Shown here piece after piece: positions 1-64,000 of a stretch of DNA of 64,000 bases. The notes below the pieces were generated by a model. The model saw only the letters and a list, made by a program, of their open reading frames with translations. It had not been told where the DNA came from and did no database searches. This stretch comes from Bacteroidaceae bacterium (GTDB taxonomy: Bacteria > Bacteroidota > Bacteroidia > Bacteroidales > Bacteroidaceae): contig JAFUAH010000025.1 of NCBI GenBank assembly GCA_017464345.1, forward strand, positions 26,433 to 90,432, written 5' to 3'. Position 1 is the stretch's first letter. Each line of letters starts with the position of its first letter. Position numbers and translations under genes: made by a program.

Positions 1-1526
1 ATCTGCTGCAAAGCTACATTGACGAAAATGTGGGCGACTACATCGTCATGGCTAAAATGGTGCAGGCCACCGGACTTACGGATACCCTATCGAAGGTGAA
101 GGACGAGGTCTACGAAAACCTCAAGCAAACCGAAGACCCGCGTCTCGATAAATTGCCTAATTTCAACGAAGACGACAACGCTAAGGGTGGCAACGGATTC
201 CTGCCCGAACACCGTTACTACGGCTACACCATGTTTGCAGAGCCTGATGATTTTTGGCGCACGGAACTGGGTAAGGAACCCAAAGACATCTCCCCTGCCG
301 ACATCCAGGCATGGGTCGTAAGTAAGGGTTTCTATCCCGAGGCTAAAAACAACACGAGTTACAAGGACGAGGACAATGCTCTGAATATGTTCCTCACCTA
401 TCATCTGTTGCCCATGCGCCTACCGTCCAACAAGTTGGTCATCCACTATAATGAACGTGGGTACAACTACAAGACATCTACGGCTCCCACCGTCCCAACC
501 TATGAAATTTACACCACCATGGGTAAGCGCCGACTGATAAAACTTTATCAGGCCGGGGCACGCTTCTCCGCAGACGGAGAAAGCAAGATTTACATTAACC
601 GCTTCCCCGAACTGAACAATGGACGCCATGAAGACTACTCAGAGAAAAGTGGATGGGAAACGCCGGAGACCGAGGGTATCGTAGTAGGCACAGAGAGCGC
701 CACCAACCTGCTCAACGCCATCATCTATCCTATCAACAAAGTGCTGGTCTATGATGAGGCGACGCGTGAGAACCTGCAAAAACAGCGCATCCGCTTCGAC
801 CTTACCTCCATGTGCCCCGAGTTCATGAACAACGATCTGCGTGCTAATCGCGAGGTATTGCTCTACACAGGTATGCCAGCCGATGAAAACTACAAGTATC
901 TGGACAACATCGAACTGCGCAAGGGCACTAATTTCTACTATCTGAGTGGATTGGGTAAGAATTGGCTAAACTGGCAGGGCGACGAATTCAATATTCGTGG
1001 CAAATATGAGGTCATTTTCACATTGCCTCCTGTCCCCAAAGCTGGAACTTACGAAATTCGCTTCGCTGTACAGTCCAATAGTAACAAGCGTAGCATGTGT
1101 CAGGTCTACTTCGGTAAGAACAAGAGCAATCTGCCCGCCATGGGTCTGCCCCTCGACCTGCGCCAGGCTGGTACTTATCGTGCACTGGCCAGTGGAAATG
1201 TGACTTCAGCCCTCGTCGGATGGGAAAAAGACACCGACGACGACGATGACTACAATGCCGAGGTAGACAAAAAGATGCGTAACAATGACTTCATGAAGGG
1301 CCCGGCCATCTATGCCGGCACCCCAGGTGGCAGTAATTACGCCCGCTCCAACGAGCAGAACCTGCGCCGCATCATTGTCCGCGAGTACATGCAGCCCGAT
1401 GTTGTGTATTATCTCAAATTCAAGAGTGTACTCGACGACGATATGAAGGAATTCTACATGGACTACTTCGAATATTGTGCAAAGGAGGTATACGACAATC
1501 CGATGACTCCGGAAGACATTTGGTAA
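1..1526 (+). CDS. Fasciclin-like surface protein, 5' end cut by window
   Basis: The frame is open from base 3 to the TAA at 1524-1526, so the true start and any signal peptide lie upstream; the GTG at 30 is only the first possible start in view and is probably internal. The stretch NMFLTYHLLPMRLPSNKLV resembles the conserved core of fasciclin domains (helix ending in L-x-x-H), and the segment from about 40 to 240 fits one degenerate fasciclin unit. The C-terminal half looks like beta-rich extracellular sequence with a very acidic DDDDDYNAEVD loop. It sits 29 bases before a second fasciclin lipoprotein and upstream of SusC/SusD, so it is probably an accessory surface lipoprotein of that uptake operon. 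The fasciclin assignment rests on weak similarity; the ligand is unknown. Confidence 0.7.
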   Translation, partial: LLQSYIDENVGDYIVMAKMVQATGLTDTLSKVKDEVYENLKQTEDPRLDKLPNFNEDDNAKGGNGFLPEHRYYGYTMFAEPDDFWRTELGKEPKDISPADIQAWVVSKGFYPEAKNNTSYKDEDNALNMFLTYHLLPMRLPSNKLVIHYNERGYNYKTSTAPTVPTYEIYTTMGKRRLIKLYQAGARFSADGESKIYINRFPELNNGRHEDYSEKSGWETPETEGIVVGTESATNLLNAIIYPINKVLVYDEATRENLQKQRIRFDLTSMCPEFMNNDLRANREVLLYTGMPADENYKYLDNIELRKGTNFYYLSGLGKNWLNWQGDEFNIRGKYEVIFTLPPVPKAGTYEIRFAVQSNSNKRSMCQVYFGKNKSNLPAMGLPLDLRQAGTYRALASGNVTSALVGWEKDTDDDDDYNAEVDKKMRNNDFMKGPAIYAGTPGGSNYARSNEQNLRRIIVREYMQPDVVYYLKFKSVLDDDMKEFYMDYFEYCAKEVYDNPMTPEDIW

Positions 1527-1555
1527 ACTTCGTTCAATAGATAACAGATAATGAT

Positions 1556-3427
1556 ATGAAAACAATCAAGAAATACATTGGAGCGATTATGCTAGGGGGA
1601 ACAGTGCTGGCTCTTCCCAGTTGCTCCGACACCTGGGACGACCACTATACCCCCGGCGGTGGCGATAACACTGCTGCGACCGAAACTTTGTGGGACATCA
1701 TCTCCAGCAAACCGGAACTGAGCCGTTTCAAGGAGATTGCCGAGAAAACAACTTATTATCGTGATGAGATGCATCCACAGAACAACTACACGTTCAAGGA
1801 CATACTTCAGAGTCCTATGCAGGTGACTGTATGGGCGCCCGAGAACGACGCTTTCACGGATGCAGAATTCACTAAGTGGCAAAACTTGCTTGAAAGCAAC
1901 AACTACACCGTGCACCAGCAGTTACTCGGTAACACCGTCACTATGTGGCGTCAGGTGGCTACAGGTGCGGGTATTGACACACTGACTATGCTCAACGGCA
2001 AGAAGGCGGCCTTCGATAAGCAACAATTCACTATTCAGGGGTTATCGCTTAACGATAAGAATATTGCCGCCTCCAACGGTACACTGCACACGTTGAAGAC
2101 AATCCTTCCCTTCAAGTTCAATATCTACGAGTATCTAAAGGATGAGGAAAATGCTACAGCCAACAGCGTGATGCTCTTTCACGACTACATTGCAGCATAC
2201 GATACCACTTACTTCGACAAGAACTCTAGTATCGAGGGCAACCCCGACGCAGATGGTAATCCAACGTACGTGGATAGTGTCTACATAACCTCGAACTCAC
2301 TCTTCCGCGGCACACATCGTTTCCCAAAGGATGAGAACACAGAACAGTATGAGATGTATGACGAATGCTTCGGTGCCAACATCATTGCCGAAGACTCCAC
2401 CTTTATCGCCATCTTACCCACCGACAATGCTTGGAATCAGGCCATCCAGAAGTTGAAGCCCTATTACAACTACGCTGCGAAGTATGCCGATAAAGTGGAA
2501 CTGAACAAGAGTAGCAACAGTAGCACCGTCTCCCCACGCACCATCAGCAATGTGGACTCGCTGCAAGAGAAGAGTATCCTCATGGACATCATTTCACCGC
2601 TCTGCTTCAATCTCCACTTCCAGCCCAACGGCAGTGGTAACATCGGCCGCTGGCAGTTGGACGACTTCATGGCTAACAACAGCAAGGCTGAGTATTTTCT
2701 CAACACTTTTGGAGACACCATTCGTTCCAATACGGATGGCACCTGGGACAAGAGCGAGATGCTGAAGGGCCGGCAAGTATCCGTCAGCAACGGCGTTGCC
2801 ATTGTGGCTGATGAATGGAACGTACCTGCCAAACTTTACAAACCCGATGTCATCGTGGAAATTAATGGTAATACCATCTACAATCCCAACATCAAGGGAA
2901 CCTACGTGAACCGCCCCTTCAGTAACGAGGCAGCAGCAGCGTGGGTGGACAGCACAGGCCGCGTCACCGAGAATAATTTCTTTTACGTGGCACCAGCTAT
3001 CGCCGGTGGCGACCCCGTTATTGAATTCAAACTTGTGGGCACGCATGGCGAAAACTATGAAAGTGAAGTCATGAGTGGTAAATATGATGTCTATGCCGTC
3101 ATGGTTCCCAATTTCTATCAGACCAGCACCGACAGCATCGAAGGCGACACACTGAAGCACAAGTTCGTGGCCACCATGTACTACTGCAATGGCGCAGCCA
3201 CCGGACGTGATGCCAACAAGAAGAGCGGCACAGTGGAATATTTGGGTGAAAAGGTACAGGAAATACTGCTGTTCGAGGATTTCGAATTCCCCTACAGTTA
3301 CAAGAACCTGCTCCACTCTTATCCCACATTGCAGCTTACCACCAAGACCACGGGTACTGAACGTAAGACCGGCGGTTATAGCAATGACTTCTGTATCGAC
3401 CGTATCATTCTGAGAAGTAAAGATTAA
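1556..3427 (+). CDS. Fasciclin-domain lipoprotein
   Basis: 623 residues. The N-terminus has two lysines, a hydrophobic stretch and a lipobox ALPSC with the lipidated Cys at 23, so this should be a lipoprotein, probably surface exposed as is usual for SusD-linked proteins in this phylum. Residues about 40-190 form a fasciclin domain (TLWDIISSKPELSRFKEI opening, TVWAPENDAF middle, NGTLHTLKTIL end). Residues about 190-400 look like a second, more divergent unit (DSTFIAILPTDNAWNQAI). The remaining C-terminal part is beta-rich and unassigned. It lies 4 bases before susC, so the two are almost certainly cotranscribed. Fasciclin domains generally mediate adhesion; here a role in ligand capture for the transporter is an inference. 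Confidence 0.88.
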   Translation: MKTIKKYIGAIMLGGTVLALPSCSDTWDDHYTPGGGDNTAATETLWDIISSKPELSRFKEIAEKTTYYRDEMHPQNNYTFKDILQSPMQVTVWAPENDAFTDAEFTKWQNLLESNNYTVHQQLLGNTVTMWRQVATGAGIDTLTMLNGKKAAFDKQQFTIQGLSLNDKNIAASNGTLHTLKTILPFKFNIYEYLKDEENATANSVMLFHDYIAAYDTTYFDKNSSIEGNPDADGNPTYVDSVYITSNSLFRGTHRFPKDENTEQYEMYDECFGANIIAEDSTFIAILPTDNAWNQAIQKLKPYYNYAAKYADKVELNKSSNSSTVSPRTISNVDSLQEKSILMDIISPLCFNLHFQPNGSGNIGRWQLDDFMANNSKAEYFLNTFGDTIRSNTDGTWDKSEMLKGRQVSVSNGVAIVADEWNVPAKLYKPDVIVEINGNTIYNPNIKGTYVNRPFSNEAAAAWVDSTGRVTENNFFYVAPAIAGGDPVIEFKLVGTHGENYESEVMSGKYDVYAVMVPNFYQTSTDSIEGDTLKHKFVATMYYCNGAATGRDANKKSGTVEYLGEKVQEILLFEDFEFPYSYKNLLHSYPTLQLTTKTTGTERKTGGYSNDFCIDRIILRSKD

Positions 3428-3431
3428 GACT

Positions 3432-6400
3432 ATGAAAAAGACAAGCAATAGATTCTTGCACATAGACCTCAAAAGAGGGTTGTGCTTAGCCATGCTTTCG
3501 TGCGTATGTTTCTCTACTGTGTATGCTCAGGCTGAAACAGAAGAAGAGGATGCTGCAGCGGTCAATGTCTACAACAAGCGCAAGGCAGAAAAAGAGAAAG
3601 CAGAGAAACAGTATCCCATGCAGACGGTGAAGGGAATAGTCACCGACAATGCTACAGGTAATCCATTGGGCGGTGTACGCATTCAGGCTCTGGGCTACGA
3701 GAAATACTCAGTTCTGACTGAGGAAGACGGAACCTACAGCATCGACGTACCAGAATTCGTGCACACATTGTATCTCTATGTTCCTGGTTACGCTACCCAG
3801 CAGTTGGCCATCAAGAAGGGCAAGGAAGCCAATGCTTCCATGCTGAGCGATGTCTTCAACAGCTACTATACTGATGGCACGAACATTACCGCCAAGGCCA
3901 CTGCCCATCTGGACCAGACAAGTAGCCTCACAGTAGAGACAGACATGGAAAATAAACTGGCCGGTGCTCTGCACAGCATCAGTCGCAGCGGATTGCCCGG
4001 CCAAGGAGCCTACCTTTCCATTCGTGGCGTAAATTCGCTCAATGCCAATGCTCAGCCACTTATTGTCATCGATGGTAACATCATCGACCCCGAATATGAG
4101 CGTACCAGCCTCCATGCAGGTTATTTCAATAACTTACTGGCTGGCATCGACCCCGAAAATGTGGAAAGCATCGAAGTGCTGAAGAATGGTACTGCTCTCT
4201 ACGGTGCCAAGGGGGGCAATGGTGTCATCATTATCAAGACCAAGCGCGGACACAGCATGACCACAAAAATCAACGTTCGCCTCTATGGTGGTACGGAGTT
4301 CACTCCTAAACGACTGGACATGCTCAATGGCAATCAGTATCGCAGCTATCTGGGCGACCTGACAAAGACCGTGAAAGACGTGGACGTTCTGAATGGCCTC
4401 AACGGCATTGACAATGTCAATTGGGCCTTCCTCAACGACAATCCCACGAACTATTATTACAAGGTTTTCCACAACAATACTGACTGGCAGAAAGATATGT
4501 ATCATAACACCTTTGTCCAGAACTACAAGATTAATGTGGAGGGTGGCGATGAAATCGGCATGTACTCCCTGTCCTTGGGCTACAGCAAGGCTGATGCGAC
4601 CCAAAAGGGAACAGACTTTAGCCGTCTGAATCTGCGCTTCAACACCGACATCAAGATTGCCAGCAAACTATCCACTGGTCTGGACATTGCCTACAATCAG
4701 ACTGCCTACAATGTGTTGGACAACGGATGGAGCGAAGACTACGACATGCAGAACATCGGCAGTACTAATGTGCTGGGTCTCATTCAGAGTCCCATGCTCA
4801 ATCAGTATGCCTACTATCACGACGACAATCTGGGTTACTTGATGCGTTCCAACGACTACGCAGGTAAGTATGCCAGTGGTGACAACACCACATGGGTACA
4901 AAATCCCTTCAAGTTCCCCAGCTACATGGGCATCAACGAGAGTCTACGCAACCCCTATTGGATATTACAGAACGGCCAGGGTAAGAACAAGAATTACGCT
5001 GAACTGACACAAATTAACATCAATGTCAGTCCCAAATACCAAATCACCAAGCAGTTTAGCATCAGCGATCGCTTCAATTACCAGTTGAACCGCAACAATG
5101 AGAAGTATTTCCTTCCCAGTTCGGGTGCTACTCCCTACATGCTGACAGACTTAGGCACCATCCATGCCGTGCTGAAGTCTCAGTTCACCAAGGAAACAAC
5201 CCTGAACAACGACTTACGTCTGGAATGGAAGAACAGCTATGGTGCACATAATGTGGATGTATTCGGCGGATGGCGCTACAATAACTATAGTTATTCCTAC
5301 AGCTTCATGCGCGGATACAACAACGAAAATGACAAGCTGCCCAACATCTCGAAGAACATGCAGTACATCAACTACGGCGGTTCGAAGGACAACTGGGTGG
5401 ACATGACCTACTATTTGGATGCTTCCTACAACTTTGCCCATAAGTATTTTGCAGACTTCACTATCAGCAGTCAAGCCAGTAGCAAGTTCGGTAACAACAC
5501 TAAGGACGGCTTCCAACTCGGTGGTGTCAGCTGGGGCATCTTCCCCAGCCTGCAACTTGGCTGGCTCATCAGCAATGAGAAGTGGTTTAAGACGGGCAAG
5601 GGCATCAATTACCTGAAACTGACAGCAGGCGTGGATCAGAGCGGTAATGACGACCTGGATTACTATGCAGCCCGTACCTACTGGGAAAGCCAGCGCGTAA
5701 CAGAAAACACCGTTGGTCTGGTGCTGAGCAACATTGAGAACAGTACCATCCAGTGGGAAACTGTGACAAAATGGAATGTTGGCCTTGAAGGCTCCTTCCT
5801 CAACAATCGTCTCCATGCAGCCATTGACCTCTATCGCCATAAGGTGGACAATCTGCTTACCATCAAGGATCTGGAATACGTCTCTGGTATGCAAAAATAC
5901 TGGACCAATGAAGGCTCCATGCGCAATACGGGCTTCGACTTCTCTGTCAATGCAGCCTTGCTGAACAAGAAAGACTGGAAGTGGGAAGTTGGAGGAACCA
6001 TTGGGCACTACAATAACCAAATCACCAGCCTGCCCAACAACAGTCAGGTAACGTTGCCTGGTGGAAAGGTCGTCAACGGCTATATCAGTAGCATCTATGG
6101 TCAGGAAAACATCCTGACTGCCGTAGGTTATGCCTCCGGAAGTTTCTTTGGCTGGCAGACTGCAGGAGTCTTTGCCGACAATGCCGAGGCCACTGCTGCC
6201 AATCTGAGATACCCCACTGGCTTGGCAGATGCTGCCAACCAGTATCGTCCCTTCCAGGCTGGCGACGTACACTTCATCGACCAGAATGGTGACGGCATCA
6301 TTGACGACCAAGATAAGGTGGTCATTGGCAATCCCAATCCCGACATCTATGGTAACCTCTACACCAGCCTCACCTGGAAGAACCTTCGTCTGGATGTGAA

Positions 6401-6836
6401 CTTCAAGTACTCACTCGGCAACGACATCTACAACTACCAGCGTTCTATACTTGAAGGCATGAACACCACCTACAATCAGACGATTGCCGTGCTGAACCGC
6501 TGGACTTACGAAGGTCAGCGCACCTCTATCCCCAAGGTTTGCTACAACACCAGCGACGACTGGCGCAACAATGAGCGTATGAGTGACCGCTGGATCGAGG
6601 ACGGTAGTTATCTAAAGCTGAAGAACGTTCGTCTGACCTATACCATCCCCTACTCCAACAGTTGGCTCCAAGGGTTGAAGGTCTGGGCTGAAGGCAATAA
6701 TCTGTGCACCATCACACGCTATTTGGGTACCGATCCTGAAACCTCAGTTCGCAATAGTTCGCTCTATCAGGGCATCGATGCCGGACTCGTTCCCAGTGGC
6801 CGGAGCCTGAACATTGGTGTGTCTATCAACCTGTAA
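3432..6836 (+). CDS. SusC/RagA-type TonB-linked outer-membrane transporter
   Basis: 1134 residues, a normal length for SusC. The signal peptide ends near VYA-Q (residues 30-33). After an acidic and lysine-rich spacer (about 34-62) comes a carboxypeptidase-regulatory-like domain (VKGIVTDNATGNPLGGVRI, about 65-140). The plug follows, with the family signatures SIRGVNSL, PLIVIDG, IEVLKNGTALYGAKGGNG and VIIIKTKRG. The rest is the 22-strand beta barrel, ending in a short hydrophobic strand (NIGVSINL). SusC proteins import ligands through the outer membrane using TonB energy, with SusD as a lid. The start ATG is 4 bases after the fasciclin stop. No sugar hydrolase or lyase is next to it in this window, so the substrate cannot be deduced. 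Confidence 0.96.
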   Translation: MKKTSNRFLHIDLKRGLCLAMLSCVCFSTVYAQAETEEEDAAAVNVYNKRKAEKEKAEKQYPMQTVKGIVTDNATGNPLGGVRIQALGYEKYSVLTEEDGTYSIDVPEFVHTLYLYVPGYATQQLAIKKGKEANASMLSDVFNSYYTDGTNITAKATAHLDQTSSLTVETDMENKLAGALHSISRSGLPGQGAYLSIRGVNSLNANAQPLIVIDGNIIDPEYERTSLHAGYFNNLLAGIDPENVESIEVLKNGTALYGAKGGNGVIIIKTKRGHSMTTKINVRLYGGTEFTPKRLDMLNGNQYRSYLGDLTKTVKDVDVLNGLNGIDNVNWAFLNDNPTNYYYKVFHNNTDWQKDMYHNTFVQNYKINVEGGDEIGMYSLSLGYSKADATQKGTDFSRLNLRFNTDIKIASKLSTGLDIAYNQTAYNVLDNGWSEDYDMQNIGSTNVLGLIQSPMLNQYAYYHDDNLGYLMRSNDYAGKYASGDNTTWVQNPFKFPSYMGINESLRNPYWILQNGQGKNKNYAELTQININVSPKYQITKQFSISDRFNYQLNRNNEKYFLPSSGATPYMLTDLGTIHAVLKSQFTKETTLNNDLRLEWKNSYGAHNVDVFGGWRYNNYSYSYSFMRGYNNENDKLPNISKNMQYINYGGSKDNWVDMTYYLDASYNFAHKYFADFTISSQASSKFGNNTKDGFQLGGVSWGIFPSLQLGWLISNEKWFKTGKGINYLKLTAGVDQSGNDDLDYYAARTYWESQRVTENTVGLVLSNIENSTIQWETVTKWNVGLEGSFLNNRLHAAIDLYRHKVDNLLTIKDLEYVSGMQKYWTNEGSMRNTGFDFSVNAALLNKKDWKWEVGGTIGHYNNQITSLPNNSQVTLPGGKVVNGYISSIYGQENILTAVGYASGSFFGWQTAGVFADNAEATAANLRYPTGLADAANQYRPFQAGDVHFIDQNGDGIIDDQDKVVIGNPNPDIYGNLYTSLTWKNLRLDVNFKYSLGNDIYNYQRSILEGMNTTYNQTIAVLNRWTYEGQRTSIPKVCYNTSDDWRNNERMSDRWIEDGSYLKLKNVRLTYTIPYSNSWLQGLKVWAEGNNLCTITRYLGTDPETSVRNSSLYQGIDAGLVPSGRSLNIGVSINL

Positions 6837-6886
6837 GACGTTGAGAGTTGAAAGTTGAAAGTTAAAAGTTTTGACAATTGACAATT
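6837..6886. repeat. Short-word tandem repeat between susC and susD
   Basis: The 50-base gap contains near-repeats of the word AGTTGAAAGTT followed by two copies of TTGACAATT just before the susD start. It is low-complexity sequence of the type seen at several other junctions in this window. No promoter is apparent, so susC and susD are probably transcribed together through it. Confidence 0.7.
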
Positions 6887-9133
6887 ATGAAAAACAAAGC
6901 TATTATAAGTTTACTGATGGGGTGCATGGCCATGGGCACGATGACCACATCATGCGAAGACATGCTCTCCCCCGATAGCGAGCGCCATAGTTACACCGTG
7001 GCTCAGGACACGCTCTACAGCTATTGGGGCATCATCAAGTCCCTCCAAAACGTGGCAGAGCGCTATGTAGTGTTGGGCGAATGCCGTGGCGAACTCATTA
7101 GTGGCACGGGCTATATCAGCGATTCCATCACGGCCATCCTGGACTATGACATGAGCAAGGCCGTGGACGGCAGTTGCCGTTATCTGAAGGTCAGCGATTA
7201 CTACCACATCATCAACTCCTGCAATGCTTATTTAGCCTACTGCGACCGTGAGCGCAAGACGGGTACGCTGCAGCCCTACATGCTGAAGGAGGCCGCCCAG
7301 GTGGAGGCCATCCGTGCATGGGTCTACCTGCAGATGGTCCAGGTCTATGGCGAGGTTCCTTTCTACACTGAGCCTCTGCTCACCACCGACGACATCAGTG
7401 CCTTCATGCAGAGCCACCGTACGGTGACCATCGACAATCTGGCCGACGAATTGGCACCCAGCCTGACACAGGCCTTGCAGATTGAGAATGAGTATGGTAT
7501 GCCGGAGTACAACACTTACAATAAGGTCTGCCACAGTTCCAAGGTGATGATTCCTCTCAACGTCATCCTTGGCGACCTCTATCTGGCCAAAGGCGACAAG
7601 GCCAGTTGCACCTTGGCAGCACAGTACTACTATGACTACTTGTCTAACACGCAAGACTTGGGCCGTGTGATTCCCGGTGGCACGATTCCTACGAACATTC
7701 ACTATGGGTTTAAAGCTGATGGTATGGAGCAACCCATATATTTGCACACTGGCGAAATTCCTTGGTCATCGACAGGTGCAGTTAGCAGCACGCAAGAAGC
7801 CATGACTGCCATACCCTCCTCCACTAACAAACTTTGGGGTACCGTTCTCCGTGGTGTCAATGCCCTGTATGGCTACGACAGTGAAATCCGTGTACGCACA
7901 GAGGACACCAGTGACACCACTTCCACCACCAGTGCCTCCATTGTCCTGACCGCGAAGTACGACGTGAAGCAGCTGACCGCCAGTGACGCCTACTTCAACC
8001 TTTGCAAGGCCCAGGACTTCGAACTCTACATTGCTGCCAATGCATCACAAACCGAAGGTGCCAAGCCTACCGTAGACCCAGAAATAGGTGATGCACGCCA
8101 GTACTGGGTAAATGATATTTTCCAGACCTATCCCAACGGACTGCGTAGCACTGAGAAGTTCATCACCAAACTGAATCCACATGGTGCCTTCAGTACGGTT
8201 GGGTACATGATATACCGCAAGAGCATGATATGGTTGCGCTATGCAGAAGCCCTGAACGGTGCTGGCTATCCCAGCTATGCCTTTGCTATCCTGAAGAATG
8301 GTCTTTGCAATAATGACAGTTGGTATCCCACAGTCATTGATCCTGCCGAAATAACCAATGATTGGTATTCCACAAATTATGTTACAAATTATGACTATGC
8401 CATCAAAGAACGGGTATGGGTGTTGCTCAATGACTCTTTAGAACATTGGCCTACAAGCAAAGACTACTTCGACACAAGTGACGAAATGGAAGATTCACTG
8501 GTCTATTACGTAGACAACGGCATCATGACAGAAGACGAAGCCAATGCTTTATACAAGTATTACAATATTCGTTCTTTCGAGAACTACCCAGACACCAACA
8601 GTGTAGCTGTACTTAACTACATCGATGCCCGTGAGGTTAAACGTGCCCCCAGTTTCCTGAACTTCAAGTTCTCGTCACTAGATGGAGAAAATTTAGACGA
8701 GATTTTCTGGCGTCCAGCACTGAATTCTAATAACTTGAATTTTACGGCCAGAGCCTTGACAAGCAGCGATGTAAAGATATCCCATGGTATCCATAGCCAC
8801 GGGTGTGGTGCGTTGCGTTACAACGAGCGGAACAGTGTTTACAACTACGTGGACATGGTGGCCAAGAAGGCAGCAGACTATGGCTATACTCTCAGCAAAG
8901 AGGACATCTATAGCGGCAGTTACGACGATGTTGTGCAGAAGGCTGTCGAAGACCTCATTGTGGACGAAGAAGCGCTGGAACTGGCTTTCGAAGGCTGTCG
9001 TTTCTTTGACTTGCTGCGTGTGGCTCACCGACGCAACGACCCCAGTTATCTGGCCAAGCGTGTAGCTCTTCGCAATCCCGCTCTGCAGGGTAAACTCATG
9101 AATCCCAGAAACTGGTACTTCCCCTTACCCTAA
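6887..9133 (+). CDS. SusD/RagB-type nutrient-binding outer-membrane lipoprotein
   Basis: I take the ATG at 6887 as the start (an in-frame TTG lies 9 bases upstream at 6878), giving 748 residues, which is long for SusD (commonly 500-650). The signal ends in a lipobox MTTSC with Cys23. The N-terminal half shows the TPR-like helices of SusD, including the IRAWVYLQMVQVYGEVPFYTEP segment in which the invariant pattern A-x-x-Y-x-x-L-x-x-x-Y-G-x-x-P is recognisable. The C-terminal end has the usual ALELAFEGCRFFDLLRVAHR block, where SusD proteins carry E-x-R/F-E-G-x-R-x-x-D-L-x-R. It partners with the preceding SusC. The extra length lies in the middle and could be a ligand-specific insertion. Confidence 0.95.
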   Translation: MKNKAIISLLMGCMAMGTMTTSCEDMLSPDSERHSYTVAQDTLYSYWGIIKSLQNVAERYVVLGECRGELISGTGYISDSITAILDYDMSKAVDGSCRYLKVSDYYHIINSCNAYLAYCDRERKTGTLQPYMLKEAAQVEAIRAWVYLQMVQVYGEVPFYTEPLLTTDDISAFMQSHRTVTIDNLADELAPSLTQALQIENEYGMPEYNTYNKVCHSSKVMIPLNVILGDLYLAKGDKASCTLAAQYYYDYLSNTQDLGRVIPGGTIPTNIHYGFKADGMEQPIYLHTGEIPWSSTGAVSSTQEAMTAIPSSTNKLWGTVLRGVNALYGYDSEIRVRTEDTSDTTSTTSASIVLTAKYDVKQLTASDAYFNLCKAQDFELYIAANASQTEGAKPTVDPEIGDARQYWVNDIFQTYPNGLRSTEKFITKLNPHGAFSTVGYMIYRKSMIWLRYAEALNGAGYPSYAFAILKNGLCNNDSWYPTVIDPAEITNDWYSTNYVTNYDYAIKERVWVLLNDSLEHWPTSKDYFDTSDEMEDSLVYYVDNGIMTEDEANALYKYYNIRSFENYPDTNSVAVLNYIDAREVKRAPSFLNFKFSSLDGENLDEIFWRPALNSNNLNFTARALTSSDVKISHGIHSHGCGALRYNERNSVYNYVDMVAKKAADYGYTLSKEDIYSGSYDDVVQKAVEDLIVDEEALELAFEGCRFFDLLRVAHRRNDPSYLAKRVALRNPALQGKLMNPRNWYFPLP

Positions 9134-9156
9134 CCCAGAAACAAACTTTGATATGC

Positions 9157-9191
9157 AAAAAGAGGTATGCTCGCACGGCATACCTCTTTTT
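9157..9191. terminator. Bidirectional terminator between susD and comEC
   Basis: A perfect 14-base inverted repeat: AAAAAGAGGTATGC, a 7-base loop, then GCATACCTCTTTTT. The A run on one side and the T run on the other make it an intrinsic terminator for both the rightward susD transcript and the leftward comEC transcript. Confidence 0.9.
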
Positions 9192-9207
9192 GTTTGTCAT
9201 ACGAAGT

Positions 9208-10488
9208 TTATGAACTTAATGAGTAGACAATGGCCGAAAAGATGAGCACAAGAGCACTCAGCAGATAGGGCCAAGTGCGGAAAAACATGGCCCAGCGATA
9301 GCGGGGAACGTCAAGTCTAGGCTTTTGCAAAGCATCCAATGAAGGCAAGATAGCAAGACCTGCCACATAGAGTAGCACCACACATCCCCAAGAAAAATGC
9401 ACACCTGCGACCTCATTCCCTGGTAACTGTACTGCGAAGGTCATCAACGAATGTTGTATGGTGACCATGCCCTCCAACTGTGGACGTAGAATACCTATCA
9501 ATGTTGGCAATAGTAAAAGCAGGACACCCTCGTAGATGATGAGCGTGGCCAACGACACGTACAAGGGACTAAACAAAAGGCCCATCAAACTGATACGATG
9601 GAAGTAGTGCAGTAATAACGGCAGGACACCCATCTGGGCCGACAGGGAAATCAGCCATGCCTTCCATAACCAACGGGCCCACATAGAGCGAGGCATCCCA
9701 ATGGCGACTAAACGGCGATAGTAGAGTAGAAGCCCCATGACTGCCGAGAAGGAGAGTTGAAATCCCACATCGAATAGCATGGCCGGACTCAGCAAGAGCA
9801 GCAGAAAGGCAGAGAAACCTAAGGTATGCCATGTGTCGTGCCCCACCAGCCGCATCTGGGCTATGACCATCAGAGACATCATCAGTGAAGCCCGACACAG
9901 GGATACAGGGAAGCCCACCACCAAGGCATAGCCCCACATCAATGACAGACCCACAAATCCCACTCCATAGCGCCAACGATATTGGAGCAGACGCAGGAGA
10001 CATAGGTTGAAGAGTCCGAACAATATCCCTAAATGTAGCCCTGAAAGGGCCAGTATGTGGCTGGCCCCGGACTGTTGGTAAAGCCCACGAAGCGAGTCGG
10101 GCAAGTGTGCACGCTGTCCTAAGAGCATGGCCTGCAGGAGGTATATGGTATCCTCTGGCAGTCCGATGTTTCCCAGTCTCTGACAAAGCATCGTCAGGCA
10201 ATGGGCCGCCCATACGGAATGCCCGTCAGCCAACAGGACAAACGGTGGCAGACAGGCGCGAATGAAACCTATCGCCAGAAAAAAGACGAAGAGAGCCAGA
10301 CAGGCAAGCTCTCCCCTACGTCTTACAGCAAAGACGGATAACGAAAATGCGGCCAATACCCAAGGGCACACATAAGACCACAACGTATCACCCACAGGCA
10401 GACCACACCGATACAATGTGTCGGCCAACAAAATGCCAGCGGACAAAGCTGCCGCTAACCAAAGGAATAGGAAACGTCCAGATAGCAC
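9208..10488 (-). CDS. comEC: ComEC/Rec2-family DNA-uptake channel, short form
   Basis: 426 residues, almost all hydrophobic, with about ten membrane segments. The block QSGASHILALSGLHLGILFGL is the hallmark of the ComEC/Rec2 competence domain, and RASLMMSLMVIA and LGFSAFLLLLLSPAMLFDVGFQLSFSAV match the rest of the core. Full-length ComEC proteins are roughly 650-750 residues, with an N-terminal OB-like region and often a C-terminal metallo-beta-lactamase-like domain; here the protein stops right after the channel domain, and no continuation is coded in the 74 bases before the terminator. The start is a GTG at 10488, 18 bases after the rpe stop, so it is cotranscribed with rpe. It should move single-stranded DNA across the inner membrane, if functional. 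Confidence 0.88.
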   Translation of the reverse strand: MLSGRFLFLWLAAALSAGILLADTLYRCGLPVGDTLWSYVCPWVLAAFSLSVFAVRRRGELACLALFVFFLAIGFIRACLPPFVLLADGHSVWAAHCLTMLCQRLGNIGLPEDTIYLLQAMLLGQRAHLPDSLRGLYQQSGASHILALSGLHLGILFGLFNLCLLRLLQYRWRYGVGFVGLSLMWGYALVVGFPVSLCRASLMMSLMVIAQMRLVGHDTWHTLGFSAFLLLLLSPAMLFDVGFQLSFSAVMGLLLYYRRLVAIGMPRSMWARWLWKAWLISLSAQMGVLPLLLHYFHRISLMGLLFSPLYVSLATLIIYEGVLLLLLPTLIGILRPQLEGMVTIQHSLMTFAVQLPGNEVAGVHFSWGCVVLLYVAGLAILPSLDALQKPRLDVPRYRWAMFFRTWPYLLSALVLIFSAIVYSLSS

Positions 10489-10506
10489 AGGAGGAACGTC
10501 CTACTG

Positions 10507-11154
10507 TCACGTAAGTGACTTCAAGGCATCGATGCGGGCCGATGGATGCTCTGTGCCGAAGACGAACGAACCGGCCACCAGAACATCAGCCCCGACGCTG
10601 GCCAACTGTCGCCCAGTCTCCAGATTTACGCCACCATCTATCTCTATCAAGGCTTGGCTGCCCGACTCCTGAATGAGCCGACGCAACTGCTCCACTTTAC
10701 GCAGCGTGTTGGGAATGAACTTCTGACCGCCAAAGCCCGGATTGACAGACATCAGCAGGACGAGTTCCACCTCGCCAATGATATCCTGCAGGAGGTGCAC
10801 GGGTGTGGAGGGACAGAGTGTGATGGCCGGATGAAGCCCGGCCTCACGTATCTGCTGAAGCACCCGATGATGGTGAGTAACGGCCTCATAGTGGATGTTC
10901 ATATAGTGGGCACCCAGTTCGGCCACCTGCGGAATGAACTTCTGGGGCTCCACTATCATGAGATGCACGTCAAGGGGCTTCTGACACAGACGAGCCACAT
11001 GCTTCAAGACTGGAAATCCGAAGGAGATGTTGGGCACAAAGACCCCATCCATGACATCGAGGTGGAGCAAGTCGGCACGGCTCTGATTGAACCATTCCAT
11101 CTCCTGTGCCAAATGACCAAAGTCGGCACTGAGCAACGATGGTGCTACTAACAT
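10507..11154 (-). CDS. rpe: Ribulose-phosphate 3-epimerase
   Basis: 215 residues, the usual length. It interconverts D-ribulose 5-phosphate and D-xylulose 5-phosphate in the pentose phosphate pathway (cytosol). The TIM-barrel signatures are all present: APSLLSADF at the N-terminus, LHLDVMDGVFVPN with the metal-binding H/D pair, DVHLMI, HYEA, the MSVNPGFGGQKFI loop that closes over the phosphate, and EIDGGVN near the C-terminus. It is the first gene of the leftward pair rpe-comEC. A 218-base gap containing a hairpin separates it from the sigma-factor gene behind it. Confidence 0.97.
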   Translation of the reverse strand: MLVAPSLLSADFGHLAQEMEWFNQSRADLLHLDVMDGVFVPNISFGFPVLKHVARLCQKPLDVHLMIVEPQKFIPQVAELGAHYMNIHYEAVTHHHRVLQQIREAGLHPAITLCPSTPVHLLQDIIGEVELVLLMSVNPGFGGQKFIPNTLRKVEQLRRLIQESGSQALIEIDGGVNLETGRQLASVGADVLVAGSFVFGTEHPSARIDALKSLT

Positions 11155-11311
11155 GACTTTAAGGGCTTGTAGGTTCTGGCGAAGTTGAGAATGTATTGCA
11201 CTACCACAGGATTGGGTTGTAGTGTGTAGGGAGGTAGAGGTTGCATCATAGGCTGTCCATGGAATTAAGAATTATGTGATTTGAGATACTTTCCATTTTT
11301 ATAACGAAAGA

Positions 11312-11348
11312 AGCCTGCCTAATATTGCATTAGACAGGCTCTTTTTTT
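11312..11348. terminator. Hairpin with T tract between sigma factor and rpe
   Basis: AGCCTGCCTAAT and ATTAGACAGGCT form a 12-base stem with one mismatch around a 5-base loop, followed on the + strand by CTTTTTTT. The flanking genes are both leftward, so for the sigma gene the T-rich side is the weaker tract (TTCTTTCG). It most likely ends the sigma-factor transcript and also blocks antisense transcription. Confidence 0.7.
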
Positions 11349-11372
11349 ATTATCTACTTCTCTATCTTCTAT

Positions 11373-11987
11373 CTACGCAGACAGATAAAGGTCGCGATGA
11401 TGGGCCATGCGTCGTAAGTTGATGAGCGCATAGCGCATACGGCCTAGTGAAGTATTTATGCTGACACCTGTCTCCTGTGCAATCTCCTTGAAGGACATAT
11501 CGCGGAAGTAGCGCATGTAGACAACTTCGCGCTGCGCCTCTGGCAACATCTGTATCATCATCCGCACATCTTCGTACGACTGGTCTACGAGCATCTGGGC
11601 CTCAATGTTCGGCTCACTCAGGGCCGGGTCATTGAACAGGTCGGCCACCAGTTCGCCGTCCCCGTCCAGAAGTTCGTGAGAAAGTATGGTACGATTGGGA
11701 TTATGTTGCATGCGCATATTGTCAAGCACCTTATTGCGGGCTATACGCATGAGCCACGAGGAGAACTGTCCACTCTCTGTGTACTGACCATTCCGAATGG
11801 CCATGATGGCCTTTACGAACGTGTCCTGAAATATATCGTTGGCCAACTCCTCATCAGGAACCATAAAGCGGATATAGCCAAAGACCTTATCCTGATAGCG
11901 CCCAAAAAGAACATCAAATGCTTGGAAGTCGCCTTCTTCGTACAAATGCACCAACTTCTCGTCGGTCATCTTCACGTAATTGTTCAT
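11373..11987 (-). CDS. ECF-type RNA polymerase sigma-70 factor
   Basis: 204 residues. Region 2 spans about residues 20-95, with DIFQDTFVKAI and SSWLMRIARNKVLDNMR, the core- and -10-binding helices. Region 4 is at about 140-195, with PEAQREVVYMRYFRDMSFKEIAQETGVS as the helix-turn-helix. There is no region 1.1 or 3, so this is an extracytoplasmic-function type factor. The linker between regions 2 and 4 is longer than usual and acidic (DGDGELVADLFNDPALSE). No anti-sigma factor or SusC-type receptor gene is adjacent, so its control is not visible. Bacteroidetes genomes carry similar stand-alone factors of this length; the stimulus is unknown. Confidence 0.94.
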   Translation of the reverse strand: MNNYVKMTDEKLVHLYEEGDFQAFDVLFGRYQDKVFGYIRFMVPDEELANDIFQDTFVKAIMAIRNGQYTESGQFSSWLMRIARNKVLDNMRMQHNPNRTILSHELLDGDGELVADLFNDPALSEPNIEAQMLVDQSYEDVRMMIQMLPEAQREVVYMRYFRDMSFKEIAQETGVSINTSLGRMRYALINLRRMAHHRDLYLSA

Positions 11988-12057
11988 TACCTTTCTATAT
12001 TAAAGATTCTGGGGTAATGTTGTTTCGATAGGCGTCTGTTTTAATGGTTATCGGATG

Positions 12058-12065
12058 CAAAGATA
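12058..12065 (-). promoter_or_regulatory. -7 element (TATCTTTG) upstream of the sigma-factor gene
   Basis: Read on the minus strand this is TATCTTTG, a full match to the Bacteroidetes -7 consensus TAnnTTTG, 70 bases before the sigma-factor ATG. No good TTTG -33 box is found at the 19-base spacing; the region upstream is the AATTGTG repeat. Confidence 0.5.
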
Positions 12066-12071
12066 AGAAAT

Positions 12072-12103
12072 AATTCACAATTCACAGTTCACAATTCACA
12101 ATT
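12072..12103. repeat. Tandem AATTCAC-type 7-base repeat
   Basis: Four to five head-to-tail copies of the word AATTCAC/AGTTCAC in the spacer between fmt and the sigma-factor gene. It lies immediately upstream of the putative -7 box, so it could influence that promoter. Confidence 0.75.
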
Positions 12104-12152
12104 ATTTTACGTCAAGGGCATAAATTCTGTCTCCCGCCTGATGAAACGCGTC

Positions 12153-13139
12153 CTATTCTACACACTCTGCCGCAAAATGTGCACCGCGCAGGAAGTCCTC
12201 AACGGACATCCGACGCTTACCGGCCAGTTGCAATGACTCTATGTTGAGCCAACCCTCCCGGCAGGCTATGCGTAAGTAGGTCTTATGGTCGGTGTCGATG
12301 GTGCCGGGAAGTTCTTTTCCATCCACTCTCGTAATTGGGAGGTTCAGCACTTGACATTTATATATCTTCAGCATCTGGCCGTCGAGGGTGGTCCATGCGG
12401 CAGGATAAGGCGAAAGGCCACGCACGAAGTTGTAGGCCTCGCGGGCAGTCAGTTCGGCCCAGCGTATCCGGCACGTATCCTTGAATATCTTCGGAGCAGG
12501 ACGCAGGGGACCCTCCACGGTGAATTGATCTTGCGGAATGGGGTGCACAATGCCACGCTCCACGTCATTGACAGTACGGAGCACGAGGTCGGCACCAAGG
12601 TACATCAGGCGGTCGTGGACAGCCTCCACGTCATCGTCGTCGTGGATGGGTACAGCCTCGCGGTAGATGACCTGCCCTGTATCAATGTCGTGGTCAAGAA
12701 AGAAAGTCGTGATACCAGTCTCACGGTCGCCATTGATGATGGCCCAGTTGATGGGGGCGGCACCCCGATACTGCGGCAGAAGGGCGGCATGGAGGTTGAA
12801 GGTGCCCAGGCGCGGCATGGCCCAAACCACCTCGGGCAACATACGAAAGGCGACCACTATCTGAAGGTCGGCAGCATAGCTACGCAGCTCGTCGAGGAAA
12901 GTCTCGTCCTTCAGCCGTTCGGGCTGTAGGACAGGGATGCCGTGGGAAAGCGCATACTGCTTGACGGGGCTCTGCTGGAGCACGTCGTGGTGACGGCCTA
13001 CGGGTTTGTCAGGCATCGTGACAACGGCCACGACACTATATCCGCCCTCTACGAGACGACGCAGGGGCTCGACGGCGAAGTCCGGTGTACCCATATACAC
13101 CAGACGGAGTTTCTTTTCGGGTTGGCTATTTGAATTCAT
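12153..13139 (-). CDS. fmt: Methionyl-tRNA formyltransferase
   Basis: 328 residues, slightly over the typical 310-320. It formylates initiator Met-tRNA using 10-formyl-tetrahydrofolate. Visible signatures: LVYMGTPDFAVEPLRRL at the Rossmann start, the folate-site loop FNLHAALLPQYRGAAPINWAI containing the catalytic N/H residues, and GITTFFLDHDIDTGQVI with the catalytic Asp. The C-terminal OB-like domain runs from about residue 215 (RIRWAELTAREAYNFVRGLSPYPAAW). The first eleven residues before KLRLVYMG are a polar tail. It follows the ClC channel gene with an 87-base gap. Confidence 0.97.
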   Translation of the reverse strand: MNSNSQPEKKLRLVYMGTPDFAVEPLRRLVEGGYSVVAVVTMPDKPVGRHHDVLQQSPVKQYALSHGIPVLQPERLKDETFLDELRSYAADLQIVVAFRMLPEVVWAMPRLGTFNLHAALLPQYRGAAPINWAIINGDRETGITTFFLDHDIDTGQVIYREAVPIHDDDDVEAVHDRLMYLGADLVLRTVNDVERGIVHPIPQDQFTVEGPLRPAPKIFKDTCRIRWAELTAREAYNFVRGLSPYPAAWTTLDGQMLKIYKCQVLNLPITRVDGKELPGTIDTDHKTYLRIACREGWLNIESLQLAGKRRMSVEDFLRGAHFAAECVE

Positions 13140-13226
13140 ATGAATAGTTTATATAGCGTGAGACGATAGTTTTATATAGCAATGGCCGATGGTTGTATAA
13201 CCTCAGGCCGACGATTGCATAGTCCC

Positions 13227-15038
13227 TTATTCGTTGCTTATGTCGGCCAACATTTGGCGATACATGGTGAAGACGCGCGACTTACGGATGAAGCCCACGA
13301 AACGGCCGTCGCCATCCACCACGGGCAAAGTCCATGCCCCAGTATGCTCGAAGACCTTCACTACAGCCTCCATCTCGTCCTGTGTGGAGAGACGGGCCGC
13401 CGGCTGGGTCATGAGCTGACTGACACGCAGTTGGCGATAGAGTTCGGTACGGAACATGATGTGACGGATGTCGTCGATATACAGGATGGCCACCAACTGG
13501 CGGTCGGCATTGAGGACGGGAAATACGTTGTGGCGCGAGACCGAAATCTGCCGCACAACCTCCTCCAGCGTCATCTCGGGCATGAGAAACTTGCTGTAAC
13601 GGTCGATGACGGAGTCCATTGACATCAGCGTCAGGATGGCGCGGTCCTTGTTATGGGTGAGCAGTTCGCCACGGCGTGCCAGACGCATGGCGTAGATGCT
13701 GTGAGGTTCAAAAAGGTTGATGGTCAGGTAGGCCCCCAAGGAGACAATCATCAGGGGCAGGAACATCTGGTAGCCGCCAGTCAGTTCGGCAATGAGGAAG
13801 ATGCCAGTCAGCGGAGCGTGCATGACACCACTCATCAGTCCGCACATGCCCAGAAGGGCGAAGCTGTTTTCGGGCAGATACACACCGAAGACGTCGTTGA
13901 TATTCCACAGACGGGCGAAGACGAAGCCGGCAATGCAGCCCAGGAAGAGCGTGGGGGCGAAGATTCCACCGCATCCGCCACCGCCATTGGTGGCTGTGGA
14001 GGCAAAGACCTTGAACAGGATGACCAGCACGAGGTAGAGCAGGAGCAAGTGGTCGTGACCATAGAAGAGCGAATGGTTGAGCGCCGTCAGCCAGTCCTGT
14101 TCGCCCCGTCCGTTCAGCAGGAGTTCGATAAGTTCGTAGCCCTCACCGTAAAGCGAAGGAAAGAGGAAGATGAGCACCGAAAGCATGGTTCCGCCCAGCA
14201 CCAGACGGGTGTATGGGCTCTTCAGTCGGCGGAAGATGCCTTCCAGACCGTTCATCGTACGGGTGAAGTAGAGCGATATGAGCCCACATGCCACACCAAG
14301 GAAGATGTCGGCAGGAATGCGCGAAGAGGCAAAGGCGTAATCAACGTGGCACTCGAAGACGGCCCCCCACCCCGACAGGGCGAAAGTGACGCTGGCCGCC
14401 GTGACACAGGACACCAGCAAGGGCACCAGCCACGCCATGGTCAGGTCTATCATCAACACCTCCAGCACGAAGACCAGACCGGCGATGGGGGCCTTGAAGA
14501 TACCGGCCACTGCACCTGCGGCCCCACAGCCCACGAGCAGCATCAGCTGCTTGGAGTTCAGGCGGAACAACCGACCCAGATTACTGCCAATGGCTGAGCC
14601 CGTCAGCACTATGGGGGCCTCGGCACCAACCGAACCACCAAAGCCGATGGTGATGGCCGAGGCTATGACGCTGCTCCAGCAGTTGTGAGGCTTGATGACG
14701 CTTTGCTTGCGGGCAAGGGCAAAGAGAATCTTCGTCACACCATGCCCGATGTCGTCGCGCACCACACGCCGTATGAACAGTGAAGTCAGGAAAATGCCTA
14801 TGACGGGATAGAGCAGGTAGAGCAGATTGGTGGAGGAAATGCTGAACTGATGGGTCAGCAGATACTGAATCTGTGCAATCAGCCACTTCAGCGTCAGACC
14901 GGCAAGGGCCGTGAATATGCCGACCAAGAAGGCCAGGAGCAAGATAAAATGCTTCTCTCCCAGGTATCGCCGTCTTACGATGAGCATGGTCCCCAGGATA
15001 TGTTCCGCCGGTGTTCTGTGCTTGGTTTTATGGGTCAT
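13227..15038 (-). CDS. ClC-family chloride channel/antiporter with CBS pair
   Basis: 603 residues. The membrane part (about 25-440) has the ClC selectivity motifs, including GFGGSVGAEAPIV with the gating-type Glu at 140 and GGGCGGIFAPTLFLGCIAG. Two CBS domains follow at about 460-520 (MTLEEVVRQISVSRHNVFPVLNADRQLV) and 525-595 (LMTQPAARLSTQDEMEAVVKVFEHTGAWTLPVVD), which in other ClC proteins bind adenine nucleotides and tune gating. ClC proteins carry chloride or exchange it for protons across the inner membrane; which of the two applies here cannot be read from the motif alone. The start is 30 bases after the threonylcarbamoyl-AMP synthase stop, suggesting cotranscription. Confidence 0.95.
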   Translation of the reverse strand: MTHKTKHRTPAEHILGTMLIVRRRYLGEKHFILLLAFLVGIFTALAGLTLKWLIAQIQYLLTHQFSISSTNLLYLLYPVIGIFLTSLFIRRVVRDDIGHGVTKILFALARKQSVIKPHNCWSSVIASAITIGFGGSVGAEAPIVLTGSAIGSNLGRLFRLNSKQLMLLVGCGAAGAVAGIFKAPIAGLVFVLEVLMIDLTMAWLVPLLVSCVTAASVTFALSGWGAVFECHVDYAFASSRIPADIFLGVACGLISLYFTRTMNGLEGIFRRLKSPYTRLVLGGTMLSVLIFLFPSLYGEGYELIELLLNGRGEQDWLTALNHSLFYGHDHLLLLYLVLVILFKVFASTATNGGGGCGGIFAPTLFLGCIAGFVFARLWNINDVFGVYLPENSFALLGMCGLMSGVMHAPLTGIFLIAELTGGYQMFLPLMIVSLGAYLTINLFEPHSIYAMRLARRGELLTHNKDRAILTLMSMDSVIDRYSKFLMPEMTLEEVVRQISVSRHNVFPVLNADRQLVAILYIDDIRHIMFRTELYRQLRVSQLMTQPAARLSTQDEMEAVVKVFEHTGAWTLPVVDGDGRFVGFIRKSRVFTMYRQMLADISNE

Positions 15039-15068
15039 ATGGGTCCTATTGGGCTTATGGATTGTGAC

Positions 15069-15638
15069 TTATTTCCTAATCACTGATACGGTACCGTCCT
15101 TGGTCAGTTTGATGATGCTCGACGGGCGCCTGTCGGACTTTCGGCCACGAGCGAACTGCACGATGTAATCGACCTTTGAGGTTATCTCCTCGGGGATGTC
15201 GTAGAAACTCCGGGGCGAAGGTTGTCCACTGAGATTGGCTGAAGTGGAGACAATGGCTTTCTGAAACCGATAGCACAACTGTTGCGAGAATTGCTCCTTC
15301 GTCACTCGCATTCCCAAAGAGCCATCTTCGGCCAACAGGTTCGGTGCTACATTGACGGCTTCATCCAGTATCAGTGTCAGAGGACGTTCGGCATAATCCA
15401 CTAAGTCCCAGGCCACATCAGGCACATTGCGAAAGTATCGCTGCATACGGTTGGCAGAGTCCACCAGGCAGATAAGCGCCTTGGAATCCTCGCGCTGCTT
15501 TATCTCGTAAATACGCTGTACGGCATCGGGGTTCGACGCATCGCAGCCCAGTCCCCAGATGGTGTCGGTTGGATAGAGTATCACCCCACCCTTCCGAAGT
15601 ACCTCTACGGCGTTCTTTATATCAATATCGCAATTCAT
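15069..15638 (-). CDS. tsaC: L-threonylcarbamoyladenylate synthase (Sua5/YrdC/YciO family)
   Basis: 189 residues, so the single-domain YrdC form and not the longer Sua5 form. It makes threonylcarbamoyl-AMP from threonine, bicarbonate and ATP, the first step of t6A tRNA modification. The family landmarks are YPTDTIWGLGCDA, the substrate-binding IKQREDSKAL (K-x-R...K), the GMRV strand and STSANLSG. The family also contains YciO paralogues of unclear function, so the exact assignment is less certain than the fold. It is preceded by the unusual inverted repeat at 15655-15957 and followed closely by the ClC gene. Confidence 0.93.
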   Translation of the reverse strand: MNCDIDIKNAVEVLRKGGVILYPTDTIWGLGCDASNPDAVQRIYEIKQREDSKALICLVDSANRMQRYFRNVPDVAWDLVDYAERPLTLILDEAVNVAPNLLAEDGSLGMRVTKEQFSQQLCYRFQKAIVSTSANLSGQPSPRSFYDIPEEITSKVDYIVQFARGRKSDRRPSSIIKLTKDGTVSVIRK

Positions 15639-15654
15639 ACTTTTATATTTTTTT

Positions 15655-15756
15655 GAAGTTAAAGGGAGTTAGAGGGAGTTAAGGGAGTTAGAGGAAGTTA
15701 AAGGGAGTTAGAGGGAGTTAAAGGAAGTTAAAGGGAGTTAGAGGGAGTTAAAGGAC
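15655..15756. repeat. 10-base tandem array, left arm of a large inverted repeat
   Basis: About ten consecutive copies of a decamer of the form GRAGTTARAG (one copy is 9 bases). It is the inverse of the array at 15881-15957, so the two can pair as arms of a long stem. It lies just upstream of the threonylcarbamoyl-AMP synthase start, within its probable leader. Confidence 0.92.
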
Positions 15757-15760
15757 GATA

Positions 15761-15861
15761 GTTTTTCTCTTGTCTTGACAGTTTTTCTCTTGTCTTGACA
15801 GTTTTTCTCTTGTCTTGATAGCATTTTCTCTTGTCTTGATAGCATTTCCTCTTGTTTTATT
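15761..15861. repeat. Five tandem copies of a 20/21-base repeat
   Basis: GTTTTTCTCTTGTCTTGACA occurs twice exactly, then once with a final ATA, then as two more diverged copies beginning GCATTT. The copies are directly adjacent with no spacers, so this is not a CRISPR. It fills the space between the two decamer arrays. Confidence 0.92.
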
Positions 15862-15880
15862 TCTCAAGAAGCAGGACATT

Positions 15881-15957
15881 CGTCCTTTAACTTCCTTTAA
15901 CTTCCTCTAACTTCCTCTAACTCCCTCTAACTTCTTCTAACTCCCTCTAACTCCCCT
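15881..15957. repeat. 10-base tandem array, right arm of a large inverted repeat
   Basis: Seven to eight copies of a decamer of the form YTCYYTCTAA, the reverse complement of the left array. It ends 8 bases before the prfC stop codon at 15966, so it would form the 3' flank of the prfC transcript. Confidence 0.92.
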
Positions 15958-15965
15958 TCTCATCT

Positions 15966-17534
15966 TTAAAATTCGCTGGTGAAGTGGAAACGAATGTGCT
16001 CGAAGTCTTGCTGGGCCATCTGTAGGACATAGCCCGAATCGGCCAAAAAGACGTCGCGTCCCTCACGGTCCTTGGCCATGTACTGGTACTTGCGCTTCTT
16101 AAAGGCCTCCAACTGGACTTTATCGTCGCTCTCTATCCAGCAGGCCTTGAAAAGGCTGATGGGCTCCCAACGGCACTTGGCACCATATTCGTTCTCCAGC
16201 CGGTACTGGATGACCTCGAACTGTAACTGGCCGACCGTACCTATAATCTTACGTCCGTTGAACTGATTGATGAACAACTGGGCCACGCCCTCGTCCATCA
16301 GTTGCTCGATGCCCTTCTGTAACTGTTTGGTCTTCATTGGGTCGGCATTCTCGATATACTTAAACATCTCCGGCGAGAACGAGGGCAGGCCACGGAAGTG
16401 CATCACCTCGCCCTCGGTCAGCGTGTCGCCAATCTTGAAAATGCCGTTGTCCGGCAGTCCGATAATGTCGCCCGGCCATGCCTCGTCGATGGTGCTCTTG
16501 CGCTGGGCCATGAACTGCGTGGGACTGGAAAAACGCAGCGTCTTGCCCTGGCGGACATGCAGATACGGCGCATTGCGGACAAACTTGCCCGAACAGACTT
16601 TACAGAAGGCGATGCAGGAACGGTGGTTGGGGTCGATATTGGCCGTTATCTTGAAGATGAAGCCAGTGAATTTGGGCTCTTCGGGCGAGACCTCGCGCTC
16701 CTCGGCCTGTGTGGGACGGGGCGACGGAGCAATCTCCACAAAACAGTTGAGCAGTTCCTCCACACCAAAGTTGTTCAGTGCCGAGCCGAAGAAGACAGGG
16801 GCTACACGGGCATCGAGGTAATCCTGCACCTGGAAGGGGTCATAGACACCATCGATGAGTTCCAAGTCGTCACGGAGTTTCTGTGCATCGGACTCGCCGA
16901 CAAAATCGGCGAGCACAGTACTCTGGATGTCCACCTCCACCTTCTCCGTCACCTTCTGCTTGTCGGGGGTAAAGAGGTTCAGGCCCTGTTCGTAGATGTT
17001 ATACACGCCCTTGAACTTGGCTCCCTGGTTGATGGGCCATGAGAGGGGGCGCACCTTGATTTGCAGTTCCTCCTCCAGTTCGTCGAGCAGGTCAAAGGGG
17101 TCCTTGCCTTCTCGGTCCATTTTATTGATGAAAATGATGACCGGTGTCTTGCGCATACGACAGACAGTCATCAGTTTGCGGGTCTGGGCCTCCACGCCCT
17201 TGGCGCCATCTACGACGATGATGCAGGAATCGACGGCCGTCAGCGTACGGAAGGTGTCTTCGGCAAAATCCTGATGACCCGGAGTGTCGAGGATATTCAC
17301 TTTGTAGCCCTGGTAGTCGAACTCCATAACGGAGGTCGTAACGGAGATACCACGCTGTTTCTCAATCTCCATCCAGTCGCTGGTGGCCGTTTTCTTTATC
17401 TTATTACTCTTCACGGCACCGGCCACTTGTATCTGACCGCCAAACAAGAGCAGTTTCTCCGTCAGGGTGGTCTTTCCCGCATCGGGATGTGAAATGATGG
17501 CAAAGGTGCGTCTTCTGGTTATTTCTTCGTTCAT
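15966..17534 (-). CDS. prfC: Peptide chain release factor 3 (RF3)
   Basis: 522 residues, the usual length. RF3 is the translational GTPase that recycles RF1 and RF2 from the ribosome. The G domain shows the P-loop [13 protein letters not shown] (about 15-27), [12 protein letters not shown] as switch I, DTPGHQDF as G3 and NKMDR as G4. Downstream are the beta-barrel domain 2 and the RF3-specific C-terminal domain ([18 protein letters not shown], ending [22 protein letters not shown]). It starts 11 bases after the DUF4924 gene, so the two form a leftward pair sharing the promoter at 18150-18180. Confidence 0.97.
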
Positions 17535-17545
17535 ATGATACTTTT

Positions 17546-18115
17546 TTACAATTCGAGGTCGCCAGCCTTTTCTTTTTTATAGGCATCGGCCAGCAGGGCC
17601 AGCAGGTGCGAGATGGAGGCCACTGCGGCCTTGGTTTCCTCCGTAATTTCCTTCTTTTGCAGGCGCAGCAGCATCACGCCATAGAGGCAGTTGAAACAGG
17701 TCTCCAACTCACCGACGGGCTGAACCTCGGCAGTCCCCTCTGCTCCCCCCTTCCGACTACGCACACGCAATTCCACTATATAAGGCAAAACCTTGTAGTA
17801 TGCTGTCGAGTAGAACGGATGCCGGGGACTACTGAGAAGTTGCTGATGGAGGTCGATGAGCAACGAGAGCGTGCCACGGTTGATTTGCAGATGGCCCTGC
17901 TGCTGACAGCCCTCTTCACGCATCATGGCGATGAGGTTCTCCAGCCACTCCGTCTCCTGGTCCAGTTCCTCCCCCGTCAGCCGGAAGGCAGGCAGGTATT
18001 CGGTCTGCAGGCGGTCGATGTCGAGCCCAAAGGCCCGTATGGTATCCTCCACCTGCCACATATAGAGCAGGTACTCACAGATGTTTGTTTTTCTCAGTTG
18101 CTGGGCTATCTTCAC
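17546..18115 (-). CDS. DUF4924 family protein
   Basis: 189 residues, predicted soluble and mostly helical. It matches my memory of DUF4924, a Bacteroidetes family of unknown function: opening [20 protein letters not shown], a central [17 protein letters not shown] block, and [20 protein letters not shown] near the C-terminus. The start is a GTG at 18115, supported by an AGGAG Shine-Dalgarno-like run about 9 bases upstream; no ATG is available in frame before it. It is the first gene of the leftward pair with prfC. The conserved link to a release factor could mean a translation-related role, but nothing in the sequence proves it. Confidence 0.88.
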
Positions 18116-18149
18116 GGTTCTTTCTCCTCTCGTATGCTATAACAGGGTG

Positions 18150-18180
18150 CAAAGATAAGGATTTTTCCCCACTCTACCAA
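18150..18180 (-). promoter_or_regulatory. Promoter for DUF4924-prfC
   Basis: On the minus strand TTGG at 18177-18180 (one mismatch to the -33 box TTTG) is followed after exactly 19 bases by TATCTTTG at 18150-18157, a full -7 match. The GTG start is 34 bases further on. Confidence 0.65.
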
Positions 18181-18272
18181 CTTTTGAGCCAAGCAAAAGG
18201 TACATACGCCTCATCTACGGCCCCGTTTCACCCCAGCCATGCAAAGACATTGCATCAGGCCGGCATAGGATC

Positions 18273-18345
18273 CGATTAACCGTAGGCGAGCGATTAATTA
18301 AACGCAGGTGAGCGGTTAATTAAACGCAGGCGAGCGGTTAATCTC
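18273..18345. repeat. 22-base tandem repeat in the prfC/ROK divergent region
   Basis: Two complete 22-base copies (CGRTTAATTAAACGCAGGYGAG) at 18291-18312 and 18313-18334, preceded by a shortened copy at 18273-18290 and followed by the first bases of a fourth. The gap 18116-18526 otherwise holds only the two divergent promoters; no gene is seen in it. Confidence 0.85.
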
Positions 18346-18424
18346 TTTCCCTATGGTTTCTGCCCGTGCATTGTAGTTGAAGGAGAAAAAGAACTTGCAA
18401 GAAAGCATTTTTTGTCCCTATTCT

Positions 18425-18455
18425 TTTGATAAATCCATCATTTATATTAACTTTG
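18425..18455 (+). promoter_or_regulatory. Promoter for the ROK kinase gene
   Basis: TTTG at 18425-18428, a 19-base spacer, then TAACTTTG at 18448-18455. This is an exact match to the Bacteroidetes primary-sigma consensus in both boxes and in spacing, 71 bases before the ATG at 18527. Confidence 0.85.
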
Positions 18456-18526
18456 CACACAGCACCAAGCAGATAAGACCTGGGCACACTCCCAGCATTT
18501 AACACAAACGAAAAAACATAGCAACC

Positions 18527-19531
18527 ATGAGCCAGAGTGAAAAACCCTACGTAATCGGCCTTGACCTGGGCGGCACCAATTCGGTGTTCGGCATTGTCGA
18601 TGCTGATGCCAATGTAGTAGCAGAAACTTCCGTGAAGACACAAGGGCACGGCGAATCGGTGGAACTTTACGTTGCCGACTGCCTCCAAGCCCTCCAGAAG
18701 ATTATCGACCAGGTGGGCGGCATCGGGAAAATACGCGCCATGGGCATCGGAGCCCCCAACGGCAACTACTACACCGGCTGTATTGAGTTTGCCCCGAACC
18801 TCGAGTGGGCCCGAAAGGGCGTAGTGCCCCTGGCCAAAATATTCTCCGACGCGCTGGGCATACCCGTGGCCATGACCAACGATGCCAATGCCGCCGCCAT
18901 CGGCGAAATGACCTACGGTGCGGCCCGTGGCATGAAGAACTTCATCATGATAACCCTGGGTACAGGCGTGGGCAGCGGCATCGTCGTGAACGGCCAGATG
19001 GTCTATGGCTGCGACGGCATGGCCGGCGAACTAGGCCACGTCATCGTAGAGCCCAACGGACGAGCATGCGGCTGTGGCCGCAAGGGCTGTCTGGAGACCT
19101 ACTGCTCGGCCACAGGCGTGGCACGCACGGCACGCGAGATTATCAGCACCACCGACCGCCCCACCCTCTTGCGCGAAATCCCCCTGGACAAGATTGAGAG
19201 CCGCGACGTGAGCATTGCCGCCTCGAAAGGCGACGAAGTGGCCAAGGAAATCTTCGAGCAGACAGGACGCATCCTGGGCGAGGCCTGTGCCAACTTCGCT
19301 GCCTTCAACAGCCCCGAGGCTTTCATATTCTTCGGTGGACTCACCAAGGCCGGCGACCTCCTCATGGAGCCCATCAAACGAGCCTATGAGGAGAGTGTGC
19401 TGAAGATTTACCGTGGCAAGGCCAAGATGCTTATCAGCCAGCTGGACGATGCCAAGGCCGCCGTTCTGGGCGCCAGTGCTCTGGGCTGGGAAGTGGCCCT
19501 GGAGCGGGGCGTAGAGAGAGGATTGGTCTGA
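18527..19531 (+). CDS. ROK-family sugar kinase, probably glucokinase
   Basis: 334 residues, typical of ROK glucokinases. The N-terminal phosphate-binding loop is GLDLGGTN (about 10-17). The catalytic Asp lies in TNDANAAAIGEM. ITLGTGVGSGIV is the second phosphate loop. The ROK zinc signature is present as GELGHVIVEPNGRACGCGRKGCLE, with the His and three Cys ligands. ROK kinases of Bacteroides act mainly on glucose and sometimes N-acetylglucosamine; the sequence alone does not decide between them. It is the first gene of a rightward set; the next gene starts 54 bases downstream without an obvious terminator between them. Confidence 0.94.
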   Translation: MSQSEKPYVIGLDLGGTNSVFGIVDADANVVAETSVKTQGHGESVELYVADCLQALQKIIDQVGGIGKIRAMGIGAPNGNYYTGCIEFAPNLEWARKGVVPLAKIFSDALGIPVAMTNDANAAAIGEMTYGAARGMKNFIMITLGTGVGSGIVVNGQMVYGCDGMAGELGHVIVEPNGRACGCGRKGCLETYCSATGVARTAREIISTTDRPTLLREIPLDKIESRDVSIAASKGDEVAKEIFEQTGRILGEACANFAAFNSPEAFIFFGGLTKAGDLLMEPIKRAYEESVLKIYRGKAKMLISQLDDAKAAVLGASALGWEVALERGVERGLV

Positions 19532-19585
19532 TGCCGGACGACAATACAGAATCATAATACAAAACTCACACCAATACATCCATTT

Positions 19586-20791
19586 ATGAAAAAATCATTA
19601 TTACTCTTAGGGTTGATAACGGGAACGTTTGCCCTACAGTCGTGCGTGGACAATGACTACGACCTCGACGACATCGACATGACCATCGGCCTGGGTTCCG
19701 ATGATGCCGTCTTCTGGCTGCCCAACAGCAGCACGGAAGAAATCGTGCTGGGCGACTTCATCAAACTGAAGGATGGTGACTACATCCAGGTGGAGACGGA
19801 CGACAGTGGCAAGGAGTTTTATTGCATCAAGGCCTCGGGTAATGACAACATACAGGTGAGCGTATACGCCGGTGCCCCTGCCGGGACCCCGATGGACATC
19901 ACCTATGGAGGTTTCGACCCCATTGACCTCTCGATGGACCCCGAAGGCATCAAGGATCTGAATCTGGACCTGGCTGCCCCCATGCTGCTCGTGGACATCG
20001 AAAACGACGCCCCCGTGAACATCGACTGCAAGATGGTTTTCGACTGCTACACCAGCAACAGCCAGTCTGCACCAGACGCTGAAGGCATAGATCTTACCAA
20101 GTTCTCCGTGGCCGCCAACAGCACCGCCCACTATTGCTTCACCGACAACACAATGCCCGGATATAGCTATGGCGGATATGATTACACGTACAAGCAGTCC
20201 ACCAACCTGCACAACAAGGTGATGACCATGCCTGACAAGGTACAAATGAACGTAAAGGACATCACCATGACCAACGTCGCCACCTCGGGTTCTGCCATCA
20301 CAGAAGACGTGAAGGCCACCTTCACCCTCTATTCCCCCCTGACCGTAGGACCGAACTTCTCGTTCACCAACGACAGTAATGAAAAGGGACTGTACAGCGA
20401 AATGAAGATTGATGACGATACAGACCTCGACATCAAGGCCATTTGCCTGAAGGCAAAAGTGAAGAACAACATGCCCATCGACCTCGACGTCACAGCCATT
20501 GCCATGGAAGAAGACGGCACGACCATTGCCAACATCAAGCCCCTGAAGACCAATAAGGTGCTGGCCGGACAGACCACAGAAATCAACCTGCGACTGGAAA
20601 CAGTGGACGGCATCCCCTTCACAAGCTATCTGAAAGAAGGTGCGACCCAGAAACTGGACGGCGTGAAGCTGAGCATCAAGGCCAGCGGCAACGCCACCAG
20701 CAGTGCAGCTCCCCTCCGTCCCACTGACAGCATCAAGGTGCAGGACATGCAGCTCGGCATCATCGGCAGGGTAATTATCGATGCCAATTAA
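19586..20791 (+). CDS. Lipoprotein of unknown function
   Basis: 401 residues. MKKSLLLLGLITGTFALQSC is a clear type II signal with lipidated Cys20, followed by an acidic stretch (VDNDYDLDDIDM), typical of exported lipoproteins in this phylum. The rest looks like repeated beta-sandwich modules, with recurrent patterns such as DVTAIAMEEDGT and TTEINLRLETVDGIPF. I do not recognise a named family. It is 25 bases before an outer-membrane barrel gene, and the pair probably works together at the cell surface. No catalytic motif is visible. Confidence 0.9.
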   Translation: MKKSLLLLGLITGTFALQSCVDNDYDLDDIDMTIGLGSDDAVFWLPNSSTEEIVLGDFIKLKDGDYIQVETDDSGKEFYCIKASGNDNIQVSVYAGAPAGTPMDITYGGFDPIDLSMDPEGIKDLNLDLAAPMLLVDIENDAPVNIDCKMVFDCYTSNSQSAPDAEGIDLTKFSVAANSTAHYCFTDNTMPGYSYGGYDYTYKQSTNLHNKVMTMPDKVQMNVKDITMTNVATSGSAITEDVKATFTLYSPLTVGPNFSFTNDSNEKGLYSEMKIDDDTDLDIKAICLKAKVKNNMPIDLDVTAIAMEEDGTTIANIKPLKTNKVLAGQTTEINLRLETVDGIPFTSYLKEGATQKLDGVKLSIKASGNATSSAAPLRPTDSIKVQDMQLGIIGRVIIDAN

Positions 20792-20816
20792 TTAATCCCC
20801 TAAACGACAGAAAGCT

Positions 20817-22271
20817 ATGAAACAAATATTCAGACTTGCATTGGCAACTACGGCCCTCCTGTTCGTACAGGGGCAGGCTTCGGCACAAAACCTGAGCAGT
20901 GCATACTTCCTCGACGGCTATGCACAAGGTCACGAACTGAACCCCGCAAAGGAGTATGACCGCAAGGGATACTTTGGTTTCCCCCTGAGCAATATCAACA
21001 TTGGAGTAAAGGGCAACCTGAGCCTGACAGACGTGCTGAAAGAGAATCCCAACGGTAGCGGACTGGTGACCTATCTCCACCCCAGCCTCAGCAACAGCGA
21101 GGCCCTGAAGGGATTCAACAACAACAACAAATTGCTCTCCGACATGCGCATCGAGCTCATCAGTGTGGGATTCCATGCCTTCAAGGGCTACAACACCGTC
21201 ACCGTGGGTGCACGCATGAACATGGGGCTCAACGTACCGTATGAACTCTTTGACCTCACGCGCGAACTGAACAATAAGGACTACAACATCAGCGACTTTG
21301 GCGGAACGGCCATGGCATGGGGCGAAATCGGTCTCGGACACAGCCGGCAAATAAACAAGGCATGGCGCATCGGCGGCAAGGCCAAAATACTGCTGGGCGG
21401 CGCATACGCCAAACTCAACATGGACAACCTCAGCCTAAACCTGAAGGACGAGAACCAGTGGGTGGCTACAGCCAACGCTACCGTGGAGGCCGGCGTAAAG
21501 GGATTCACCTGGGGTGAACCCAAAACGAAGGAATACTCCAACCGATACAAGGCTACGCATCCGGGAGCCACCACCTATCAGGAAGTGGACTTCGACAATG
21601 CAGACATAGACGGCCCCGGACTGAACGGCGGTGGTCTGGCCTTTGACCTGGGTACAGAGTGGAATCTGGAAGAACAATTCGGTGTGAAGGGCCTGAAAGT
21701 AAGTGCCAGCTTGCTGGATCTGGGCTTCATCAAGTGGAAGGACGTTGCCGTGGCAAAGAACAATGGAGACCCCTTTGTGTTTGAGGGCTTTGACGACATC
21801 CGCGTGAAAAACGGCAGTGGTACGAAATTTGACGACCAGGCAGATGACCTGGAAGACCGTCTGGAAGACCTCTACCGCCTGGAGGATAAAGGCAACAAGA
21901 GCGTGACCAACATGCTGGGCGCCACGCTGAACATCGCTGCGGAATATACACTCCCCAGTTACAAGCACTTGAAATTCGGTTTCCTGAGCACCACTCGCAT
22001 TCAGGGCGTATACAGCTGGAATGAAGAGCGTCTGGCCGTGACCGTAAGTCCTGTCAAGATGTTTGAAGTCAGTGCCAACGTGGGCGTAGGCACGCTGGGC
22101 ACCAACGTGGGCTGGATTATCAACTTCCATCCCCGTGGTTTCAATCTCTTCCTGGGCTCCGACCACAGCCTGCTGAAGCTCAGCAAACAGGGTGTACCTC
22201 TGAAGAGCAATGCCAATTTTGCCATGGGTATCAACTACCCCATCGGCAAAAGCCGCATCGAGAAGAAATAA
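20817..22271 (+). CDS. Outer-membrane beta-barrel protein, DUF5723-like
   Basis: 484 residues with a cleavable signal peptide (cut near ASA-Q, residues 21-24). The mature N-terminus (NLSSAYFLDGYAQGHELNPA) and the later NINIGVKGNLSLTDVL and VTVGARMNMGL strands match what I recall of DUF5723, a Bacteroidetes barrel family of unknown role. Alternating hydrophobic residues throughout support a beta barrel. It also contains an acidic coiled segment, DDQADDLEDRLEDLYRLED. It is translated from the same transcript as the lipoprotein before it and ends at the terminator 22295-22328. Confidence 0.86.
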   Translation: MKQIFRLALATTALLFVQGQASAQNLSSAYFLDGYAQGHELNPAKEYDRKGYFGFPLSNINIGVKGNLSLTDVLKENPNGSGLVTYLHPSLSNSEALKGFNNNNKLLSDMRIELISVGFHAFKGYNTVTVGARMNMGLNVPYELFDLTRELNNKDYNISDFGGTAMAWGEIGLGHSRQINKAWRIGGKAKILLGGAYAKLNMDNLSLNLKDENQWVATANATVEAGVKGFTWGEPKTKEYSNRYKATHPGATTYQEVDFDNADIDGPGLNGGGLAFDLGTEWNLEEQFGVKGLKVSASLLDLGFIKWKDVAVAKNNGDPFVFEGFDDIRVKNGSGTKFDDQADDLEDRLEDLYRLEDKGNKSVTNMLGATLNIAAEYTLPSYKHLKFGFLSTTRIQGVYSWNEERLAVTVSPVKMFEVSANVGVGTLGTNVGWIINFHPRGFNLFLGSDHSLLKLSKQGVPLKSNANFAMGINYPIGKSRIEKK

Positions 22272-22294
22272 AATGCTCACATACTGAATATCTA

Positions 22295-22328
22295 AGCCGT
22301 GGATTCTTCGTAATTCACGGCTTTTTTT
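22295..22328 (+). terminator. Intrinsic terminator after the DUF5723-like gene
   Basis: AGCCGTGGATT and AATTCACGGCT form an 11-base stem (one G-T pair) with a CTTCGT loop, followed by six T. It overlaps the promoter of purL, so termination and the next initiation are packed into about 45 bases. Confidence 0.88.
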
Positions 22329-22337
22329 GTATCTTTG
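22307..22337 (+). promoter_or_regulatory. Promoter for purL
   Basis: TATCTTTG at 22330-22337 is a full -7 match, 23 bases before the ATG. At the 19-base spacing the -33 position reads TTCG (22307-22310), one mismatch to TTTG, and lies in the loop of the preceding terminator. Confidence 0.6.
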
Positions 22338-22360
22338 CCCTCAAATTAAAATTCACGTGT

Positions 22361-25300
22361 ATGGTCATACAATTCTTCTGCACTACCCAACAATCTATCA
22401 TTGCCACGCAATGTGAGTGCGAACTCTCACCCGAAAACATCCAGAAACTCTGTTGGCTCTATGGCCAAGCCACCATCATGGACGACTCCACGGTGTCTGG
22501 CTACTTTGTCGGCCCGCGCCGTGAAATGGTGACCCCATGGAGCACCAATGCCGTGGAAATCACACAGAACATGAACATCCAGGGCATCACGCGCATCGAA
22601 GAGTACTTCCCCGTACAATCAGAGGATGCCGAGTACGACCCGATGCTGCAACGCCTCTACAAGGGACTGGACCAAGAGATATTCACTGTCGATATTCAGC
22701 CGGCTCCCATCCGCCTGATAGAAGACCTTGAGTCCTACAACGAAGAGGAGGGACTGGCTCTCAGCCCTGAAGAAATCGAATACCTACGCAGCGTAGAAAA
22801 GCGCTTGGCCCGCAAGCTGACGGACTCCGAAGTATTCGGTTTTGCACAAATCAACTCGGAGCACTGTCGCCACAAGATATTCGGCGGCACCTTCATCATC
22901 GACGGCCAGGAAATGCCCTCCAGCCTGTTCCAGATGATTAAGAAGACCACACAAGAGAATCCACATCACATCATCTCGGCCTACAAGGATAACGTGGCCT
23001 TTGCCGAAGGCCCTGTGGTGGAACAGTTTGCACCCGCCGACCACTCCACCAGCGACTACTTCGTCATCAAGAACATTGAGAGCGTCATTAGCATCAAGGC
23101 AGAGACACACAACTTCCCCACTACGGTAGAGCCCTTCAACGGAGCATCCACAGGTACGGGCGGTGAAATCCGCGACCGTATGGGCGGTGGTGTAGGCTCG
23201 TGGCCCATTGCTGGAACGGCTGTCTATATGACCAGTTATCCCCGGACGGACGAGGAGGAACACGAATGGGAAAAGATTCTGCCCGTTCGCAAGTGGCTGT
23301 ATCAGACACCCGAACAGATTCTCATCAAGGCCTCCAACGGAGCCAGTGACTTCGGTAACAAGTTTGGCCAACCGCTGATTTGCGGTTCTGTGCTGACCTT
23401 CGAACACCAAGAACATGCTGAAGCTCCGGCGTATGGCTATGACAAGGTCATTATGCTGGCTGGCGGCGTGGGCTATGGCACCAAGCGCGACTGCCTGAAA
23501 GGTACCCCGACGAAGGGCAACAAGATTGTCGTGGTGGGCGGTGAGAACTACCGCATCGGACTGGGGGGCGGCTCGGTGAGCAGTGTCGATACCGGACGCT
23601 ACTCCAACGGTATCGAACTGAATGCCGTGCAGCGTGCCAACCCCGAAATGCAGAAACGTGCCAACAATCTGGTGCGTGCCCTCTGTGAGGAAGACGTGAA
23701 CCCCATCGTCTCCATCCACGACCACGGTTCTGCCGGGCATGTCAATTGTCTGAGCGAACTGGTAGAGGAATGTGGCGGACTGATAGACATGACCAAACTG
23801 CCCGTGGGTGACAAAACGCTGTCAAGCAAGGAGATTATCGCCAACGAAAGCCAGGAGCGCATGGGCTTGCTGATTCAGGAAGAGCATCTTGACCACGTAC
23901 GCAAGATAGCCGAGCGCGAACGGGCTCCGCTGTATGTGGTCGGCGAAACCACAGGCGATGCCCATTTTGCCTTCGAGCAAGGTGACGGAGTAAGACCATT
24001 CGATCTGGACGTTGCCGACATGTTCGGGCATTCGCCCAAGACCGTGATGGTTGATAAGCGCGTAGAGCACCACTACGAAGATGCAAAAACTACTGGAACG
24101 ATAGGAAGCCACCTGAAAGATGTGCTTTCTCTCGAAGCCGTAGCCTGCAAGGACTGGCTCACGAACAAGGTGGATCGCAGTGTGACGGGAAAGGTGGCTC
24201 GCCAACAATGCCAAGGGCCACTGCAGTTGCCTCTCAGTGACTGTGGCGTCGTGGCGCTCGACTATCGGGGCCACAAAGGCATTGCCACGGCTTTGGGGCA
24301 CGCCCCACAAGCAGGACTTGCCGATTCAGCAGCAGGCAGTGTGCTCTCCGTTGCCGAAAGCCTGACGAACATCGTTTGGGCACCCCTATCCGAGGGACTG
24401 GACAGTGTCAGCCTCTCTGCCAACTGGATGTGGCCCTGCCGTTCGCAGGAAGGAGAGGATGCCCGCCTCTATCGCGGTGTAGAAGCGCTGAGCGACTTCT
24501 GCTGTGCACTGGGCATCAACGTTCCCACGGGAAAGGACTCCCTATCCATGACGCAGAAGTACCCCAGTGGGGAGAAAGTCATCAGTCCGGGAACCGTCAT
24601 TGTCACCAGTGGAGGCGAAGTCAGCGACATTCGCAAGGTAGTGAGCCCCGTCATGGCAGACGAGCCCCAGTCGGCCCTTTACCATATCGACTTCTCCTTT
24701 GACCAGTTGCGCTTGGGCGGCAGTGCCTTTGCCCAAAGCCAAGGCAAAGTGGGCAGCGACGTCCCCACGGTGACGAATCCCGAATACTTCCGCGATGCCT
24801 TCAACACCATCCAGGAATGTGTGCGCCGTGGACTGCTTTTGGCTGGTCATGACATCTCTGCAGGCGGCCTCGTCACCACGTTGTTGGAAATGTGCTTTGC
24901 CAACACCGAGGGCGGTCTGAAGGTGAACCTCAACAACTTTGCCGAAGAAAATATTGAGAAGATTCTCTTCGCCGAGAATCCCGGTGTTGTGGTGCAGGTG
25001 GCTAATGCCCACGAAAAGGAATTCAAGAAACTGCTGGAGACAGAAGGCGTAGGCTACGTCTATATCGGTGTGCCCTGTAAGGACCGCACCATGCGCATCC
25101 GCAAGGGTGAATACGAGGAAACGCTGGAGATAGACACTCTACGTGAGGTATGGTATGCACCATCCTATCGTCTGGACTGCCGCCAGAGCATGAATGGCTG
25201 TGCGGAAGAGCGCTTTAACAACTACGCCCATCAGCCCGTGGAGATTAATTTCAATCGCAACTTCACGGGTAAACTCAGTCAGTACGGGCTCAATCCCGAT

Positions 25301-26104
25301 CGCTGGAAACAGTCCCTGTCCCGTTCTGCTGCACCCAAAGCTGCCATTATCCGCGAGAAGGGCACCAATGGCGAACGCGAAATGGCCTACTCGCTTTATC
25401 TGGCAGGCTTTGAGGTGAAGGATGTCATGATGACGGATCTTGTCACGGGCCGAGAGACACTGGAAGATGTGAATATGATTGTCTTCTGCGGCGGTTTCTC
25501 CAACAGCGATGTGCTGGGCTCTGCCAAGGGATGGGCTGGTGCCTTCCTCTATAATCCCAAAGCCAAGGAAGCCCTTGACCGCTTCTATGCTCGCCCCGAT
25601 ACCTTGTCGCTCGGCATCTGCAATGGCTGTCAGCTGATGGTGGAACTTGGCTTAATTAAGAATGAGGGACTAAAGGCGAAGAATGAACTGAGAACACGCA
25701 TGTTGCACAACGATAGCCGGAAGTTCGAATCGGCCTACCTCGGCCTGACCATACCCAAGAATGAGAGCGTCATGTTCGGTTCGCTCAGCGGCAGCAAACT
25801 GGGCATCTGGGTGGCCCATGGCGAAGGCAAATTTAGTTTGCCTGGCAACGAAAGCGACTACCATATCGTAGCTAAGTACAACTACGAACAATATCCGGGC
25901 AATCCCAATGGATCGGACTACAACGTGGCTGGCATCTGCTCGGCCGATGGTCGCCACCTGGCCATGATGCCCCATCTGGAGCGTGCCATCTTCCCCTGGC
26001 AATGCGGTTGGTATCCCCAGAAGCACAGGAATGATGAGGTGACTCCATGGATTGAGGCCTTCGTGAATGCCCGCAAGTGGGTTGAGGAGAAAATGGGAAA
26101 ATGA
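22361..26104 (+). CDS. purL: Phosphoribosylformylglycinamidine synthase (FGAM synthase)
   Basis: 1247 residues, the single-chain large PurL type in which synthase and glutaminase are fused. It converts FGAR, glutamine and ATP to FGAM, the fourth step of purine synthesis. Visible landmarks: the N-terminal PurS-like region, the linker segment FAQINSEHCRHKIFGG, the ATP-site block AETHNFPTTVEPFNGASTGTGG, and a second half-repeat with VPTGKDSLSMTQ. The C-terminal class I glutaminase runs from about residue 1000, with the nucleophile elbow LGICNGCQLM and a C-terminal H-x-E pair in MMPHLERAIF. All catalytic parts are intact. It has its own promoter, and the ChrA-like pair follows 27 bases later. Confidence 0.98.
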   Translation: MVIQFFCTTQQSIIATQCECELSPENIQKLCWLYGQATIMDDSTVSGYFVGPRREMVTPWSTNAVEITQNMNIQGITRIEEYFPVQSEDAEYDPMLQRLYKGLDQEIFTVDIQPAPIRLIEDLESYNEEEGLALSPEEIEYLRSVEKRLARKLTDSEVFGFAQINSEHCRHKIFGGTFIIDGQEMPSSLFQMIKKTTQENPHHIISAYKDNVAFAEGPVVEQFAPADHSTSDYFVIKNIESVISIKAETHNFPTTVEPFNGASTGTGGEIRDRMGGGVGSWPIAGTAVYMTSYPRTDEEEHEWEKILPVRKWLYQTPEQILIKASNGASDFGNKFGQPLICGSVLTFEHQEHAEAPAYGYDKVIMLAGGVGYGTKRDCLKGTPTKGNKIVVVGGENYRIGLGGGSVSSVDTGRYSNGIELNAVQRANPEMQKRANNLVRALCEEDVNPIVSIHDHGSAGHVNCLSELVEECGGLIDMTKLPVGDKTLSSKEIIANESQERMGLLIQEEHLDHVRKIAERERAPLYVVGETTGDAHFAFEQGDGVRPFDLDVADMFGHSPKTVMVDKRVEHHYEDAKTTGTIGSHLKDVLSLEAVACKDWLTNKVDRSVTGKVARQQCQGPLQLPLSDCGVVALDYRGHKGIATALGHAPQAGLADSAAGSVLSVAESLTNIVWAPLSEGLDSVSLSANWMWPCRSQEGEDARLYRGVEALSDFCCALGINVPTGKDSLSMTQKYPSGEKVISPGTVIVTSGGEVSDIRKVVSPVMADEPQSALYHIDFSFDQLRLGGSAFAQSQGKVGSDVPTVTNPEYFRDAFNTIQECVRRGLLLAGHDISAGGLVTTLLEMCFANTEGGLKVNLNNFAEENIEKILFAENPGVVVQVANAHEKEFKKLLETEGVGYVYIGVPCKDRTMRIRKGEYEETLEIDTLREVWYAPSYRLDCRQSMNGCAEERFNNYAHQPVEINFNRNFTGKLSQYGLNPDRWKQSLSRSAAPKAAIIREKGTNGEREMAYSLYLAGFEVKDVMMTDLVTGRETLEDVNMIVFCGGFSNSDVLGSAKGWAGAFLYNPKAKEALDRFYARPDTLSLGICNGCQLMVELGLIKNEGLKAKNELRTRMLHNDSRKFESAYLGLTIPKNESVMFGSLSGSKLGIWVAHGEGKFSLPGNESDYHIVAKYNYEQYPGNPNGSDYNVAGICSADGRHLAMMPHLERAIFPWQCGWYPQKHRNDEVTPWIEAFVNARKWVEEKMGK

Positions 26105-26131
26105 GATATTGAGAAAATGAGAAAATGAGAC
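26101..26131. repeat. GAAAATGAG-type short repeat after purL
   Basis: The last codons of purL and the following 27 bases contain four near-copies of the word GAGAAAATGA. This is low-complexity junction sequence; no terminator or promoter is visible, so the chromate-transporter pair may be read from the purL promoter. Confidence 0.7.
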
Positions 26132-26665
26132 ATGTGGGAATTATTTACTAACTTCTTCCGCATCGGGCTGTTCACCATCGGTGGCGGTTATGCCATGATA
26201 CCGCTCATCGAATCCACAGTAGTGGATGAAAAGCGATGGATAGAACGCGAGGAACTGCTCGACTTGATAGCCGTCGCTCAGTCGTGTCCGGGCATCTTTG
26301 CCATCAACATCGGCATTTTCATCGGCTACAAACTGCGTGGCGTGAAGGGGGCACTCGTCACCACACTGGCCACGGCCCTGCCCTCGTTCATCATCATCTT
26401 GACGATTGCACTTTGTTTCAACCAATTCCGCGACAATCCCTATGTCGAGAAGATTTTCCGAGGTATCCGTCCGGCCGTTGTGGCACTGATTGCAGCCCCG
26501 GTTTTCAAGATGGGCAAGATGGCCCAAATCAGTTGGACGAACGTCTGGATTCCCATTGTGGCCACACTGCTCATCTGGTTGCTTGGGGTCAGCCCTATCT
26601 ACGTTATTCTGCTGGCTGGCATCAGCGGATACATCTACGGACAAGTAAGAGAAGGTAAACTATGA
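26132..26665 (+). CDS. Chromate transporter, N-type half
   Basis: 177 residues, a single CHR domain of the ChrA family. The landmarks are FFRIGLFTIGGGYAMIPLIE near the N-terminus and AVAQSCPGIFAINIGIFIGYKLRG after it; about five membrane segments follow. In short-chain CHR systems two such half-proteins are encoded side by side and act as a heteromer; members of the superfamily export chromate or related anions, but many have no tested substrate. Its stop overlaps the next start (ATGA at 26662-26665), so translation is coupled. Confidence 0.92.
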   Translation: MWELFTNFFRIGLFTIGGGYAMIPLIESTVVDEKRWIEREELLDLIAVAQSCPGIFAINIGIFIGYKLRGVKGALVTTLATALPSFIIILTIALCFNQFRDNPYVEKIFRGIRPAVVALIAAPVFKMGKMAQISWTNVWIPIVATLLIWLLGVSPIYVILLAGISGYIYGQVREGKL

Positions 26666-27240
26666 TTACACTCTATCTACTGCTTTTCTGGACCTTCTTC
26701 CAGATTGGTCTCTTCGGCTTTGGCGGAGGCTACGCCATGGTCAGCATGATTCAGGGTGAAGTGGTCACTCACTACCACTGGATGACAATGGGCCAGTTCA
26801 CCGACATCCTGGCCATCAGCCAGATGACCCCTGGCCCCATTGGTATCAACACGGCCACATACGTGGGCTATACCAGCCTCACCAATGCAGGCTATGCCTG
26901 GTACTGGGGTGTCTTGGGCAGCACTATCGCCACGTTTGCCGTCGTCCTGCCATCTTTCATCCTTATGCTCATTATCAGTCGTTTCCTGATGGCTTACAAG
27001 AACCATCCCACGGTGGAACACGTATTCAGTTGGCTACGTCCGGCCGTCATCGGCCTGCTGGCAGCTGCCGCCTTATGTCTGATGACCAAGGAGAACTTCT
27101 CCACACCTGCCATCTGCCCGTGGCAGTTCTGGTGCAGCGTTGGTATCTTCCTCTTCGCCCTCGTCTCCCTCATCGTGTACAAGATGAAGCCAATCCCCCT
27201 CATCCTGCTCTGTGGCTTGGTGGGACTGGTGCTGTTTTAG
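26662..27240 (+). CDS. Chromate transporter, C-type half
   Basis: 192 residues, the second CHR domain of the pair. It shows the same signatures in the order FFQIGLFGFGGGYAMVSMIQ and ILAISQMTPGPIGINTATYVGY, with a P-G-P motif where the first half has P-G-I. About six membrane segments are expected. It overlaps the first half by four bases. The antiparallel arrangement of two halves is the norm for short CHR proteins. The physiological substrate in an anaerobic gut-type bacterium is unknown. Confidence 0.92.
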   Translation: MITLYLLLFWTFFQIGLFGFGGGYAMVSMIQGEVVTHYHWMTMGQFTDILAISQMTPGPIGINTATYVGYTSLTNAGYAWYWGVLGSTIATFAVVLPSFILMLIISRFLMAYKNHPTVEHVFSWLRPAVIGLLAAAALCLMTKENFSTPAICPWQFWCSVGIFLFALVSLIVYKMKPIPLILLCGLVGLVLF

Positions 27241-27270
27241 GCCCGTACAGCTTTGCCTTGCAACCTATAC

Positions 27271-27310
27271 AGTTTGGGGCTCCGACCTATGCAGGTCGGA
27301 GCCCCAAACT
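27271..27310. repeat. Perfect 18-bp palindromic hairpin between convergent genes
   Basis: AGTTTGGGGCTCCGACCT, the loop ATGC, then its exact reverse complement. It sits between the convergent chromate-transporter and DUF5606 genes, 30 bases after one stop and 45 before the other. It lacks a T tract on either side, so it could be a terminator of the non-canonical type, an RNA-stabilising end or a repeated palindromic element. Confidence 0.85.
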
Positions 27311-27355
27311 ATGCGGAACGAAAGCCCCCTCTACCGGAGAGGCAATGCGGAGGGC

Positions 27356-27805
27356 CTACTCAGCCTCTTTGTGGTCGTCACCTTTGTCATCCAGGGTCTC
27401 TTCCGGCGTTTCATCAAATTCGGTGACTCCATTGTCGATGAGCAAGTTGTACCACTGGATAAGTTTCTTCACATCAGAGACATGTACGCGGTCTCGGTCG
27501 AAGGCAGGAAGCACCTCGGCCATGAACTGGAAAAGTTCATCCTTCGAGGCTGTCTTGACATCCACCGAAAGCACCTTTCCACCGTTCTCCTTAGTCTTGA
27601 TACTGTTCAGGACCTGACGCAAGGATACCTCTTCTTCATCGGTGTACATGGCGATATCGGCCAATGATATAATACGGTCTGTCGCAAAGGCAGGCATGCG
27701 TTTGTGCTGGCTGTCAAGTGTCTCCACAATGAGACTACGGTTACCACGGGACACCAGTTTGTAGAGTCCGGGCTTGCCAGAAATGGCGAGAATTGTTTTC
27801 AGCAT
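27356..27805 (-). CDS. DUF5606 domain protein
   Basis: 149 residues, soluble. The N-terminal part (LKTILAISGKPGLYKLVSRGNRSLIVETLD) is beta-rich like an SH3-type fold and matches DUF5606, a family of unknown function that in Bacteroidetes sits next to coaE and ybbR. The centre (TDEEEVSLRQVLNSIK) is helical and the C-terminal 20 residues are a strongly acidic tail. It is the last gene of the nusB-yajC-ybbR-coaE group, 33 bases after coaE. No enzymatic motif is seen; the fold would suit protein or nucleic-acid binding. Confidence 0.9.
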   Translation of the reverse strand: MLKTILAISGKPGLYKLVSRGNRSLIVETLDSQHKRMPAFATDRIISLADIAMYTDEEEVSLRQVLNSIKTKENGGKVLSVDVKTASKDELFQFMAEVLPAFDRDRVHVSDVKKLIQWYNLLIDNGVTEFDETPEETLDDKGDDHKEAE

Positions 27806-27838
27806 AACTGTAATTTTAATCTTTTTAATATTTTAGGA

Positions 27839-28426
27839 TTATAATATTTCTGGAACCAAGGAGCGTAAGATGCTCTTCAGTTGCTGTTTGACGTTCGTCT
27901 GCCCGTCGTTCATGAGCACATAGTCTGCCCTCTGGCGTGCAGCCTCGGGATGCTGTCGTTGCAGACGCTGCTTGATTTGGGCTTGCTCCAGTCCGTCACG
28001 TGCCATGATTCGTTGAACACGCACCTCCAGAGGAGCATCCACAAAGAGCACATGGTCCACCTCCGTCTCAAAATGACTTTCGTAAAGTATGGCACTCTCC
28101 ACAGCCACCAGTGGGGCGTGACGGAGGGACATCCATTCGCGCAAATCGTCCCGAACGGCAGGATGGATGATTTGGTTCACTTGCTTGTAATGTTCCTCTG
28201 AGGAGAACATGTACTGCGCCAAGTGCACTTTGTCCAGTTGGTTTTGCTCATCATATAAGTCTTTGTCCAAGGCTGTCAGTGCATCGATGACGTCAATGTC
28301 GGTAAGCGTGATTATGCGAGCGCGAATATCGCAGTTGTAGACAGGAATGCCAAAACCCTCTGTCAGTACACGACAAACGTAGGACTTGCCACTCCCCATG
28401 CCACCCGTAACACCCAGTCGCTTCAT
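27839..28426 (-). CDS. coaE: Dephospho-CoA kinase
   Basis: With the ATG at 28426 the protein is 195 residues and begins MKRLGVTGGMGSGKS, exactly where CoaE proteins usually begin. An upstream in-frame ATG at 28444 would add six residues and overlap ybbR; I prefer the inner start because it leaves a 4-base gap. CoaE phosphorylates the ribose 3'-hydroxyl of dephospho-CoA in the last step of CoA synthesis. Visible motifs are the P-loop GGMGSGKS, NCDIRAR for substrate binding, the lid region VQRIMARDGLEQAQIKQRL, and ADYVLMNDG near the C-terminus. Confidence 0.95.
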   Translation of the reverse strand: MKRLGVTGGMGSGKSYVCRVLTEGFGIPVYNCDIRARIITLTDIDVIDALTALDKDLYDEQNQLDKVHLAQYMFSSEEHYKQVNQIIHPAVRDDLREWMSLRHAPLVAVESAILYESHFETEVDHVLFVDAPLEVRVQRIMARDGLEQAQIKQRLQRQHPEAARQRADYVLMNDGQTNVKQQLKSILRSLVPEIL

Positions 28427-28430
28427 GATC

Positions 28431-29438
28431 TCAGTCTTCCTCATTGATGTTTTCCACCAGGAAGTCCAGTTCCTGTGGTTCGAAGCGAACGTTCGTCACC
28501 CCTTCGGGTATAGTCTTCAAGTGGACTGGAATTTTCGTTACTCCCTGATTTTGCAATTCCAGCAGTTCTTCGTAGGTGATGACAAACACGAAGTTACGCC
28601 GCGTCACCTCTTTGCTGCGTGCATAACCGATGGTGTAGGTGACCTTGATGGTGGAAGGGAATGTACGTAACTGCTTGTCACCGGGAAAATTCAGTGAAAC
28701 GACTGGCACTTCCACACTACTCTCCATGTAGACATCCACCAACGCCGTCACATTGACCCTGTCCGGTTCCACCTTCGCTCCCCGAATGGGGGCCAATTTC
28801 ACTTCCACAGTCGTGTTTTCCTTCAGGTCTGTCAGACTAACAGGTACCGTACGTACAGCCGTGAGTGTGTCCAAAGTGGAAGAAGCAGCAAAGACCTTCA
28901 CGTCGGCAGGGTCTGTCTGCAACTCCATCAGGTAGAAGCGTGGATTGGTCTCCACCTCACCGGTAACCACCACAGGCACCATGGCATGCATACCATGGTT
29001 GTAGTAGAATTCCAGCGTATCTGGACGTATGGACTGCACTTTGGAGGAAGAAAACAGACGTTCCTGCACAGCCTTCTGTATTTCGGAAGGGGACAGGCGT
29101 ACACGACCATTGGCCGTGCCGTTATCATAATCAGGGAATGGAATCTGTACGGGAGGAATCTTGTGGTTCCAGTATCGCAGCAGCGTGGTCCCCTTCTCCT
29201 TCACCGTGACGCGCAACTGGTCGGGCAACGGAGTAGTAACAACCACCTCTTCGGGAACGTCCACCAGTTCCAACGGCACCACGATTTCTGTCTCGAAAGT
29301 CTCATCTAGGGTTTGCAACAACCAAAAGACTGAAGAAACGAAAAGGAAAAAGAGAAAAACCAAGAACTCTCGGTTCCTGGCCGTAAACAGGAGTGTACGA
29401 ACCTTTTTCCACAAAGTCTGTATCCGTAACCGATTCAT
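28431..29438 (-). CDS. YbbR-like domain membrane-anchored protein
   Basis: 335 residues. One membrane helix at about 25-45 (EFLVFLFFLFVSSVFWLLQTL) anchors the protein with the rest outside the cytoplasm. The remainder is a string of YbbR-type beta repeats, recognisable by patterns such as VVTTPLPDQLRVTVKEKG and VEVKLAPIRGAKVEPDRVNVTALVDV. In Firmicutes the YbbR homologue CdaR regulates the diadenylate cyclase CdaA; no cyclase gene is adjacent here, so such a role cannot be claimed. It lies between yajC and coaE in an order common in Bacteroidetes. Confidence 0.93.
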   Translation of the reverse strand: MNRLRIQTLWKKVRTLLFTARNREFLVFLFFLFVSSVFWLLQTLDETFETEIVVPLELVDVPEEVVVTTPLPDQLRVTVKEKGTTLLRYWNHKIPPVQIPFPDYDNGTANGRVRLSPSEIQKAVQERLFSSSKVQSIRPDTLEFYYNHGMHAMVPVVVTGEVETNPRFYLMELQTDPADVKVFAASSTLDTLTAVRTVPVSLTDLKENTTVEVKLAPIRGAKVEPDRVNVTALVDVYMESSVEVPVVSLNFPGDKQLRTFPSTIKVTYTIGYARSKEVTRRNFVFVITYEELLELQNQGVTKIPVHLKTIPEGVTNVRFEPQELDFLVENINEED

Positions 29439-29469
29439 CTCATCCTCTTTCGTTCCGTCGGACTGACAT

Positions 29470-29790
29470 TCACATCTTGTCGTTAAGCGGAGCCGTGGCG
29501 TATACCGAATTGCGGTCTACTTTCACCTTCACGTCACGGGCTATTTCCACCATCAGCGTATTGTCGCTCTCATCGATGGACTTCACCGTCCCATACAGTC
29601 CGCCAGCCGTCACCACGGAGGAACCCACAGTGATGCTGTTGCGGAAGTTCTGAATCTCTTTCTGCTTTTTCTGTTGCGGACGAATCATGAAAAACCACAT
29701 GATGGCAAAGATGACCACCATCATGATAATGAATTGCATGCCGCCACCCTGTGGCTGGCTTGCCTGAAGCATTACAAATAACATATTCAT
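29470..29790 (-). CDS. yajC: Sec translocon accessory subunit YajC
   Basis: 106 residues, the normal size. A single membrane helix at about 18-36 (MQFIIMMVVIFAIMWFFMI) is followed directly by the YajC signature RPQQKKQKEIQNF and a small cytoplasmic SH3-like domain (ITVGSSVVTAGGLYGTVKSI). YajC associates with SecDF at the protein-export channel. It lies between nusB and ybbR; a 76-base gap separates it from nusB and 31 bases from ybbR. Confidence 0.97.
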   Translation of the reverse strand: MNMLFVMLQASQPQGGGMQFIIMMVVIFAIMWFFMIRPQQKKQKEIQNFRNSITVGSSVVTAGGLYGTVKSIDESDNTLMVEIARDVKVKVDRNSVYATAPLNDKM

Positions 29791-29866
29791 AGTCTTTTTG
29801 CGTTTTTGTTTCTTTTTATATTATAACCATAAAATTATGGCACCGTGAGTTCCCGTAATGCGAGTC

Positions 29867-30799
29867 TCACAGTGCCTTCTTCACCAAACGTCCCTCATTG
29901 AGCAAACGCTTGGCCATCGTGTCCAACATTCCATTTATAAATCCACTGCTGCGGGGGGTACTGTACATTTTGGCCAGTTCCACATACTCATTGATGCTCA
30001 CCGAGAGCGGGATTTCAGGAAAGGAGGTTATTTCGGCCAAGGCCACCTGCATGATAATCAAATCCATTTGCGCAATGCGCTCCAAGTCCCAGTGCTCGGT
30101 CTGCTCCTCCACCAACTGGCGGAAGTAGCCCTCGCTATCAATTGCCGTCCGGAAGAGTGTCCGGGCAAACTCAATATCATCGTCATCTTTGAACTCTGGC
30201 AAAAGCTTCTGCTGAGCTCCATTCGAAGCATCAAAGCGACGTATGGTCTTCAGGACAAAAGTGTCCACGATAGACTTATCATCATTCCAGTACAAACTGC
30301 GCTCCTCCAATATATCATCCAGTTCTTCATTGTTTGTCAATAATTTACGATAAATCTGTCGCCAAAGTTCCCGATCCTCTTCATACGAACTTTTACCACT
30401 TGCAATGTAGGCTTGGTAGAAGTCCTGTTCCGTGATGCGCGTATAGATCCGGCGGAGGAAGTCTTCCTCATCTCCCCAAATGACACTCTGGCTTTCCTGG
30501 AAGGCGGCCAGTTCCTCATTCATCCTCAGCTGGGCTACAAAGCGGTTCTCCACAAACTTCGTCGAAACAACTCCAGGTTCGTTCAGACGACGGGCCCGGC
30601 TCTGCTGCATTTCCACGATACGTGTGGCCATGTGTGTCAGGCTAACAATAAGAAGGAGCAGGGTGTGATACAATTCGTAAGCCTTGTCCAGGCTAAACAT
30701 GAATTCTTTCTCGGCAGCCTCCATCGTTTTACCTTCGTTACCATAATAAGCGTAAACGAGTTGAACTACCTTAATTCTAATCAATTCGCGATTAATCAT
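29867..30799 (-). CDS. nusB: Transcription antitermination protein NusB, long Bacteroidetes form
   Basis: 310 residues, about twice the E. coli protein. The NusB helical fold occupies the C-terminal half (about 150-300), with the end block VDTFVLKTIRRF...LMQVALAEI and SINEYVELAKMYSTPRSSGFINGMLDTMA being characteristic. The N-terminal half begins like NusB (INRELIRIKVVQLVYAYY) and carries extra helices, a layout I know from other Bacteroidetes. NusB binds boxA RNA with ribosomal protein S10 to prevent termination in rRNA operons. It is the first gene of its leftward group. Confidence 0.95.
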   Translation of the reverse strand: MINRELIRIKVVQLVYAYYGNEGKTMEAAEKEFMFSLDKAYELYHTLLLLIVSLTHMATRIVEMQQSRARRLNEPGVVSTKFVENRFVAQLRMNEELAAFQESQSVIWGDEEDFLRRIYTRITEQDFYQAYIASGKSSYEEDRELWRQIYRKLLTNNEELDDILEERSLYWNDDKSIVDTFVLKTIRRFDASNGAQQKLLPEFKDDDDIEFARTLFRTAIDSEGYFRQLVEEQTEHWDLERIAQMDLIIMQVALAEITSFPEIPLSVSINEYVELAKMYSTPRSSGFINGMLDTMAKRLLNEGRLVKKAL

Positions 30800-30845
30800 A
30801 TACTCAAATTATCAAAGAATGCTGTTTTTTTGCCTAATTATTGTG

Positions 30846-30853
30846 CAAAATTA
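30846..30853 (-). promoter_or_regulatory. Possible -7 element for the nusB operon
   Basis: TAATTTTG on the minus strand, a consensus -7 match 46 bases before the nusB ATG. At the proper spacing there is no TTTG box, so this is only a candidate. The 157-base divergent gap up to DUF3276 is very A+T-rich. Confidence 0.35.
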
Positions 30854-30893
30854 TACAATTTATGCTAAATAAAAGCACTTTATGCCATTTTTT

Positions 30894-30925
30894 TTTGGTG
30901 GAAAGAAAAAATATATGCAACTTTG
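30894..30925 (+). promoter_or_regulatory. Promoter for DUF3276 gene
   Basis: TTTG at 30894-30897, a 20-base spacer, then CAACTTTG at 30918-30925 (one mismatch to TAnnTTTG), 31 bases before the ATG at 30957. Confidence 0.6.
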
Positions 30926-30956
30926 AACCCGAAAACTCAAACATTATCAATCTATT

Positions 30957-31301
30957 ATGGAAGATTTCAAAAGAAGCGAAGAAAATAACCGGGAAAAAGG
31001 AATCGTTTTTTCACGGACGGTCAAGGCTGGCAAGCGCATCTACTACATCGATGTCAAGCGTAATCGAAAGGACGAATTGTACTTAGCTTTCACCGAAAGC
31101 AAGAAAATAGTCTCTGGTGCCGAGATTGCCAATCCGAGCATAACTTTCGAGAAGCACAAGATATTCCTGTACAGAGAAGATTTCGACAACTTCCTGAAAT
31201 CCACCCAGGAAGCCATCGCATACATAGAAGGACAGCAGGGCAAGTCGGAACCACGGCCTGAAAGCAATGAGGCTGAAATCAAAATCGACCTCGATTTCTA
31301 A
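30957..31301 (+). CDS. DUF3276 / PUR-alpha-like nucleic-acid-binding protein
   Basis: 114 residues. Residues about 15-85 (GIVFSRTVKAGKRIYYIDVKRNRKDELYLAFTES, then KHKIFLYREDFDNFLKSTQEAI) match the DUF3276 family, which has the PUR-domain fold found in eukaryotic Pur-alpha, a single-stranded DNA/RNA binder. The basic beta strands and the final helix are both clear. The C-terminal 20 residues are a low-complexity acidic tail. The gene stands alone with its own promoter. The cellular target is unknown in this phylum. Confidence 0.93.
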   Translation: MEDFKRSEENNREKGIVFSRTVKAGKRIYYIDVKRNRKDELYLAFTESKKIVSGAEIANPSITFEKHKIFLYREDFDNFLKSTQEAIAYIEGQQGKSEPRPESNEAEIKIDLDF

Positions 31302-31321
31302 TTTCAAAAGGGTTGATACAG

Positions 31322-31373
31322 ATTACGAATTACGAAATTTGGCAGGAAATCAAAAAAAATCGTAATTCGTAAT
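31322..31373. repeat. 13-bp inverted repeat made of ATTACGA words
   Basis: ATTACGAATTACG at 31322-31334 is the exact reverse complement of CGTAATTCGTAAT at 31361-31373. Both arms are themselves short tandem repeats. It lies 20 bases after the DUF3276 stop and before the rplY promoter, so it may serve as a terminator although the T tract is poor. Confidence 0.75.
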
Positions 31374-31394
31374 TCGTATTTCGCATTTATTTTG

Positions 31395-31402
31395 TATCTT
31401 TG
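31395..31402 (+). promoter_or_regulatory. -7 element for rplY-pth
   Basis: TATCTTTG, a full -7 match, leaving an untranslated leader of roughly 80 bases before the rplY ATG. The -33 region has only TTCG at 18-base spacing. Confidence 0.5.
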
Positions 31403-31488
31403 CAGCCGCTTTCGGAGCACATCCGTGTGATGGCGAATTAAGCAATGAGAACTTAATTTAGAGTAACACACTAAAAAACAAAGAACAA

Positions 31489-32085
31489 ATGAAAAGTATT
31501 GACATCAAAGGTACCGTACGTACCGAGACTGGCAAAAAGGCAAGCAAGTTGGCCCGCAAAGAGGGGCTAGTACCCTGTAACTTGTATGGTGAAGCACGCG
31601 GCGAGAACGGTCTGCCTGTAGCACTGAGTTTCACCGTGACCACAGCAGGCCTGCGCAATCTGGTTTACACTCCCGAAATCTACAGCGTAAACCTCGACAT
31701 CGACGGCAAGCAATACACCGCTGTCATGCGCGAGTTGCAGTTCCACCCCGTTAGCGACCAGCTCCTGCACGTCGATTTCTACGAGGTAACTCCCGAGAAG
31801 CCCATCGTGATGGAAGTCCCCATCAAGCTCAATGGTCTGGCCGAGGGCGTACGCGCCGGTGGTAAGCTGGCTGCCAACGTCCGCAAGCTGAAGGTACGCG
31901 CTCCCTATACGCAGATTCCCGAGCGTCTGGACATCGACGTGACAAACCTGGGCCTGGGTAAGACCATCAAGGCCGGCGAACTCAAGTTCGAAGGTCTGGA
32001 ACTGGTAACGCCCGCCAGCGTTGTCGTATGCCAGGTGAAGATGACACGTAGCGCCATGAGTGCTGCTGCCAAGGCTCAGGCATGA
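31489..32085 (+). CDS. rplY: 50S ribosomal protein L25, long (CTC) form
   Basis: 198 residues, the two-domain CTC-type L25. The N-terminal L25 domain binds 5S rRNA ([31 protein letters not shown]). The C-terminal beta domain follows from about residue 95 ([30 protein letters not shown]). The C-terminus ends in a short alanine-rich tail. It overlaps the pth start by four bases (ATGA, 32082-32085). This L25-Pth order is common in bacteria. Confidence 0.97.
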
Positions 32086-32699
32086 TAGCCCTACTACGCC
32101 GTCTCTTGGGACGGAGTGAAAAGCAAGAAACGAGCATGAAGCACCTGATTGTCGGTTTGGGCAACATCGGTCCTGAATACGATGGAACCCGCCACAACAT
32201 AGGATTCAGAGTATTGGACGCTCTCGCACGAGCGTCCAATACTTCTTTTCAAGACAAGAGATATGGTTTTGTGGCCCACATGCGGGTCAAAAATCAGGAA
32301 CTTGTCCTTCTGAAGCCCTCTACCTACATGAATCTCTCGGGCAACGCCGTTCGCTACTGGATGCAACAAGAGAAGATTCCTTTGGAAAACCTACTGGTCA
32401 TTGTCGATGACCTTTCTCTGCCTGTAGGCACCATCCGCATGAGGCAGAACGGAGCCGACGGGGGGCACAACGGACTAAAGCACATCGCCCAGACGCTGGG
32501 CACACAGTCCTATAACCGCCTGAAATTCGGCATTGGCAACGACTTTCCCCGTGGTGGCCAAGTGGACTTCGTGCTCGGCCGTTTCTCACCCGAAGACAAC
32601 AAACTCGTGGACGAAAAAGTACCCACCGCCTGTGATGCCATCAAGGCCTACGCCCTCAGCGGTATGCAGTTTGCCATGTGCAACTACAACGGGAAGTAA
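32082..32699 (+). CDS. pth: Peptidyl-tRNA hydrolase
   Basis: 205 residues from the ATG that overlaps the rplY stop. A second in-frame ATG at 32136 would give 187 residues starting [12 protein letters not shown], which is where many Pth proteins start; the upstream choice adds a basic 18-residue leader and is favoured only by the ATGA coupling. Pth releases peptides from peptidyl-tRNAs that drop off the ribosome. Family landmarks: [19 protein letters not shown] with the catalytic His, [32 protein letters not shown] with the catalytic Asp, and GGHNGLKHI. Confidence 0.95.
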
Positions 32700-32703
32700 C
32701 ATC

Positions 32704-32985
32704 GTGATACCTTGTCCCTTTCACGTACTCACGGGGCTCAACTGCCCCCTATGCGGCACACAACGGCTGGTTGTGGCCTTGCTACATGGTCATTGGGGCG
32801 AAGCATTCCATTACAACCCCTTGCTTTTCACGGCAATACCGATTGTACTCGTCGTAGGCCTGCTCTGGTTCACGCACAAAGGGCTAAGACCACGCCTGCG
32901 AGCTCTTTATGCAGACAAGGCCCTACTTTTATACTTGATTATTTTGTTTTTATGGGGTATTGGACGTAATTTTTACGGAATATAA
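32704..32985 (+). CDS. DUF2752 membrane protein, GTG start
   Basis: 93 residues from the GTG at 32704, four bases after the pth stop. It opens MIPCPFHVLTGLNCPLCGTQR, the defining DUF2752 pattern (C-P-x-x-x-x-T-G-x-x-C-P-x-C-G-x-x-R), and is followed by two hydrophobic helices. An ATG start at 32635 is possible but would overlap pth by 65 bases. DUF2752 proteins are small inner-membrane proteins of unknown function; the three Cys suggest metal or redox binding. It continues the rplY-pth operon. Confidence 0.85.
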   Translation: MIPCPFHVLTGLNCPLCGTQRLVVALLHGHWGEAFHYNPLLFTAIPIVLVVGLLWFTHKGLRPRLRALYADKALLLYLIILFLWGIGRNFYGI

Positions 32986-33007
32986 CCGCCCTTTTACTTT
33001 TTTTTCG

Positions 33008-33015
33008 TAATTTTG
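33008..33015 (+). promoter_or_regulatory. Possible -7 element upstream of 33055 gene
   Basis: TAATTTTG matches the -7 consensus 40 bases before the ATG at 33055; no -33 box is found at the expected distance. Confidence 0.35.
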
Positions 33016-33054
33016 TATGAATTTTTATCTGATTAAACCTATAACTACAAAATT

Positions 33055-33816
33055 ATGACAACAACATTCAAACAACTGAGTCTTGACACGATTTGGAACT
33101 TGTCGTGGAATCAAGCCAAGAAACACTTTATTATCATTTTTGCCATGAACGTCATCATCTGGCTGTGTAGACAAATCAGTGGATTGTTTGCCAACACTAC
33201 GCCTTTGTTGATGATGCTGAAGGATACGGTCAAATATGACGACCCAGAGTTGATTGCCAACATGATGACGTCCATGCTACTTAGTATCTTGCCAATGATG
33301 CTCCTTGGCAGTTTCATCGGATGGCTGGCATCGTCCTATTTCAGCGTATCCCTGTACCGCCTGCTCATGGATGGTGTAAAAGAAATGAAGTTGGACATGA
33401 CCGAACGCATCAAAGGGGCATGGACTGGCTACATCAACTACATCATTACGGTATTTGTGTATAACCTCGTAATTGCCATTGCCACCTGTCTTTGCATACT
33501 GCCTGGTATATTCCTATCGGTGCGCCTGTTGCTCGTCCCCATCATTGCAGCCAACAAGCCCCACCAATCCCTGGGCGACACCTTTAGCGAATCATGGAAT
33601 CTCACCCGCGGACACTTCTGGACGCTGATTGGTTATGGCATCGTTGCCGGCCTCATCAACATTGTGGGCTTCATCTGCTGCTGCGTGGGTGTACTCTTCA
33701 CCATGATTATCACCCAGTTCATGCTGGCCAATGTTTATTACATGCTCTCCTATGAAGAGCCCGAAGAGAAAATTGTAGTCGAAGAAGAGATTACCGCCAC
33801 GGCCTCCGAGGCATAA
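33055..33816 (+). CDS. Multipass inner-membrane protein of unknown function
   Basis: 253 residues with about six hydrophobic segments: near 23-45, 75-100, 128-165 (two), 195-230 (two). The loop between the middle pairs (SVRLLLVPIIAANKPHQSLGDTFSESWNLTRGHFWTL) resembles the conserved S-x-x-L-x-x-G pattern of DUF975/YciC-like membrane proteins, where F-x-E-S-W is typical. The C-terminal 20 residues are a negatively charged cytoplasmic tail. It is followed after 13 bases by pepT. No transport or enzyme motif is identifiable. Confidence 0.88.
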   Translation: MTTTFKQLSLDTIWNLSWNQAKKHFIIIFAMNVIIWLCRQISGLFANTTPLLMMLKDTVKYDDPELIANMMTSMLLSILPMMLLGSFIGWLASSYFSVSLYRLLMDGVKEMKLDMTERIKGAWTGYINYIITVFVYNLVIAIATCLCILPGIFLSVRLLLVPIIAANKPHQSLGDTFSESWNLTRGHFWTLIGYGIVAGLINIVGFICCCVGVLFTMIITQFMLANVYYMLSYEEPEEKIVVEEEITATASEA

Positions 33817-33829
33817 TTCTAGCTGAGTT

Positions 33830-35065
33830 ATGACCGGACTGGTTGAAAGATTCCTGAAATATGTGTCGTTCGACACGCAGTCGAGCGAGGAGTGCGAAAC
33901 AGAATGCCCCAGTACTGCCAAGCAATTCTGCTTAGCTGAGTATCTGCGGGACGAACTGACTGCGCTGGGCTTGCAGGACGTGGAAGTGGACGAACATGCA
34001 TACGTCTATGCCACGTTGCCGGCCAACACCACCAAGACGGTGCCCACCATCGGCTTTATCGCCCACATGGACACCAGTCCCGATTGCTCGGGTCAGGATG
34101 TCACCCCCCGTATCATCCACAACTACAATGGCACAGACATCGTGCTCAACGAGGCAGAAGGCATTGTGACCCGTGTGGAGCAATTTCCCGAACTGCTTCA
34201 GCATGTGGGCGAAGACCTTATCGTAACCGACGGCACCACCCTACTCGGGGCAGACGACAAGGCTGGTATTGCCGAGATTGTCACGGCCATGGCCTACTTG
34301 CTGGAGCATCCCGAAATCGAGCATGGGCGCATCCGAGTGGCATTCAACCCCGACGAGGAAATCGGCATGGGTGCGCATCGTTTCGATGTAGAGAAGTTCG
34401 GCTGCCAGTGGGCATATACCATGGACGGTAGCGAAGTGGGCGAACTGGAGTACGAAAACTTCAATGCAGCCGCGGCCAAAGTCACCATCAAGGGAAGAAA
34501 TGTACATCCGGGCTATGCCAAAGGAAAGATGGTGAATGCCAACTATCTGGCCTACCGTTTCATCGGTCTGCTCCACCCACAACAGCGCCCAGAGACGACG
34601 GAAGGTTACGAAGGCTTCTTCCATCTGACCAGCATGAGCGGCACAGTGGAAGAGGCCACACTGAGCTACATCATCCGCGACCATGACCGGGAGAAGTTCG
34701 AGGCAAGGAAGAGGGATTTCCAAGCTGTCGTTGATTTCCTAAACAAGGAATTTGGCGAAGGTACAGCCACCGCCACTGTCCGCGACCAGTATTACAACAT
34801 GCTGGAACAGTTGCAGGACAAACCACACGTCACCGACATTGCCCGTCTGGCCATTGAGCAGGCATGTGGACATTGCACGGTCATTCCCATCCGTGGCGGA
34901 ACGGACGGTGCCCAGTTGAGTTTCAGGGGTCTCCCCTGCCCCAACATCTTTGCTGGTGGTCTGAATTTCCATGGTCGCAATGAGTTTGTACCCATCCAGA
35001 GCATGGAGAAAGCCACCGAAGTGATTGTCAACATCTGCAGACTGGTAGCCCAAGCAAGCAGATAG
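33830..35065 (+). CDS. pepT: Peptidase T (tripeptide aminopeptidase)
   Basis: 411 residues, the normal size. It removes the N-terminal residue from tripeptides in the cytosol. It is a two-zinc M20 metallopeptidase; the metal ligands are visible in [11 protein letters not shown] (His, Asp), [13 protein letters not shown] (bridging Asp), [15 protein letters not shown] (Glu pair) and [19 protein letters not shown] (C-terminal His). The dimerisation lid lies at about 205-320, with [16 protein letters not shown] at its start. It lies between a membrane protein gene and an S4 protein gene, all rightward. Confidence 0.97.
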
Positions 35066-35092
35066 ACTAGTAAGACTAGTCCGACTAGTCAA
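35066..35092. repeat. GACTAGT short repeat after pepT
   Basis: Three copies of GACTAGTM in 27 bases directly after the pepT stop. Low-complexity junction repeat, no terminator structure. Confidence 0.7.
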
Positions 35093-35112
35093 GCTCGAAT
35101 AGCCTAGAAAAC

Positions 35113-35541
35113 ATGAACAACGAAGCCAGAGTCGATAAATGGTTGTGGGCAGCCCGCATCTTCAAGACACGGAGCATTGCCGCTGCCGCCTGCAAGAAAG
35201 GGCAGGTATGCATTGACGGCAAACAACTGAAGCCCTCACGCATGGTAAAGGTCGGCGACACGGTGGATGTTAAGAAACCGCCTATCACCTATTCCTTCAA
35301 GATACTGCAGGCCATCGAACATCGCGTGGGTGCCAAGCTCATCCCCGAAGTGCTGGAAAATGTAACCAGTCCCGAACAATACGAATTGCTGGAGATGAGC
35401 AAAATTAGCGGTTTCGTGGATCGTGCCCGCGGTACAGGCCGACCGACTAAGAAGGAACGCCGCGCACTGGACGACTTCAAGGAAGATACCCCTGTATTCT
35501 TCAGTGACTTCGATTTTGACATGGACGATGACGAGGTGTAG
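35113..35541 (+). CDS. S4-domain RNA-binding protein, Hsp15-like
   Basis: 142 residues. An S4 domain fills about 5-55 (VDKWLWAARIFKTRSIAAAACKKGQVCIDGKQLKPSRMVKVGDTVDV), the arrangement of heat-shock protein 15, which binds stalled 50S subunits carrying nascent chains. After it comes a basic stretch (RARGTGRPTKKERRALDDF), which usually lies at the C-terminus of Hsp15, and then a strongly acidic tail (FSDFDFDMDDDEV) that is extra relative to E. coli. The gene is 47 bases after pepT. A ribosome-quality-control role is likely from the family but not shown here. Confidence 0.92.
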   Translation: MNNEARVDKWLWAARIFKTRSIAAAACKKGQVCIDGKQLKPSRMVKVGDTVDVKKPPITYSFKILQAIEHRVGAKLIPEVLENVTSPEQYELLEMSKISGFVDRARGTGRPTKKERRALDDFKEDTPVFFSDFDFDMDDDEV

Positions 35542-35576
35542 AAACCACGAATTGCACAAATTAACACGAATAGAAC

Positions 35577-38500
35577 ATGAAACGACTAACGCTCTTTATC
35601 CTACATTTAGCATTCCTCGCCGTCATGGCGATGGCTCAGACCGACGTGACGACGCAGTATCTCAGCAATCCGTCGTTCGAGGCAGACGCCATCAGCACAT
35701 TGCCTGCTGACGCCACACGCGGGGCCTACACAGCCGCGTCGGTCGTGGGCTGGACCCTGTCGGGAAGCTACGGCGTGAGCGACATCATGACCGCCAGCGC
35801 AACAGCCACGGACAACAACTTCGGACGGCCCGGGCAGCCCAGCGATGGCAAACAGATGTACTACATACGCAATGCATGGTCGGCATCCACGGCCAGTCTG
35901 CTCCAATCCGTCAGGCTCCCCGCTGGTACCTACCGCCTAACCGTCGATAACAAATGCATCACCCAGTCCAGCCACACAGCCAATCTGGTGGCAGGCAGCG
36001 AGCAGACCTCCCTGCCCTTCCAAAGTTCGATGCCCAATGACTGGACCACAGCCGAGGTCCTGTTCGAATTGCAAACCGAAACCACGCTGCAAGTGGGTCT
36101 GAGCGTCAGCTTCGGCAGTGGTTCGGGCGGCTCCATACTCATCGACAACTTCCGTCTTTACTACTATCCCGACGGCTACACGGAACCTGCCGACCCGACG
36201 GAGCAAGACGTGGAGAGCCCAACCGAAGGCGTCGTCACGGGCGACTTCGTGGCCGAGCAGGCCATGATGGTCGACCTGCTAAAGATGCTGGCCAACTTTG
36301 CCACCTATCTGGCCAACGACTATCAGGCCTGTGCTGCCCCTAACAGTCTGGGCGAGCAGTGTGGCTGCTTCCGCGGCGAGAGTACCATGGCCAGCAACGA
36401 GGCTGGTGTGCGCACTAATGCTGACCTCTCCATGATTTGCGCCTTCCTCGTGAAATACGCCAAGCCCACTGGCATCAACCTGCCCACAGGCATCAGTTGG
36501 GAGACCCTGGAAGATCTGGCCATGAAGACCCTGGTCTTTGCCTACTCAACTCACAAGGCCAACCGACTGAAGGTTTGTTCGGGCGGCGACTACTGGGGAA
36601 GCACCTCGGGCAGCGACCACGTCTGGGAGTCATCGCTCTGGGCCATGTCCGTGGCCTACTCGGCCTTCTTCCAGTGGGATAAGCTCTCCGACAGCCAGAA
36701 GGGCTATATCTACAACCTCCTGAAGGCCGAATGTAATTACGAACTAAAACGCACCGTGCCCACGGGCTATGCCGGCGACACCAAGGCCGAGGAGAACGGC
36801 TGGGAAGCCGACGTACTGGCCGCCGCCCTGGGTCTGTTCCCCAACGACCAGCTGGCCCCGCAATGGTTCGACCGCCTGCGCCTTTTCGCCATCAACAGCT
36901 ACAGTCACACCAACGATGCCTCCAACCAGACCGTCCTCGACCCCTGGTATGACCAGAAAACCGTGGCCGATCTCTATCAAGGCCAAAACCTCTATGACGA
37001 CTACACGCTGCAGAACCACAACCTCTTCCACACCTCGTACCAGAACGTGGTGATGCAGGAACTGGGTGAAGCAGCCCTGGCCCTGAAACTCTTCCAGACC
37101 GGGCTGGGCTACGAAGAGAAGTGGAAATCCAATGCACTCATGCACAACAACCAGGCCGTCATGGACAACGTGCTCTGCTGGCTGGCACTGACCGACGGCG
37201 AACTGGCCATGCCCAACGGCAACGACTGGAGCCTCTTCCTCTACGACCAGATAACTAGTTATACCACCCAAGCTTGCTTCCTGCGCGACCCGAACGCCCT
37301 GATGCTGGAAAACCTGGCCTACAAGAACATCAAGGCACGCCAGCAGACCACCACCGACGGCTCGTGGCTCCTGCGCCCTGATGTCCAAGCCCGCCGCATG
37401 GGTGTGGAGGCCCACCGCGTCATGATGACCTACTTGATGCACCTGGCCCTCTCCACGGCTGACCTAGTCCCCACTGCGTGGGAACAATTCCGCGCCGCAC
37501 GCAGCGAGGCCCGCATATTGCCCTGCCAGAATGTGGTACGCGCTTTCACACGCGACCGCTTCACTACCTTCTCTTGGAGCAAGGGACTGAACAGCTACAC
37601 AGGCTACATTGCCTCGAACAGCCCCGATAAGAACAAGATTATCGTCCCCTATCGCGCCAACAACACAGGCAACTTTCTCGGCTGGTACACGGTCAGCGGC
37701 CAAAGCACTAATGCTACTCCCGTCATCAACGGCATTTACCAGTTGCAAGGCGACGGCTACACCATGAACGGTGAACTGAAGACCAACGGCAACCAACTGG
37801 ACAATCGCTTTGTCCTCTACTCCACCCCGGGCAATGCCGTCATCTATCTAGACCATGTCCAAGGTCTTGCCAACGGCACCGTCACGGGCGAATACGGCGG
37901 ACTGATGGCCATCTCGGTGGATGAACTGACTAAACCCAAGCGCACACTATATTACGATAACGGAAAGGAAGATGAGGATTTCGCATGGAAGCAACTGGAC
38001 GGCTCGGCTCTGCAGCGCTTTACCACCAACTGGCTGAACATTGACAACGAGGTGGGCTTTGTCTCGAAGAGCGACAAGCAGATGGCCTTCGGCGACCGCA
38101 GCAACAACAACAGCATCATGACAGCCAGGCTCTACCCCTCCTATGCCAACAACAGTCGTTCGTTCCAGAATGGCAGTGTAGTAGATTGCCGCAACATCAC
38201 CTACTACAGCAACATCACCGCAGCAGAGACGCAGCGCATGGAAACCGAACTGCAAGTGCTGACCGATGCCGTTCCGGCAGGATGGAACGGAGCCATAGTC
38301 CCCGACCCCGACGGAACGAATTACCTTCTGCTGTCCCACTTCCGTGGAAGCAGCACGGAAGCCACCTTGTCTGGCATCGCCTGCAAACTGGGGGCTCCTG
38401 TCTTCGAGGCCAAGACCACCATCACCGCCAGCAAATCCACAGCCACCCTCCTGGCTGCTGAGAACAATAGCGTTGCCAACGTACTGAAGGTCTTCGTCAA

Positions 38501-39392
38501 GGGTACGGGCCTCACGGCCCAGCAAGACCCAGACAATGACGAAGCGGCCTACCTGACGGCCAGTCAGAGCACCAGCGTCGAGGTCCACATTGTCACTTCT
38601 GCGTCTGTCGTCAATGGCCAATTGTCCCTCGGTGCCGGCCAGACGCTCCACGTCTATGCCGAAAACGGAACGCTCAAGAGCGAGACAAAAGAGTGGCCCA
38701 ACGCGTTCCAACCAGGTAGCGACCAGACAGGCTACATCGTCAATCCGTCCTTCCAGGGCAATACCACGGCAGGATGGGAAGGCACCAACATGACCACCGA
38801 TTACAATGAGGTGGAGAAGTGGAATGCCAACTTCGACTTCCACCAGACCATCACCGGACTGCCTAAGGGGCTCTACCAACTCTCCTGTCAAGGGTTCTAT
38901 CGCAATGGCTCGGCAGAGAATGCCGCCACGCTGCACAGCAACGGCAAGGAGACAATCCATGCCCGGCTCTATGCCACCTCTTCTGCCGAAGACGTAAACA
39001 CGCCCCTACCCTCCATCTGTGACGAGGCCGGAAAGAAAGGCCCCGTGGGCATATCAACCACTGTAGGCTACATCCCCAACACCATGGAACAGACCGCAAC
39101 CTACTTTACAGCGGGCCTGTATCCCGTCAGCCTACAGGTGAAAGTCAATGACGACGGTCTGCTGACCATCGGCGTGCGCAAGACAACCCTGGTCAGCAAT
39201 GACTGGAGCATCTTCGACAACTTCACCCTGAGCTACATGGGCCGGGATGGCGACGAAACCGACATCAATGCCGACATCCGCCTCCCTTTCGCCCCCAGCG
39301 GCACGTACACCCTCGGAGGCGTTCGCGTCGCTGAACATAAGGCACAGCCCCAGGGCATCTACATCGTCAATGGCAAGAAGGTGGTAAAATGA
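35577..39392 (+). CDS. Large secreted multidomain protein, putative polysaccharide-active enzyme
   Basis: 1271 residues with a signal peptide (cut near AMA-Q, 18-21). Residues about 22-200 look like a jelly-roll carbohydrate-binding module (YLSNPSFEAD opening, LIDNFRLYYYPDG end). A similar module returns at about 1060-1235 (GYIVNPSFQGNTTAGWEG ... WSIFDNFTLSYMG). Between them, about 225-640 is helix-rich with W/H/Y clusters such as DHVWESSLWAMSVAYS and NHNLFHTSYQNVVMQELGEAA, like the alpha/alpha toroid of polysaccharide lyases and heparinase-type enzymes; about 660-1000 is beta sandwich, as in the same enzymes. The C-terminus (GTYTLGGVRVAEHKAQPQGI then YIVNGKKVVK) resembles a short type IX secretion sorting signal. 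The enzyme family and substrate are not assigned; a lyase is a guess from shape. Confidence 0.8.
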   Translation: MKRLTLFILHLAFLAVMAMAQTDVTTQYLSNPSFEADAISTLPADATRGAYTAASVVGWTLSGSYGVSDIMTASATATDNNFGRPGQPSDGKQMYYIRNAWSASTASLLQSVRLPAGTYRLTVDNKCITQSSHTANLVAGSEQTSLPFQSSMPNDWTTAEVLFELQTETTLQVGLSVSFGSGSGGSILIDNFRLYYYPDGYTEPADPTEQDVESPTEGVVTGDFVAEQAMMVDLLKMLANFATYLANDYQACAAPNSLGEQCGCFRGESTMASNEAGVRTNADLSMICAFLVKYAKPTGINLPTGISWETLEDLAMKTLVFAYSTHKANRLKVCSGGDYWGSTSGSDHVWESSLWAMSVAYSAFFQWDKLSDSQKGYIYNLLKAECNYELKRTVPTGYAGDTKAEENGWEADVLAAALGLFPNDQLAPQWFDRLRLFAINSYSHTNDASNQTVLDPWYDQKTVADLYQGQNLYDDYTLQNHNLFHTSYQNVVMQELGEAALALKLFQTGLGYEEKWKSNALMHNNQAVMDNVLCWLALTDGELAMPNGNDWSLFLYDQITSYTTQACFLRDPNALMLENLAYKNIKARQQTTTDGSWLLRPDVQARRMGVEAHRVMMTYLMHLALSTADLVPTAWEQFRAARSEARILPCQNVVRAFTRDRFTTFSWSKGLNSYTGYIASNSPDKNKIIVPYRANNTGNFLGWYTVSGQSTNATPVINGIYQLQGDGYTMNGELKTNGNQLDNRFVLYSTPGNAVIYLDHVQGLANGTVTGEYGGLMAISVDELTKPKRTLYYDNGKEDEDFAWKQLDGSALQRFTTNWLNIDNEVGFVSKSDKQMAFGDRSNNNSIMTARLYPSYANNSRSFQNGSVVDCRNITYYSNITAAETQRMETELQVLTDAVPAGWNGAIVPDPDGTNYLLLSHFRGSSTEATLSGIACKLGAPVFEAKTTITASKSTATLLAAENNSVANVLKVFVKGTGLTAQQDPDNDEAAYLTASQSTSVEVHIVTSASVVNGQLSLGAGQTLHVYAENGTLKSETKEWPNAFQPGSDQTGYIVNPSFQGNTTAGWEGTNMTTDYNEVEKWNANFDFHQTITGLPKGLYQLSCQGFYRNGSAENAATLHSNGKETIHARLYATSSAEDVNTPLPSICDEAGKKGPVGISTTVGYIPNTMEQTATYFTAGLYPVSLQVKVNDDGLLTIGVRKTTLVSNDWSIFDNFTLSYMGRDGDETDINADIRLPFAPSGTYTLGGVRVAEHKAQPQGIYIVNGKKVVK

Positions 39393-39439
39393 CCGAACAC
39401 ATAACCGCCTAAGTGTAAATTGTCAAATTGAGAATCTCT

Positions 39440-39904
39440 ATGACAGAGAGACTGGATCATACAGACCTGAACATACTGCGTGCCCTGCAGAAGAACGCAC
39501 GCCTGACGACCAAAGAACTGGCTGCAGAAGTGAATCTGAGCACGACACCCGTCTTTGAACGGTGGAAACGGCTGGAACGCGGCGGCTACATCCAGCGCTA
39601 CATTGCCGTGCTGGATGCCCAGAAACTGAACTTGGGATTCGTGGTGTTCGTCAATGTAAAACTGCGCCGCATGAACCACGACATCGCCCTTGACTTCGTG
39701 CAGCGCATACGCGAGGTGACCGAAGTGACGGAATGCTACAATATCTCGGGCAACTTCGACTATCTGCTGAAGATTCACGCTCCCGACATGCACGCCTACC
39801 AAGAGTTCATCCTGAATAAGTTGGGCACCATCGAGAGTGTGGGCAGCATCGAGAGCACCTTTGTCATGGACACCATCAAACAGGAATACGGTATAAGCAT
39901 ATGA
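39440..39904 (+). CDS. Lrp/AsnC family transcriptional regulator
   Basis: 154 residues from the ATG at 39440 (an in-frame TTG lies 12 bases upstream). The N-terminal winged helix is LDHTDLNILRALQKNARLTTKELAAEVNLSTTPVFERWKRLE, the standard Lrp DNA-binding domain. The C-terminal RAM effector domain holds VTECYNISGNFDYLLKI, where small effectors such as amino acids bind between dimers. Its stop overlaps the dnaG start (ATGA, 39901-39904), so it is translationally coupled to primase. The regulated genes are unknown. Confidence 0.96.
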   Translation: MTERLDHTDLNILRALQKNARLTTKELAAEVNLSTTPVFERWKRLERGGYIQRYIAVLDAQKLNLGFVVFVNVKLRRMNHDIALDFVQRIREVTEVTECYNISGNFDYLLKIHAPDMHAYQEFILNKLGTIESVGSIESTFVMDTIKQEYGISI

Positions 39905-42087
39905 TTGACCGAGCGACCATAGACAAGATAATGGATGCAGCGAACATCGTAGATGTGGTCTCCGATTTCGTCACGCTGAAGCGGGCTGGTGCCAACCTGA
40001 AGGGGCTCTGCCCGTTTCACGACGACCGCACACCTTCCTTCATGGTCAGTCCGGCCAAGAACTACTGCAAGTGCTTTGCTTGCGGAAAGGGAGGAAACCC
40101 CGTCGGTTTCATCATGGAGCACGAGCAAATTTCCTACCCCGAGGCCTTGCGCTATCTGGCTCGGAAATACGGCATCGCCATCGAAGAAAAGGAAATGTCG
40201 CAGGAGGACCTGCAACGGCAAGACGACCGCGAATCGATGTTTATCGTCAATGAGTGGGCCAATCAGTGGTTCCAGCACCAACTACACGATACACCAGACG
40301 GACGGGCCATAGGCCTCACCTACTTTCGCCAGCGCGGTTTCCGCGACGACATTATCCAGAAGTTCCAACTCGGTTTCTGTCCCGACCAGAATGTTGAAGT
40401 AAATACTACGGACAAGGACGGCACGACACGACTGCTACGCTTCGGCGTGATGAGCAACGATGCACTGAAGGCCGGTTATCAGGAGAAATATCTTACTAAC
40501 GACCCCGAGACGGGACTGGGAACAGGCATCAGCATCAAGAACGACCGCGGTGCCCTGCGCGACCGCTACTGGGGGCGTGTCATCTTCCCCATCCACACGA
40601 TGTCTGGCAAGGTGGTGGGCTTCGGCGGACGTGTGTTGGACGCAGCCACCAAGGGTGTGAACGTGAAGTACCAAAACTCCCCCGAGAGTATCATCTACTC
40701 GAAGAAACGGGAACTCTATGGTCTGTTCCAGGCCAAGCAGGCCATCCGCAAGCACGACCTATGTTTCCTGGTGGAGGGCTACACCGACGTGATGGCCATG
40801 CACCAGAGCGGCGTGGAGAACGTGGTGGCCTCCAGTGGCACAGCACTCACCGACGACCAGATACGTCTCATACACCGACTGACGGACAACATCACCGTCA
40901 TCTACGATGGCGATGCGGCAGGCATCAAGGCCTCACAGCGCGGTATCGACATGCTGCTGGCACAGGGCATGAATGTCCGACTGCTCCTGCTGCCCGACGG
41001 CGACGACCCCGACTCCTTTGCTCGCAAGCACAATGCCGAGGAATTCCAGCAATATCTCGGAGAGCATCAGGTCGATTTCATCAAATTCAAGACCGACCTG
41101 TTGCTGGAAGAGGCCAAGGGGGATCCCATGGCCAAAAGCAAACTGGTGAACAACATCGTGCAGAGCATATCCGTTATCCCCAATGAGATAACCCGTGCCA
41201 TCTATGTGCAAGCAACGGCAGCCACCATGCAGATGCAAGAGGGGCTCATCACCTCTGCTGTTGCCCGACAAGTGGAGCAGAATCTGGAGGAAGCCCGGAA
41301 GCAGCGAGAACGGGAACGAGACAGGAGAAACCTGAATCAAATTGCAAGCGGAAGCACACCCCCACCGCCATCGGCCAACGAAGAAGTCGCCGAGGTTCTC
41401 CTCCCCACGTCCGACATCCCCCTACCCCCTTCCGATTTACCTCAATCGGCAAATGCTACAGGAGCTCCATCCTCTGCTGAAACGGCTCCATACGCTCCGC
41501 TCGTGACTGGCATACGCAACCGCGAAGAACGCCGATTCCACGACAAAGAAGAAGAACTCGTCCGCCTTATCCTGCGCCATGGCGAACAGATGGTAGGCAC
41601 AATGCACAACGACAATGGCGAGGAACAGCCCATCACCATCATAGAGTACATTGCCGCATCCCTCATCCAAGACGAACTGCAACTCTCCGTACCTCTGCAC
41701 AAGACCATAGTCGAACTGGCTCTCCAGCACGTCCATGATGCTGGTTTCGTGGCCGAAAAATTCTTTCTCAACTATCCCGACCCCACCATCAATTCCTTCA
41801 CCTTCGATATGGTCACCGACAAGGAGCAACTGAGCCGGATGCACCAGAAAAAACAATCGAACTACAGCGAGCCAGAAGTCAATCTGACAGAACTGACCAA
41901 CCATCTGCTGACGGACTATAAGATAGAAATCGTCAATAAGGAGCTCAAGCAAATCATGCGCGAAATGCAGGATCCCGAACTGATAAAGGACAAAGACCGC
42001 TTTACGACTGTCATGACTCGTTACAAAGAGTTCAAGGACATAGAAAAAAAACTCGCCCACCAACAAGGTGGACGAGTCATGAAATAA
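39901..42087 (+). CDS. dnaG: DNA primase
   Basis: 728 residues. The CHC2 zinc finger is at 37-61 (C37-x2-H40 and C58-x2-C61, in LCPFHDDRTPSF and CKCFACGKGG). The catalytic core includes NDRGALRDRYWGRVIFPI, and the TOPRIM fold has the metal-binding Glu in FLVEGYTDVMAM and Asp residues in VIYDGDAAG. After about residue 465 there is a proline-rich disordered linker (STPPPPSANEE, then PLPPSDLPQ), longer than in E. coli, leading to the C-terminal helicase-binding region. It makes RNA primers at the replication fork. Its downstream neighbour is the gene-free stretch 42088-42762. Confidence 0.97.
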   Translation: MIDRATIDKIMDAANIVDVVSDFVTLKRAGANLKGLCPFHDDRTPSFMVSPAKNYCKCFACGKGGNPVGFIMEHEQISYPEALRYLARKYGIAIEEKEMSQEDLQRQDDRESMFIVNEWANQWFQHQLHDTPDGRAIGLTYFRQRGFRDDIIQKFQLGFCPDQNVEVNTTDKDGTTRLLRFGVMSNDALKAGYQEKYLTNDPETGLGTGISIKNDRGALRDRYWGRVIFPIHTMSGKVVGFGGRVLDAATKGVNVKYQNSPESIIYSKKRELYGLFQAKQAIRKHDLCFLVEGYTDVMAMHQSGVENVVASSGTALTDDQIRLIHRLTDNITVIYDGDAAGIKASQRGIDMLLAQGMNVRLLLLPDGDDPDSFARKHNAEEFQQYLGEHQVDFIKFKTDLLLEEAKGDPMAKSKLVNNIVQSISVIPNEITRAIYVQATAATMQMQEGLITSAVARQVEQNLEEARKQRERERDRRNLNQIASGSTPPPPSANEEVAEVLLPTSDIPLPPSDLPQSANATGAPSSAETAPYAPLVTGIRNREERRFHDKEEELVRLILRHGEQMVGTMHNDNGEEQPITIIEYIAASLIQDELQLSVPLHKTIVELALQHVHDAGFVAEKFFLNYPDPTINSFTFDMVTDKEQLSRMHQKKQSNYSEPEVNLTELTNHLLTDYKIEIVNKELKQIMREMQDPELIKDKDRFTTVMTRYKEFKDIEKKLAHQQGGRVMK

Positions 42088-42099
42088 TGTTTTTTAACT

Positions 42100-42204
42100 C
42101 ATCTAATTGAATGAACCGATGCATCTAATTAGATAGGCCAACGCATCTAATTGAATGGATCTGTTCAACTAACTGAATGGAACCGTTCAACCAACTGACA
42201 GCAG
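42100..42204. repeat. 22-base degenerate tandem repeat after dnaG
   Basis: Four units of 22 bases starting CATCTAATTGAATGR or close to it, at 42100, 42122, 42144 and 42166, and a partial fifth at 42188. The first nine bases of each unit are the most conserved. It begins 12 bases after the dnaG stop. Confidence 0.85.
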
Positions 42205-42320
42205 TAGTTTTCCCGCCTGGTCTCGCCTGAACGGCAGTGAAAATCTAAAAATATGTTAAATTCATGTATTTGGTGTACTTACAATGTGTGTACACTTTCC
42301 TTGCTTTTATCGTGACTTTT

Positions 42321-42342
42321 TCCGAACTTTGCACTGTTCGGA
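42321..42342. promoter_or_regulatory. Palindrome over a promoter-like -7 box
   Basis: TCCGAAC, 8 bases, GTTCGGA. The left arm and spacer include GAACTTTG (42324-42331), one mismatch from the -7 consensus on the + strand. It could be an operator over a weak promoter reading into the structured region 42411-42535, or just a small hairpin. Confidence 0.4.
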
Positions 42343-42410
42343 CAAAATATGAAACAAGAACTAATGTCTATAAACATCATGAGCAGTAAAGCCTATGGTT
42401 AAATAAGAAA

Positions 42411-42535
42411 CTTCCCCGATGATGCAGGGGGGGAAGACTGGCCTCAGCGAAAGCAACTTCCCCCACGGAGATGTCCTACATCCCCGGCATGTTGTATTGC
42501 CGGTCGATGAGCACAGTATCGTCCCCGGAAAGGAC
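42411..42535. ncRNA. Possible structured RNA with competing hairpins
   Basis: GGGGGAAG at 42429-42436 can pair either with CTTCCCC at 42411-42417 or with CTTCCCCC at 42457-42464, so two hairpins exclude each other. A further stem follows (CCGGCA 42484-42489 with TGCCGG 42498-42503), then a 4-base stem at 42521-42535. No reading frame covers the region. On the minus strand the first hairpin is followed by TTTCTTATTT, like a terminator. The strand and transcription are unproven. Confidence 0.35.
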
Positions 42536-42594
42536 ACAGAACATCTGAAATGGATTATGCAATGGAAATGACAAAGATACGCACATCTGAAACC

Positions 42595-42681
42595 GCCTAC
42601 GGTGAAGGCCTGACCGCCCCCACATACTACATTCTCTCTCGTAGAGAGAATTACGTATGGGGCTCAGCCTTCACCTACGGC
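42595..42681. repeat. Long imperfect inverted repeat (87-base stem-loop)
   Basis: Arms pair as GGTGAAGGC (42601-42609) with GCCTTCACC (42667-42675), then TGA/TCA, four G-C pairs, CATAC-type pairs, and ATTCTCTCT with AGAGAGAAT around a CGT loop at 42640-42642. Extra unpaired bases are all in the left arm, and two 3-by-3 internal loops read TAC opposite TAC. It lies 82 bases beyond the stop of the nucleotidyltransferase gene. Confidence 0.8.
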
Positions 42682-42762
42682 ACAAACTCCAATTTTACTC
42701 CTTCGGTCTTCTTTGCGGCCAGAACAAGTATGAGCAAAAGGCCCAGAGTGCTTTCAAAAACT

Positions 42763-43866
42763 TCATATCGACGACGGTTTCAGCAAATGATTCCACACCC
42801 CACTCCAGAAGGCGCTCCACATACTTTCTTTGTAACACAATTCATGTTTCCAAGCATTCCCCTTCCAACGACGGTACTTAAAATGCGTACGTCTGAAAAA
42901 ACCGGCTGGCAATTCGGCGACATACTCAGGATTAAGAATGTCCTGTAAAACCCTTTCTTTCAGATTCGGTTCAAACTGGATACGGGTGAATATATGTACG
43001 TCAAGTCCCAGGTCATCGATACATATAGCATTGAAGATGTCATATAGTCTTCTCATACCATACTGATTCAATACACCTTCCAGCCAGGACCAATCCACTT
43101 CTTTTCTGTGAGCATTCACAAACAAGGCCCAATCTAAGAGTTGCCTCAACGTAATTCCTTCTGAGGCAAAATGAATCATAATATGTTTTAGCAAAAACAA
43201 GGCATGTAGGTTGGGCGATGGCAAGTACACCTTCTCTCCATACAACTCCACAACATAACTATCATCCTTAGCAAGTTCTTTGAGCAGTTTTTCAAATTCA
43301 ACATTCGATTTATGATGGTGTACATTAATAAAGTCATAATGATTCTCCACCATAAACTCACCCCAATTAAACACAGAATGATGGTGGTGTGAGTTGTCAA
43401 TCTCAAACTTCTTCGTTTTGTTCGTGCTATTCGTGTTCGCCTTCAGAAGAGCCGCATCCGCTTCCTTTTGCTGGCCAAACAGCCAGATGTCTATATCCCC
43501 ACAAGGTCTGTGTTCAGGCTTAGGCCAATCTAAGGAACAGGCGTAACCTTTCAGCACCATCATCTTAAAACCATGCTGATTATAGAAGGCTGCCATTTCA
43601 GCTATTGTCTTACGATACCGTTCACTGCGGTATTCATACCCTTGCAACACCTCACCGATCCATTGCAACAATATAATCTTTGGTGGCCGTTGCTCATCCG
43701 ATAGTTGCTCAATCCCGTCAACTATAACGGCAGAAAGCCCATGCTTACCTGCCAAGGCTTTTATGGCATCCCAATCCATTCGCTCATGCATTGGGACAAC
43801 AGAATAGTTTCCAATGCCCAAACGCACAAGCGACAAAAAAGTCTCTCTCAAATCAGCAGTTACCAT
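42763..43866 (-). CDS. Nucleotidyltransferase-fold family protein (NTP_transf_5 type)
   Basis: 367 residues from the ATG at 43866 (a TTG lies one codon upstream). The centre holds MMVLKGYACSLDWPKPEHRPCGDIDIWLFG, the degenerate pol-beta nucleotidyltransferase signature (G...R..GDIDIW) of the family Pfam calls uncharacterised nucleotidyltransferase. The remainder is helical; NSHHHHSVFNWGEFMVENHYDFINVHHH is rich in His. Homologues are common in surface-polysaccharide loci, but I know of no defined reaction. It is the last gene of the leftward locus, 51 bases after the DegT gene, and its 3' end overlaps an antisense frame that I reject. Confidence 0.88.
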   Translation of the reverse strand: MVTADLRETFLSLVRLGIGNYSVVPMHERMDWDAIKALAGKHGLSAVIVDGIEQLSDEQRPPKIILLQWIGEVLQGYEYRSERYRKTIAEMAAFYNQHGFKMMVLKGYACSLDWPKPEHRPCGDIDIWLFGQQKEADAALLKANTNSTNKTKKFEIDNSHHHHSVFNWGEFMVENHYDFINVHHHKSNVEFEKLLKELAKDDSYVVELYGEKVYLPSPNLHALFLLKHIMIHFASEGITLRQLLDWALFVNAHRKEVDWSWLEGVLNQYGMRRLYDIFNAICIDDLGLDVHIFTRIQFEPNLKERVLQDILNPEYVAELPAGFFRRTHFKYRRWKGNAWKHELCYKESMWSAFWSGVWNHLLKPSSI

Positions 43867-43917
43867 CAACTGTTAATACCCTTAACTTACCCCAGAATCT
43901 ATGAACTACGCTCTTCA

Positions 43918-45186
43918 CTATAAACTTTTAATAATATCCGCATAGTTGGTGATTACATATTCCACATCTTCATCTGACAAGTGAGTGTGCAAGGGCAATG
44001 TCACCTCATTGACAAAGAGGTTATACGCATTGGGATAATCTTTGATATCAAACCCAAGTGCTTTGTATGCAGTCATCATTGGTAATGGCTTATAATGCAC
44101 GTTACATGCAATACCACGCTCTGCCATCTTCACAATCACGGCCCTGCGCTCTTCATCAGAACGACCAAGCAGACGGGTCATATATAGATGACCACTACCT
44201 GAGTGATTCTCTCCATAATGATTCAACATGGCCACTGGCAAATCCTTAAGGGCTGCATCGTATATGCCTATGATCTGACGGCGACGATGCAACATCTCAG
44301 GATAACGTTTCAGTTGTGCCAGTCCTATGCCTGCCATAATGTCTGTCATGTTACATTTGTACCAGGGGCCTATGATATCATACTCCCATGCACCCAACTG
44401 TGTCTTGGCTAATGCATCTTTGTTCTGTCCGTGGAGAGAATACAACTGACAGAGACGGTAAAGATACCCGTTCCAGGTTTCCCCCTCGATATGGGGTACC
44501 GTAGACCAAGTATCATAACGGACTGCTTCTTCTCCAAACGGAAAATTCCACGTCAGTGCACCACCCTCTGCGGTGGTAAGGTTCTTCACGGCATGGAAAC
44601 TGAAAGAGGAAAAGTCGGCTATGGCACCTGCCATCTTCCCGTGCCACTTGGCACCAAATGCATGGGCATCATCAGCTGCCACGATAATACGGCCTATACG
44701 CTTCTGAATCTCATTGGCCGGACGGAAAAGATGTTTTTTTGTCTCTACAACAGAATATACCTTATCAAAATCACACACGATACCGCCCAAATCCACGGGA
44801 CAAATCACCTTCGTACGTTCTGTAATGGCATCAGCCAGCTGGTCATAGTCCATCTCTACACCATTTGGCTGAGAATCCACCATCACTACCCTGCAACCAA
44901 TATGTTGGGTGACGGATGCCGTAGCCGTATAGGTATATGCTGGAACTATCACTTCATCCTCAGGGCCGACACCTATCAGCCGCAGTACCATTTCCATTGC
45001 AGCCGTCGCAGAATTCAAGCACACAGATTGGGGCGTACCGCAACATAGCGCTATTAAGTGCTCAAACTCTTTCGTTTTCGGGCCCGTCGTTATCCACCCA
45101 GAGTGAAGAGCGTCTGCCACTTCACTTATTTCGGCCTCCGACATATCGGGAGGTGAAAAGGGCACATTTCTCAATTTCGTATTCAT
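43918..45186 (-). CDS. DegT/DnrJ/EryC1-type sugar aminotransferase
   Basis: 422 residues. A PLP-dependent aminotransferase of the sugar type, which moves an amino group from glutamate to a keto-nucleotide-sugar. Recognisable blocks: the start PFSPPDMSEAEISEVADALHSGWITTGP, the PLP-phosphate site SATAAMEMVLR, AADDAHAFGA with the Asp that holds the pyridine nitrogen, and SFHAVKNLTTAEGGAL with the Schiff-base Lys in H-A-V-K. The 4-amino-sugar products of such enzymes are typical capsule building blocks, but no matching dehydratase is in the window. It is 11 bases after the glycosyltransferase gene upstream. Confidence 0.95.
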   Translation of the reverse strand: MNTKLRNVPFSPPDMSEAEISEVADALHSGWITTGPKTKEFEHLIALCCGTPQSVCLNSATAAMEMVLRLIGVGPEDEVIVPAYTYTATASVTQHIGCRVVMVDSQPNGVEMDYDQLADAITERTKVICPVDLGGIVCDFDKVYSVVETKKHLFRPANEIQKRIGRIIVAADDAHAFGAKWHGKMAGAIADFSSFSFHAVKNLTTAEGGALTWNFPFGEEAVRYDTWSTVPHIEGETWNGYLYRLCQLYSLHGQNKDALAKTQLGAWEYDIIGPWYKCNMTDIMAGIGLAQLKRYPEMLHRRRQIIGIYDAALKDLPVAMLNHYGENHSGSGHLYMTRLLGRSDEERRAVIVKMAERGIACNVHYKPLPMMTAYKALGFDIKDYPNAYNLFVNEVTLPLHTHLSDEDVEYVITNYADIIKSL

Positions 45187-45197
45187 ATTTTATACAA

Positions 45198-46421
45198 TTA
45201 TTTTCTTATTACTGACTCAATTATTTCCACGTATTTCTTTGCACCCACCTCCTTGGTGAGATTTTCTAATATAAACTGTCGGGCGTTCTTACCCATTTCT
45301 TTACAACGTTCTGGGTTATCTTTCAGCGTCTTGATGGCAGCAACAAACTCCTGAACATCCCCCGCATGGGAAAACACGCCACAATGGTTCTTTTCCAGAA
45401 TCTCTTTCAATTCTCCTTCATCAAAACTTGCAACTACCGGCCTTCCGCAACTCATAATAGACCAACTCTTGGAAGGCATGGCACTTCCGCCAAGACCTTC
45501 TTTGCAGGAAACAATACAAGCATCTCCCAACGAGTACACTTTACTCACACGCCCAAAGGGCTGCAAGGGCAAGAGTCGTACATTGTTCAAATGTTCCGTC
45601 TCTATTATGCTGCGTAGTTCCTCCTCCAGACCGCCCGTCCCCAAAATCACGAACTGGATATTTTCGTTTTCGTTGATGAAGCACTTCGCTGCTTGCAGCA
45701 AGATTTCGATGTTCTGTGCATTCCCCAAATTTCCAGCATAGACTATGGTAAATAAATCTCGTGACAGCCCAAACTCCTCAAATAGCGGATTATCTTCCCT
45801 CGCAACTGGCATAACAGCATTTTCATCCACCCAATTATACACCACCTCTATCTTTTCCGCAGGTACCCCACGGGCAACCATGCTGCACTTGATATCGTTT
45901 GAGATGGCAATAATTTTGTCTGAATTCTTAAATGTCACATTCGACACCCACATTCCAATCTTCCAAAGCACTCCGCCTCGATTAGCCAGCCCTGTCCCAC
46001 TCAGTGTCTCAGGGAACAAGTCCTGCGCATTATACACAAAGCGTTTCTTCCTGCGAAACAATCTCACTATGGGGAGTTTCAATCCTTGAATAGGCGGTGT
46101 ACTATCTATGAACGCCACATCATAGTCTTCCCATAGCATAAAGTGTAACTGGACGATTTCACACAGCAGATAGCGAAAAGCCCGAAACACGGGATTCTTT
46201 CCCTCGCCATACATATGGAATCGATGCACTTTGACCATCCCGTTACAAAAGGTCTCATTCCTCCCCCACTTGGCTTCCGCTGCAACATTGCGTGTCGGGG
46301 TTGGTACAGTGATTAGAGAAACAATCCCTTGTTTCGCGGCCTCTTCTGTCATATCGTCAATGACGAACAACCCTGCGCACTGTTCCGGATGGTAGTATGA
46401 AAATGGTATCAGTATCTTCAT
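45198..46421 (-). CDS. Glycosyltransferase family 4 (WbuB-like)
   Basis: 407 residues, a GT-B fold. The N-terminal domain begins MKILIPFSYYHPEQCAG and includes YNAQDLFPETLSGTGL, as in WbuB-type enzymes that add amino sugars. The C-terminal GT1/GT4 donor domain is at about 215-390, with IVYAGNLGNAQNIEILLQA and the loop CKEGLGGSAMPSKSWSIMSCGRPVVAS (the E-x7-E equivalent is degenerate). No membrane segment. Its start overlaps the ATP-grasp gene end by 4 bases. It is one of the enzymes building the repeat unit; the sugar is unknown. Confidence 0.92.
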   Translation of the reverse strand: MKILIPFSYYHPEQCAGLFVIDDMTEEAAKQGIVSLITVPTPTRNVAAEAKWGRNETFCNGMVKVHRFHMYGEGKNPVFRAFRYLLCEIVQLHFMLWEDYDVAFIDSTPPIQGLKLPIVRLFRRKKRFVYNAQDLFPETLSGTGLANRGGVLWKIGMWVSNVTFKNSDKIIAISNDIKCSMVARGVPAEKIEVVYNWVDENAVMPVAREDNPLFEEFGLSRDLFTIVYAGNLGNAQNIEILLQAAKCFINENENIQFVILGTGGLEEELRSIIETEHLNNVRLLPLQPFGRVSKVYSLGDACIVSCKEGLGGSAMPSKSWSIMSCGRPVVASFDEGELKEILEKNHCGVFSHAGDVQEFVAAIKTLKDNPERCKEMGKNARQFILENLTKEVGAKKYVEIIESVIRK

Positions 46422-47614
46422 TCCATAATAATCATGACTGAATCAATCAGTCCTTCTGCTGTCTCAACTGCGAGTTTGGCTGTTGCTGCAGTCACAATCA
46501 CATGACCAGAACGGTCTAGGCTTGACTTCACTTCTTTTACTTCATCACCTGGCCCTACATAGATTTCCGCATCATACACATCAGAGCGGTTGAGCAGCTC
46601 TGCATTCTCAATAGCAATCACCTTACCAGGCTCTGGTGTAAAATATCGAATAGCCACTCCCTGCGGTTCTGCGACAGGAGTCAAATTAGGCTCTACACCC
46701 AATGCCACATCAACAGCAGCCCCCACCATATCGATACCTGTACTCAAATGGGTAAGCTCTGTGGATATAAAGTCCCCACCCAATCGGGCCCCAATCTCCA
46801 TAATATATGCCTGATCATCCTGAACCTTGATTTCCGCATGACAAGCACAGTTATTGACTTCCAAAGCTCTCACGCCCATGATGGCCGCACGCTTCACTGC
46901 TTCCACGATGTGCCCCGGGAATAACGAAGGCTGGTTGTGTCCTAATTCCACAAAGTAAGGTGCTTCGGTGGTTTTCTTGTCTGTCACTTGCAACACATTT
47001 ACCTGCTTGTTCCATACAATTATTTCCACACTAAATTCCGGTCCGTCGATAAATTGTTCAAGCATCACCGATTTATCACGGCTTTCCTCTTTTGCACGTT
47101 CAAAAAGTTTCGCAAACTCCGCTTCATCAATATTGCCATTTATCTTGGCAATCCCCCTACTGCCACTGTTCCTTGATGGCTTCAAGATAGCATCACCTGC
47201 GAATTCTATGCAAAATGCCCCCCAAGCTACCTCTACATTGCTGAAGCATTTGGATTTAGGACTTGGTGCCCCATATTGCTCAAACGCTTCGCGCATAAGG
47301 TTCTTATTGGTTGCTCTGATGGCTAACTCCTTTGATATACCACTCAGATGTAACTCATCATTGATACGTCCCATCACGTTCATGGCCACTTCCGAACAAG
47401 GGTGTATCACGCCATCAATATACTCTTCTTTTGCAATTGCCACCAACTTCTCCTCATTCATCAGTCCACCTGGCACTATGGCTTTATCAGCCAATGCCAT
47501 TCCTGGAGCATTGGAGTCGTCATCAACAGCTATCACATAGTAGCCCATCTCACGGGCTTTCTTGATGACAGGAATCTGTAGCAGCCCTGCCGCCAGTACC
47601 ATAAGTTTCTTCAT
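46418..47614 (-). CDS. ATP-grasp ligase
   Basis: 398 residues. It has the ATP-grasp layout: a Rossmann-like start (KLMVLAAGLLQIPVIKKARE), a central ATP-binding domain with ILKPSRNSGSRGI as the mobile loop, EQFIDGPEFSVEII, and CHAEIKVQDDQAYIMEIGARLGGD with the metal-binding Glu and Asn-equivalent residues. ATP-grasp enzymes join a carboxylate to an amine or thiol through an acyl-phosphate. In a polysaccharide locus this fits amide-linking an amino acid to a uronic or amino sugar, but the substrate is not known. It overlaps by 4 bases both the glycosyltransferase downstream and the PLP gene upstream. Confidence 0.92.
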   Translation of the reverse strand: MKKLMVLAAGLLQIPVIKKAREMGYYVIAVDDDSNAPGMALADKAIVPGGLMNEEKLVAIAKEEYIDGVIHPCSEVAMNVMGRINDELHLSGISKELAIRATNKNLMREAFEQYGAPSPKSKCFSNVEVAWGAFCIEFAGDAILKPSRNSGSRGIAKINGNIDEAEFAKLFERAKEESRDKSVMLEQFIDGPEFSVEIIVWNKQVNVLQVTDKKTTEAPYFVELGHNQPSLFPGHIVEAVKRAAIMGVRALEVNNCACHAEIKVQDDQAYIMEIGARLGGDFISTELTHLSTGIDMVGAAVDVALGVEPNLTPVAEPQGVAIRYFTPEPGKVIAIENAELLNRSDVYDAEIYVGPGDEVKEVKSSLDRSGHVIVTAATAKLAVETAEGLIDSVMIIME

Positions 47615-48672
47615 ACAGCTTCCAAAACAATCTTGGCAATATCTTCTATATCGTCATAGTTATATCTTTGGTCTATCGGAATCGACAACATCCCATCTGC
47701 CATTCTTGCGGAAACAGGGCAGACAGCCCTTGCTTCATCACAGATAGGCCACAAGACAGGTGCATATACACCTCTTTTCGCCAGTTTTTGCTGCACTTCA
47801 TCACGATTACTCACAAGAATAGGTAACGAGAACGGTGCACCATCCAAACATTTTTCTATTCCTGGAATGCTTTCCACTTTTCCTTTCAGTAAGTCCAAAA
47901 TATGCGCCATGTTCTTTTGCCGAGCATAACGGATTTGTTCGCCATTCAGTACCGCCAGCATATCCATTCCTGTTTGAGAAATGCGGTGAACACCGGAGAA
48001 GTTATCCAGTTCGCCTTCCTGTCTGCGCAACTCGGGGAAGAAGCTGTTCTTCTGAGCCGCATCTTGAGAATAATTATAGTTTGCTTTTAGTCTCTGACTG
48101 TCTCTTCTCACTGTCATAAACTCCGTCTCATTATCCTCAACCACGGTTTCATCCATCGGAACTTTGCTGATAATAACAGAGCCGTCACACACACCTACCG
48201 ACTTGCGGATACTGGTCACATAATAATCCACCTGCTCGTTGTAGATGTCAGACAAGCAGAATGTACAATGCGAGAAGTCCTCTATACATATACAGTCAGG
48301 ACAACTGCACTTTATCACAGAGACTGCATCCTCCGTAGAGGCAGAGCCATAGAAGTTCATAGTCAAGGCCGCCTTTGGCCGCACTGTAACAAGCAAATGG
48401 GAAAGAAAATCCAAGTCTGCCGTCAGGTCATCATTCAAGCGATAGAACTCTACCTTCCATTCGGCTTTCTCAAACGGATCTACCATTGAGTGGCAACAAT
48501 ACGCTGGAATCAGTACCACTGGCTCCACATCGAATCCTTTCAGATTCAACGCCACAAGATGAAGTGCCTCCCTTCCCGACCTCAGCCAACTACAGTGCCC
48601 ATATCTCTCAAACGCTCCAAAATACCCATCTGGCAGTAATATCCCAGGATATTCGCTACCGAACTCTCTCAT
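47611..48672 (-). CDS. PLP-dependent enzyme, DegT-like fold type I
   Basis: 353 residues. The fold type I layout is visible: LRSGREALHLVALNL near the PLP phosphate, CIEDFSHCTF with the Asp that pairs to the pyridine nitrogen, and YVTSIRKSVGVCDGSVII holding a Lys in the Schiff-base position. It is divergent from standard DegT proteins and has several extra Cys (CSCPDCICIEDFSHCTFC). It may be an aminotransferase or another PLP enzyme that prepares the substrate for the overlapping ATP-grasp gene. It overlaps the sugar transferase gene by 4 bases. Confident on fold, not on reaction. Confidence 0.82.
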   Translation of the reverse strand: MREFGSEYPGILLPDGYFGAFERYGHCSWLRSGREALHLVALNLKGFDVEPVVLIPAYCCHSMVDPFEKAEWKVEFYRLNDDLTADLDFLSHLLVTVRPKAALTMNFYGSASTEDAVSVIKCSCPDCICIEDFSHCTFCLSDIYNEQVDYYVTSIRKSVGVCDGSVIISKVPMDETVVEDNETEFMTVRRDSQRLKANYNYSQDAAQKNSFFPELRRQEGELDNFSGVHRISQTGMDMLAVLNGEQIRYARQKNMAHILDLLKGKVESIPGIEKCLDGAPFSLPILVSNRDEVQQKLAKRGVYAPVLWPICDEARAVCPVSARMADGMLSIPIDQRYNYDDIEDIAKIVLEAV

Positions 48673-49268
48673 TTTCTATCTTCGTCTATATTAATATGTT
48701 CACGGAAAAGGACGGTCTTAATCGTTTTGAAAAAAATCTTGACATCAAGCCAGAAGGAAATATGCTCAGCGTAATATACATCGTTCTTCAGTTTGAGTTC
48801 ACCGTCTGCGCTATTACGATAATAGGCTTGGTTATAGCCAGTGATGCCAGGCTTCACCGTCAGTATGACTTTCTCATGCTCATTATATTTCTCCAACCAA
48901 TCCAGAGGATCAGGGCGAATGCCTATAAGACTCATCTGACCTGTCAGAACGTTCAAGAACTGAGGAATTTCATCCAAACTGGTTTTACGTAGAATTTTTC
49001 CGACCTTAGTCACTCTGGGGTCATCATCTCCATTATAAGTACTACCATCAGCAAGGCGAATATCTGGAGCATTCACTTTCATGCTGCGGAACTTCAGCAT
49101 CCCTAAGGGGCTGCCTTTATAACCAATACGCTTACCTGCATAGAAAATGGGGCCTCTGTCATCAAAGTAGATGAAAGGAGCAATCACAATGATTATTAGT
49201 AATACGAAAGGAAGAGCAATAAGTGCAAAGATTAGATCAATTAGTCGTTTGAAAAAGTGTACGTACAT
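48669..49268 (-). CDS. Initiating sugar phosphotransferase (PglC/WcaJ-type)
   Basis: 199 residues, the compact PglC-type monotopic phosphoglycosyl transferase. A reentrant hydrophobic helix (LIDLIFALIALPFVLLIIIV) is followed by the cytoplasmic core with RIGYKGSPLGMLKFRSM and the signature TSLDEIPQFLNVLTGQMSLIG, which contains the catalytic Asp-Glu dyad. It transfers a phosphosugar from a UDP-sugar to undecaprenyl phosphate, the first step of repeat-unit assembly. The C-terminus (VKIFFKTIKTVLFREHINID) is also typical. Overlaps of 4 bases downstream and 1 base upstream show it is part of one dense operon. Confidence 0.95.
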   Translation of the reverse strand: MYVHFFKRLIDLIFALIALPFVLLIIIVIAPFIYFDDRGPIFYAGKRIGYKGSPLGMLKFRSMKVNAPDIRLADGSTYNGDDDPRVTKVGKILRKTSLDEIPQFLNVLTGQMSLIGIRPDPLDWLEKYNEHEKVILTVKPGITGYNQAYYRNSADGELKLKNDVYYAEHISFWLDVKIFFKTIKTVLFREHINIDEDRK

Positions 49269-50491
49269 TAATTCCTTTTGTTAATTATAGATTCGTAAAT
49301 GTCTAAATATTTTTGATAACTCAGAGACTCTTCATATTGCATGGCATGCTTTCGACAAGTCTCAACGTACGTTTCTCTCGGCTTCGAACAGACCTCTTCA
49401 ATAGCTTTTACTAAAGATTCTATATCTCCCGTTGGAACAATCTTACCAGTTCCCGCTGTTATTAATTCAGGTTGTGCTGTGTTACCATAAACAATGGCAG
49501 GTGTCCCACAAGCCATAGCCTCAACTATCGTAAGACCAAATGTCTCTTCATAGGAAAGACTTAGTAGCACATCTGCTGCAGAGTAAAATTCCGCCAGCTC
49601 TTTCACACTGTTTGTACGAGATATCGCAATCACATTATTAGGAAGAACATTACGGTCATTCTCATTTGTACCAATAAGCACTATTTGGTATCCTGAGGGG
49701 AGAACTTTGCTGAGAGCGGCAAAGTCATAAATGCCCTTGCGCTCTTCAAAGCCAGAAGCGACGGCGAGTAGCATCTTATTGTTACCAATATTCAACTGCT
49801 CACGGATATTACTTTCTATATGACTAAACAGTTTAATATCCACTCCGTTGTAAACGACATTTATAGGAAAATTCTTTAGATATGACAGCTCTGCCACCCC
49901 CTTGAGCCATGAAGAGACTGTAGTTATCTTCATCTTCTCTATTGCAGTAAACAAGCGTTTTTTTAATGAGTAGTTACTCTTGCAGCGGTCAAATAAATAG
50001 CTTTTAGGAAAATCATGTTTTTGGGGACAAGACAAGCATTGCTTCTTCCATTGTTCACAATGTGTTCTTTCAAAGTGAACGCAATGCCCTGTCATCGCCC
50101 AGCAGTCATGCAGAGTCCATACTACAGGAATGCTCTTCTCGCGAAGATAATCGAAAAGAATGGGATAATTGATAAAGCAACCATGAATATTGTGGATATG
50201 CACAATATCTGGTCGTATGCTATCAATAACCTTCAAGAATTTTTTTGTAGAGTATCTAGAACCTCTGCCTTGAGCATCAAAAAGCGAACTCTCCACATAA
50301 TGAAACATCTCACCTAGTTTCGTTTCGACTTGATAATTCTTCAGGCTGCTCTCATTGAAATAACGCGCTCCATGGGCTACATAGACATTCCATCCATCCT
50401 TTATGGCTAGTTGTCCGATACCTTCAACAATCTTACCTGTTGAGCCCCAGTTTAAGGCTACGTTAATAATTAAGAGTGTGTTCTTCTCCAT
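49268..50491 (-). CDS. Glycosyltransferase family 4
   Basis: 407 residues, GT-B fold. The N-terminal half contains DIVHIHNIHGCFINYPILF and VVWTLHDCWAMTGHCVHF, followed by a cysteine group (CEQWKKQCLSCPQ) that is typical of a Bacteroidetes branch of GT4 and may bind a metal. The donor domain is complete: ASGFEERKGI, then ADVLLSLSYEETFGLTIVEA with the E-x7-E motif. It overlaps the FrhB-like gene by 22 bases. The sugar and acceptor cannot be read from sequence. Confidence 0.94.
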   Translation of the reverse strand: MEKNTLLIINVALNWGSTGKIVEGIGQLAIKDGWNVYVAHGARYFNESSLKNYQVETKLGEMFHYVESSLFDAQGRGSRYSTKKFLKVIDSIRPDIVHIHNIHGCFINYPILFDYLREKSIPVVWTLHDCWAMTGHCVHFERTHCEQWKKQCLSCPQKHDFPKSYLFDRCKSNYSLKKRLFTAIEKMKITTVSSWLKGVAELSYLKNFPINVVYNGVDIKLFSHIESNIREQLNIGNNKMLLAVASGFEERKGIYDFAALSKVLPSGYQIVLIGTNENDRNVLPNNVIAISRTNSVKELAEFYSAADVLLSLSYEETFGLTIVEAMACGTPAIVYGNTAQPELITAGTGKIVPTGDIESLVKAIEEVCSKPRETYVETCRKHAMQYEESLSYQKYLDIYESIINKRN

Positions 50492-51663
50492 CTCTTCAAC
50501 ATAGTCTTAATCTTATAGCGCCACACGTTTGGTATATAGTTTTTCAGCGAATCTATAACTCTGGACTTCAAGGGCAATTCGTAAGGAATCGCGTCAAAGC
50601 CATTTTCATTAAGAGCCTGATATACTACGTCTCTTATTGGTTTCCTTTTGGTCGGTAGTCTCAGGTTCCCATTATAGTTAATTATATCACTCAATTCAAC
50701 CTCGGTAGCATCCAAACCAGGTTCGACACTAGCCCATAATTGCCGTCCTTTATCAGAATTCACCAATGCACAAGATACACCTCTAATATCGAACAATTCC
50801 GGATGTGTATTCTCTATTCCCCAAAAGTCTCCTATCGTTATGTCGCCCGGCCTATTGTTCTGGGAATAGGGACAAGCGTAACAACTTTCCCTATAAGTAT
50901 TACCCTCAAGGAAATTATAGTAATAGGGGTCAAGCGATGCAATCTTCAAATGTTCCTGAATACGTCCATTATTCTTTGACGTCACATTGAGCGTCAGTGA
51001 CCATTGATGCCTCTTCTTGCTTCTAAATTCGACACTGCTTATTGCACCATATTTATCAGATAACCATTTGAGGTAAGTAGCATATAATTTACGGCTTGGT
51101 ACTCCATGACAAATGATATCCACGCAATAAAGATTGTCATACCCCTTCGTGAGATAGTTTTTTAAACCTGCCACTTGGCAAGGCCCCCCCGTAAATAAAA
51201 CGATTACTCCCTTATCAAGATACTCTTTAACTTGGGTGTAGATGTTCCCCATACTGCTTTGAACGTATTTCGAACCTCTCAGTTGCCTTGCCTCTTCCAA
51301 TGTAGTTGCTATCACATGATGTGGCATCAATGAATCATCAACCCCACAACCACAAACAACTCCATTCTGACCACAAACATATTTCGCCATTTCATAGAAC
51401 AGACCACCTGACGAGCATTCTTTCAAGTCAGCATCTGATGTCGTTTTGGCCGCATAGCCCTTTTGTTCTTCATGACAGACATTAACGGTATGAATGGGGC
51501 AGGCTTTTAGACACTTTCCACAATTGACACATTTATCTTGGTCAATATGCGGCTGCAAAAAGCCCTCCTCATCCTCCTTAAAGGCTATTGCATGTTTATG
51601 ACAGGACTGTTCACAAGCCCTACAGCCGCAACAGGTTTGTCCTATGATTGAGATATTCTCCAT
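50470..51663 (-). CDS. FrhB-like ferredoxin-domain protein of polysaccharide loci
   Basis: 397 residues. The N-terminus has two iron-sulphur binding runs: CCGCRACEQSCHKHAI and CVNCGKCLKACP, a 2[4Fe-4S] ferredoxin-like domain. The rest matches the coenzyme F420 hydrogenase/dehydrogenase beta-subunit family (SSGGLFYEMAKYV, GGPCQVAGLKNYL, CVDIICHGVPSRKL, CPYSQNNRPGDITIGDFWGI). In Bacteroidetes such genes stand beside polysaccharide pyruvyl transferases, as here (22-base gap). F420 itself is not expected in this phylum, so the electron carrier and reaction are unclear; reduction of a sugar intermediate is one possibility. Confidence 0.92.
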   Translation of the reverse strand: MENISIIGQTCCGCRACEQSCHKHAIAFKEDEEGFLQPHIDQDKCVNCGKCLKACPIHTVNVCHEEQKGYAAKTTSDADLKECSSGGLFYEMAKYVCGQNGVVCGCGVDDSLMPHHVIATTLEEARQLRGSKYVQSSMGNIYTQVKEYLDKGVIVLFTGGPCQVAGLKNYLTKGYDNLYCVDIICHGVPSRKLYATYLKWLSDKYGAISSVEFRSKKRHQWSLTLNVTSKNNGRIQEHLKIASLDPYYYNFLEGNTYRESCYACPYSQNNRPGDITIGDFWGIENTHPELFDIRGVSCALVNSDKGRQLWASVEPGLDATEVELSDIINYNGNLRLPTKRKPIRDVVYQALNENGFDAIPYELPLKSRVIDSLKNYIPNVWRYKIKTMLKRWRRTHS

Positions 51664-51685
51664 ACACTCGCCATTTATCGCATAA

Positions 51686-52786
51686 TTAGCTTAATGAGTT
51701 TTTTAAGTATTCGTGTGACTTTTTTCTTACCTCCCCTATCCGAGGATTCACCAACTGGTAATCAATTGAGGAAGATGCAGCCATCAGACCTTCTGTTACT
51801 GAACCAACCAATCTTGTATCCAAAAGACCAGCAATTCTCAGTATACTCTCAATCCTGGAATTGTACCGTGGTGCTTTCACCACTATCACCTGACGGTTCA
51901 AGTTCAGCGAGAAAGCCGTTCCGTGGAAGGAATCTGTCACCACATAATCCGCATGTGCGATGTGGTTCACAAAGTCTTCAGCAGAATTGCCAAAGCGGTT
52001 CTCTGCTCCCTTAATGAAATCGAAAGTGTCGGCAAAGTTGATGATGCGCAGCCCTTTCTCCTTGGCTATGGCTTGTGCCACTTCCTTAATCAGACCATTC
52101 CTGTTTAAATTATACACAAACACATATCCTGGCTTTGGGGCATTCTTCACGGATGCGAACTTTCTCCAGTCATCCCCTCTCAGCAACAGCGTAGGGTCAA
52201 CCACGTGAACGCCTTTGTCAAAGCCAAACTGGTGAAGTATCTTCAAACCGTCATCTTCACGTACAGAGATATGGTCGTATTTGGCAATATACTCTTTGAT
52301 GATGGCTTCCTCTTCTGGCGTAAAGGAGTTCTTGCCAAAGCTCCCTGCGTAGGCAATACGTTTCTTGCCTTCTGGTGCAAAGCCCAGATAGTAGGCTTTC
52401 AAGTCCTCTGGCGGATTGTTATTCTGTGTGTTCCACACCTGGTCACTTCCGCTCAGATAGGCATCTGCCAAAGGGATGTCATTGATGATGTCCTGATAGC
52501 AGCTGTATCTCTTTCTGGAGAGATGAATATACTTACGTAGAAATCTGTTTACATCGTGGTATTCTATCAAATTGACCACAAATAGCGGGGGCAATTTAAT
52601 AAGTTTCTTCCATGCCGGAACATTGTTCTTGGGCCAACATCCCCTCTTGAAAGAAATACCTTCCGGCACGAAGTCCAGCACTTCTGCTTCGTGTCCGAGT
52701 TTTTCAATGGCGGTCTGTGTAGCATACGTCTGCAACATGGAGCCGAAATTGGTGATTCGATGCAGGGTGATAATCTCAACCTTCAT
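51686..52786 (-). CDS. Polysaccharide pyruvyl transferase family protein
   Basis: 366 residues from the ATG at 52786; a GTG four codons upstream is less likely. It opens MKVEIITLHRITNFGSMLQTYA, the N-terminal motif of the family, and carries DAYLSGSDQVWN, RIAYAGSFG, VDPTLLL and HADYVVTDSFHGTAFSLNL near the C-terminus, where the conserved His-Gly-T of these enzymes lies. Family members add a pyruvate ketal to a sugar from phosphoenolpyruvate, although several members have other or unknown donors. It pairs with the FrhB-like protein downstream. Confidence 0.93.
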   Translation of the reverse strand: MKVEIITLHRITNFGSMLQTYATQTAIEKLGHEAEVLDFVPEGISFKRGCWPKNNVPAWKKLIKLPPLFVVNLIEYHDVNRFLRKYIHLSRKRYSCYQDIINDIPLADAYLSGSDQVWNTQNNNPPEDLKAYYLGFAPEGKKRIAYAGSFGKNSFTPEEEAIIKEYIAKYDHISVREDDGLKILHQFGFDKGVHVVDPTLLLRGDDWRKFASVKNAPKPGYVFVYNLNRNGLIKEVAQAIAKEKGLRIINFADTFDFIKGAENRFGNSAEDFVNHIAHADYVVTDSFHGTAFSLNLNRQVIVVKAPRYNSRIESILRIAGLLDTRLVGSVTEGLMAASSSIDYQLVNPRIGEVRKKSHEYLKNSLS

Positions 52787-52850
52787 AGGATATAACACAA
52801 TGGGGATTATATCTTGTCAGACCAATCCCATAATACAAATAACTTTATCA

Positions 52851-53969
52851 TTATGCCTTGCTGCACGGCCCGCATTTGATAGAAGTATCACGCCCATGCT
52901 GCAAATCGTCAATAAGTTGCAACAGGTTTCTTGCAGCAATCTCTGCATTCCAGATTTCTGTAATTGTTTTATAAGCTGCACGCCCCATTTTTTGTCTTTC
53001 GACCGGATGCTCTATTAACCATTTAACATTTTCATAGAACCTTTGTTCTGATGAGTAAGTCAGGCCACTTATTCCATCCTCAACCAAATAAGGTACAGAA
53101 CCAATAGCGTTGTTCGCCACAACGGCACAAGCACTATTCATGGACTCATTCATCACAGCCCCCCATCCTTCGTTACGGTCACTCGTAAAAATAAATATTT
53201 CACTTCGTTCCATTGCAGACCGCGCTTCATTCATGGGCAATGCTCCAGTCATCTTTACACATCCGTCCAATTTTTTTGAACGAATCAAAGCGCGACACTT
53301 TTCATCAAGGCTTCCACTACCAATCATTTTTAAGTGAAAATCGCAATCATGTTGCTTCAGATACTCAGCCAATTTGATTGCTAATTCTGGGTGTTTCCAT
53401 CCTATGGGTCTTGCGACCCATAGGATGGAAACACCCAGAGGTGCTTCAATCTTTTCTTCCTTTTGCTGCATTAATACGTCCAACGATTTATACGTTTTCA
53501 TTTCTGGGAAATACCCCCACTTATAGCAGCGATTTTTGAAGAAGCCCAATAAATTGACATCTTGTGCCGTATAGGCACTACTGCAAAGAAAATACATTCT
53601 GCGTGTTTTCCAAGCCTTCAGCCAATGAATAGGTGCTTTCAGATATCGCAATCGACTTTTGAAGAGGCGTTCAGAGCAGCGAAACGTCAATCTCCCCGCT
53701 TCATACCTCTTTCGCGTGAGATCTAAATTCTCGGCATCAGTAATTACAGCATCAGCTCCATCTATAATAGACTGAACCTCCTTATTGGCTGACGATGAAA
53801 TATCAACCAGATAGGGCGCTTTCAATTCCTTAAATCCAGAAAGAGTTCTCCATGCTGTCATGGCTGTTGTCGCCACAAAGCAAAATTGTCCACCAGTCGC
53901 TTTCCAAGCTGCATCACAAAAAGGCTTCTGATGAGGGCTTAAATAGTTTGAAATAAACACCAATTTCAT
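52851..53969 (-). CDS. Glycosyltransferase family 4
   Basis: 372 residues, GT-B fold. It opens KLVFISNYLSPHQKPFCDA, and the donor domain has SILWVARPIGWKHPELAIKLA, KMTGALPMNEARSAM, and TSDRNEGWGAVMNESMNSACAVVANNAIGS, the E-x7-E region of GT4 enzymes. The codons for SILWVARPIGWKHPE form a perfect 25-bp inverted repeat (53386-53439), yet the protein reads through naturally on both sides. The start follows a 103-base A+T-rich gap after the polymerase gene. Specificity unknown. Confidence 0.93.
   Translation of the reverse strand: MKLVFISNYLSPHQKPFCDAAWKATGGQFCFVATTAMTAWRTLSGFKELKAPYLVDISSSANKEVQSIIDGADAVITDAENLDLTRKRYEAGRLTFRCSERLFKSRLRYLKAPIHWLKAWKTRRMYFLCSSAYTAQDVNLLGFFKNRCYKWGYFPEMKTYKSLDVLMQQKEEKIEAPLGVSILWVARPIGWKHPELAIKLAEYLKQHDCDFHLKMIGSGSLDEKCRALIRSKKLDGCVKMTGALPMNEARSAMERSEIFIFTSDRNEGWGAVMNESMNSACAVVANNAIGSVPYLVEDGISGLTYSSEQRFYENVKWLIEHPVERQKMGRAAYKTITEIWNAEIAARNLLQLIDDLQHGRDTSIKCGPCSKA
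53386..53439. repeat. Perfect 25-bp inverted repeat inside a glycosyltransferase gene
   Basis: The left arm 53386-53410 and right arm 53415-53439 are exact reverse complements around the loop TTGC; each arm contains GTGTTTCCATCCTATGGGTC or its complement. The coding frame stays open through it. Confidence 0.95.
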
Positions 53970-54072
53970 AAGACTTATAGAAATCTAATATTTATCCTTA
54001 GCCTTGCTAATATAAAAAACATTTGAAAGATGTTTACAATCCTCTATGCTCAAACATGAGCTAAAATCAGCA

Positions 54073-55335
54073 TTATATCTTAATTTTTGTCTTATTCCAC
54101 TTTTGCATTATCATATACAACCAAAAAGGCAGACAAATAAGATATACATAATTAATCAAATTAGTCGCTAAATAGCCCCTTGAAATCGTGTTATAACAAT
54201 ATCCGTTGAATAAAGCTAAAGCTAATATGGCACCCGGTGATGTTGAGTGAGCACGGTAATTCGTCCAAAACAAATTCACAAACCAGCCCAACAACAAGGG
54301 CCACAAAATGACACCTAACCAACCAAAAGAAAAGAATCCCTCCGTGAAATAAAGAAAAATAGCTCCATGATCCGCCGTACCTATAATTTTAATCTGAGAC
54401 CTCATCAAATAACGCCCGTCTGGTTTCCAAGGGAATACAGAACGAGGTATAGGTGATAGTAATGCGTTTAAAATTGGTTCGAAATATACATAATCATGTT
54501 CGCGTTGACAGTAATCCATTGTGACAGCAGAGAACCAATACACTGAATAATTTTCATCTGCGCCTCCTTTAATATCATTGTAGGAAATTTCATTAAGAGC
54601 CTCACGATTAAGGCCTTTACTATATTGTCTTGTCTTATCCATTATGCTAAAGCCTAAAAAAACGCCTGTAGCTAAAACAATCGCATATACATAGTTCACA
54701 CGACGTGGACAAGGCCATAAATAATAAACAGTAATCGCAGATGCTATCATAACGACCAACCTCGCACGAGTGCCTGCGAAAATAAATGAGATAACTATAT
54801 ACAGCATTAAAGGTATATACCACCATTTCATACCCTTGACTTTTCCCCTCATGAGGAACAAGCTGAATGCAGCTTCATAAAGATAGAGAAGTTCCAAGAA
54901 ATAATGCTCTATGTCGTTATGCACTAAATTAAGTTCATTGTCTTCTGCAAAAATACTGAAATGCACCCCACGGAAAGAGGAATAGCCAACGAAAGCTAAA
55001 GCAAAGCACAATATCGCAGCCCACTCCATCCGTTTGAGCTTAAAACAATTATTCCAATGACTGAAAGATACATTTATCTTCCTCGTAGAAGCAAAAAGTA
55101 AACAGATATAGGAAAGTAAGGCTCCGACATGAAACAACGCCAAGTTGGTTTTAGCATCTACATGATACCTCTCATTGCCACCTGTATAATACGGAACTAT
55201 GCAATAATAGACATAAACCATACTTATGATAGTAAGAGGATGAAATATGAGAGCCCGATCCTTACTAAATACCACCTTACAGAAGTAACCTACAATCAGA
55301 ACTATTAAAGCAAAAACAGACAATTGTACTATCAT
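54073..55335 (-). CDS. O-antigen/capsule repeat-unit polymerase (Wzy-like)
   Basis: 420 residues, strongly hydrophobic, with about eleven to twelve membrane segments and a larger external loop at about 225-320 (NREALNEISYNDIKGGADEN, then PIPRSVFPWKPDGRYLMRSQ). That topology and the P-R-x-x-x-P-x-K-P pattern in the loop are as in oligosaccharide repeat-unit polymerases of the Wzy type, which join lipid-linked repeats in the periplasm. It lies between a flippase (2 bases upstream) and a glycosyltransferase. Wzy proteins vary widely, so the call rests on topology and position. Confidence 0.88.
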   Translation of the reverse strand: MIVQLSVFALIVLIVGYFCKVVFSKDRALIFHPLTIISMVYVYYCIVPYYTGGNERYHVDAKTNLALFHVGALLSYICLLFASTRKINVSFSHWNNCFKLKRMEWAAILCFALAFVGYSSFRGVHFSIFAEDNELNLVHNDIEHYFLELLYLYEAAFSLFLMRGKVKGMKWWYIPLMLYIVISFIFAGTRARLVVMIASAITVYYLWPCPRRVNYVYAIVLATGVFLGFSIMDKTRQYSKGLNREALNEISYNDIKGGADENYSVYWFSAVTMDYCQREHDYVYFEPILNALLSPIPRSVFPWKPDGRYLMRSQIKIIGTADHGAIFLYFTEGFFSFGWLGVILWPLLLGWFVNLFWTNYRAHSTSPGAILALALFNGYCYNTISRGYLATNLINYVYLICLPFWLYMIMQKWNKTKIKI

Positions 55336-55337
55336 AA

Positions 55338-56861
55338 TTATGCTTTTCTTAAAGTGGAACGCACAGATATAATGATACTCTTAATACCATTCTTTTCTTC
55401 ACTGGTGAGACCTATAGAATAGATCAAATAGGCGTATACCAATGCTGTAATCATCACATTGATGAGTATTCCCCATACACTATTCAAATCGTGATATACG
55501 AGCAGACAAATTCCCGCAGACAACAAACACGGTGGCAATATTTGTACGACTACATTTTTCACAAAAAACCTCACCTTAAGATCTGCAATCCTTCTCATAA
55601 TAATAACTCTACAGACTGAAGCAAAGGACTCTGCTAACATATACACGACCATAGCCATGCTAGCAGAAGCTCCCAAAAGCAGAAGGGCGATGGAGACTGG
55701 TAGGGCAGACATTCGCAGACAAGATACAATAATAGAGAACCATTTAATATTTCCAATAGCTTGATTTGCAGATATTAGCCCTATCGTAAGCTGGGAACAC
55801 AAACTTGCTATTATCATCATTCGCGCAAAGAAAACAGTATCAGGTGGATACTCTCCCAACCATATTTTTAGAATATCTGGCAACATCACACAGATTGGAA
55901 TAGCCAGCATTGCCATCAAAGAAAAACCTATTTTTCCCGCTGTCATAGATAGCCTCATCGTTTTATCCAAATCTCCACTTCCATAACTTTTTAATATCTG
56001 CGGTTTTATGGAATTTATTGCCGAAGCAGAAACCAGAAAAAGAGGACTTTCAACATGGCTGGACAAAGCAAAAACAGCATTGGTCGAAGGACCAAAAAAT
56101 TTATTAAACATGAGTGCATAACCTTGCCTGTTTGCAACAGCACCAAAAACATCCAAAAGTGTCCATCCTGCAAAATGTATCATATCTTTTATCCTCCGGA
56201 AACCAACTAATTGCAATGAAGTAATCTCACGATATCTCATCAGAGAATACATTGAGAAACAGGAAAGGGGAACAAAACTAATGAATGCCATAAAGATTCC
56301 ATAAAGAACCAACTTATCCATTAAAGAATACAATACAATAAAAGCAATCATCAATTTTAAAGCTGAATCTAAAATCCCAGCGATAGCTATTAGCCAAAAC
56401 TGTTCATTAGCTATTACCATGGCTCTGAATGGAGTTGCAATAACATTAATAAACAACGTCATTACCATACAATGGAAGACTATGATAGACGCTCCAACTC
56501 TGTCTGGTGGAATATTTAAGAATCCATCAAATAAAAAGATACCTATCAATTCCAATAGAACAGCTAAAGCCCCCCCCATATATAAATGGAGTGAGAAACA
56601 AGAAGAAAAAACAGATTTTGTCTCTGTATTTCTCTGTTCTCCCATGCTTACAGATATAAAACGGACGGATGTTTGAGACAAAGACTCCGAAATAAATGTA
56701 ATCAAAGCTATTACGCCAGCAATAAGGTTGTATATACCATAATCAATTTCTCCAAGTGACTGAAGAATGATACGAACAGTCAACAAGTTGAACACAACAT
56801 TCAAAATGAGCTGAATGTAATTGATGCCAGTGTTAACGGCAACTCTATGAGCATTAGTCAT
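55338..56861 (-). CDS. Polysaccharide flippase (Wzx-like), second of two
   Basis: 507 residues, about fourteen membrane segments with little outside the membrane. It opens MTNAHRVAVNTGINYIQLILNVVFNLLTVRIIL, the start of MOP-superfamily polysaccharide exporters, and RFISVSMGE and MFNKFFGPSTNAVFALSSHVESP fit that family. It would flip undecaprenyl-linked repeat units across the inner membrane. It forms a tight pair with the polymerase. A 197-base gap without recognisable features separates it from the sialyltransferase-like gene. Confidence 0.93.
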   Translation of the reverse strand: MTNAHRVAVNTGINYIQLILNVVFNLLTVRIILQSLGEIDYGIYNLIAGVIALITFISESLSQTSVRFISVSMGEQRNTETKSVFSSCFSLHLYMGGALAVLLELIGIFLFDGFLNIPPDRVGASIIVFHCMVMTLFINVIATPFRAMVIANEQFWLIAIAGILDSALKLMIAFIVLYSLMDKLVLYGIFMAFISFVPLSCFSMYSLMRYREITSLQLVGFRRIKDMIHFAGWTLLDVFGAVANRQGYALMFNKFFGPSTNAVFALSSHVESPLFLVSASAINSIKPQILKSYGSGDLDKTMRLSMTAGKIGFSLMAMLAIPICVMLPDILKIWLGEYPPDTVFFARMMIIASLCSQLTIGLISANQAIGNIKWFSIIVSCLRMSALPVSIALLLLGASASMAMVVYMLAESFASVCRVIIMRRIADLKVRFFVKNVVVQILPPCLLSAGICLLVYHDLNSVWGILINVMITALVYAYLIYSIGLTSEEKNGIKSIIISVRSTLRKA

Positions 56862-57058
56862 AAATAGGGGCTAGAGTATTCAACAAAACAACCAATGAAT
56901 GGAATAGAAAAGAAATATTTCTCTCTGGCAGGTTGCTTATAATGCTTTTCTTGTGCTACGTAACATGAGGCAATCCATAGCTTAATGTCTTTCTTACGTT
57001 AGTCTTTTGAGCAGGTTTTATAATTATAAATGAATAGCTTTTTTATAAGAATATTTTT

Positions 57059-58099
57059 CTACATAACGTCCACTCCTATCCGTTCGAAAAATCGAATTAG
57101 ATTGTCGTTTTGCTCACCACACTGAAGGAAGAGCGACGTAACATGAAAACCCATCTTGCGAGCACTCATCAATCCTGCACTCTTGATGCCTAAAATCTTG
57201 ATGGTATCCTTTTGAGAAGCCAAGGAAAGATAGAGACTTTCTGCCCCTATGCTCTTCTCTAAGATGGTACAACCCTCAAATACAGGCCAGACAAGTTCTT
57301 CGCGTGGATGGAACTTACAGAAGATTTGCCTTCCTTCTACACTGGCTTGTTCTTTTAAATGAGCAATGACTGCCTTAACTTTTTCGGGATTAAGATAAGT
57401 TACAAGTTTATCTACAATGAGTAAAATTGAACCGTCAGGGATATTTAAGCTTTTGACATCATATAGTGATTTAACACCCGTCAGGTATTCTTCATCCGAT
57501 ATACCTACAAGTTCACGTTTTGAACGGTATGGTTCTCTAACCGCATTAGGATATAGAGTATAAACTTGCTTGAAGAAACGTAGCCCACCCATTGCTTCGA
57601 AGTCTCGGTCATAAATGACACCTAATCCCATTAGATACTTGAAAAAGAATTTTCTTATAGTGTAAGTGATTGTATATTTGTCAAAACCTACATGAGTATC
57701 TATGTTGGGGAAATAAGAGAGTATTCCATCCTCCAACCAGATATATTGGGTATCTTTATTCTGTTTCTTACAGCATTTCAAACAATACTGAACAGGAGGT
57801 GTCCAGTCACAGACTGCAAATACTCTGTCGTATGGTTTGACAATCTGTTTTCTTAACAGCTTATTATCTTCACGGTGCCACTTTATTCTTGCTTTTAAGG
57901 TCTTGTTTTCTGCAGGAAAGTTACCCGTCAAGAATAGGCATGTTTCAAAAACAGCTTGTAATTTGACCTTTAGTTCATCACCAAGGTTGAAATCCCGGAA
58001 CAGTACCAAATGATTCTCGTCATCCTTGAATCGCCCCTGCGAGAGACCACAAGCAAGAATCAGATGTGCTTGAGTATGGCAAACAAATAGGTTTCTCAT
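57059..58099 (-). CDS. Sialyltransferase-like glycosyltransferase (CMP-sugar type)
   Basis: 346 residues. Two features known to be shared by bacterial sialyltransferases of families GT38, GT52 and GT80 are visible: an E-D-G motif at 123-125 (in QYIWLEDGILSYF) and an H-P motif at 264-265 (in IFCKFHPREEL), with a Ser at about 307 (GIKSAGL) where those enzymes have a conserved Ser/Thr. There is no signal peptide. It follows five bases after the PfkB kinase and lies in the same cassette as a CMP-sugar synthetase, which supports a CMP-activated donor. The exact family and sugar are inferred; the overall sequence is divergent. Confidence 0.75.
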   Translation of the reverse strand: MRNLFVCHTQAHLILACGLSQGRFKDDENHLVLFRDFNLGDELKVKLQAVFETCLFLTGNFPAENKTLKARIKWHREDNKLLRKQIVKPYDRVFAVCDWTPPVQYCLKCCKKQNKDTQYIWLEDGILSYFPNIDTHVGFDKYTITYTIRKFFFKYLMGLGVIYDRDFEAMGGLRFFKQVYTLYPNAVREPYRSKRELVGISDEEYLTGVKSLYDVKSLNIPDGSILLIVDKLVTYLNPEKVKAVIAHLKEQASVEGRQIFCKFHPREELVWPVFEGCTILEKSIGAESLYLSLASQKDTIKILGIKSAGLMSARKMGFHVTSLFLQCGEQNDNLIRFFERIGVDVM

Positions 58100-58104
58100 A
58101 TCTC

Positions 58105-59142
58105 TTATCTCTTTACTCTTCCACTGGCATCACCCTCCATCAAGTTCTCTACCTCTTGGACCATGACCCAGTTATAATCTCCTTTTAAGGTATGTTTCAA
58201 GCAACTAGCGGCAGTGGCGAACTCCAATGCCTTCTGTTCACCATTATAGTGCAACAAACCAAAGATAAGACCGCCCATGAAACTGTCGCCACCACCCACA
58301 CGGTCAACAATATCGGTGATATCATAGCGGCGGCTCTCCAATAGTTCTTCACCATTGTACAACACACCACCCCATGTGTTATGGTTGGCATTGATGGCAC
58401 CTCGAAGGGTGATAGCCATCTTTTTGCAGCGTGGGAACTTCTTCATCATCTGCTGGCATACGCTGATGAAGATCCGTTGGTCTATCTCACCACCTGTGCT
58501 TTCAACGTCAAAACTCTCTGGCTTGATACCGAAGACCTTTTCACAGTCTTCCTCGTTTCCAAGAATAATATCACAACCAGCCACTAACTCAGGCATCACC
58601 TCAGAGGCTTTCTTACCATATTTCCACAGGTTGCCGCGGTAATTGATGTCACAGCTGACGGTGACGCCCAGCTCATTGGCAGTATTGATGGCTTTCAGGC
58701 ACTCTTTAGCTGTATTCTCAGACAAGGCTGGTGTGATACCTGTCCAATGGAACCAGTTAGCATCCTTTAAGATTTCTTTCCAGTTAATAGATCCAGGTAA
58801 AACGGTGGCTATGGCACTATCCTCGCGATCATAGTACACTTTGGAGGGACGTGCGTTGCTACCGGTTTCCAAATAGAGGATGCCCATGCGTTTACCTGAA
58901 CGCTGAATATGGTCAACGCCTACCTTATGCCCCCGCAAATCCATAATGCAACGTTCCGCAATTGGATTGTCAGGAAGGCAGGTGATATAATCGGTTTCTA
59001 TACCATAATTGGCCAGTGATACGGCCACGTTAGCCTCAGCACCGGCATAGCTCACATCAAAACGGTTTGCCTGTATGAGCTTTAGATAATCTGGTGCCCC
59101 CAGCCGTACCATTATCTCTCCAAAAGTTACTACTTTCGCCAT
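58105..59142 (-). CDS. PfkB-family kinase, 2-keto-3-deoxygluconate kinase-like
   Basis: 345 residues. It opens VVTFGEIMVRL as KDG kinases do, has the first ribokinase signature region in SYAGAEANVAVSLANYG, SCDINYRGNLW in the middle, and DIVDRVGGGDSFMGGLIFGL at the C-terminal signature with the catalytic Asp. KDG kinase phosphorylates a 3-deoxy-2-keto sugar acid. Here it sits one base after the aldolase and five bases before the transferase gene, so its substrate may be the sugar acid made by this cassette and not a catabolic intermediate; that is inference. Confidence 0.92.
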   Translation of the reverse strand: MAKVVTFGEIMVRLGAPDYLKLIQANRFDVSYAGAEANVAVSLANYGIETDYITCLPDNPIAERCIMDLRGHKVGVDHIQRSGKRMGILYLETGSNARPSKVYYDREDSAIATVLPGSINWKEILKDANWFHWTGITPALSENTAKECLKAINTANELGVTVSCDINYRGNLWKYGKKASEVMPELVAGCDIILGNEEDCEKVFGIKPESFDVESTGGEIDQRIFISVCQQMMKKFPRCKKMAITLRGAINANHNTWGGVLYNGEELLESRRYDITDIVDRVGGGDSFMGGLIFGLLHYNGEQKALEFATAASCLKHTLKGDYNWVMVQEVENLMEGDASGRVKR

Positions 59143-59143
59143 A

Positions 59144-60679
59144 CTATTCTATCATCTGATAAATAGATGTCACATCCAAAGTTCTGTAAATAGACGGGGT
59201 GAGAGATTTCATCTGATGACCACAGGTCTTGGCATAACTGCTGAAGATCTCGTTGTTCTCGTGGGTCAGCGAAACCTCCTTCTCAGACAGCACACTGCCC
59301 GGATAGCCGTCATAGCCCACCAGATAGACTTCTCCATCAGTCAGGTTCAGACCAAGCTGGATAGCCACGGTTGTAACAGAATCCTTATACTCATCAATGA
59401 AGGAGATATCCTTCAGCTCGTAGGTGCTGTTTCCTGCATACTCTGGCACCTCAGTTCCCATTGTTCTGGGATATGGAGGAAGCACACAGGTTCCTGCATA
59501 CTTGGCTTTCCCCACGTTGGAAGTCAAACGATGACCTTCATTACCCACAAGACAGTAGAAAGTCGATTCCTTGCGACCCAAGAACAGTTTTGCATGTCGT
59601 GCAGTGGCAAGGACTAAAGCTGTATCTGGGTGATGGTCAAGATACTCGCAGATGGCCGCAACATGCTCTGCCACGGTATTACCGCCACCAATCACCAAAA
59701 CTTGTTTGAACTTTTTGGAAACATCAAGGACTGGATACTTAGCATTATCCTCTTTTTTGTCCTTACGGTTGTCTAGTGCCCGCACAATGCTGTTAAAGGA
59801 ATATACGCGGTTGCTTACCCATTCCATTACCTCCTTCTGGGGGAAAGAGTTGGCACCTGAAATCATATAAGGCAGACTACTTCCCCAACGATATTTCTCA
59901 TAAAGAGGCATAAAGGTCTGGACAGCATCACCCAGTTCGTTGAAGTTCACCTTCAGTCCTGCATGCTTGTTCAGATAGGTGAGCAGAAGCTCCATATTCA
60001 GGTTTCCAGCACCACGCCCCATGCCAAGGATTGTGGCATCCACGCTATCCACACCACATTCCATAGCCGTGAGGGTATTGATGAGCCCCAACTGAAGGTT
60101 GTTATGTCCGTGGAAACCAATCTGACAAGTGAGATACTTCTTTAGGTTGGCAATGATGACGCGCACTTCATTAGGTGAAACACTTCCGTAAGAGTCCACC
60201 ATATTGAAGATTTTGATAACACCATTCAACTTAGGAAGCTTTTCCAACAAACCCTCATATTGTTCCCACTTGGACATATACATCACGTTGAAGGCTACTT
60301 CAAAACCGTACTCTTTCACCTGCTCTGCCAGCACAGCTGCTCTGTCCAGTTTCTTGGGGTCAACCGCCATACGGATCATATCCACCACACCCATTAAGGG
60401 AGCAATCAGATGCTCCAAATCTTCAGACTTGGTACTCTTCTCATTGAGCATCACTGCCAGTTTCTGTTTGGAGTTCTCTCGGATGTGTTTTAATACAGAC
60501 AAAGGGCAATAGCCAAACTTACCGCAATACTCCTTCTGAGGAGTATTGCGGTAGCCTAATTCCAAATAGTCAATCGGGAGACCATTCATCGCCTTGATGT
60601 AGGCATCCACGGTATTTTCGTTGAAGTCCCAATTTGTGTAATATCCACCATCCCTCAACGTACAGTCAAGTATTTCCAT
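59144..60679 (-). CDS. DRE-TIM pyruvate aldolase fused to a Rossmann-like domain
   Basis: 511 residues from the ATG at 60679; an upstream start at 60715 would overlap kdsB by 32 bases. Residues 1-285 form an HMGL-like aldolase barrel: LDCTLRDGGYYTNW (D-x-T-L-R-D-G), the metal-binding H-G-H at 190-192 and DATILGMGRGAGN. These closely resemble 4-hydroxy-2-oxovalerate aldolases, which join pyruvate to an aldehyde. From about 325 a second domain begins (KQVLVIGGGNTVAEHVAAICEYL, with GGGNT at 331-335; VYLVGYDGY at about 451-459). It recalls DUF115/GT42-like Rossmann folds but is not assigned. Gene order suggests it makes an ulosonic-acid-type sugar for CMP activation. Confidence 0.88.
   Translation of the reverse strand: MEILDCTLRDGGYYTNWDFNENTVDAYIKAMNGLPIDYLELGYRNTPQKEYCGKFGYCPLSVLKHIRENSKQKLAVMLNEKSTKSEDLEHLIAPLMGVVDMIRMAVDPKKLDRAAVLAEQVKEYGFEVAFNVMYMSKWEQYEGLLEKLPKLNGVIKIFNMVDSYGSVSPNEVRVIIANLKKYLTCQIGFHGHNNLQLGLINTLTAMECGVDSVDATILGMGRGAGNLNMELLLTYLNKHAGLKVNFNELGDAVQTFMPLYEKYRWGSSLPYMISGANSFPQKEVMEWVSNRVYSFNSIVRALDNRKDKKEDNAKYPVLDVSKKFKQVLVIGGGNTVAEHVAAICEYLDHHPDTALVLATARHAKLFLGRKESTFYCLVGNEGHRLTSNVGKAKYAGTCVLPPYPRTMGTEVPEYAGNSTYELKDISFIDEYKDSVTTVAIQLGLNLTDGEVYLVGYDGYPGSVLSEKEVSLTHENNEIFSSYAKTCGHQMKSLTPSIYRTLDVTSIYQMIE
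60520..60553. repeat. 14-bp inverted repeat inside the aldolase gene
   Basis: TACCGCAATACTCC at 60520-60533 and GGAGTATTGCGGTA at 60540-60553 with a 6-base loop. It lies near the start of the aldolase reading frame, which is undisturbed. Confidence 0.9.
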
Positions 60680-60683
60680 TGTC

Positions 60684-61430
60684 CTATTTCTGCAGCTTGG
60701 CTGACATGATTTCATTTACTTTCTTCAGGTCGTTAGGCGTATCTACCGCCACGGTCTCAGAATCCACTTCTATGAACTGCACCTTGTAGCCGCTCTCGAT
60801 GAAGCGCAGAATCTCAATATCCTCAATCGCCTCAATCTTTGCCTTGCCGTACTTCTTTCCGTAATCACAGTAGAACTTCAGAGCGGCAGGAGTAAAGCCA
60901 TACACACATACTTGCTTGTAGTAAGCATAGTCAATGCGTCCTTTCGGATAAGGTGCTGTAGAACGGGTCAGGTAGATGCCAATTCCTTCTTTGTTGGTGA
61001 TGACTTTAGGGATAGTGAAATTCACCACATCCACAGGGTCGGTAATCTTGGTCATCAGGTTGGATACCTGAAGTTCCTTGTTGTCAAAGAACGGAAGAAT
61101 AGCCTTCTCCATCACCTCAGGCTCCATCAGCGGCTCGTCGCCCTGGATGTTCACATAGAGGTCGGCAGGAATATTCTCTGCTACCTCACCAATGCGGTCT
61201 GTGCCGGTACGATGTGATGTAGAGGTCATGATACAATTCATATCGAACTTCTCGCAGGCATTATAGATGCGCTGGTCATCTGTAGCCACGTAGAGCTTGT
61301 CAAAATACTTCACTTGGCTGGCGTGTTGATACACCCACCAGATCATTGGCTTACCACAAATATCAGCCAAAGGTTTGCCCTGGAAGCGAGAACTCTCGTA
61401 ACGGGCGGGGATAACTCCGATAATTTTCAT
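60684..61430 (-). CDS. kdsB: KdsB-type CMP-ulosonic acid synthetase
   Basis: 248 residues, the usual length. It activates a 3-deoxy-ulosonic acid (Kdo in known cases) with CTP. Landmarks: IPARYESSRFQGKPLADICGKPMI (nucleotide loop), VATDDQRIYNACEKF, STSHRTGTDRIGE, and VNIQGDEPLMEP with the metal-binding Asp. LTRSTAPYP and VDTPNDLKKV close the sequence. It could be a second copy dedicated to this locus, separate from a housekeeping gene for lipid A core; no other copy is in the window. It is 4 bases upstream of the aldolase, so the two are surely cotranscribed. Confidence 0.93.
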   Translation of the reverse strand: MKIIGVIPARYESSRFQGKPLADICGKPMIWWVYQHASQVKYFDKLYVATDDQRIYNACEKFDMNCIMTSTSHRTGTDRIGEVAENIPADLYVNIQGDEPLMEPEVMEKAILPFFDNKELQVSNLMTKITDPVDVVNFTIPKVITNKEGIGIYLTRSTAPYPKGRIDYAYYKQVCVYGFTPAALKFYCDYGKKYGKAKIEAIEDIEILRFIESGYKVQFIEVDSETVAVDTPNDLKKVNEIMSAKLQK

Positions 61431-61494
61431 TGTCTATAATACTTTATATAATTATTTCGTGATTTTTTCCTGGCTTATTTCCAAATTCATGTTA

Positions 61495-63027
61495 TCATCT
61501 AATCCTTAGTAACTTCTTTAGAGGAGCCATAAGTAGGTCTCGTTCACTCTGGTTTAATCCAAATTTATATAAGAGAGCGACATAAACTAAGACGTATCCC
61601 ACAACCCACAGAGCCAAAGCAATCCATGATGTAATCTGAACTTGACGAGTTACAAACACAAAAACCGCTGTTACAATAATTGGAGTAATATTCATTCTCA
61701 TTATTTCTCCCCAGAATTTTTTTATGGCAATGTCTTGTTTACGGGTGTAGTAAATGTTCATAATGATGCCCTGCCCCACTACTAATGCACCTGCCACAGC
61801 AATTGCACAACCGATCTCCCCCCACCATTTTGCAAAAAGATATTGTAAGCCCAAAGAGAAAACAGCTATAATAATATAGAGAACTGAGCGGAAAGCCATC
61901 TGGTTACGGGCTTGAAGGATGGTAATTCCCAAGTTTTGTATCAATGGGACATAAAGGGAGGCAAAGAACAGCAACGCAATCAAATAAGAACTACCATAAT
62001 CAGGCCCTGCCCATAGAAGGACAAAAGGCTTACCGAAAGTCAAGAAGCCAAACAAGATTAAGGCCATTACGATGTTTTGTATCCTTCCTGTTCTAATAAA
62101 CAAGTCCGAAATCTCCTTATTGTCAGACTGCTTGGCCACCATTCCTGTTACCTTGGGGAGGAATACGCCCGATATTGCGGTTGAGAACTGCAAATACATG
62201 GATTGTAACTGAATGCCCACTGCAAAATGGGCAATAGCAATTGTTCCTGCAACAGCACCTAAAATGAATTGGCCGGTACTCCAGTATATTCTATCCATGA
62301 TTGCATTTAGAAAAATCCATAATGAATAGATGGAAACCTCCTTAAGGAATGACCATTGAAATTTGCCGTAATGCAGTTCTATCTGCAAGTTTCTCTTACA
62401 ATAGATGTAATTAATAATCAGTGTTATTACATTGAATGCCGTTTGAGCTATTACCATGGCGATAGCCTTATATCCTATTGTCAATAAGGCAACCATAATA
62501 ACGGTATTAAGTACAACTCTGCAAATGTTAATCACCTTTGGAAAGACAAACCTTTCGTAAGCTGACATAATACTTCCGAAAATGCTCATCGGGAAAGTAA
62601 ATGCTATATTTAAGGTTAGGATTAACATCATTATCTGGGCATGGGCCAGCTCTATAGCCGTCATTGTATTCCCGAACATTCTATCTACATTGAAATACAA
62701 TCCCAGTCCAGCGGCAAAAGCTATTGCACCTATAATAAAGTATAGAACGAAGAACATTCCGAATATCTTATACTGTTCTTTCTGCTTACCCTCCGCCCTA
62801 AATTTTGCGGTATATCGCACAATAGCATTGCCAAAACCCAAGTCAAGAATTGTAAGATAGCCAATAACAGATGAGACCAAGGAATACAAACCGAATTCGC
62901 TTTTCCCCATCATACGCAACATATATGGTGTATAGACAAGTGCTACAACAGCATTCAGAATTATTAAAACGTAATTCAATGCTGCTCCTGCTTTAAGTTG
63001 GTTTATATCCCTAAGATCTCCTTTCAT
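61495..63027 (-). CDS. Polysaccharide flippase (Wzx/RfbX-like), first of two
   Basis: 510 residues, about fourteen membrane segments. The opening LKAGAALNYVLIILNAVVALVYTPYMLRMMG and FGLYSLVSSVIGYLTILDLGFGNAIVRY match the MOP-type polysaccharide exporters (PF01943/PF13440). It lies upstream of kdsB with a 64-base gap, so it may flip the product of the CMP-sugar cassette, while the flippase at 55338 goes with the polymerase. The codon and base composition are A+T-rich like the rest of the locus. Confidence 0.93.
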   Translation of the reverse strand: MKGDLRDINQLKAGAALNYVLIILNAVVALVYTPYMLRMMGKSEFGLYSLVSSVIGYLTILDLGFGNAIVRYTAKFRAEGKQKEQYKIFGMFFVLYFIIGAIAFAAGLGLYFNVDRMFGNTMTAIELAHAQIMMLILTLNIAFTFPMSIFGSIMSAYERFVFPKVINICRVVLNTVIMVALLTIGYKAIAMVIAQTAFNVITLIINYIYCKRNLQIELHYGKFQWSFLKEVSIYSLWIFLNAIMDRIYWSTGQFILGAVAGTIAIAHFAVGIQLQSMYLQFSTAISGVFLPKVTGMVAKQSDNKEISDLFIRTGRIQNIVMALILFGFLTFGKPFVLLWAGPDYGSSYLIALLFFASLYVPLIQNLGITILQARNQMAFRSVLYIIIAVFSLGLQYLFAKWWGEIGCAIAVAGALVVGQGIIMNIYYTRKQDIAIKKFWGEIMRMNITPIIVTAVFVFVTRQVQITSWIALALWVVGYVLVYVALLYKFGLNQSERDLLMAPLKKLLRIR

Positions 63028-63327
63028 AAATCAATCTAATCAAAGAAATTATCGACTATATTATAGACCAATAACATATGAAAGAAATGGACTTCCTATA
63101 CCTAAATTCAAATTGCTTAGTTTATGGAAGCCCTACCCTTTTGCAAATCCTCCTGTATGTAAGATTGGAAGTTATTTAAATTCAAACAACGCATAATAAC
63201 CTAATTCTTTTCTCTGTAAATACCATATGTAAGATGCATATGTTTTCAACAAATTGAAAACCACACGACCATGGTAAGCTATAAAAGATAATGAGCAGAG
63301 GGCTAAGATAGCCGATGAGTGGGGATA
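63028..63327. other. 300-base A+T-rich gap between wecB and the flippase
   Basis: No reading frame with support, no tandem repeat and no full TTTG/TAnnTTTG promoter was found on the minus strand. It could still hold a leftward promoter for the flippase-led genes, because this is the longest gap inside the locus. Confidence 0.5.
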
Positions 63328-64000
63328 TTAATATTTCCTCCAGACCATCTTGTTCACGACTCTCGTGTAAGACTGGACTATCTTGACCACCTTCGTGCTC
63401 ACGTTCTCCTCCACGTAGTCGGGGACAGGAATGCCGTGCTGAGCGTTGCGGTTCAGTTCCACGGCCGTATCTACGGCCTGGAGCAACGAATTCTCGTCGA
63501 TGCCGGCCAAGATGAAGCAGCCCTTGTCCAGGGCCTCGGGACGCTCCGTGCTCGTGCGGATGCACACCGCTGGGAAGGGATGACCGACACTGGTGAAGAA
63601 ACTGCTCTCCTCGGGCAGCGTGCCTGAGTCCGACACCACCGCGAAGGCATTCATCTGGAGGCAGTTGTAGTCGTGGAAACCAAGGGGCTCATGCTGAATC
63701 ACGCGCCTGTCCAACTGGAAGCCGCTCTGCTCCAGGCGTTTCCTTGAGCGCGGATGGCACGAGTACAGGATGGGCATGTCGTACTTCTCCGCCATGCGGT
63801 TGATGGCTGTGAAGAGGTTCGTGAAGTTCCGCTCCGTGTCGATGTTCTCCTCACGGTGGGCGGAGAGAAGGATGTAGTTCTTAGGGGTGAGTGGTGAGAG
63901 GTGAGAGGTGAGAGGATTGTCCTGCAACTCCCGGCTTATACGGGCATGGATGTCGCTCTGCTCTATCTCCTTAAGGTTCTGGTGAAGCACCTCGGCCATC
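63328..64000 (-). CDS. wecB: UDP-N-acetylglucosamine 2-epimerase (non-hydrolysing), C-terminal part
   Basis: The frame runs off the right edge, so the N-terminal part lies outside; about 224 residues are visible. Landmarks of the second Rossmann domain are YILLSAHREENID, LYSCHPRSRKRL, EPLGFHDYNCLQMNAFAVVSDSGTLPEES with the Asp-Ser-Gly of the UDP site, and RTSTERPEALDKG. The enzyme turns UDP-GlcNAc into UDP-ManNAc. A run encoded by GGTGAGA repeats (63884-63916) puts LTSHLSPLT into the linker before the second domain, which I regard as an insertion. It heads the visible polysaccharide locus. Confidence 0.93.
   Translation of the reverse strand, partial: MAEVLHQNLKEIEQSDIHARISRELQDNPLTSHLSPLTPKNYILLSAHREENIDTERNFTNLFTAINRMAEKYDMPILYSCHPRSRKRLEQSGFQLDRRVIQHEPLGFHDYNCLQMNAFAVVSDSGTLPEESSFFTSVGHPFPAVCIRTSTERPEALDKGCFILAGIDENSLLQAVDTAVELNRNAQHGIPVPDYVEENVSTKVVKIVQSYTRVVNKMVWRKY
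63884..63916. repeat. GGTGAGA microsatellite within wecB
   Basis: About four near-copies of the 7-base word GGTGAGA/GTGAGAG, in frame inside wecB, coding for the linker LTSHLSPLT. The unit length is not a multiple of three, so copy-number change would shift the frame. Confidence 0.85.

Follow-up and report, generated by a model that had tools for sequence, protein, structure and literature searches.

What does a surface-polysaccharide locus make with a CMP-sugar synthetase and a pyruvate aldolase side by side, given that, to our knowledge, the known CMP-ulosonate pathways (those of Kdo, sialic, pseudaminic and legionaminic acids) all begin with a phosphoenolpyruvate (PEP)-dependent synthase? 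We consider it probable that the core of the locus is a module for a CMP-activated 3-deoxy-2-ulosonic (or related 2-keto) acid, in which a metal-dependent pyruvate aldolase replaces the PEP-dependent NeuB/KdsA enzymes. Which sugar is made, and which way the reactions run, is inferred, and all the pathway steps given below were deduced from family membership and gene linkage.

An ORF check of the window (the whole analysed stretch of 64,000 nucleotides) found the four ORFs of the cassette where the sequence-only reading had placed them, all on the minus strand (Table 1), and their Pfam and NCBIfam matches fit the identities proposed there (KdsB-type synthetase, pyruvate aldolase type, PfkB kinase and transferase). 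Taken from its first ATG, the aldolase ORF shares 32 bases with the KdsB-like gene; its relatives (e.g., in locus L027) begin at an in-frame M-[EK]-I-L-D-C that corresponds to Met13 of the window protein (base 60679), and with this start the intergenic gaps become 4, 1 and 5 bases, in keeping with the earlier description of four adjacent leftward genes separated by 1 to 5 bases. The cassette sits in a surface-polysaccharide locus, and the contig ends where the window ends.

Table 1. Coordinates of the cassette and of neighbouring polysaccharide genes in the window.
Feature	Position	Strand	Support
Initiating sugar-phosphate transferase	48669..49268	-	PF02397, 195.5 bits
Polysaccharide pyruvyl transferase	51686..52798	-	PF04230, 133 bits
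Possible Wzy-type polymerase	54073..55335	-	TIGR04370, 21.5 bits, below cut-off 40
Sialyltransferase-type glycosyltransferase, 346 aa	57059..58099	-	PF07388 (alpha-2,8-polysialyltransferase), 37.0 bits, cut-off 23.3
PfkB kinase, KDG-kinase type, 345 aa	58105..59142	-	PF00294, 115.6 bits
Two-domain aldolase, 523 aa from first ATG	59144..60715	-	PF00682 (HMGL-like), 87.9 bits; likely start 60679
Aldolase C-terminal domain, residues 320-523, putatively MptE/GT42-like	59147..59758	-	Profile similarity; AlphaFold model
KdsB-like CMP-sugar synthetase, 248 aa	60684..61430	-	PF02348 (CTP_transf_3), 161 bits; NF009905, 274.6 bits
Wzx-type flippase	61495..63027	-	PF01943, 67.9 bits
UDP-GlcNAc 2-epimerase, truncated by contig end	63328..63999	-	PF02350, 108.6 bits

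The best NCBIfam match of the window aldolase is PRK08195, a 4-hydroxy-2-oxovalerate aldolase model (116.6 bits, below the cut-off of 229), and the TIGR03217 equivalog is likewise matched below its cut-off (97.4 bits against 286). As in the DmpG/BphI (4-hydroxy-2-oxovalerate aldolase) family, the protein has a TIM barrel in which the R, D, H and H residues align, and this metal site (R-D...H-x-H; R21, D22, H202 and H204) is identical in all 43 aligned aldolases, window included. The cassette enzymes differ from that family in their extra, putatively transferase-like domain, in their CMP-sugar synthetase neighbour and in a Tyr (window Tyr25) at the position of DmpG His21, which is found in 42 of the 43 sequences as well as in two short relatives without the extra domain; considering the role of His21 in DmpG, their chemistry may differ from that of DmpG. 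The window aldolase also matches PDB 3dxi (486 bits), a 'Putative aldolase' that is in fact the barrel of the Phocaeicola vulgatus ATCC 8482 cassette aldolase (locus L027, 703 bits), and which differs from the cassette enzyme in being named without a function and in lacking the C-terminal domain.

The aldolase consists of two domains, and the sequence-only reading was silent on the C-terminal 200 residues. This region (approximately 200 residues) had no Pfam or NCBIfam match. Its comparison with the wider MptE-like transferase set by hhalign gave 91.7% (E 7.9e-7, 140 columns), while a second set gave only 9.7%, and an earlier local hhalign against small transferase clusters gave weak values over short stretches (7.6, 6.2 and 52%); the match to CstII (2p2v) was weak (E 0.036). 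The AlphaFold model of the domain has a pLDDT of 94.5 and a pTM of 0.91, and searching viral contigs with the domain confirmed no relative. The same domain order in a divergent aldolase was encountered once (L114, 28 bits, on a 3.5 kb contig). By these profile similarities the region is an unrecognised domain, putatively MptE/GT42-like, and one that probably binds CMP or the CMP-sugar and could act as a feedback sensor or a docking surface.

A CMP-sugar synthetase lies at most four genes away, on the same strand, in 49 of 51 aldolase sequences (window included); the two misses are a contig ending inside its KdsB-like gene and L062, an outlier of 27% identity that was kept as a miss. Removed before counting were L014 (the same as L027), L017 (as L030), L098 (as L052), L039 (with the layout of L038), L023 (79 residues matched) and four short relatives (L019-L022), and the counts refer to sequences rather than events, with close relatives among them (L048/L059, L050/L057, L033/L034 and L054/L055). 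The strict conserved unit is the two-domain aldolase with the CMP-sugar synthetase, smaller than four genes. We rejected the four-gene unit as a conserved entity, and the recurrence of its order across genomes was not borne out: none of 398 other genomes of the family yielded a match to the window transferase (E up to 1e-5), and where the synthetase-aldolase-kinase order was repeated, in L024 and L025, the transferases were different ones. Thus, from the earlier proposal of a CMP-sugar cassette, the link between aldolase and synthetase stood and transferases often follow it, but the exact four-gene unit did not, the kinase being present in only 10 of the 51.

The module occurs in 5 of 398 genomes in the family and 8 of 394 in the phylum (about 1 to 2%), gut species included, and its relatives extend across Bacteroidota to a SAR86 contig and Leisingera (some Proteobacteria), in which three plasmids were matched and the two examined were both annotated as aldolase-KdsB-HAD. 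In the phylum sample (nine loci from 8 genomes, eight of them among the 51 sequences and the ninth repeating L052) all nine had a synthetase at most three genes away and a HAD gene. Short relatives without the extra domain had no synthetase neighbour, either in four Bacteroidales loci by our own search or, judging by annotation only (with an incomplete gene table), in Priestia, Mesorhizobium, Paraburkholderia, Desulfobaculum and Legionella. A second aldolase, of HpcH/HpaI type, was present in eight of the 51, and some cassette loci had an epimerase-type gene inserted.

The window synthetase passes the KdsB subfamily model NF009905 (cut-off 255) and stays below the cut-offs of the KdsB equivalogs NF003948 and TIGR00466, sharing 34% identity with the other KdsB of the same genome. 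It carries QVCVYGF and EDIEILR where KdsB has KHIGLYAYR and LEQLR, and does not match the KdsB sugar-domain motifs ([KR]H[IV]G[IL]YAYR and LEQLR, with the genome's other KdsB and two PDB KdsB sequences as reference); PMC3149649 places Kdo binding in Aquifex KdsB at residues 100-210. Gln and Ile stand for the KdsB His and Gln in 14 of 17 cassette KdsB-like enzymes, and the remaining 3 have yet other motifs. Since the His and Gln of the conserved motifs are absent, Kdo is an unlikely substrate of the window synthetase, and a simple Kdo cassette, as judged by these sugar-domain motifs, was held unlikely. The two kinds of synthetase (KdsB-like and NeuA-like) replace each other at least nine times by parsimony (a count on one aldolase tree, which leaves 17 of its 52 inner branches open), and two well-supported sister pairs (L097/L099 and L053/L104) differ in type.

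The third gene encodes a HAD phosphatase in 30 of the 51 loci and a PfkB kinase in 10, never both, and 11 have neither. Across 10 genomes searched, cassette kinases shared 77-87% identity with the window kinase and the other copies 46-69%. In a tree of 19 sequences the cassette kinases form a single clade beside the KDG kinases, on one side of a 100/100 branch, and on this ground we rejected a recent derivation of the kinase from a catabolic KDG kinase. They nevertheless belong to the same family as the KDG kinase of uronate catabolism and have motifs in common with it (the window kinase shares those of YDR..S and DRVGGGDS type in an alignment including copies from two uronate-type loci); the difference lies in their own clade and in their position beside a CMP-sugar synthetase and not a KDPG aldolase, the latter being, together with altronate dehydratase, the neighbour of the non-cassette copies in L076 and L079. 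KDG kinases phosphorylate the terminal hydroxyl (the far end of the sugar), not the anomeric one. Should the cassette kinase act similarly, the anomeric hydroxyl would stay free for CMP, and the earlier worry that made the kinase the weakest link would be removed.

No NeuB/KdsA-type synthase had been in view in the window, and neither enzyme had a match in the window's own genome (assembly 61% complete). We sought KdsA in that genome and NeuB in 36 cassette genomes, where it was present in 22 and absent from 14 (among them the isolate drafts L030, L046 and L059); in L015, NeuB and a NeuA-HAD fusion share the locus with the cassette. With the CMP-Kdo and CMP-nonulosonic routes (KdsA-KdsC-KdsB; NeuB-NeuA; 9-phosphate) the cassette loci have in common CMP activation of the CTP_transf_3 type, a HAD phosphatase gene (in many) and transferases of the sialyltransferase type. 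The module differs from them in having no PEP-dependent synthase and a class II pyruvate aldolase as the constant C-C bond-forming enzyme, in the altered sugar-domain motifs of its KdsB-like enzymes and in a kinase for the phosphatase in ten loci.

The window transferase carries the sialyltransferase-type motifs first read from its sequence exactly (E123-D124-G125 and H264-P265). In 9 aligned sequences (window included, identity to it only 13-18%) G125 and P265 are invariant, and the His of the H-P motif is Arg in three. Transferases of PF07388, GT29, GT52 and MptE-like types were found after cassettes, and our own HMMs placed a sialyltransferase-type gene downstream in 24 of 47 loci and upstream in none of 48, a contrast biased in favour because the clusters behind these HMMs had themselves been chosen downstream. 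This count, with the window and L062 left out, made no same-strand demand (the MptE-like gene of L018 is on the other strand) and includes five c12 genes below the Pfam cut-off (for which hhalign against the MptE-like set gives 97.9%), L099 (no Pfam match) and L102 (just below the cut-off). L102 has a BNR-repeat (sialidase-like) gene after its cassette.

Could the cassette make CMP-Kdo or another known CMP-ulosonic acid from a PEP-dependent supply, the aldolase being a neighbour with another job? The window synthetase does exceed the KdsB subfamily cut-off, NeuB is encoded in 22 of the 36 genomes and Gram-negative cells make Kdo anyway, yet it is the aldolase that remains constant while the synthetase type varies, the His/Gln pair is replaced by Gln/Ile in 14 of 17 KdsB-like enzymes (and differently in the other 3), and NeuB is missing from 14 genomes, so that we regard this as unlikely. 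We find it rather unlikely, too, that the HMGL protein carries out other chemistry, such as adding a pyruvate or acyl carbanion to a keto sugar (chain extension or branching), with CMP activation of the resulting branched or higher-carbon acid: its best models, and its best structure after 3dxi, are 4-hydroxy-2-oxovalerate aldolases, even if citramalate, homocitrate and isopropylmalate synthases are among the relatives of HMGL proteins, and the Tyr for His21, the HpcH-type second pyruvate aldolase in eight loci and the epimerase-type gene in some would suit it.

A catabolic module, with aldolase and kinase degrading scavenged ulosonic or 2-keto-3-deoxy acids, is very improbable, given that CMP activation is anabolic and that flippase and transferase genes occur in the loci examined; two non-cassette kinase relatives in uronate-catabolism-type loci and the BNR-repeat gene of L102 speak for it. 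As for chance adjacency, capsule loci are mosaics and some of the sequences are close relatives, but linkage in 49 of 51 cases, with two unlike synthetase types and in Bacteroidota, the SAR86 contig and Leisingera alike, contradicts it and makes it scarcely credible.

We reason that in the aldolase-based pathway the HMGL barrel would condense pyruvate with an aldehyde, phosphorylated or not, after which a practically irreversible enzyme would pull the product on; this would be the HAD phosphatase in most loci and the KDG-kinase-type kinase in ten, the window among them. The KdsB- or NeuA-like enzyme would then couple the free C2 hydroxyl to CMP, and the sialyltransferase-type transferase may add the sugar to a Wzx-flipped surface polysaccharide. 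Counting against this pathway, the swap of kinase for phosphatase is chemically awkward, the second HpcH/HpaI-type aldolase of eight loci is left unexplained, 11 loci are without kinase or phosphatase, NeuB exists in 22 of 36 genomes (within the locus itself in L015) and in about half of the loci none of the genes that come next is recognised as sialyltransferase-type.

No description of the module was found in the titles or abstract openings of the literature searched (open-licence papers), and the excerpts of PMC3210612 do not identify the product. A broader view, which we put forward tentatively as a possibility, is that CMP-ulosonate pathways independent of PEP form a whole class. In these, a pyruvate aldolase carrying a CMP-sensing domain of sialyltransferase origin might provide short-chain (C5 to C7, e.g., KDG-like) or undescribed ulosonic acids for surface glycans, the phosphatase or kinase supplying the driving force of PEP. 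An aldolase-based module in approximately 1 to 2% of the sampled genomes would imply a set of acidic surface sugars that is still unassigned; sialyltransferase-type enzymes would gain a new set of donors and the orphan structure 3dxi would have a function.

The sequence-only reading had proposed, for four adjacent genes, an aldolase-based route to a CMP-activated, ulosonic-acid-like sugar. The gene assignments were borne out: a KdsB-like CMP-sugar synthetase, an HMGL-family aldolase, a PfkB kinase and a PF07388 transferase are tightly packed within a surface-polysaccharide locus that also encodes a flippase, an initiating transferase, a pyruvyl transferase and further glycosyltransferases (the window lies at the terminus of contig 15; the assembly totals 1.9 Mb and is 61% complete).

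Among 398 further genomes of the family, 5 hold full-length aldolase relatives (55-63% identity); in a phylum sample 8 of 394 other genomes do so (44-51%), and a named collection adds 39 loci, of which L061 (29%) and L062 (27%) are distant (L-numbers denote loci of other genomes). The closest named records (82-87%) were Bacteroidales RUG429, Prevotella sp. UBA2754 and a sheep-rumen Bacteroidaceae MAG. A CMP-sugar synthetase lies at most four genes away on the same strand in 49 of the 51 aldolase rows (each a sequence with its neighbourhood, window included), being NeuA/PseF-like in 32 and KdsB-like in 17. On the aldolase tree the synthetase type requires at least nine changes (with 17 of 52 inner branches open), and well-supported sister pairs carry unlike types (L097/L099, L053/L104). 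Two Leisingera plasmids are annotated with aldolase-KdsB-HAD, and a SAR86 contig (L061) holds all three genes in changed order. No synthetase was found near four short Bacteroidales relatives that lack the extra C-terminal domain, nor, by annotation in an incomplete gene table, near five plasmid relatives. The module is real, conserved and functionally coherent; the proposed pathway is probably right in outline, with the exact unit and the sugar still tentative. A search of open papers found no description of it in titles or abstract starts, and we call it undescribed within the bounds of that search.

The cassette aldolase is a distinct two-domain protein, which RefSeq names only 'aldolase catalytic domain-containing protein'. 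Its barrel matches PDB 3dxi (486 bits), itself the barrel of the Phocaeicola vulgatus ATCC 8482 cassette aldolase. In DmpG numbering, the positions of R17, D18, H200 and H202 are identical in all 43 aligned rows, whereas Tyr replaces His21 in 42 of them (as also in two short relatives, L094 and L095, so this is not cassette-specific). Neither Pfam nor NCBIfam has a model that matches the last 200 residues, for which AlphaFold gives a confident alpha/beta prediction (pLDDT 94.5). Profile comparison tentatively linked this domain to MptE-like transferases encoded downstream of cassettes elsewhere (91.7%, E 7.9e-7; a second such set reached only 9.7%) and weakly to the GT42 sialyltransferase CstII (E 0.036). 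Among 345 sampled Bacteroidota genomes it was matched in ten, never as a stand-alone protein; nine are those of the aldolase matches, and the tenth encodes a divergent HMGL protein (L114).

The third gene is a HAD phosphatase in 30 rows, a PfkB kinase in 10 and neither in 11, the last including two loci cut by contig ends (L036, L043), the outlier L062, and L092, whose HAD gene was missed in ORF calling. The HAD/PfkB difference amounts to one change on the aldolase tree, and rows with PfkB come from Bacteroidales or same-family genomes, the exception being a MAG titled Christensenellaceae (L058). Phosphatase and kinase would be alternative pulls on a reversible aldol reaction. An HpcH/HpaI-type aldolase is also present in eight HAD rows; L035 has such a gene, with matching ones in L042, L044, L046, L049 (short), L096, L097 and L101. 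The epimerase/dehydratase-type gene inserted in some cassettes perhaps modifies the sugar.

Transferases vary. The window transferase had no match among the 398 family genomes; PF07388 was above cut-off after the cassette in L046, L054, L058, L097 and L104, at only 13-18% identity to it. GT29 follows the cassette in L038 (six loci hold the same cluster), GT52 in L024, and MptE-like genes passed the cut-off in L016, L018 and L042. Our own HMMs placed sialyltransferase-type genes downstream in 24 of 47 loci and upstream in 0 of 48, a contrast biased by the profiles having been built from downstream clusters. Elsewhere the next genes include those for flippases, ordinary glycosyltransferases, sulfotransferase-like or unassigned proteins.

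Features and side observations, with coordinates
Locus	Coordinates	Feature
Window	57059-61430 (minus)	Four-gene cassette
Window	50470-52798	FrhB/FdhB-type iron-sulphur protein gene adjoining pyruvyl transferase gene
Window	42763-43869	Uncharacterised nucleotidyltransferase (PF14907, 141 bits), locus edge
L015	16874-17749	NeuB
L015	14861-16015	Fused cytidylyltransferase-HAD
L035	6086-6802	HpcH/HpaI-type pyruvate aldolase between long aldolase and synthetase
L101	11982-12869	Inserted epimerase/dehydratase-type gene (the one Pfam-tested)
L046	12960-13877	Inserted epimerase/dehydratase-type gene
L049	12280-13221	Inserted epimerase/dehydratase-type gene
L099	9038-9979	Inserted epimerase/dehydratase-type gene
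L102	11893-13146	BNR-repeat (sialidase-like) protein gene directly 3' of cassette
L114	989-2737	Divergent HMGL protein with similar C-terminal domain (3.5 kb contig)
L117 (Desulfobaculum plasmid)	3846-8014	Short HMGL gene adjoining rfbH and two transketolase-type genes

The standard motifs are present in the other KdsB of the window genome and in the two PDB KdsB sequences compared, whereas 14 of the 17 cassette KdsB-like enzymes have Gln for the His of KHIGLYAYR and Ile for the Gln of LEQLR (L033, L034 and L047 differ again at these positions). Because of these alterations, Kdo is probably not the substrate. The Asp and Lys positions that probably match the residues catalytic in Aquifex KdsB (PMC3149649) are retained.

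The window kinase forms one clade with the other cassette kinases (77-87% identical in the genomes searched), and its nearest non-cassette relative (69%) adjoins a KDPG aldolase, with altronate dehydratase close by, which suggests a KDG-like (2-keto-3-deoxy) substrate. KDG kinases phosphorylate the terminal hydroxyl, so a kinase of this type would leave C2 open to CMP transfer. Beyond these genes, no family is found next to the aldolase in the majority of loci, which hints at a common metabolite as acceptor. In the Desulfobaculum arrangement, too, an aldolase of this family may serve sugar synthesis. Since the same-family locus L015 joins NeuB and cytidylyltransferase-HAD genes to the cassette, two CMP-ulosonate pathways may there feed one polysaccharide.
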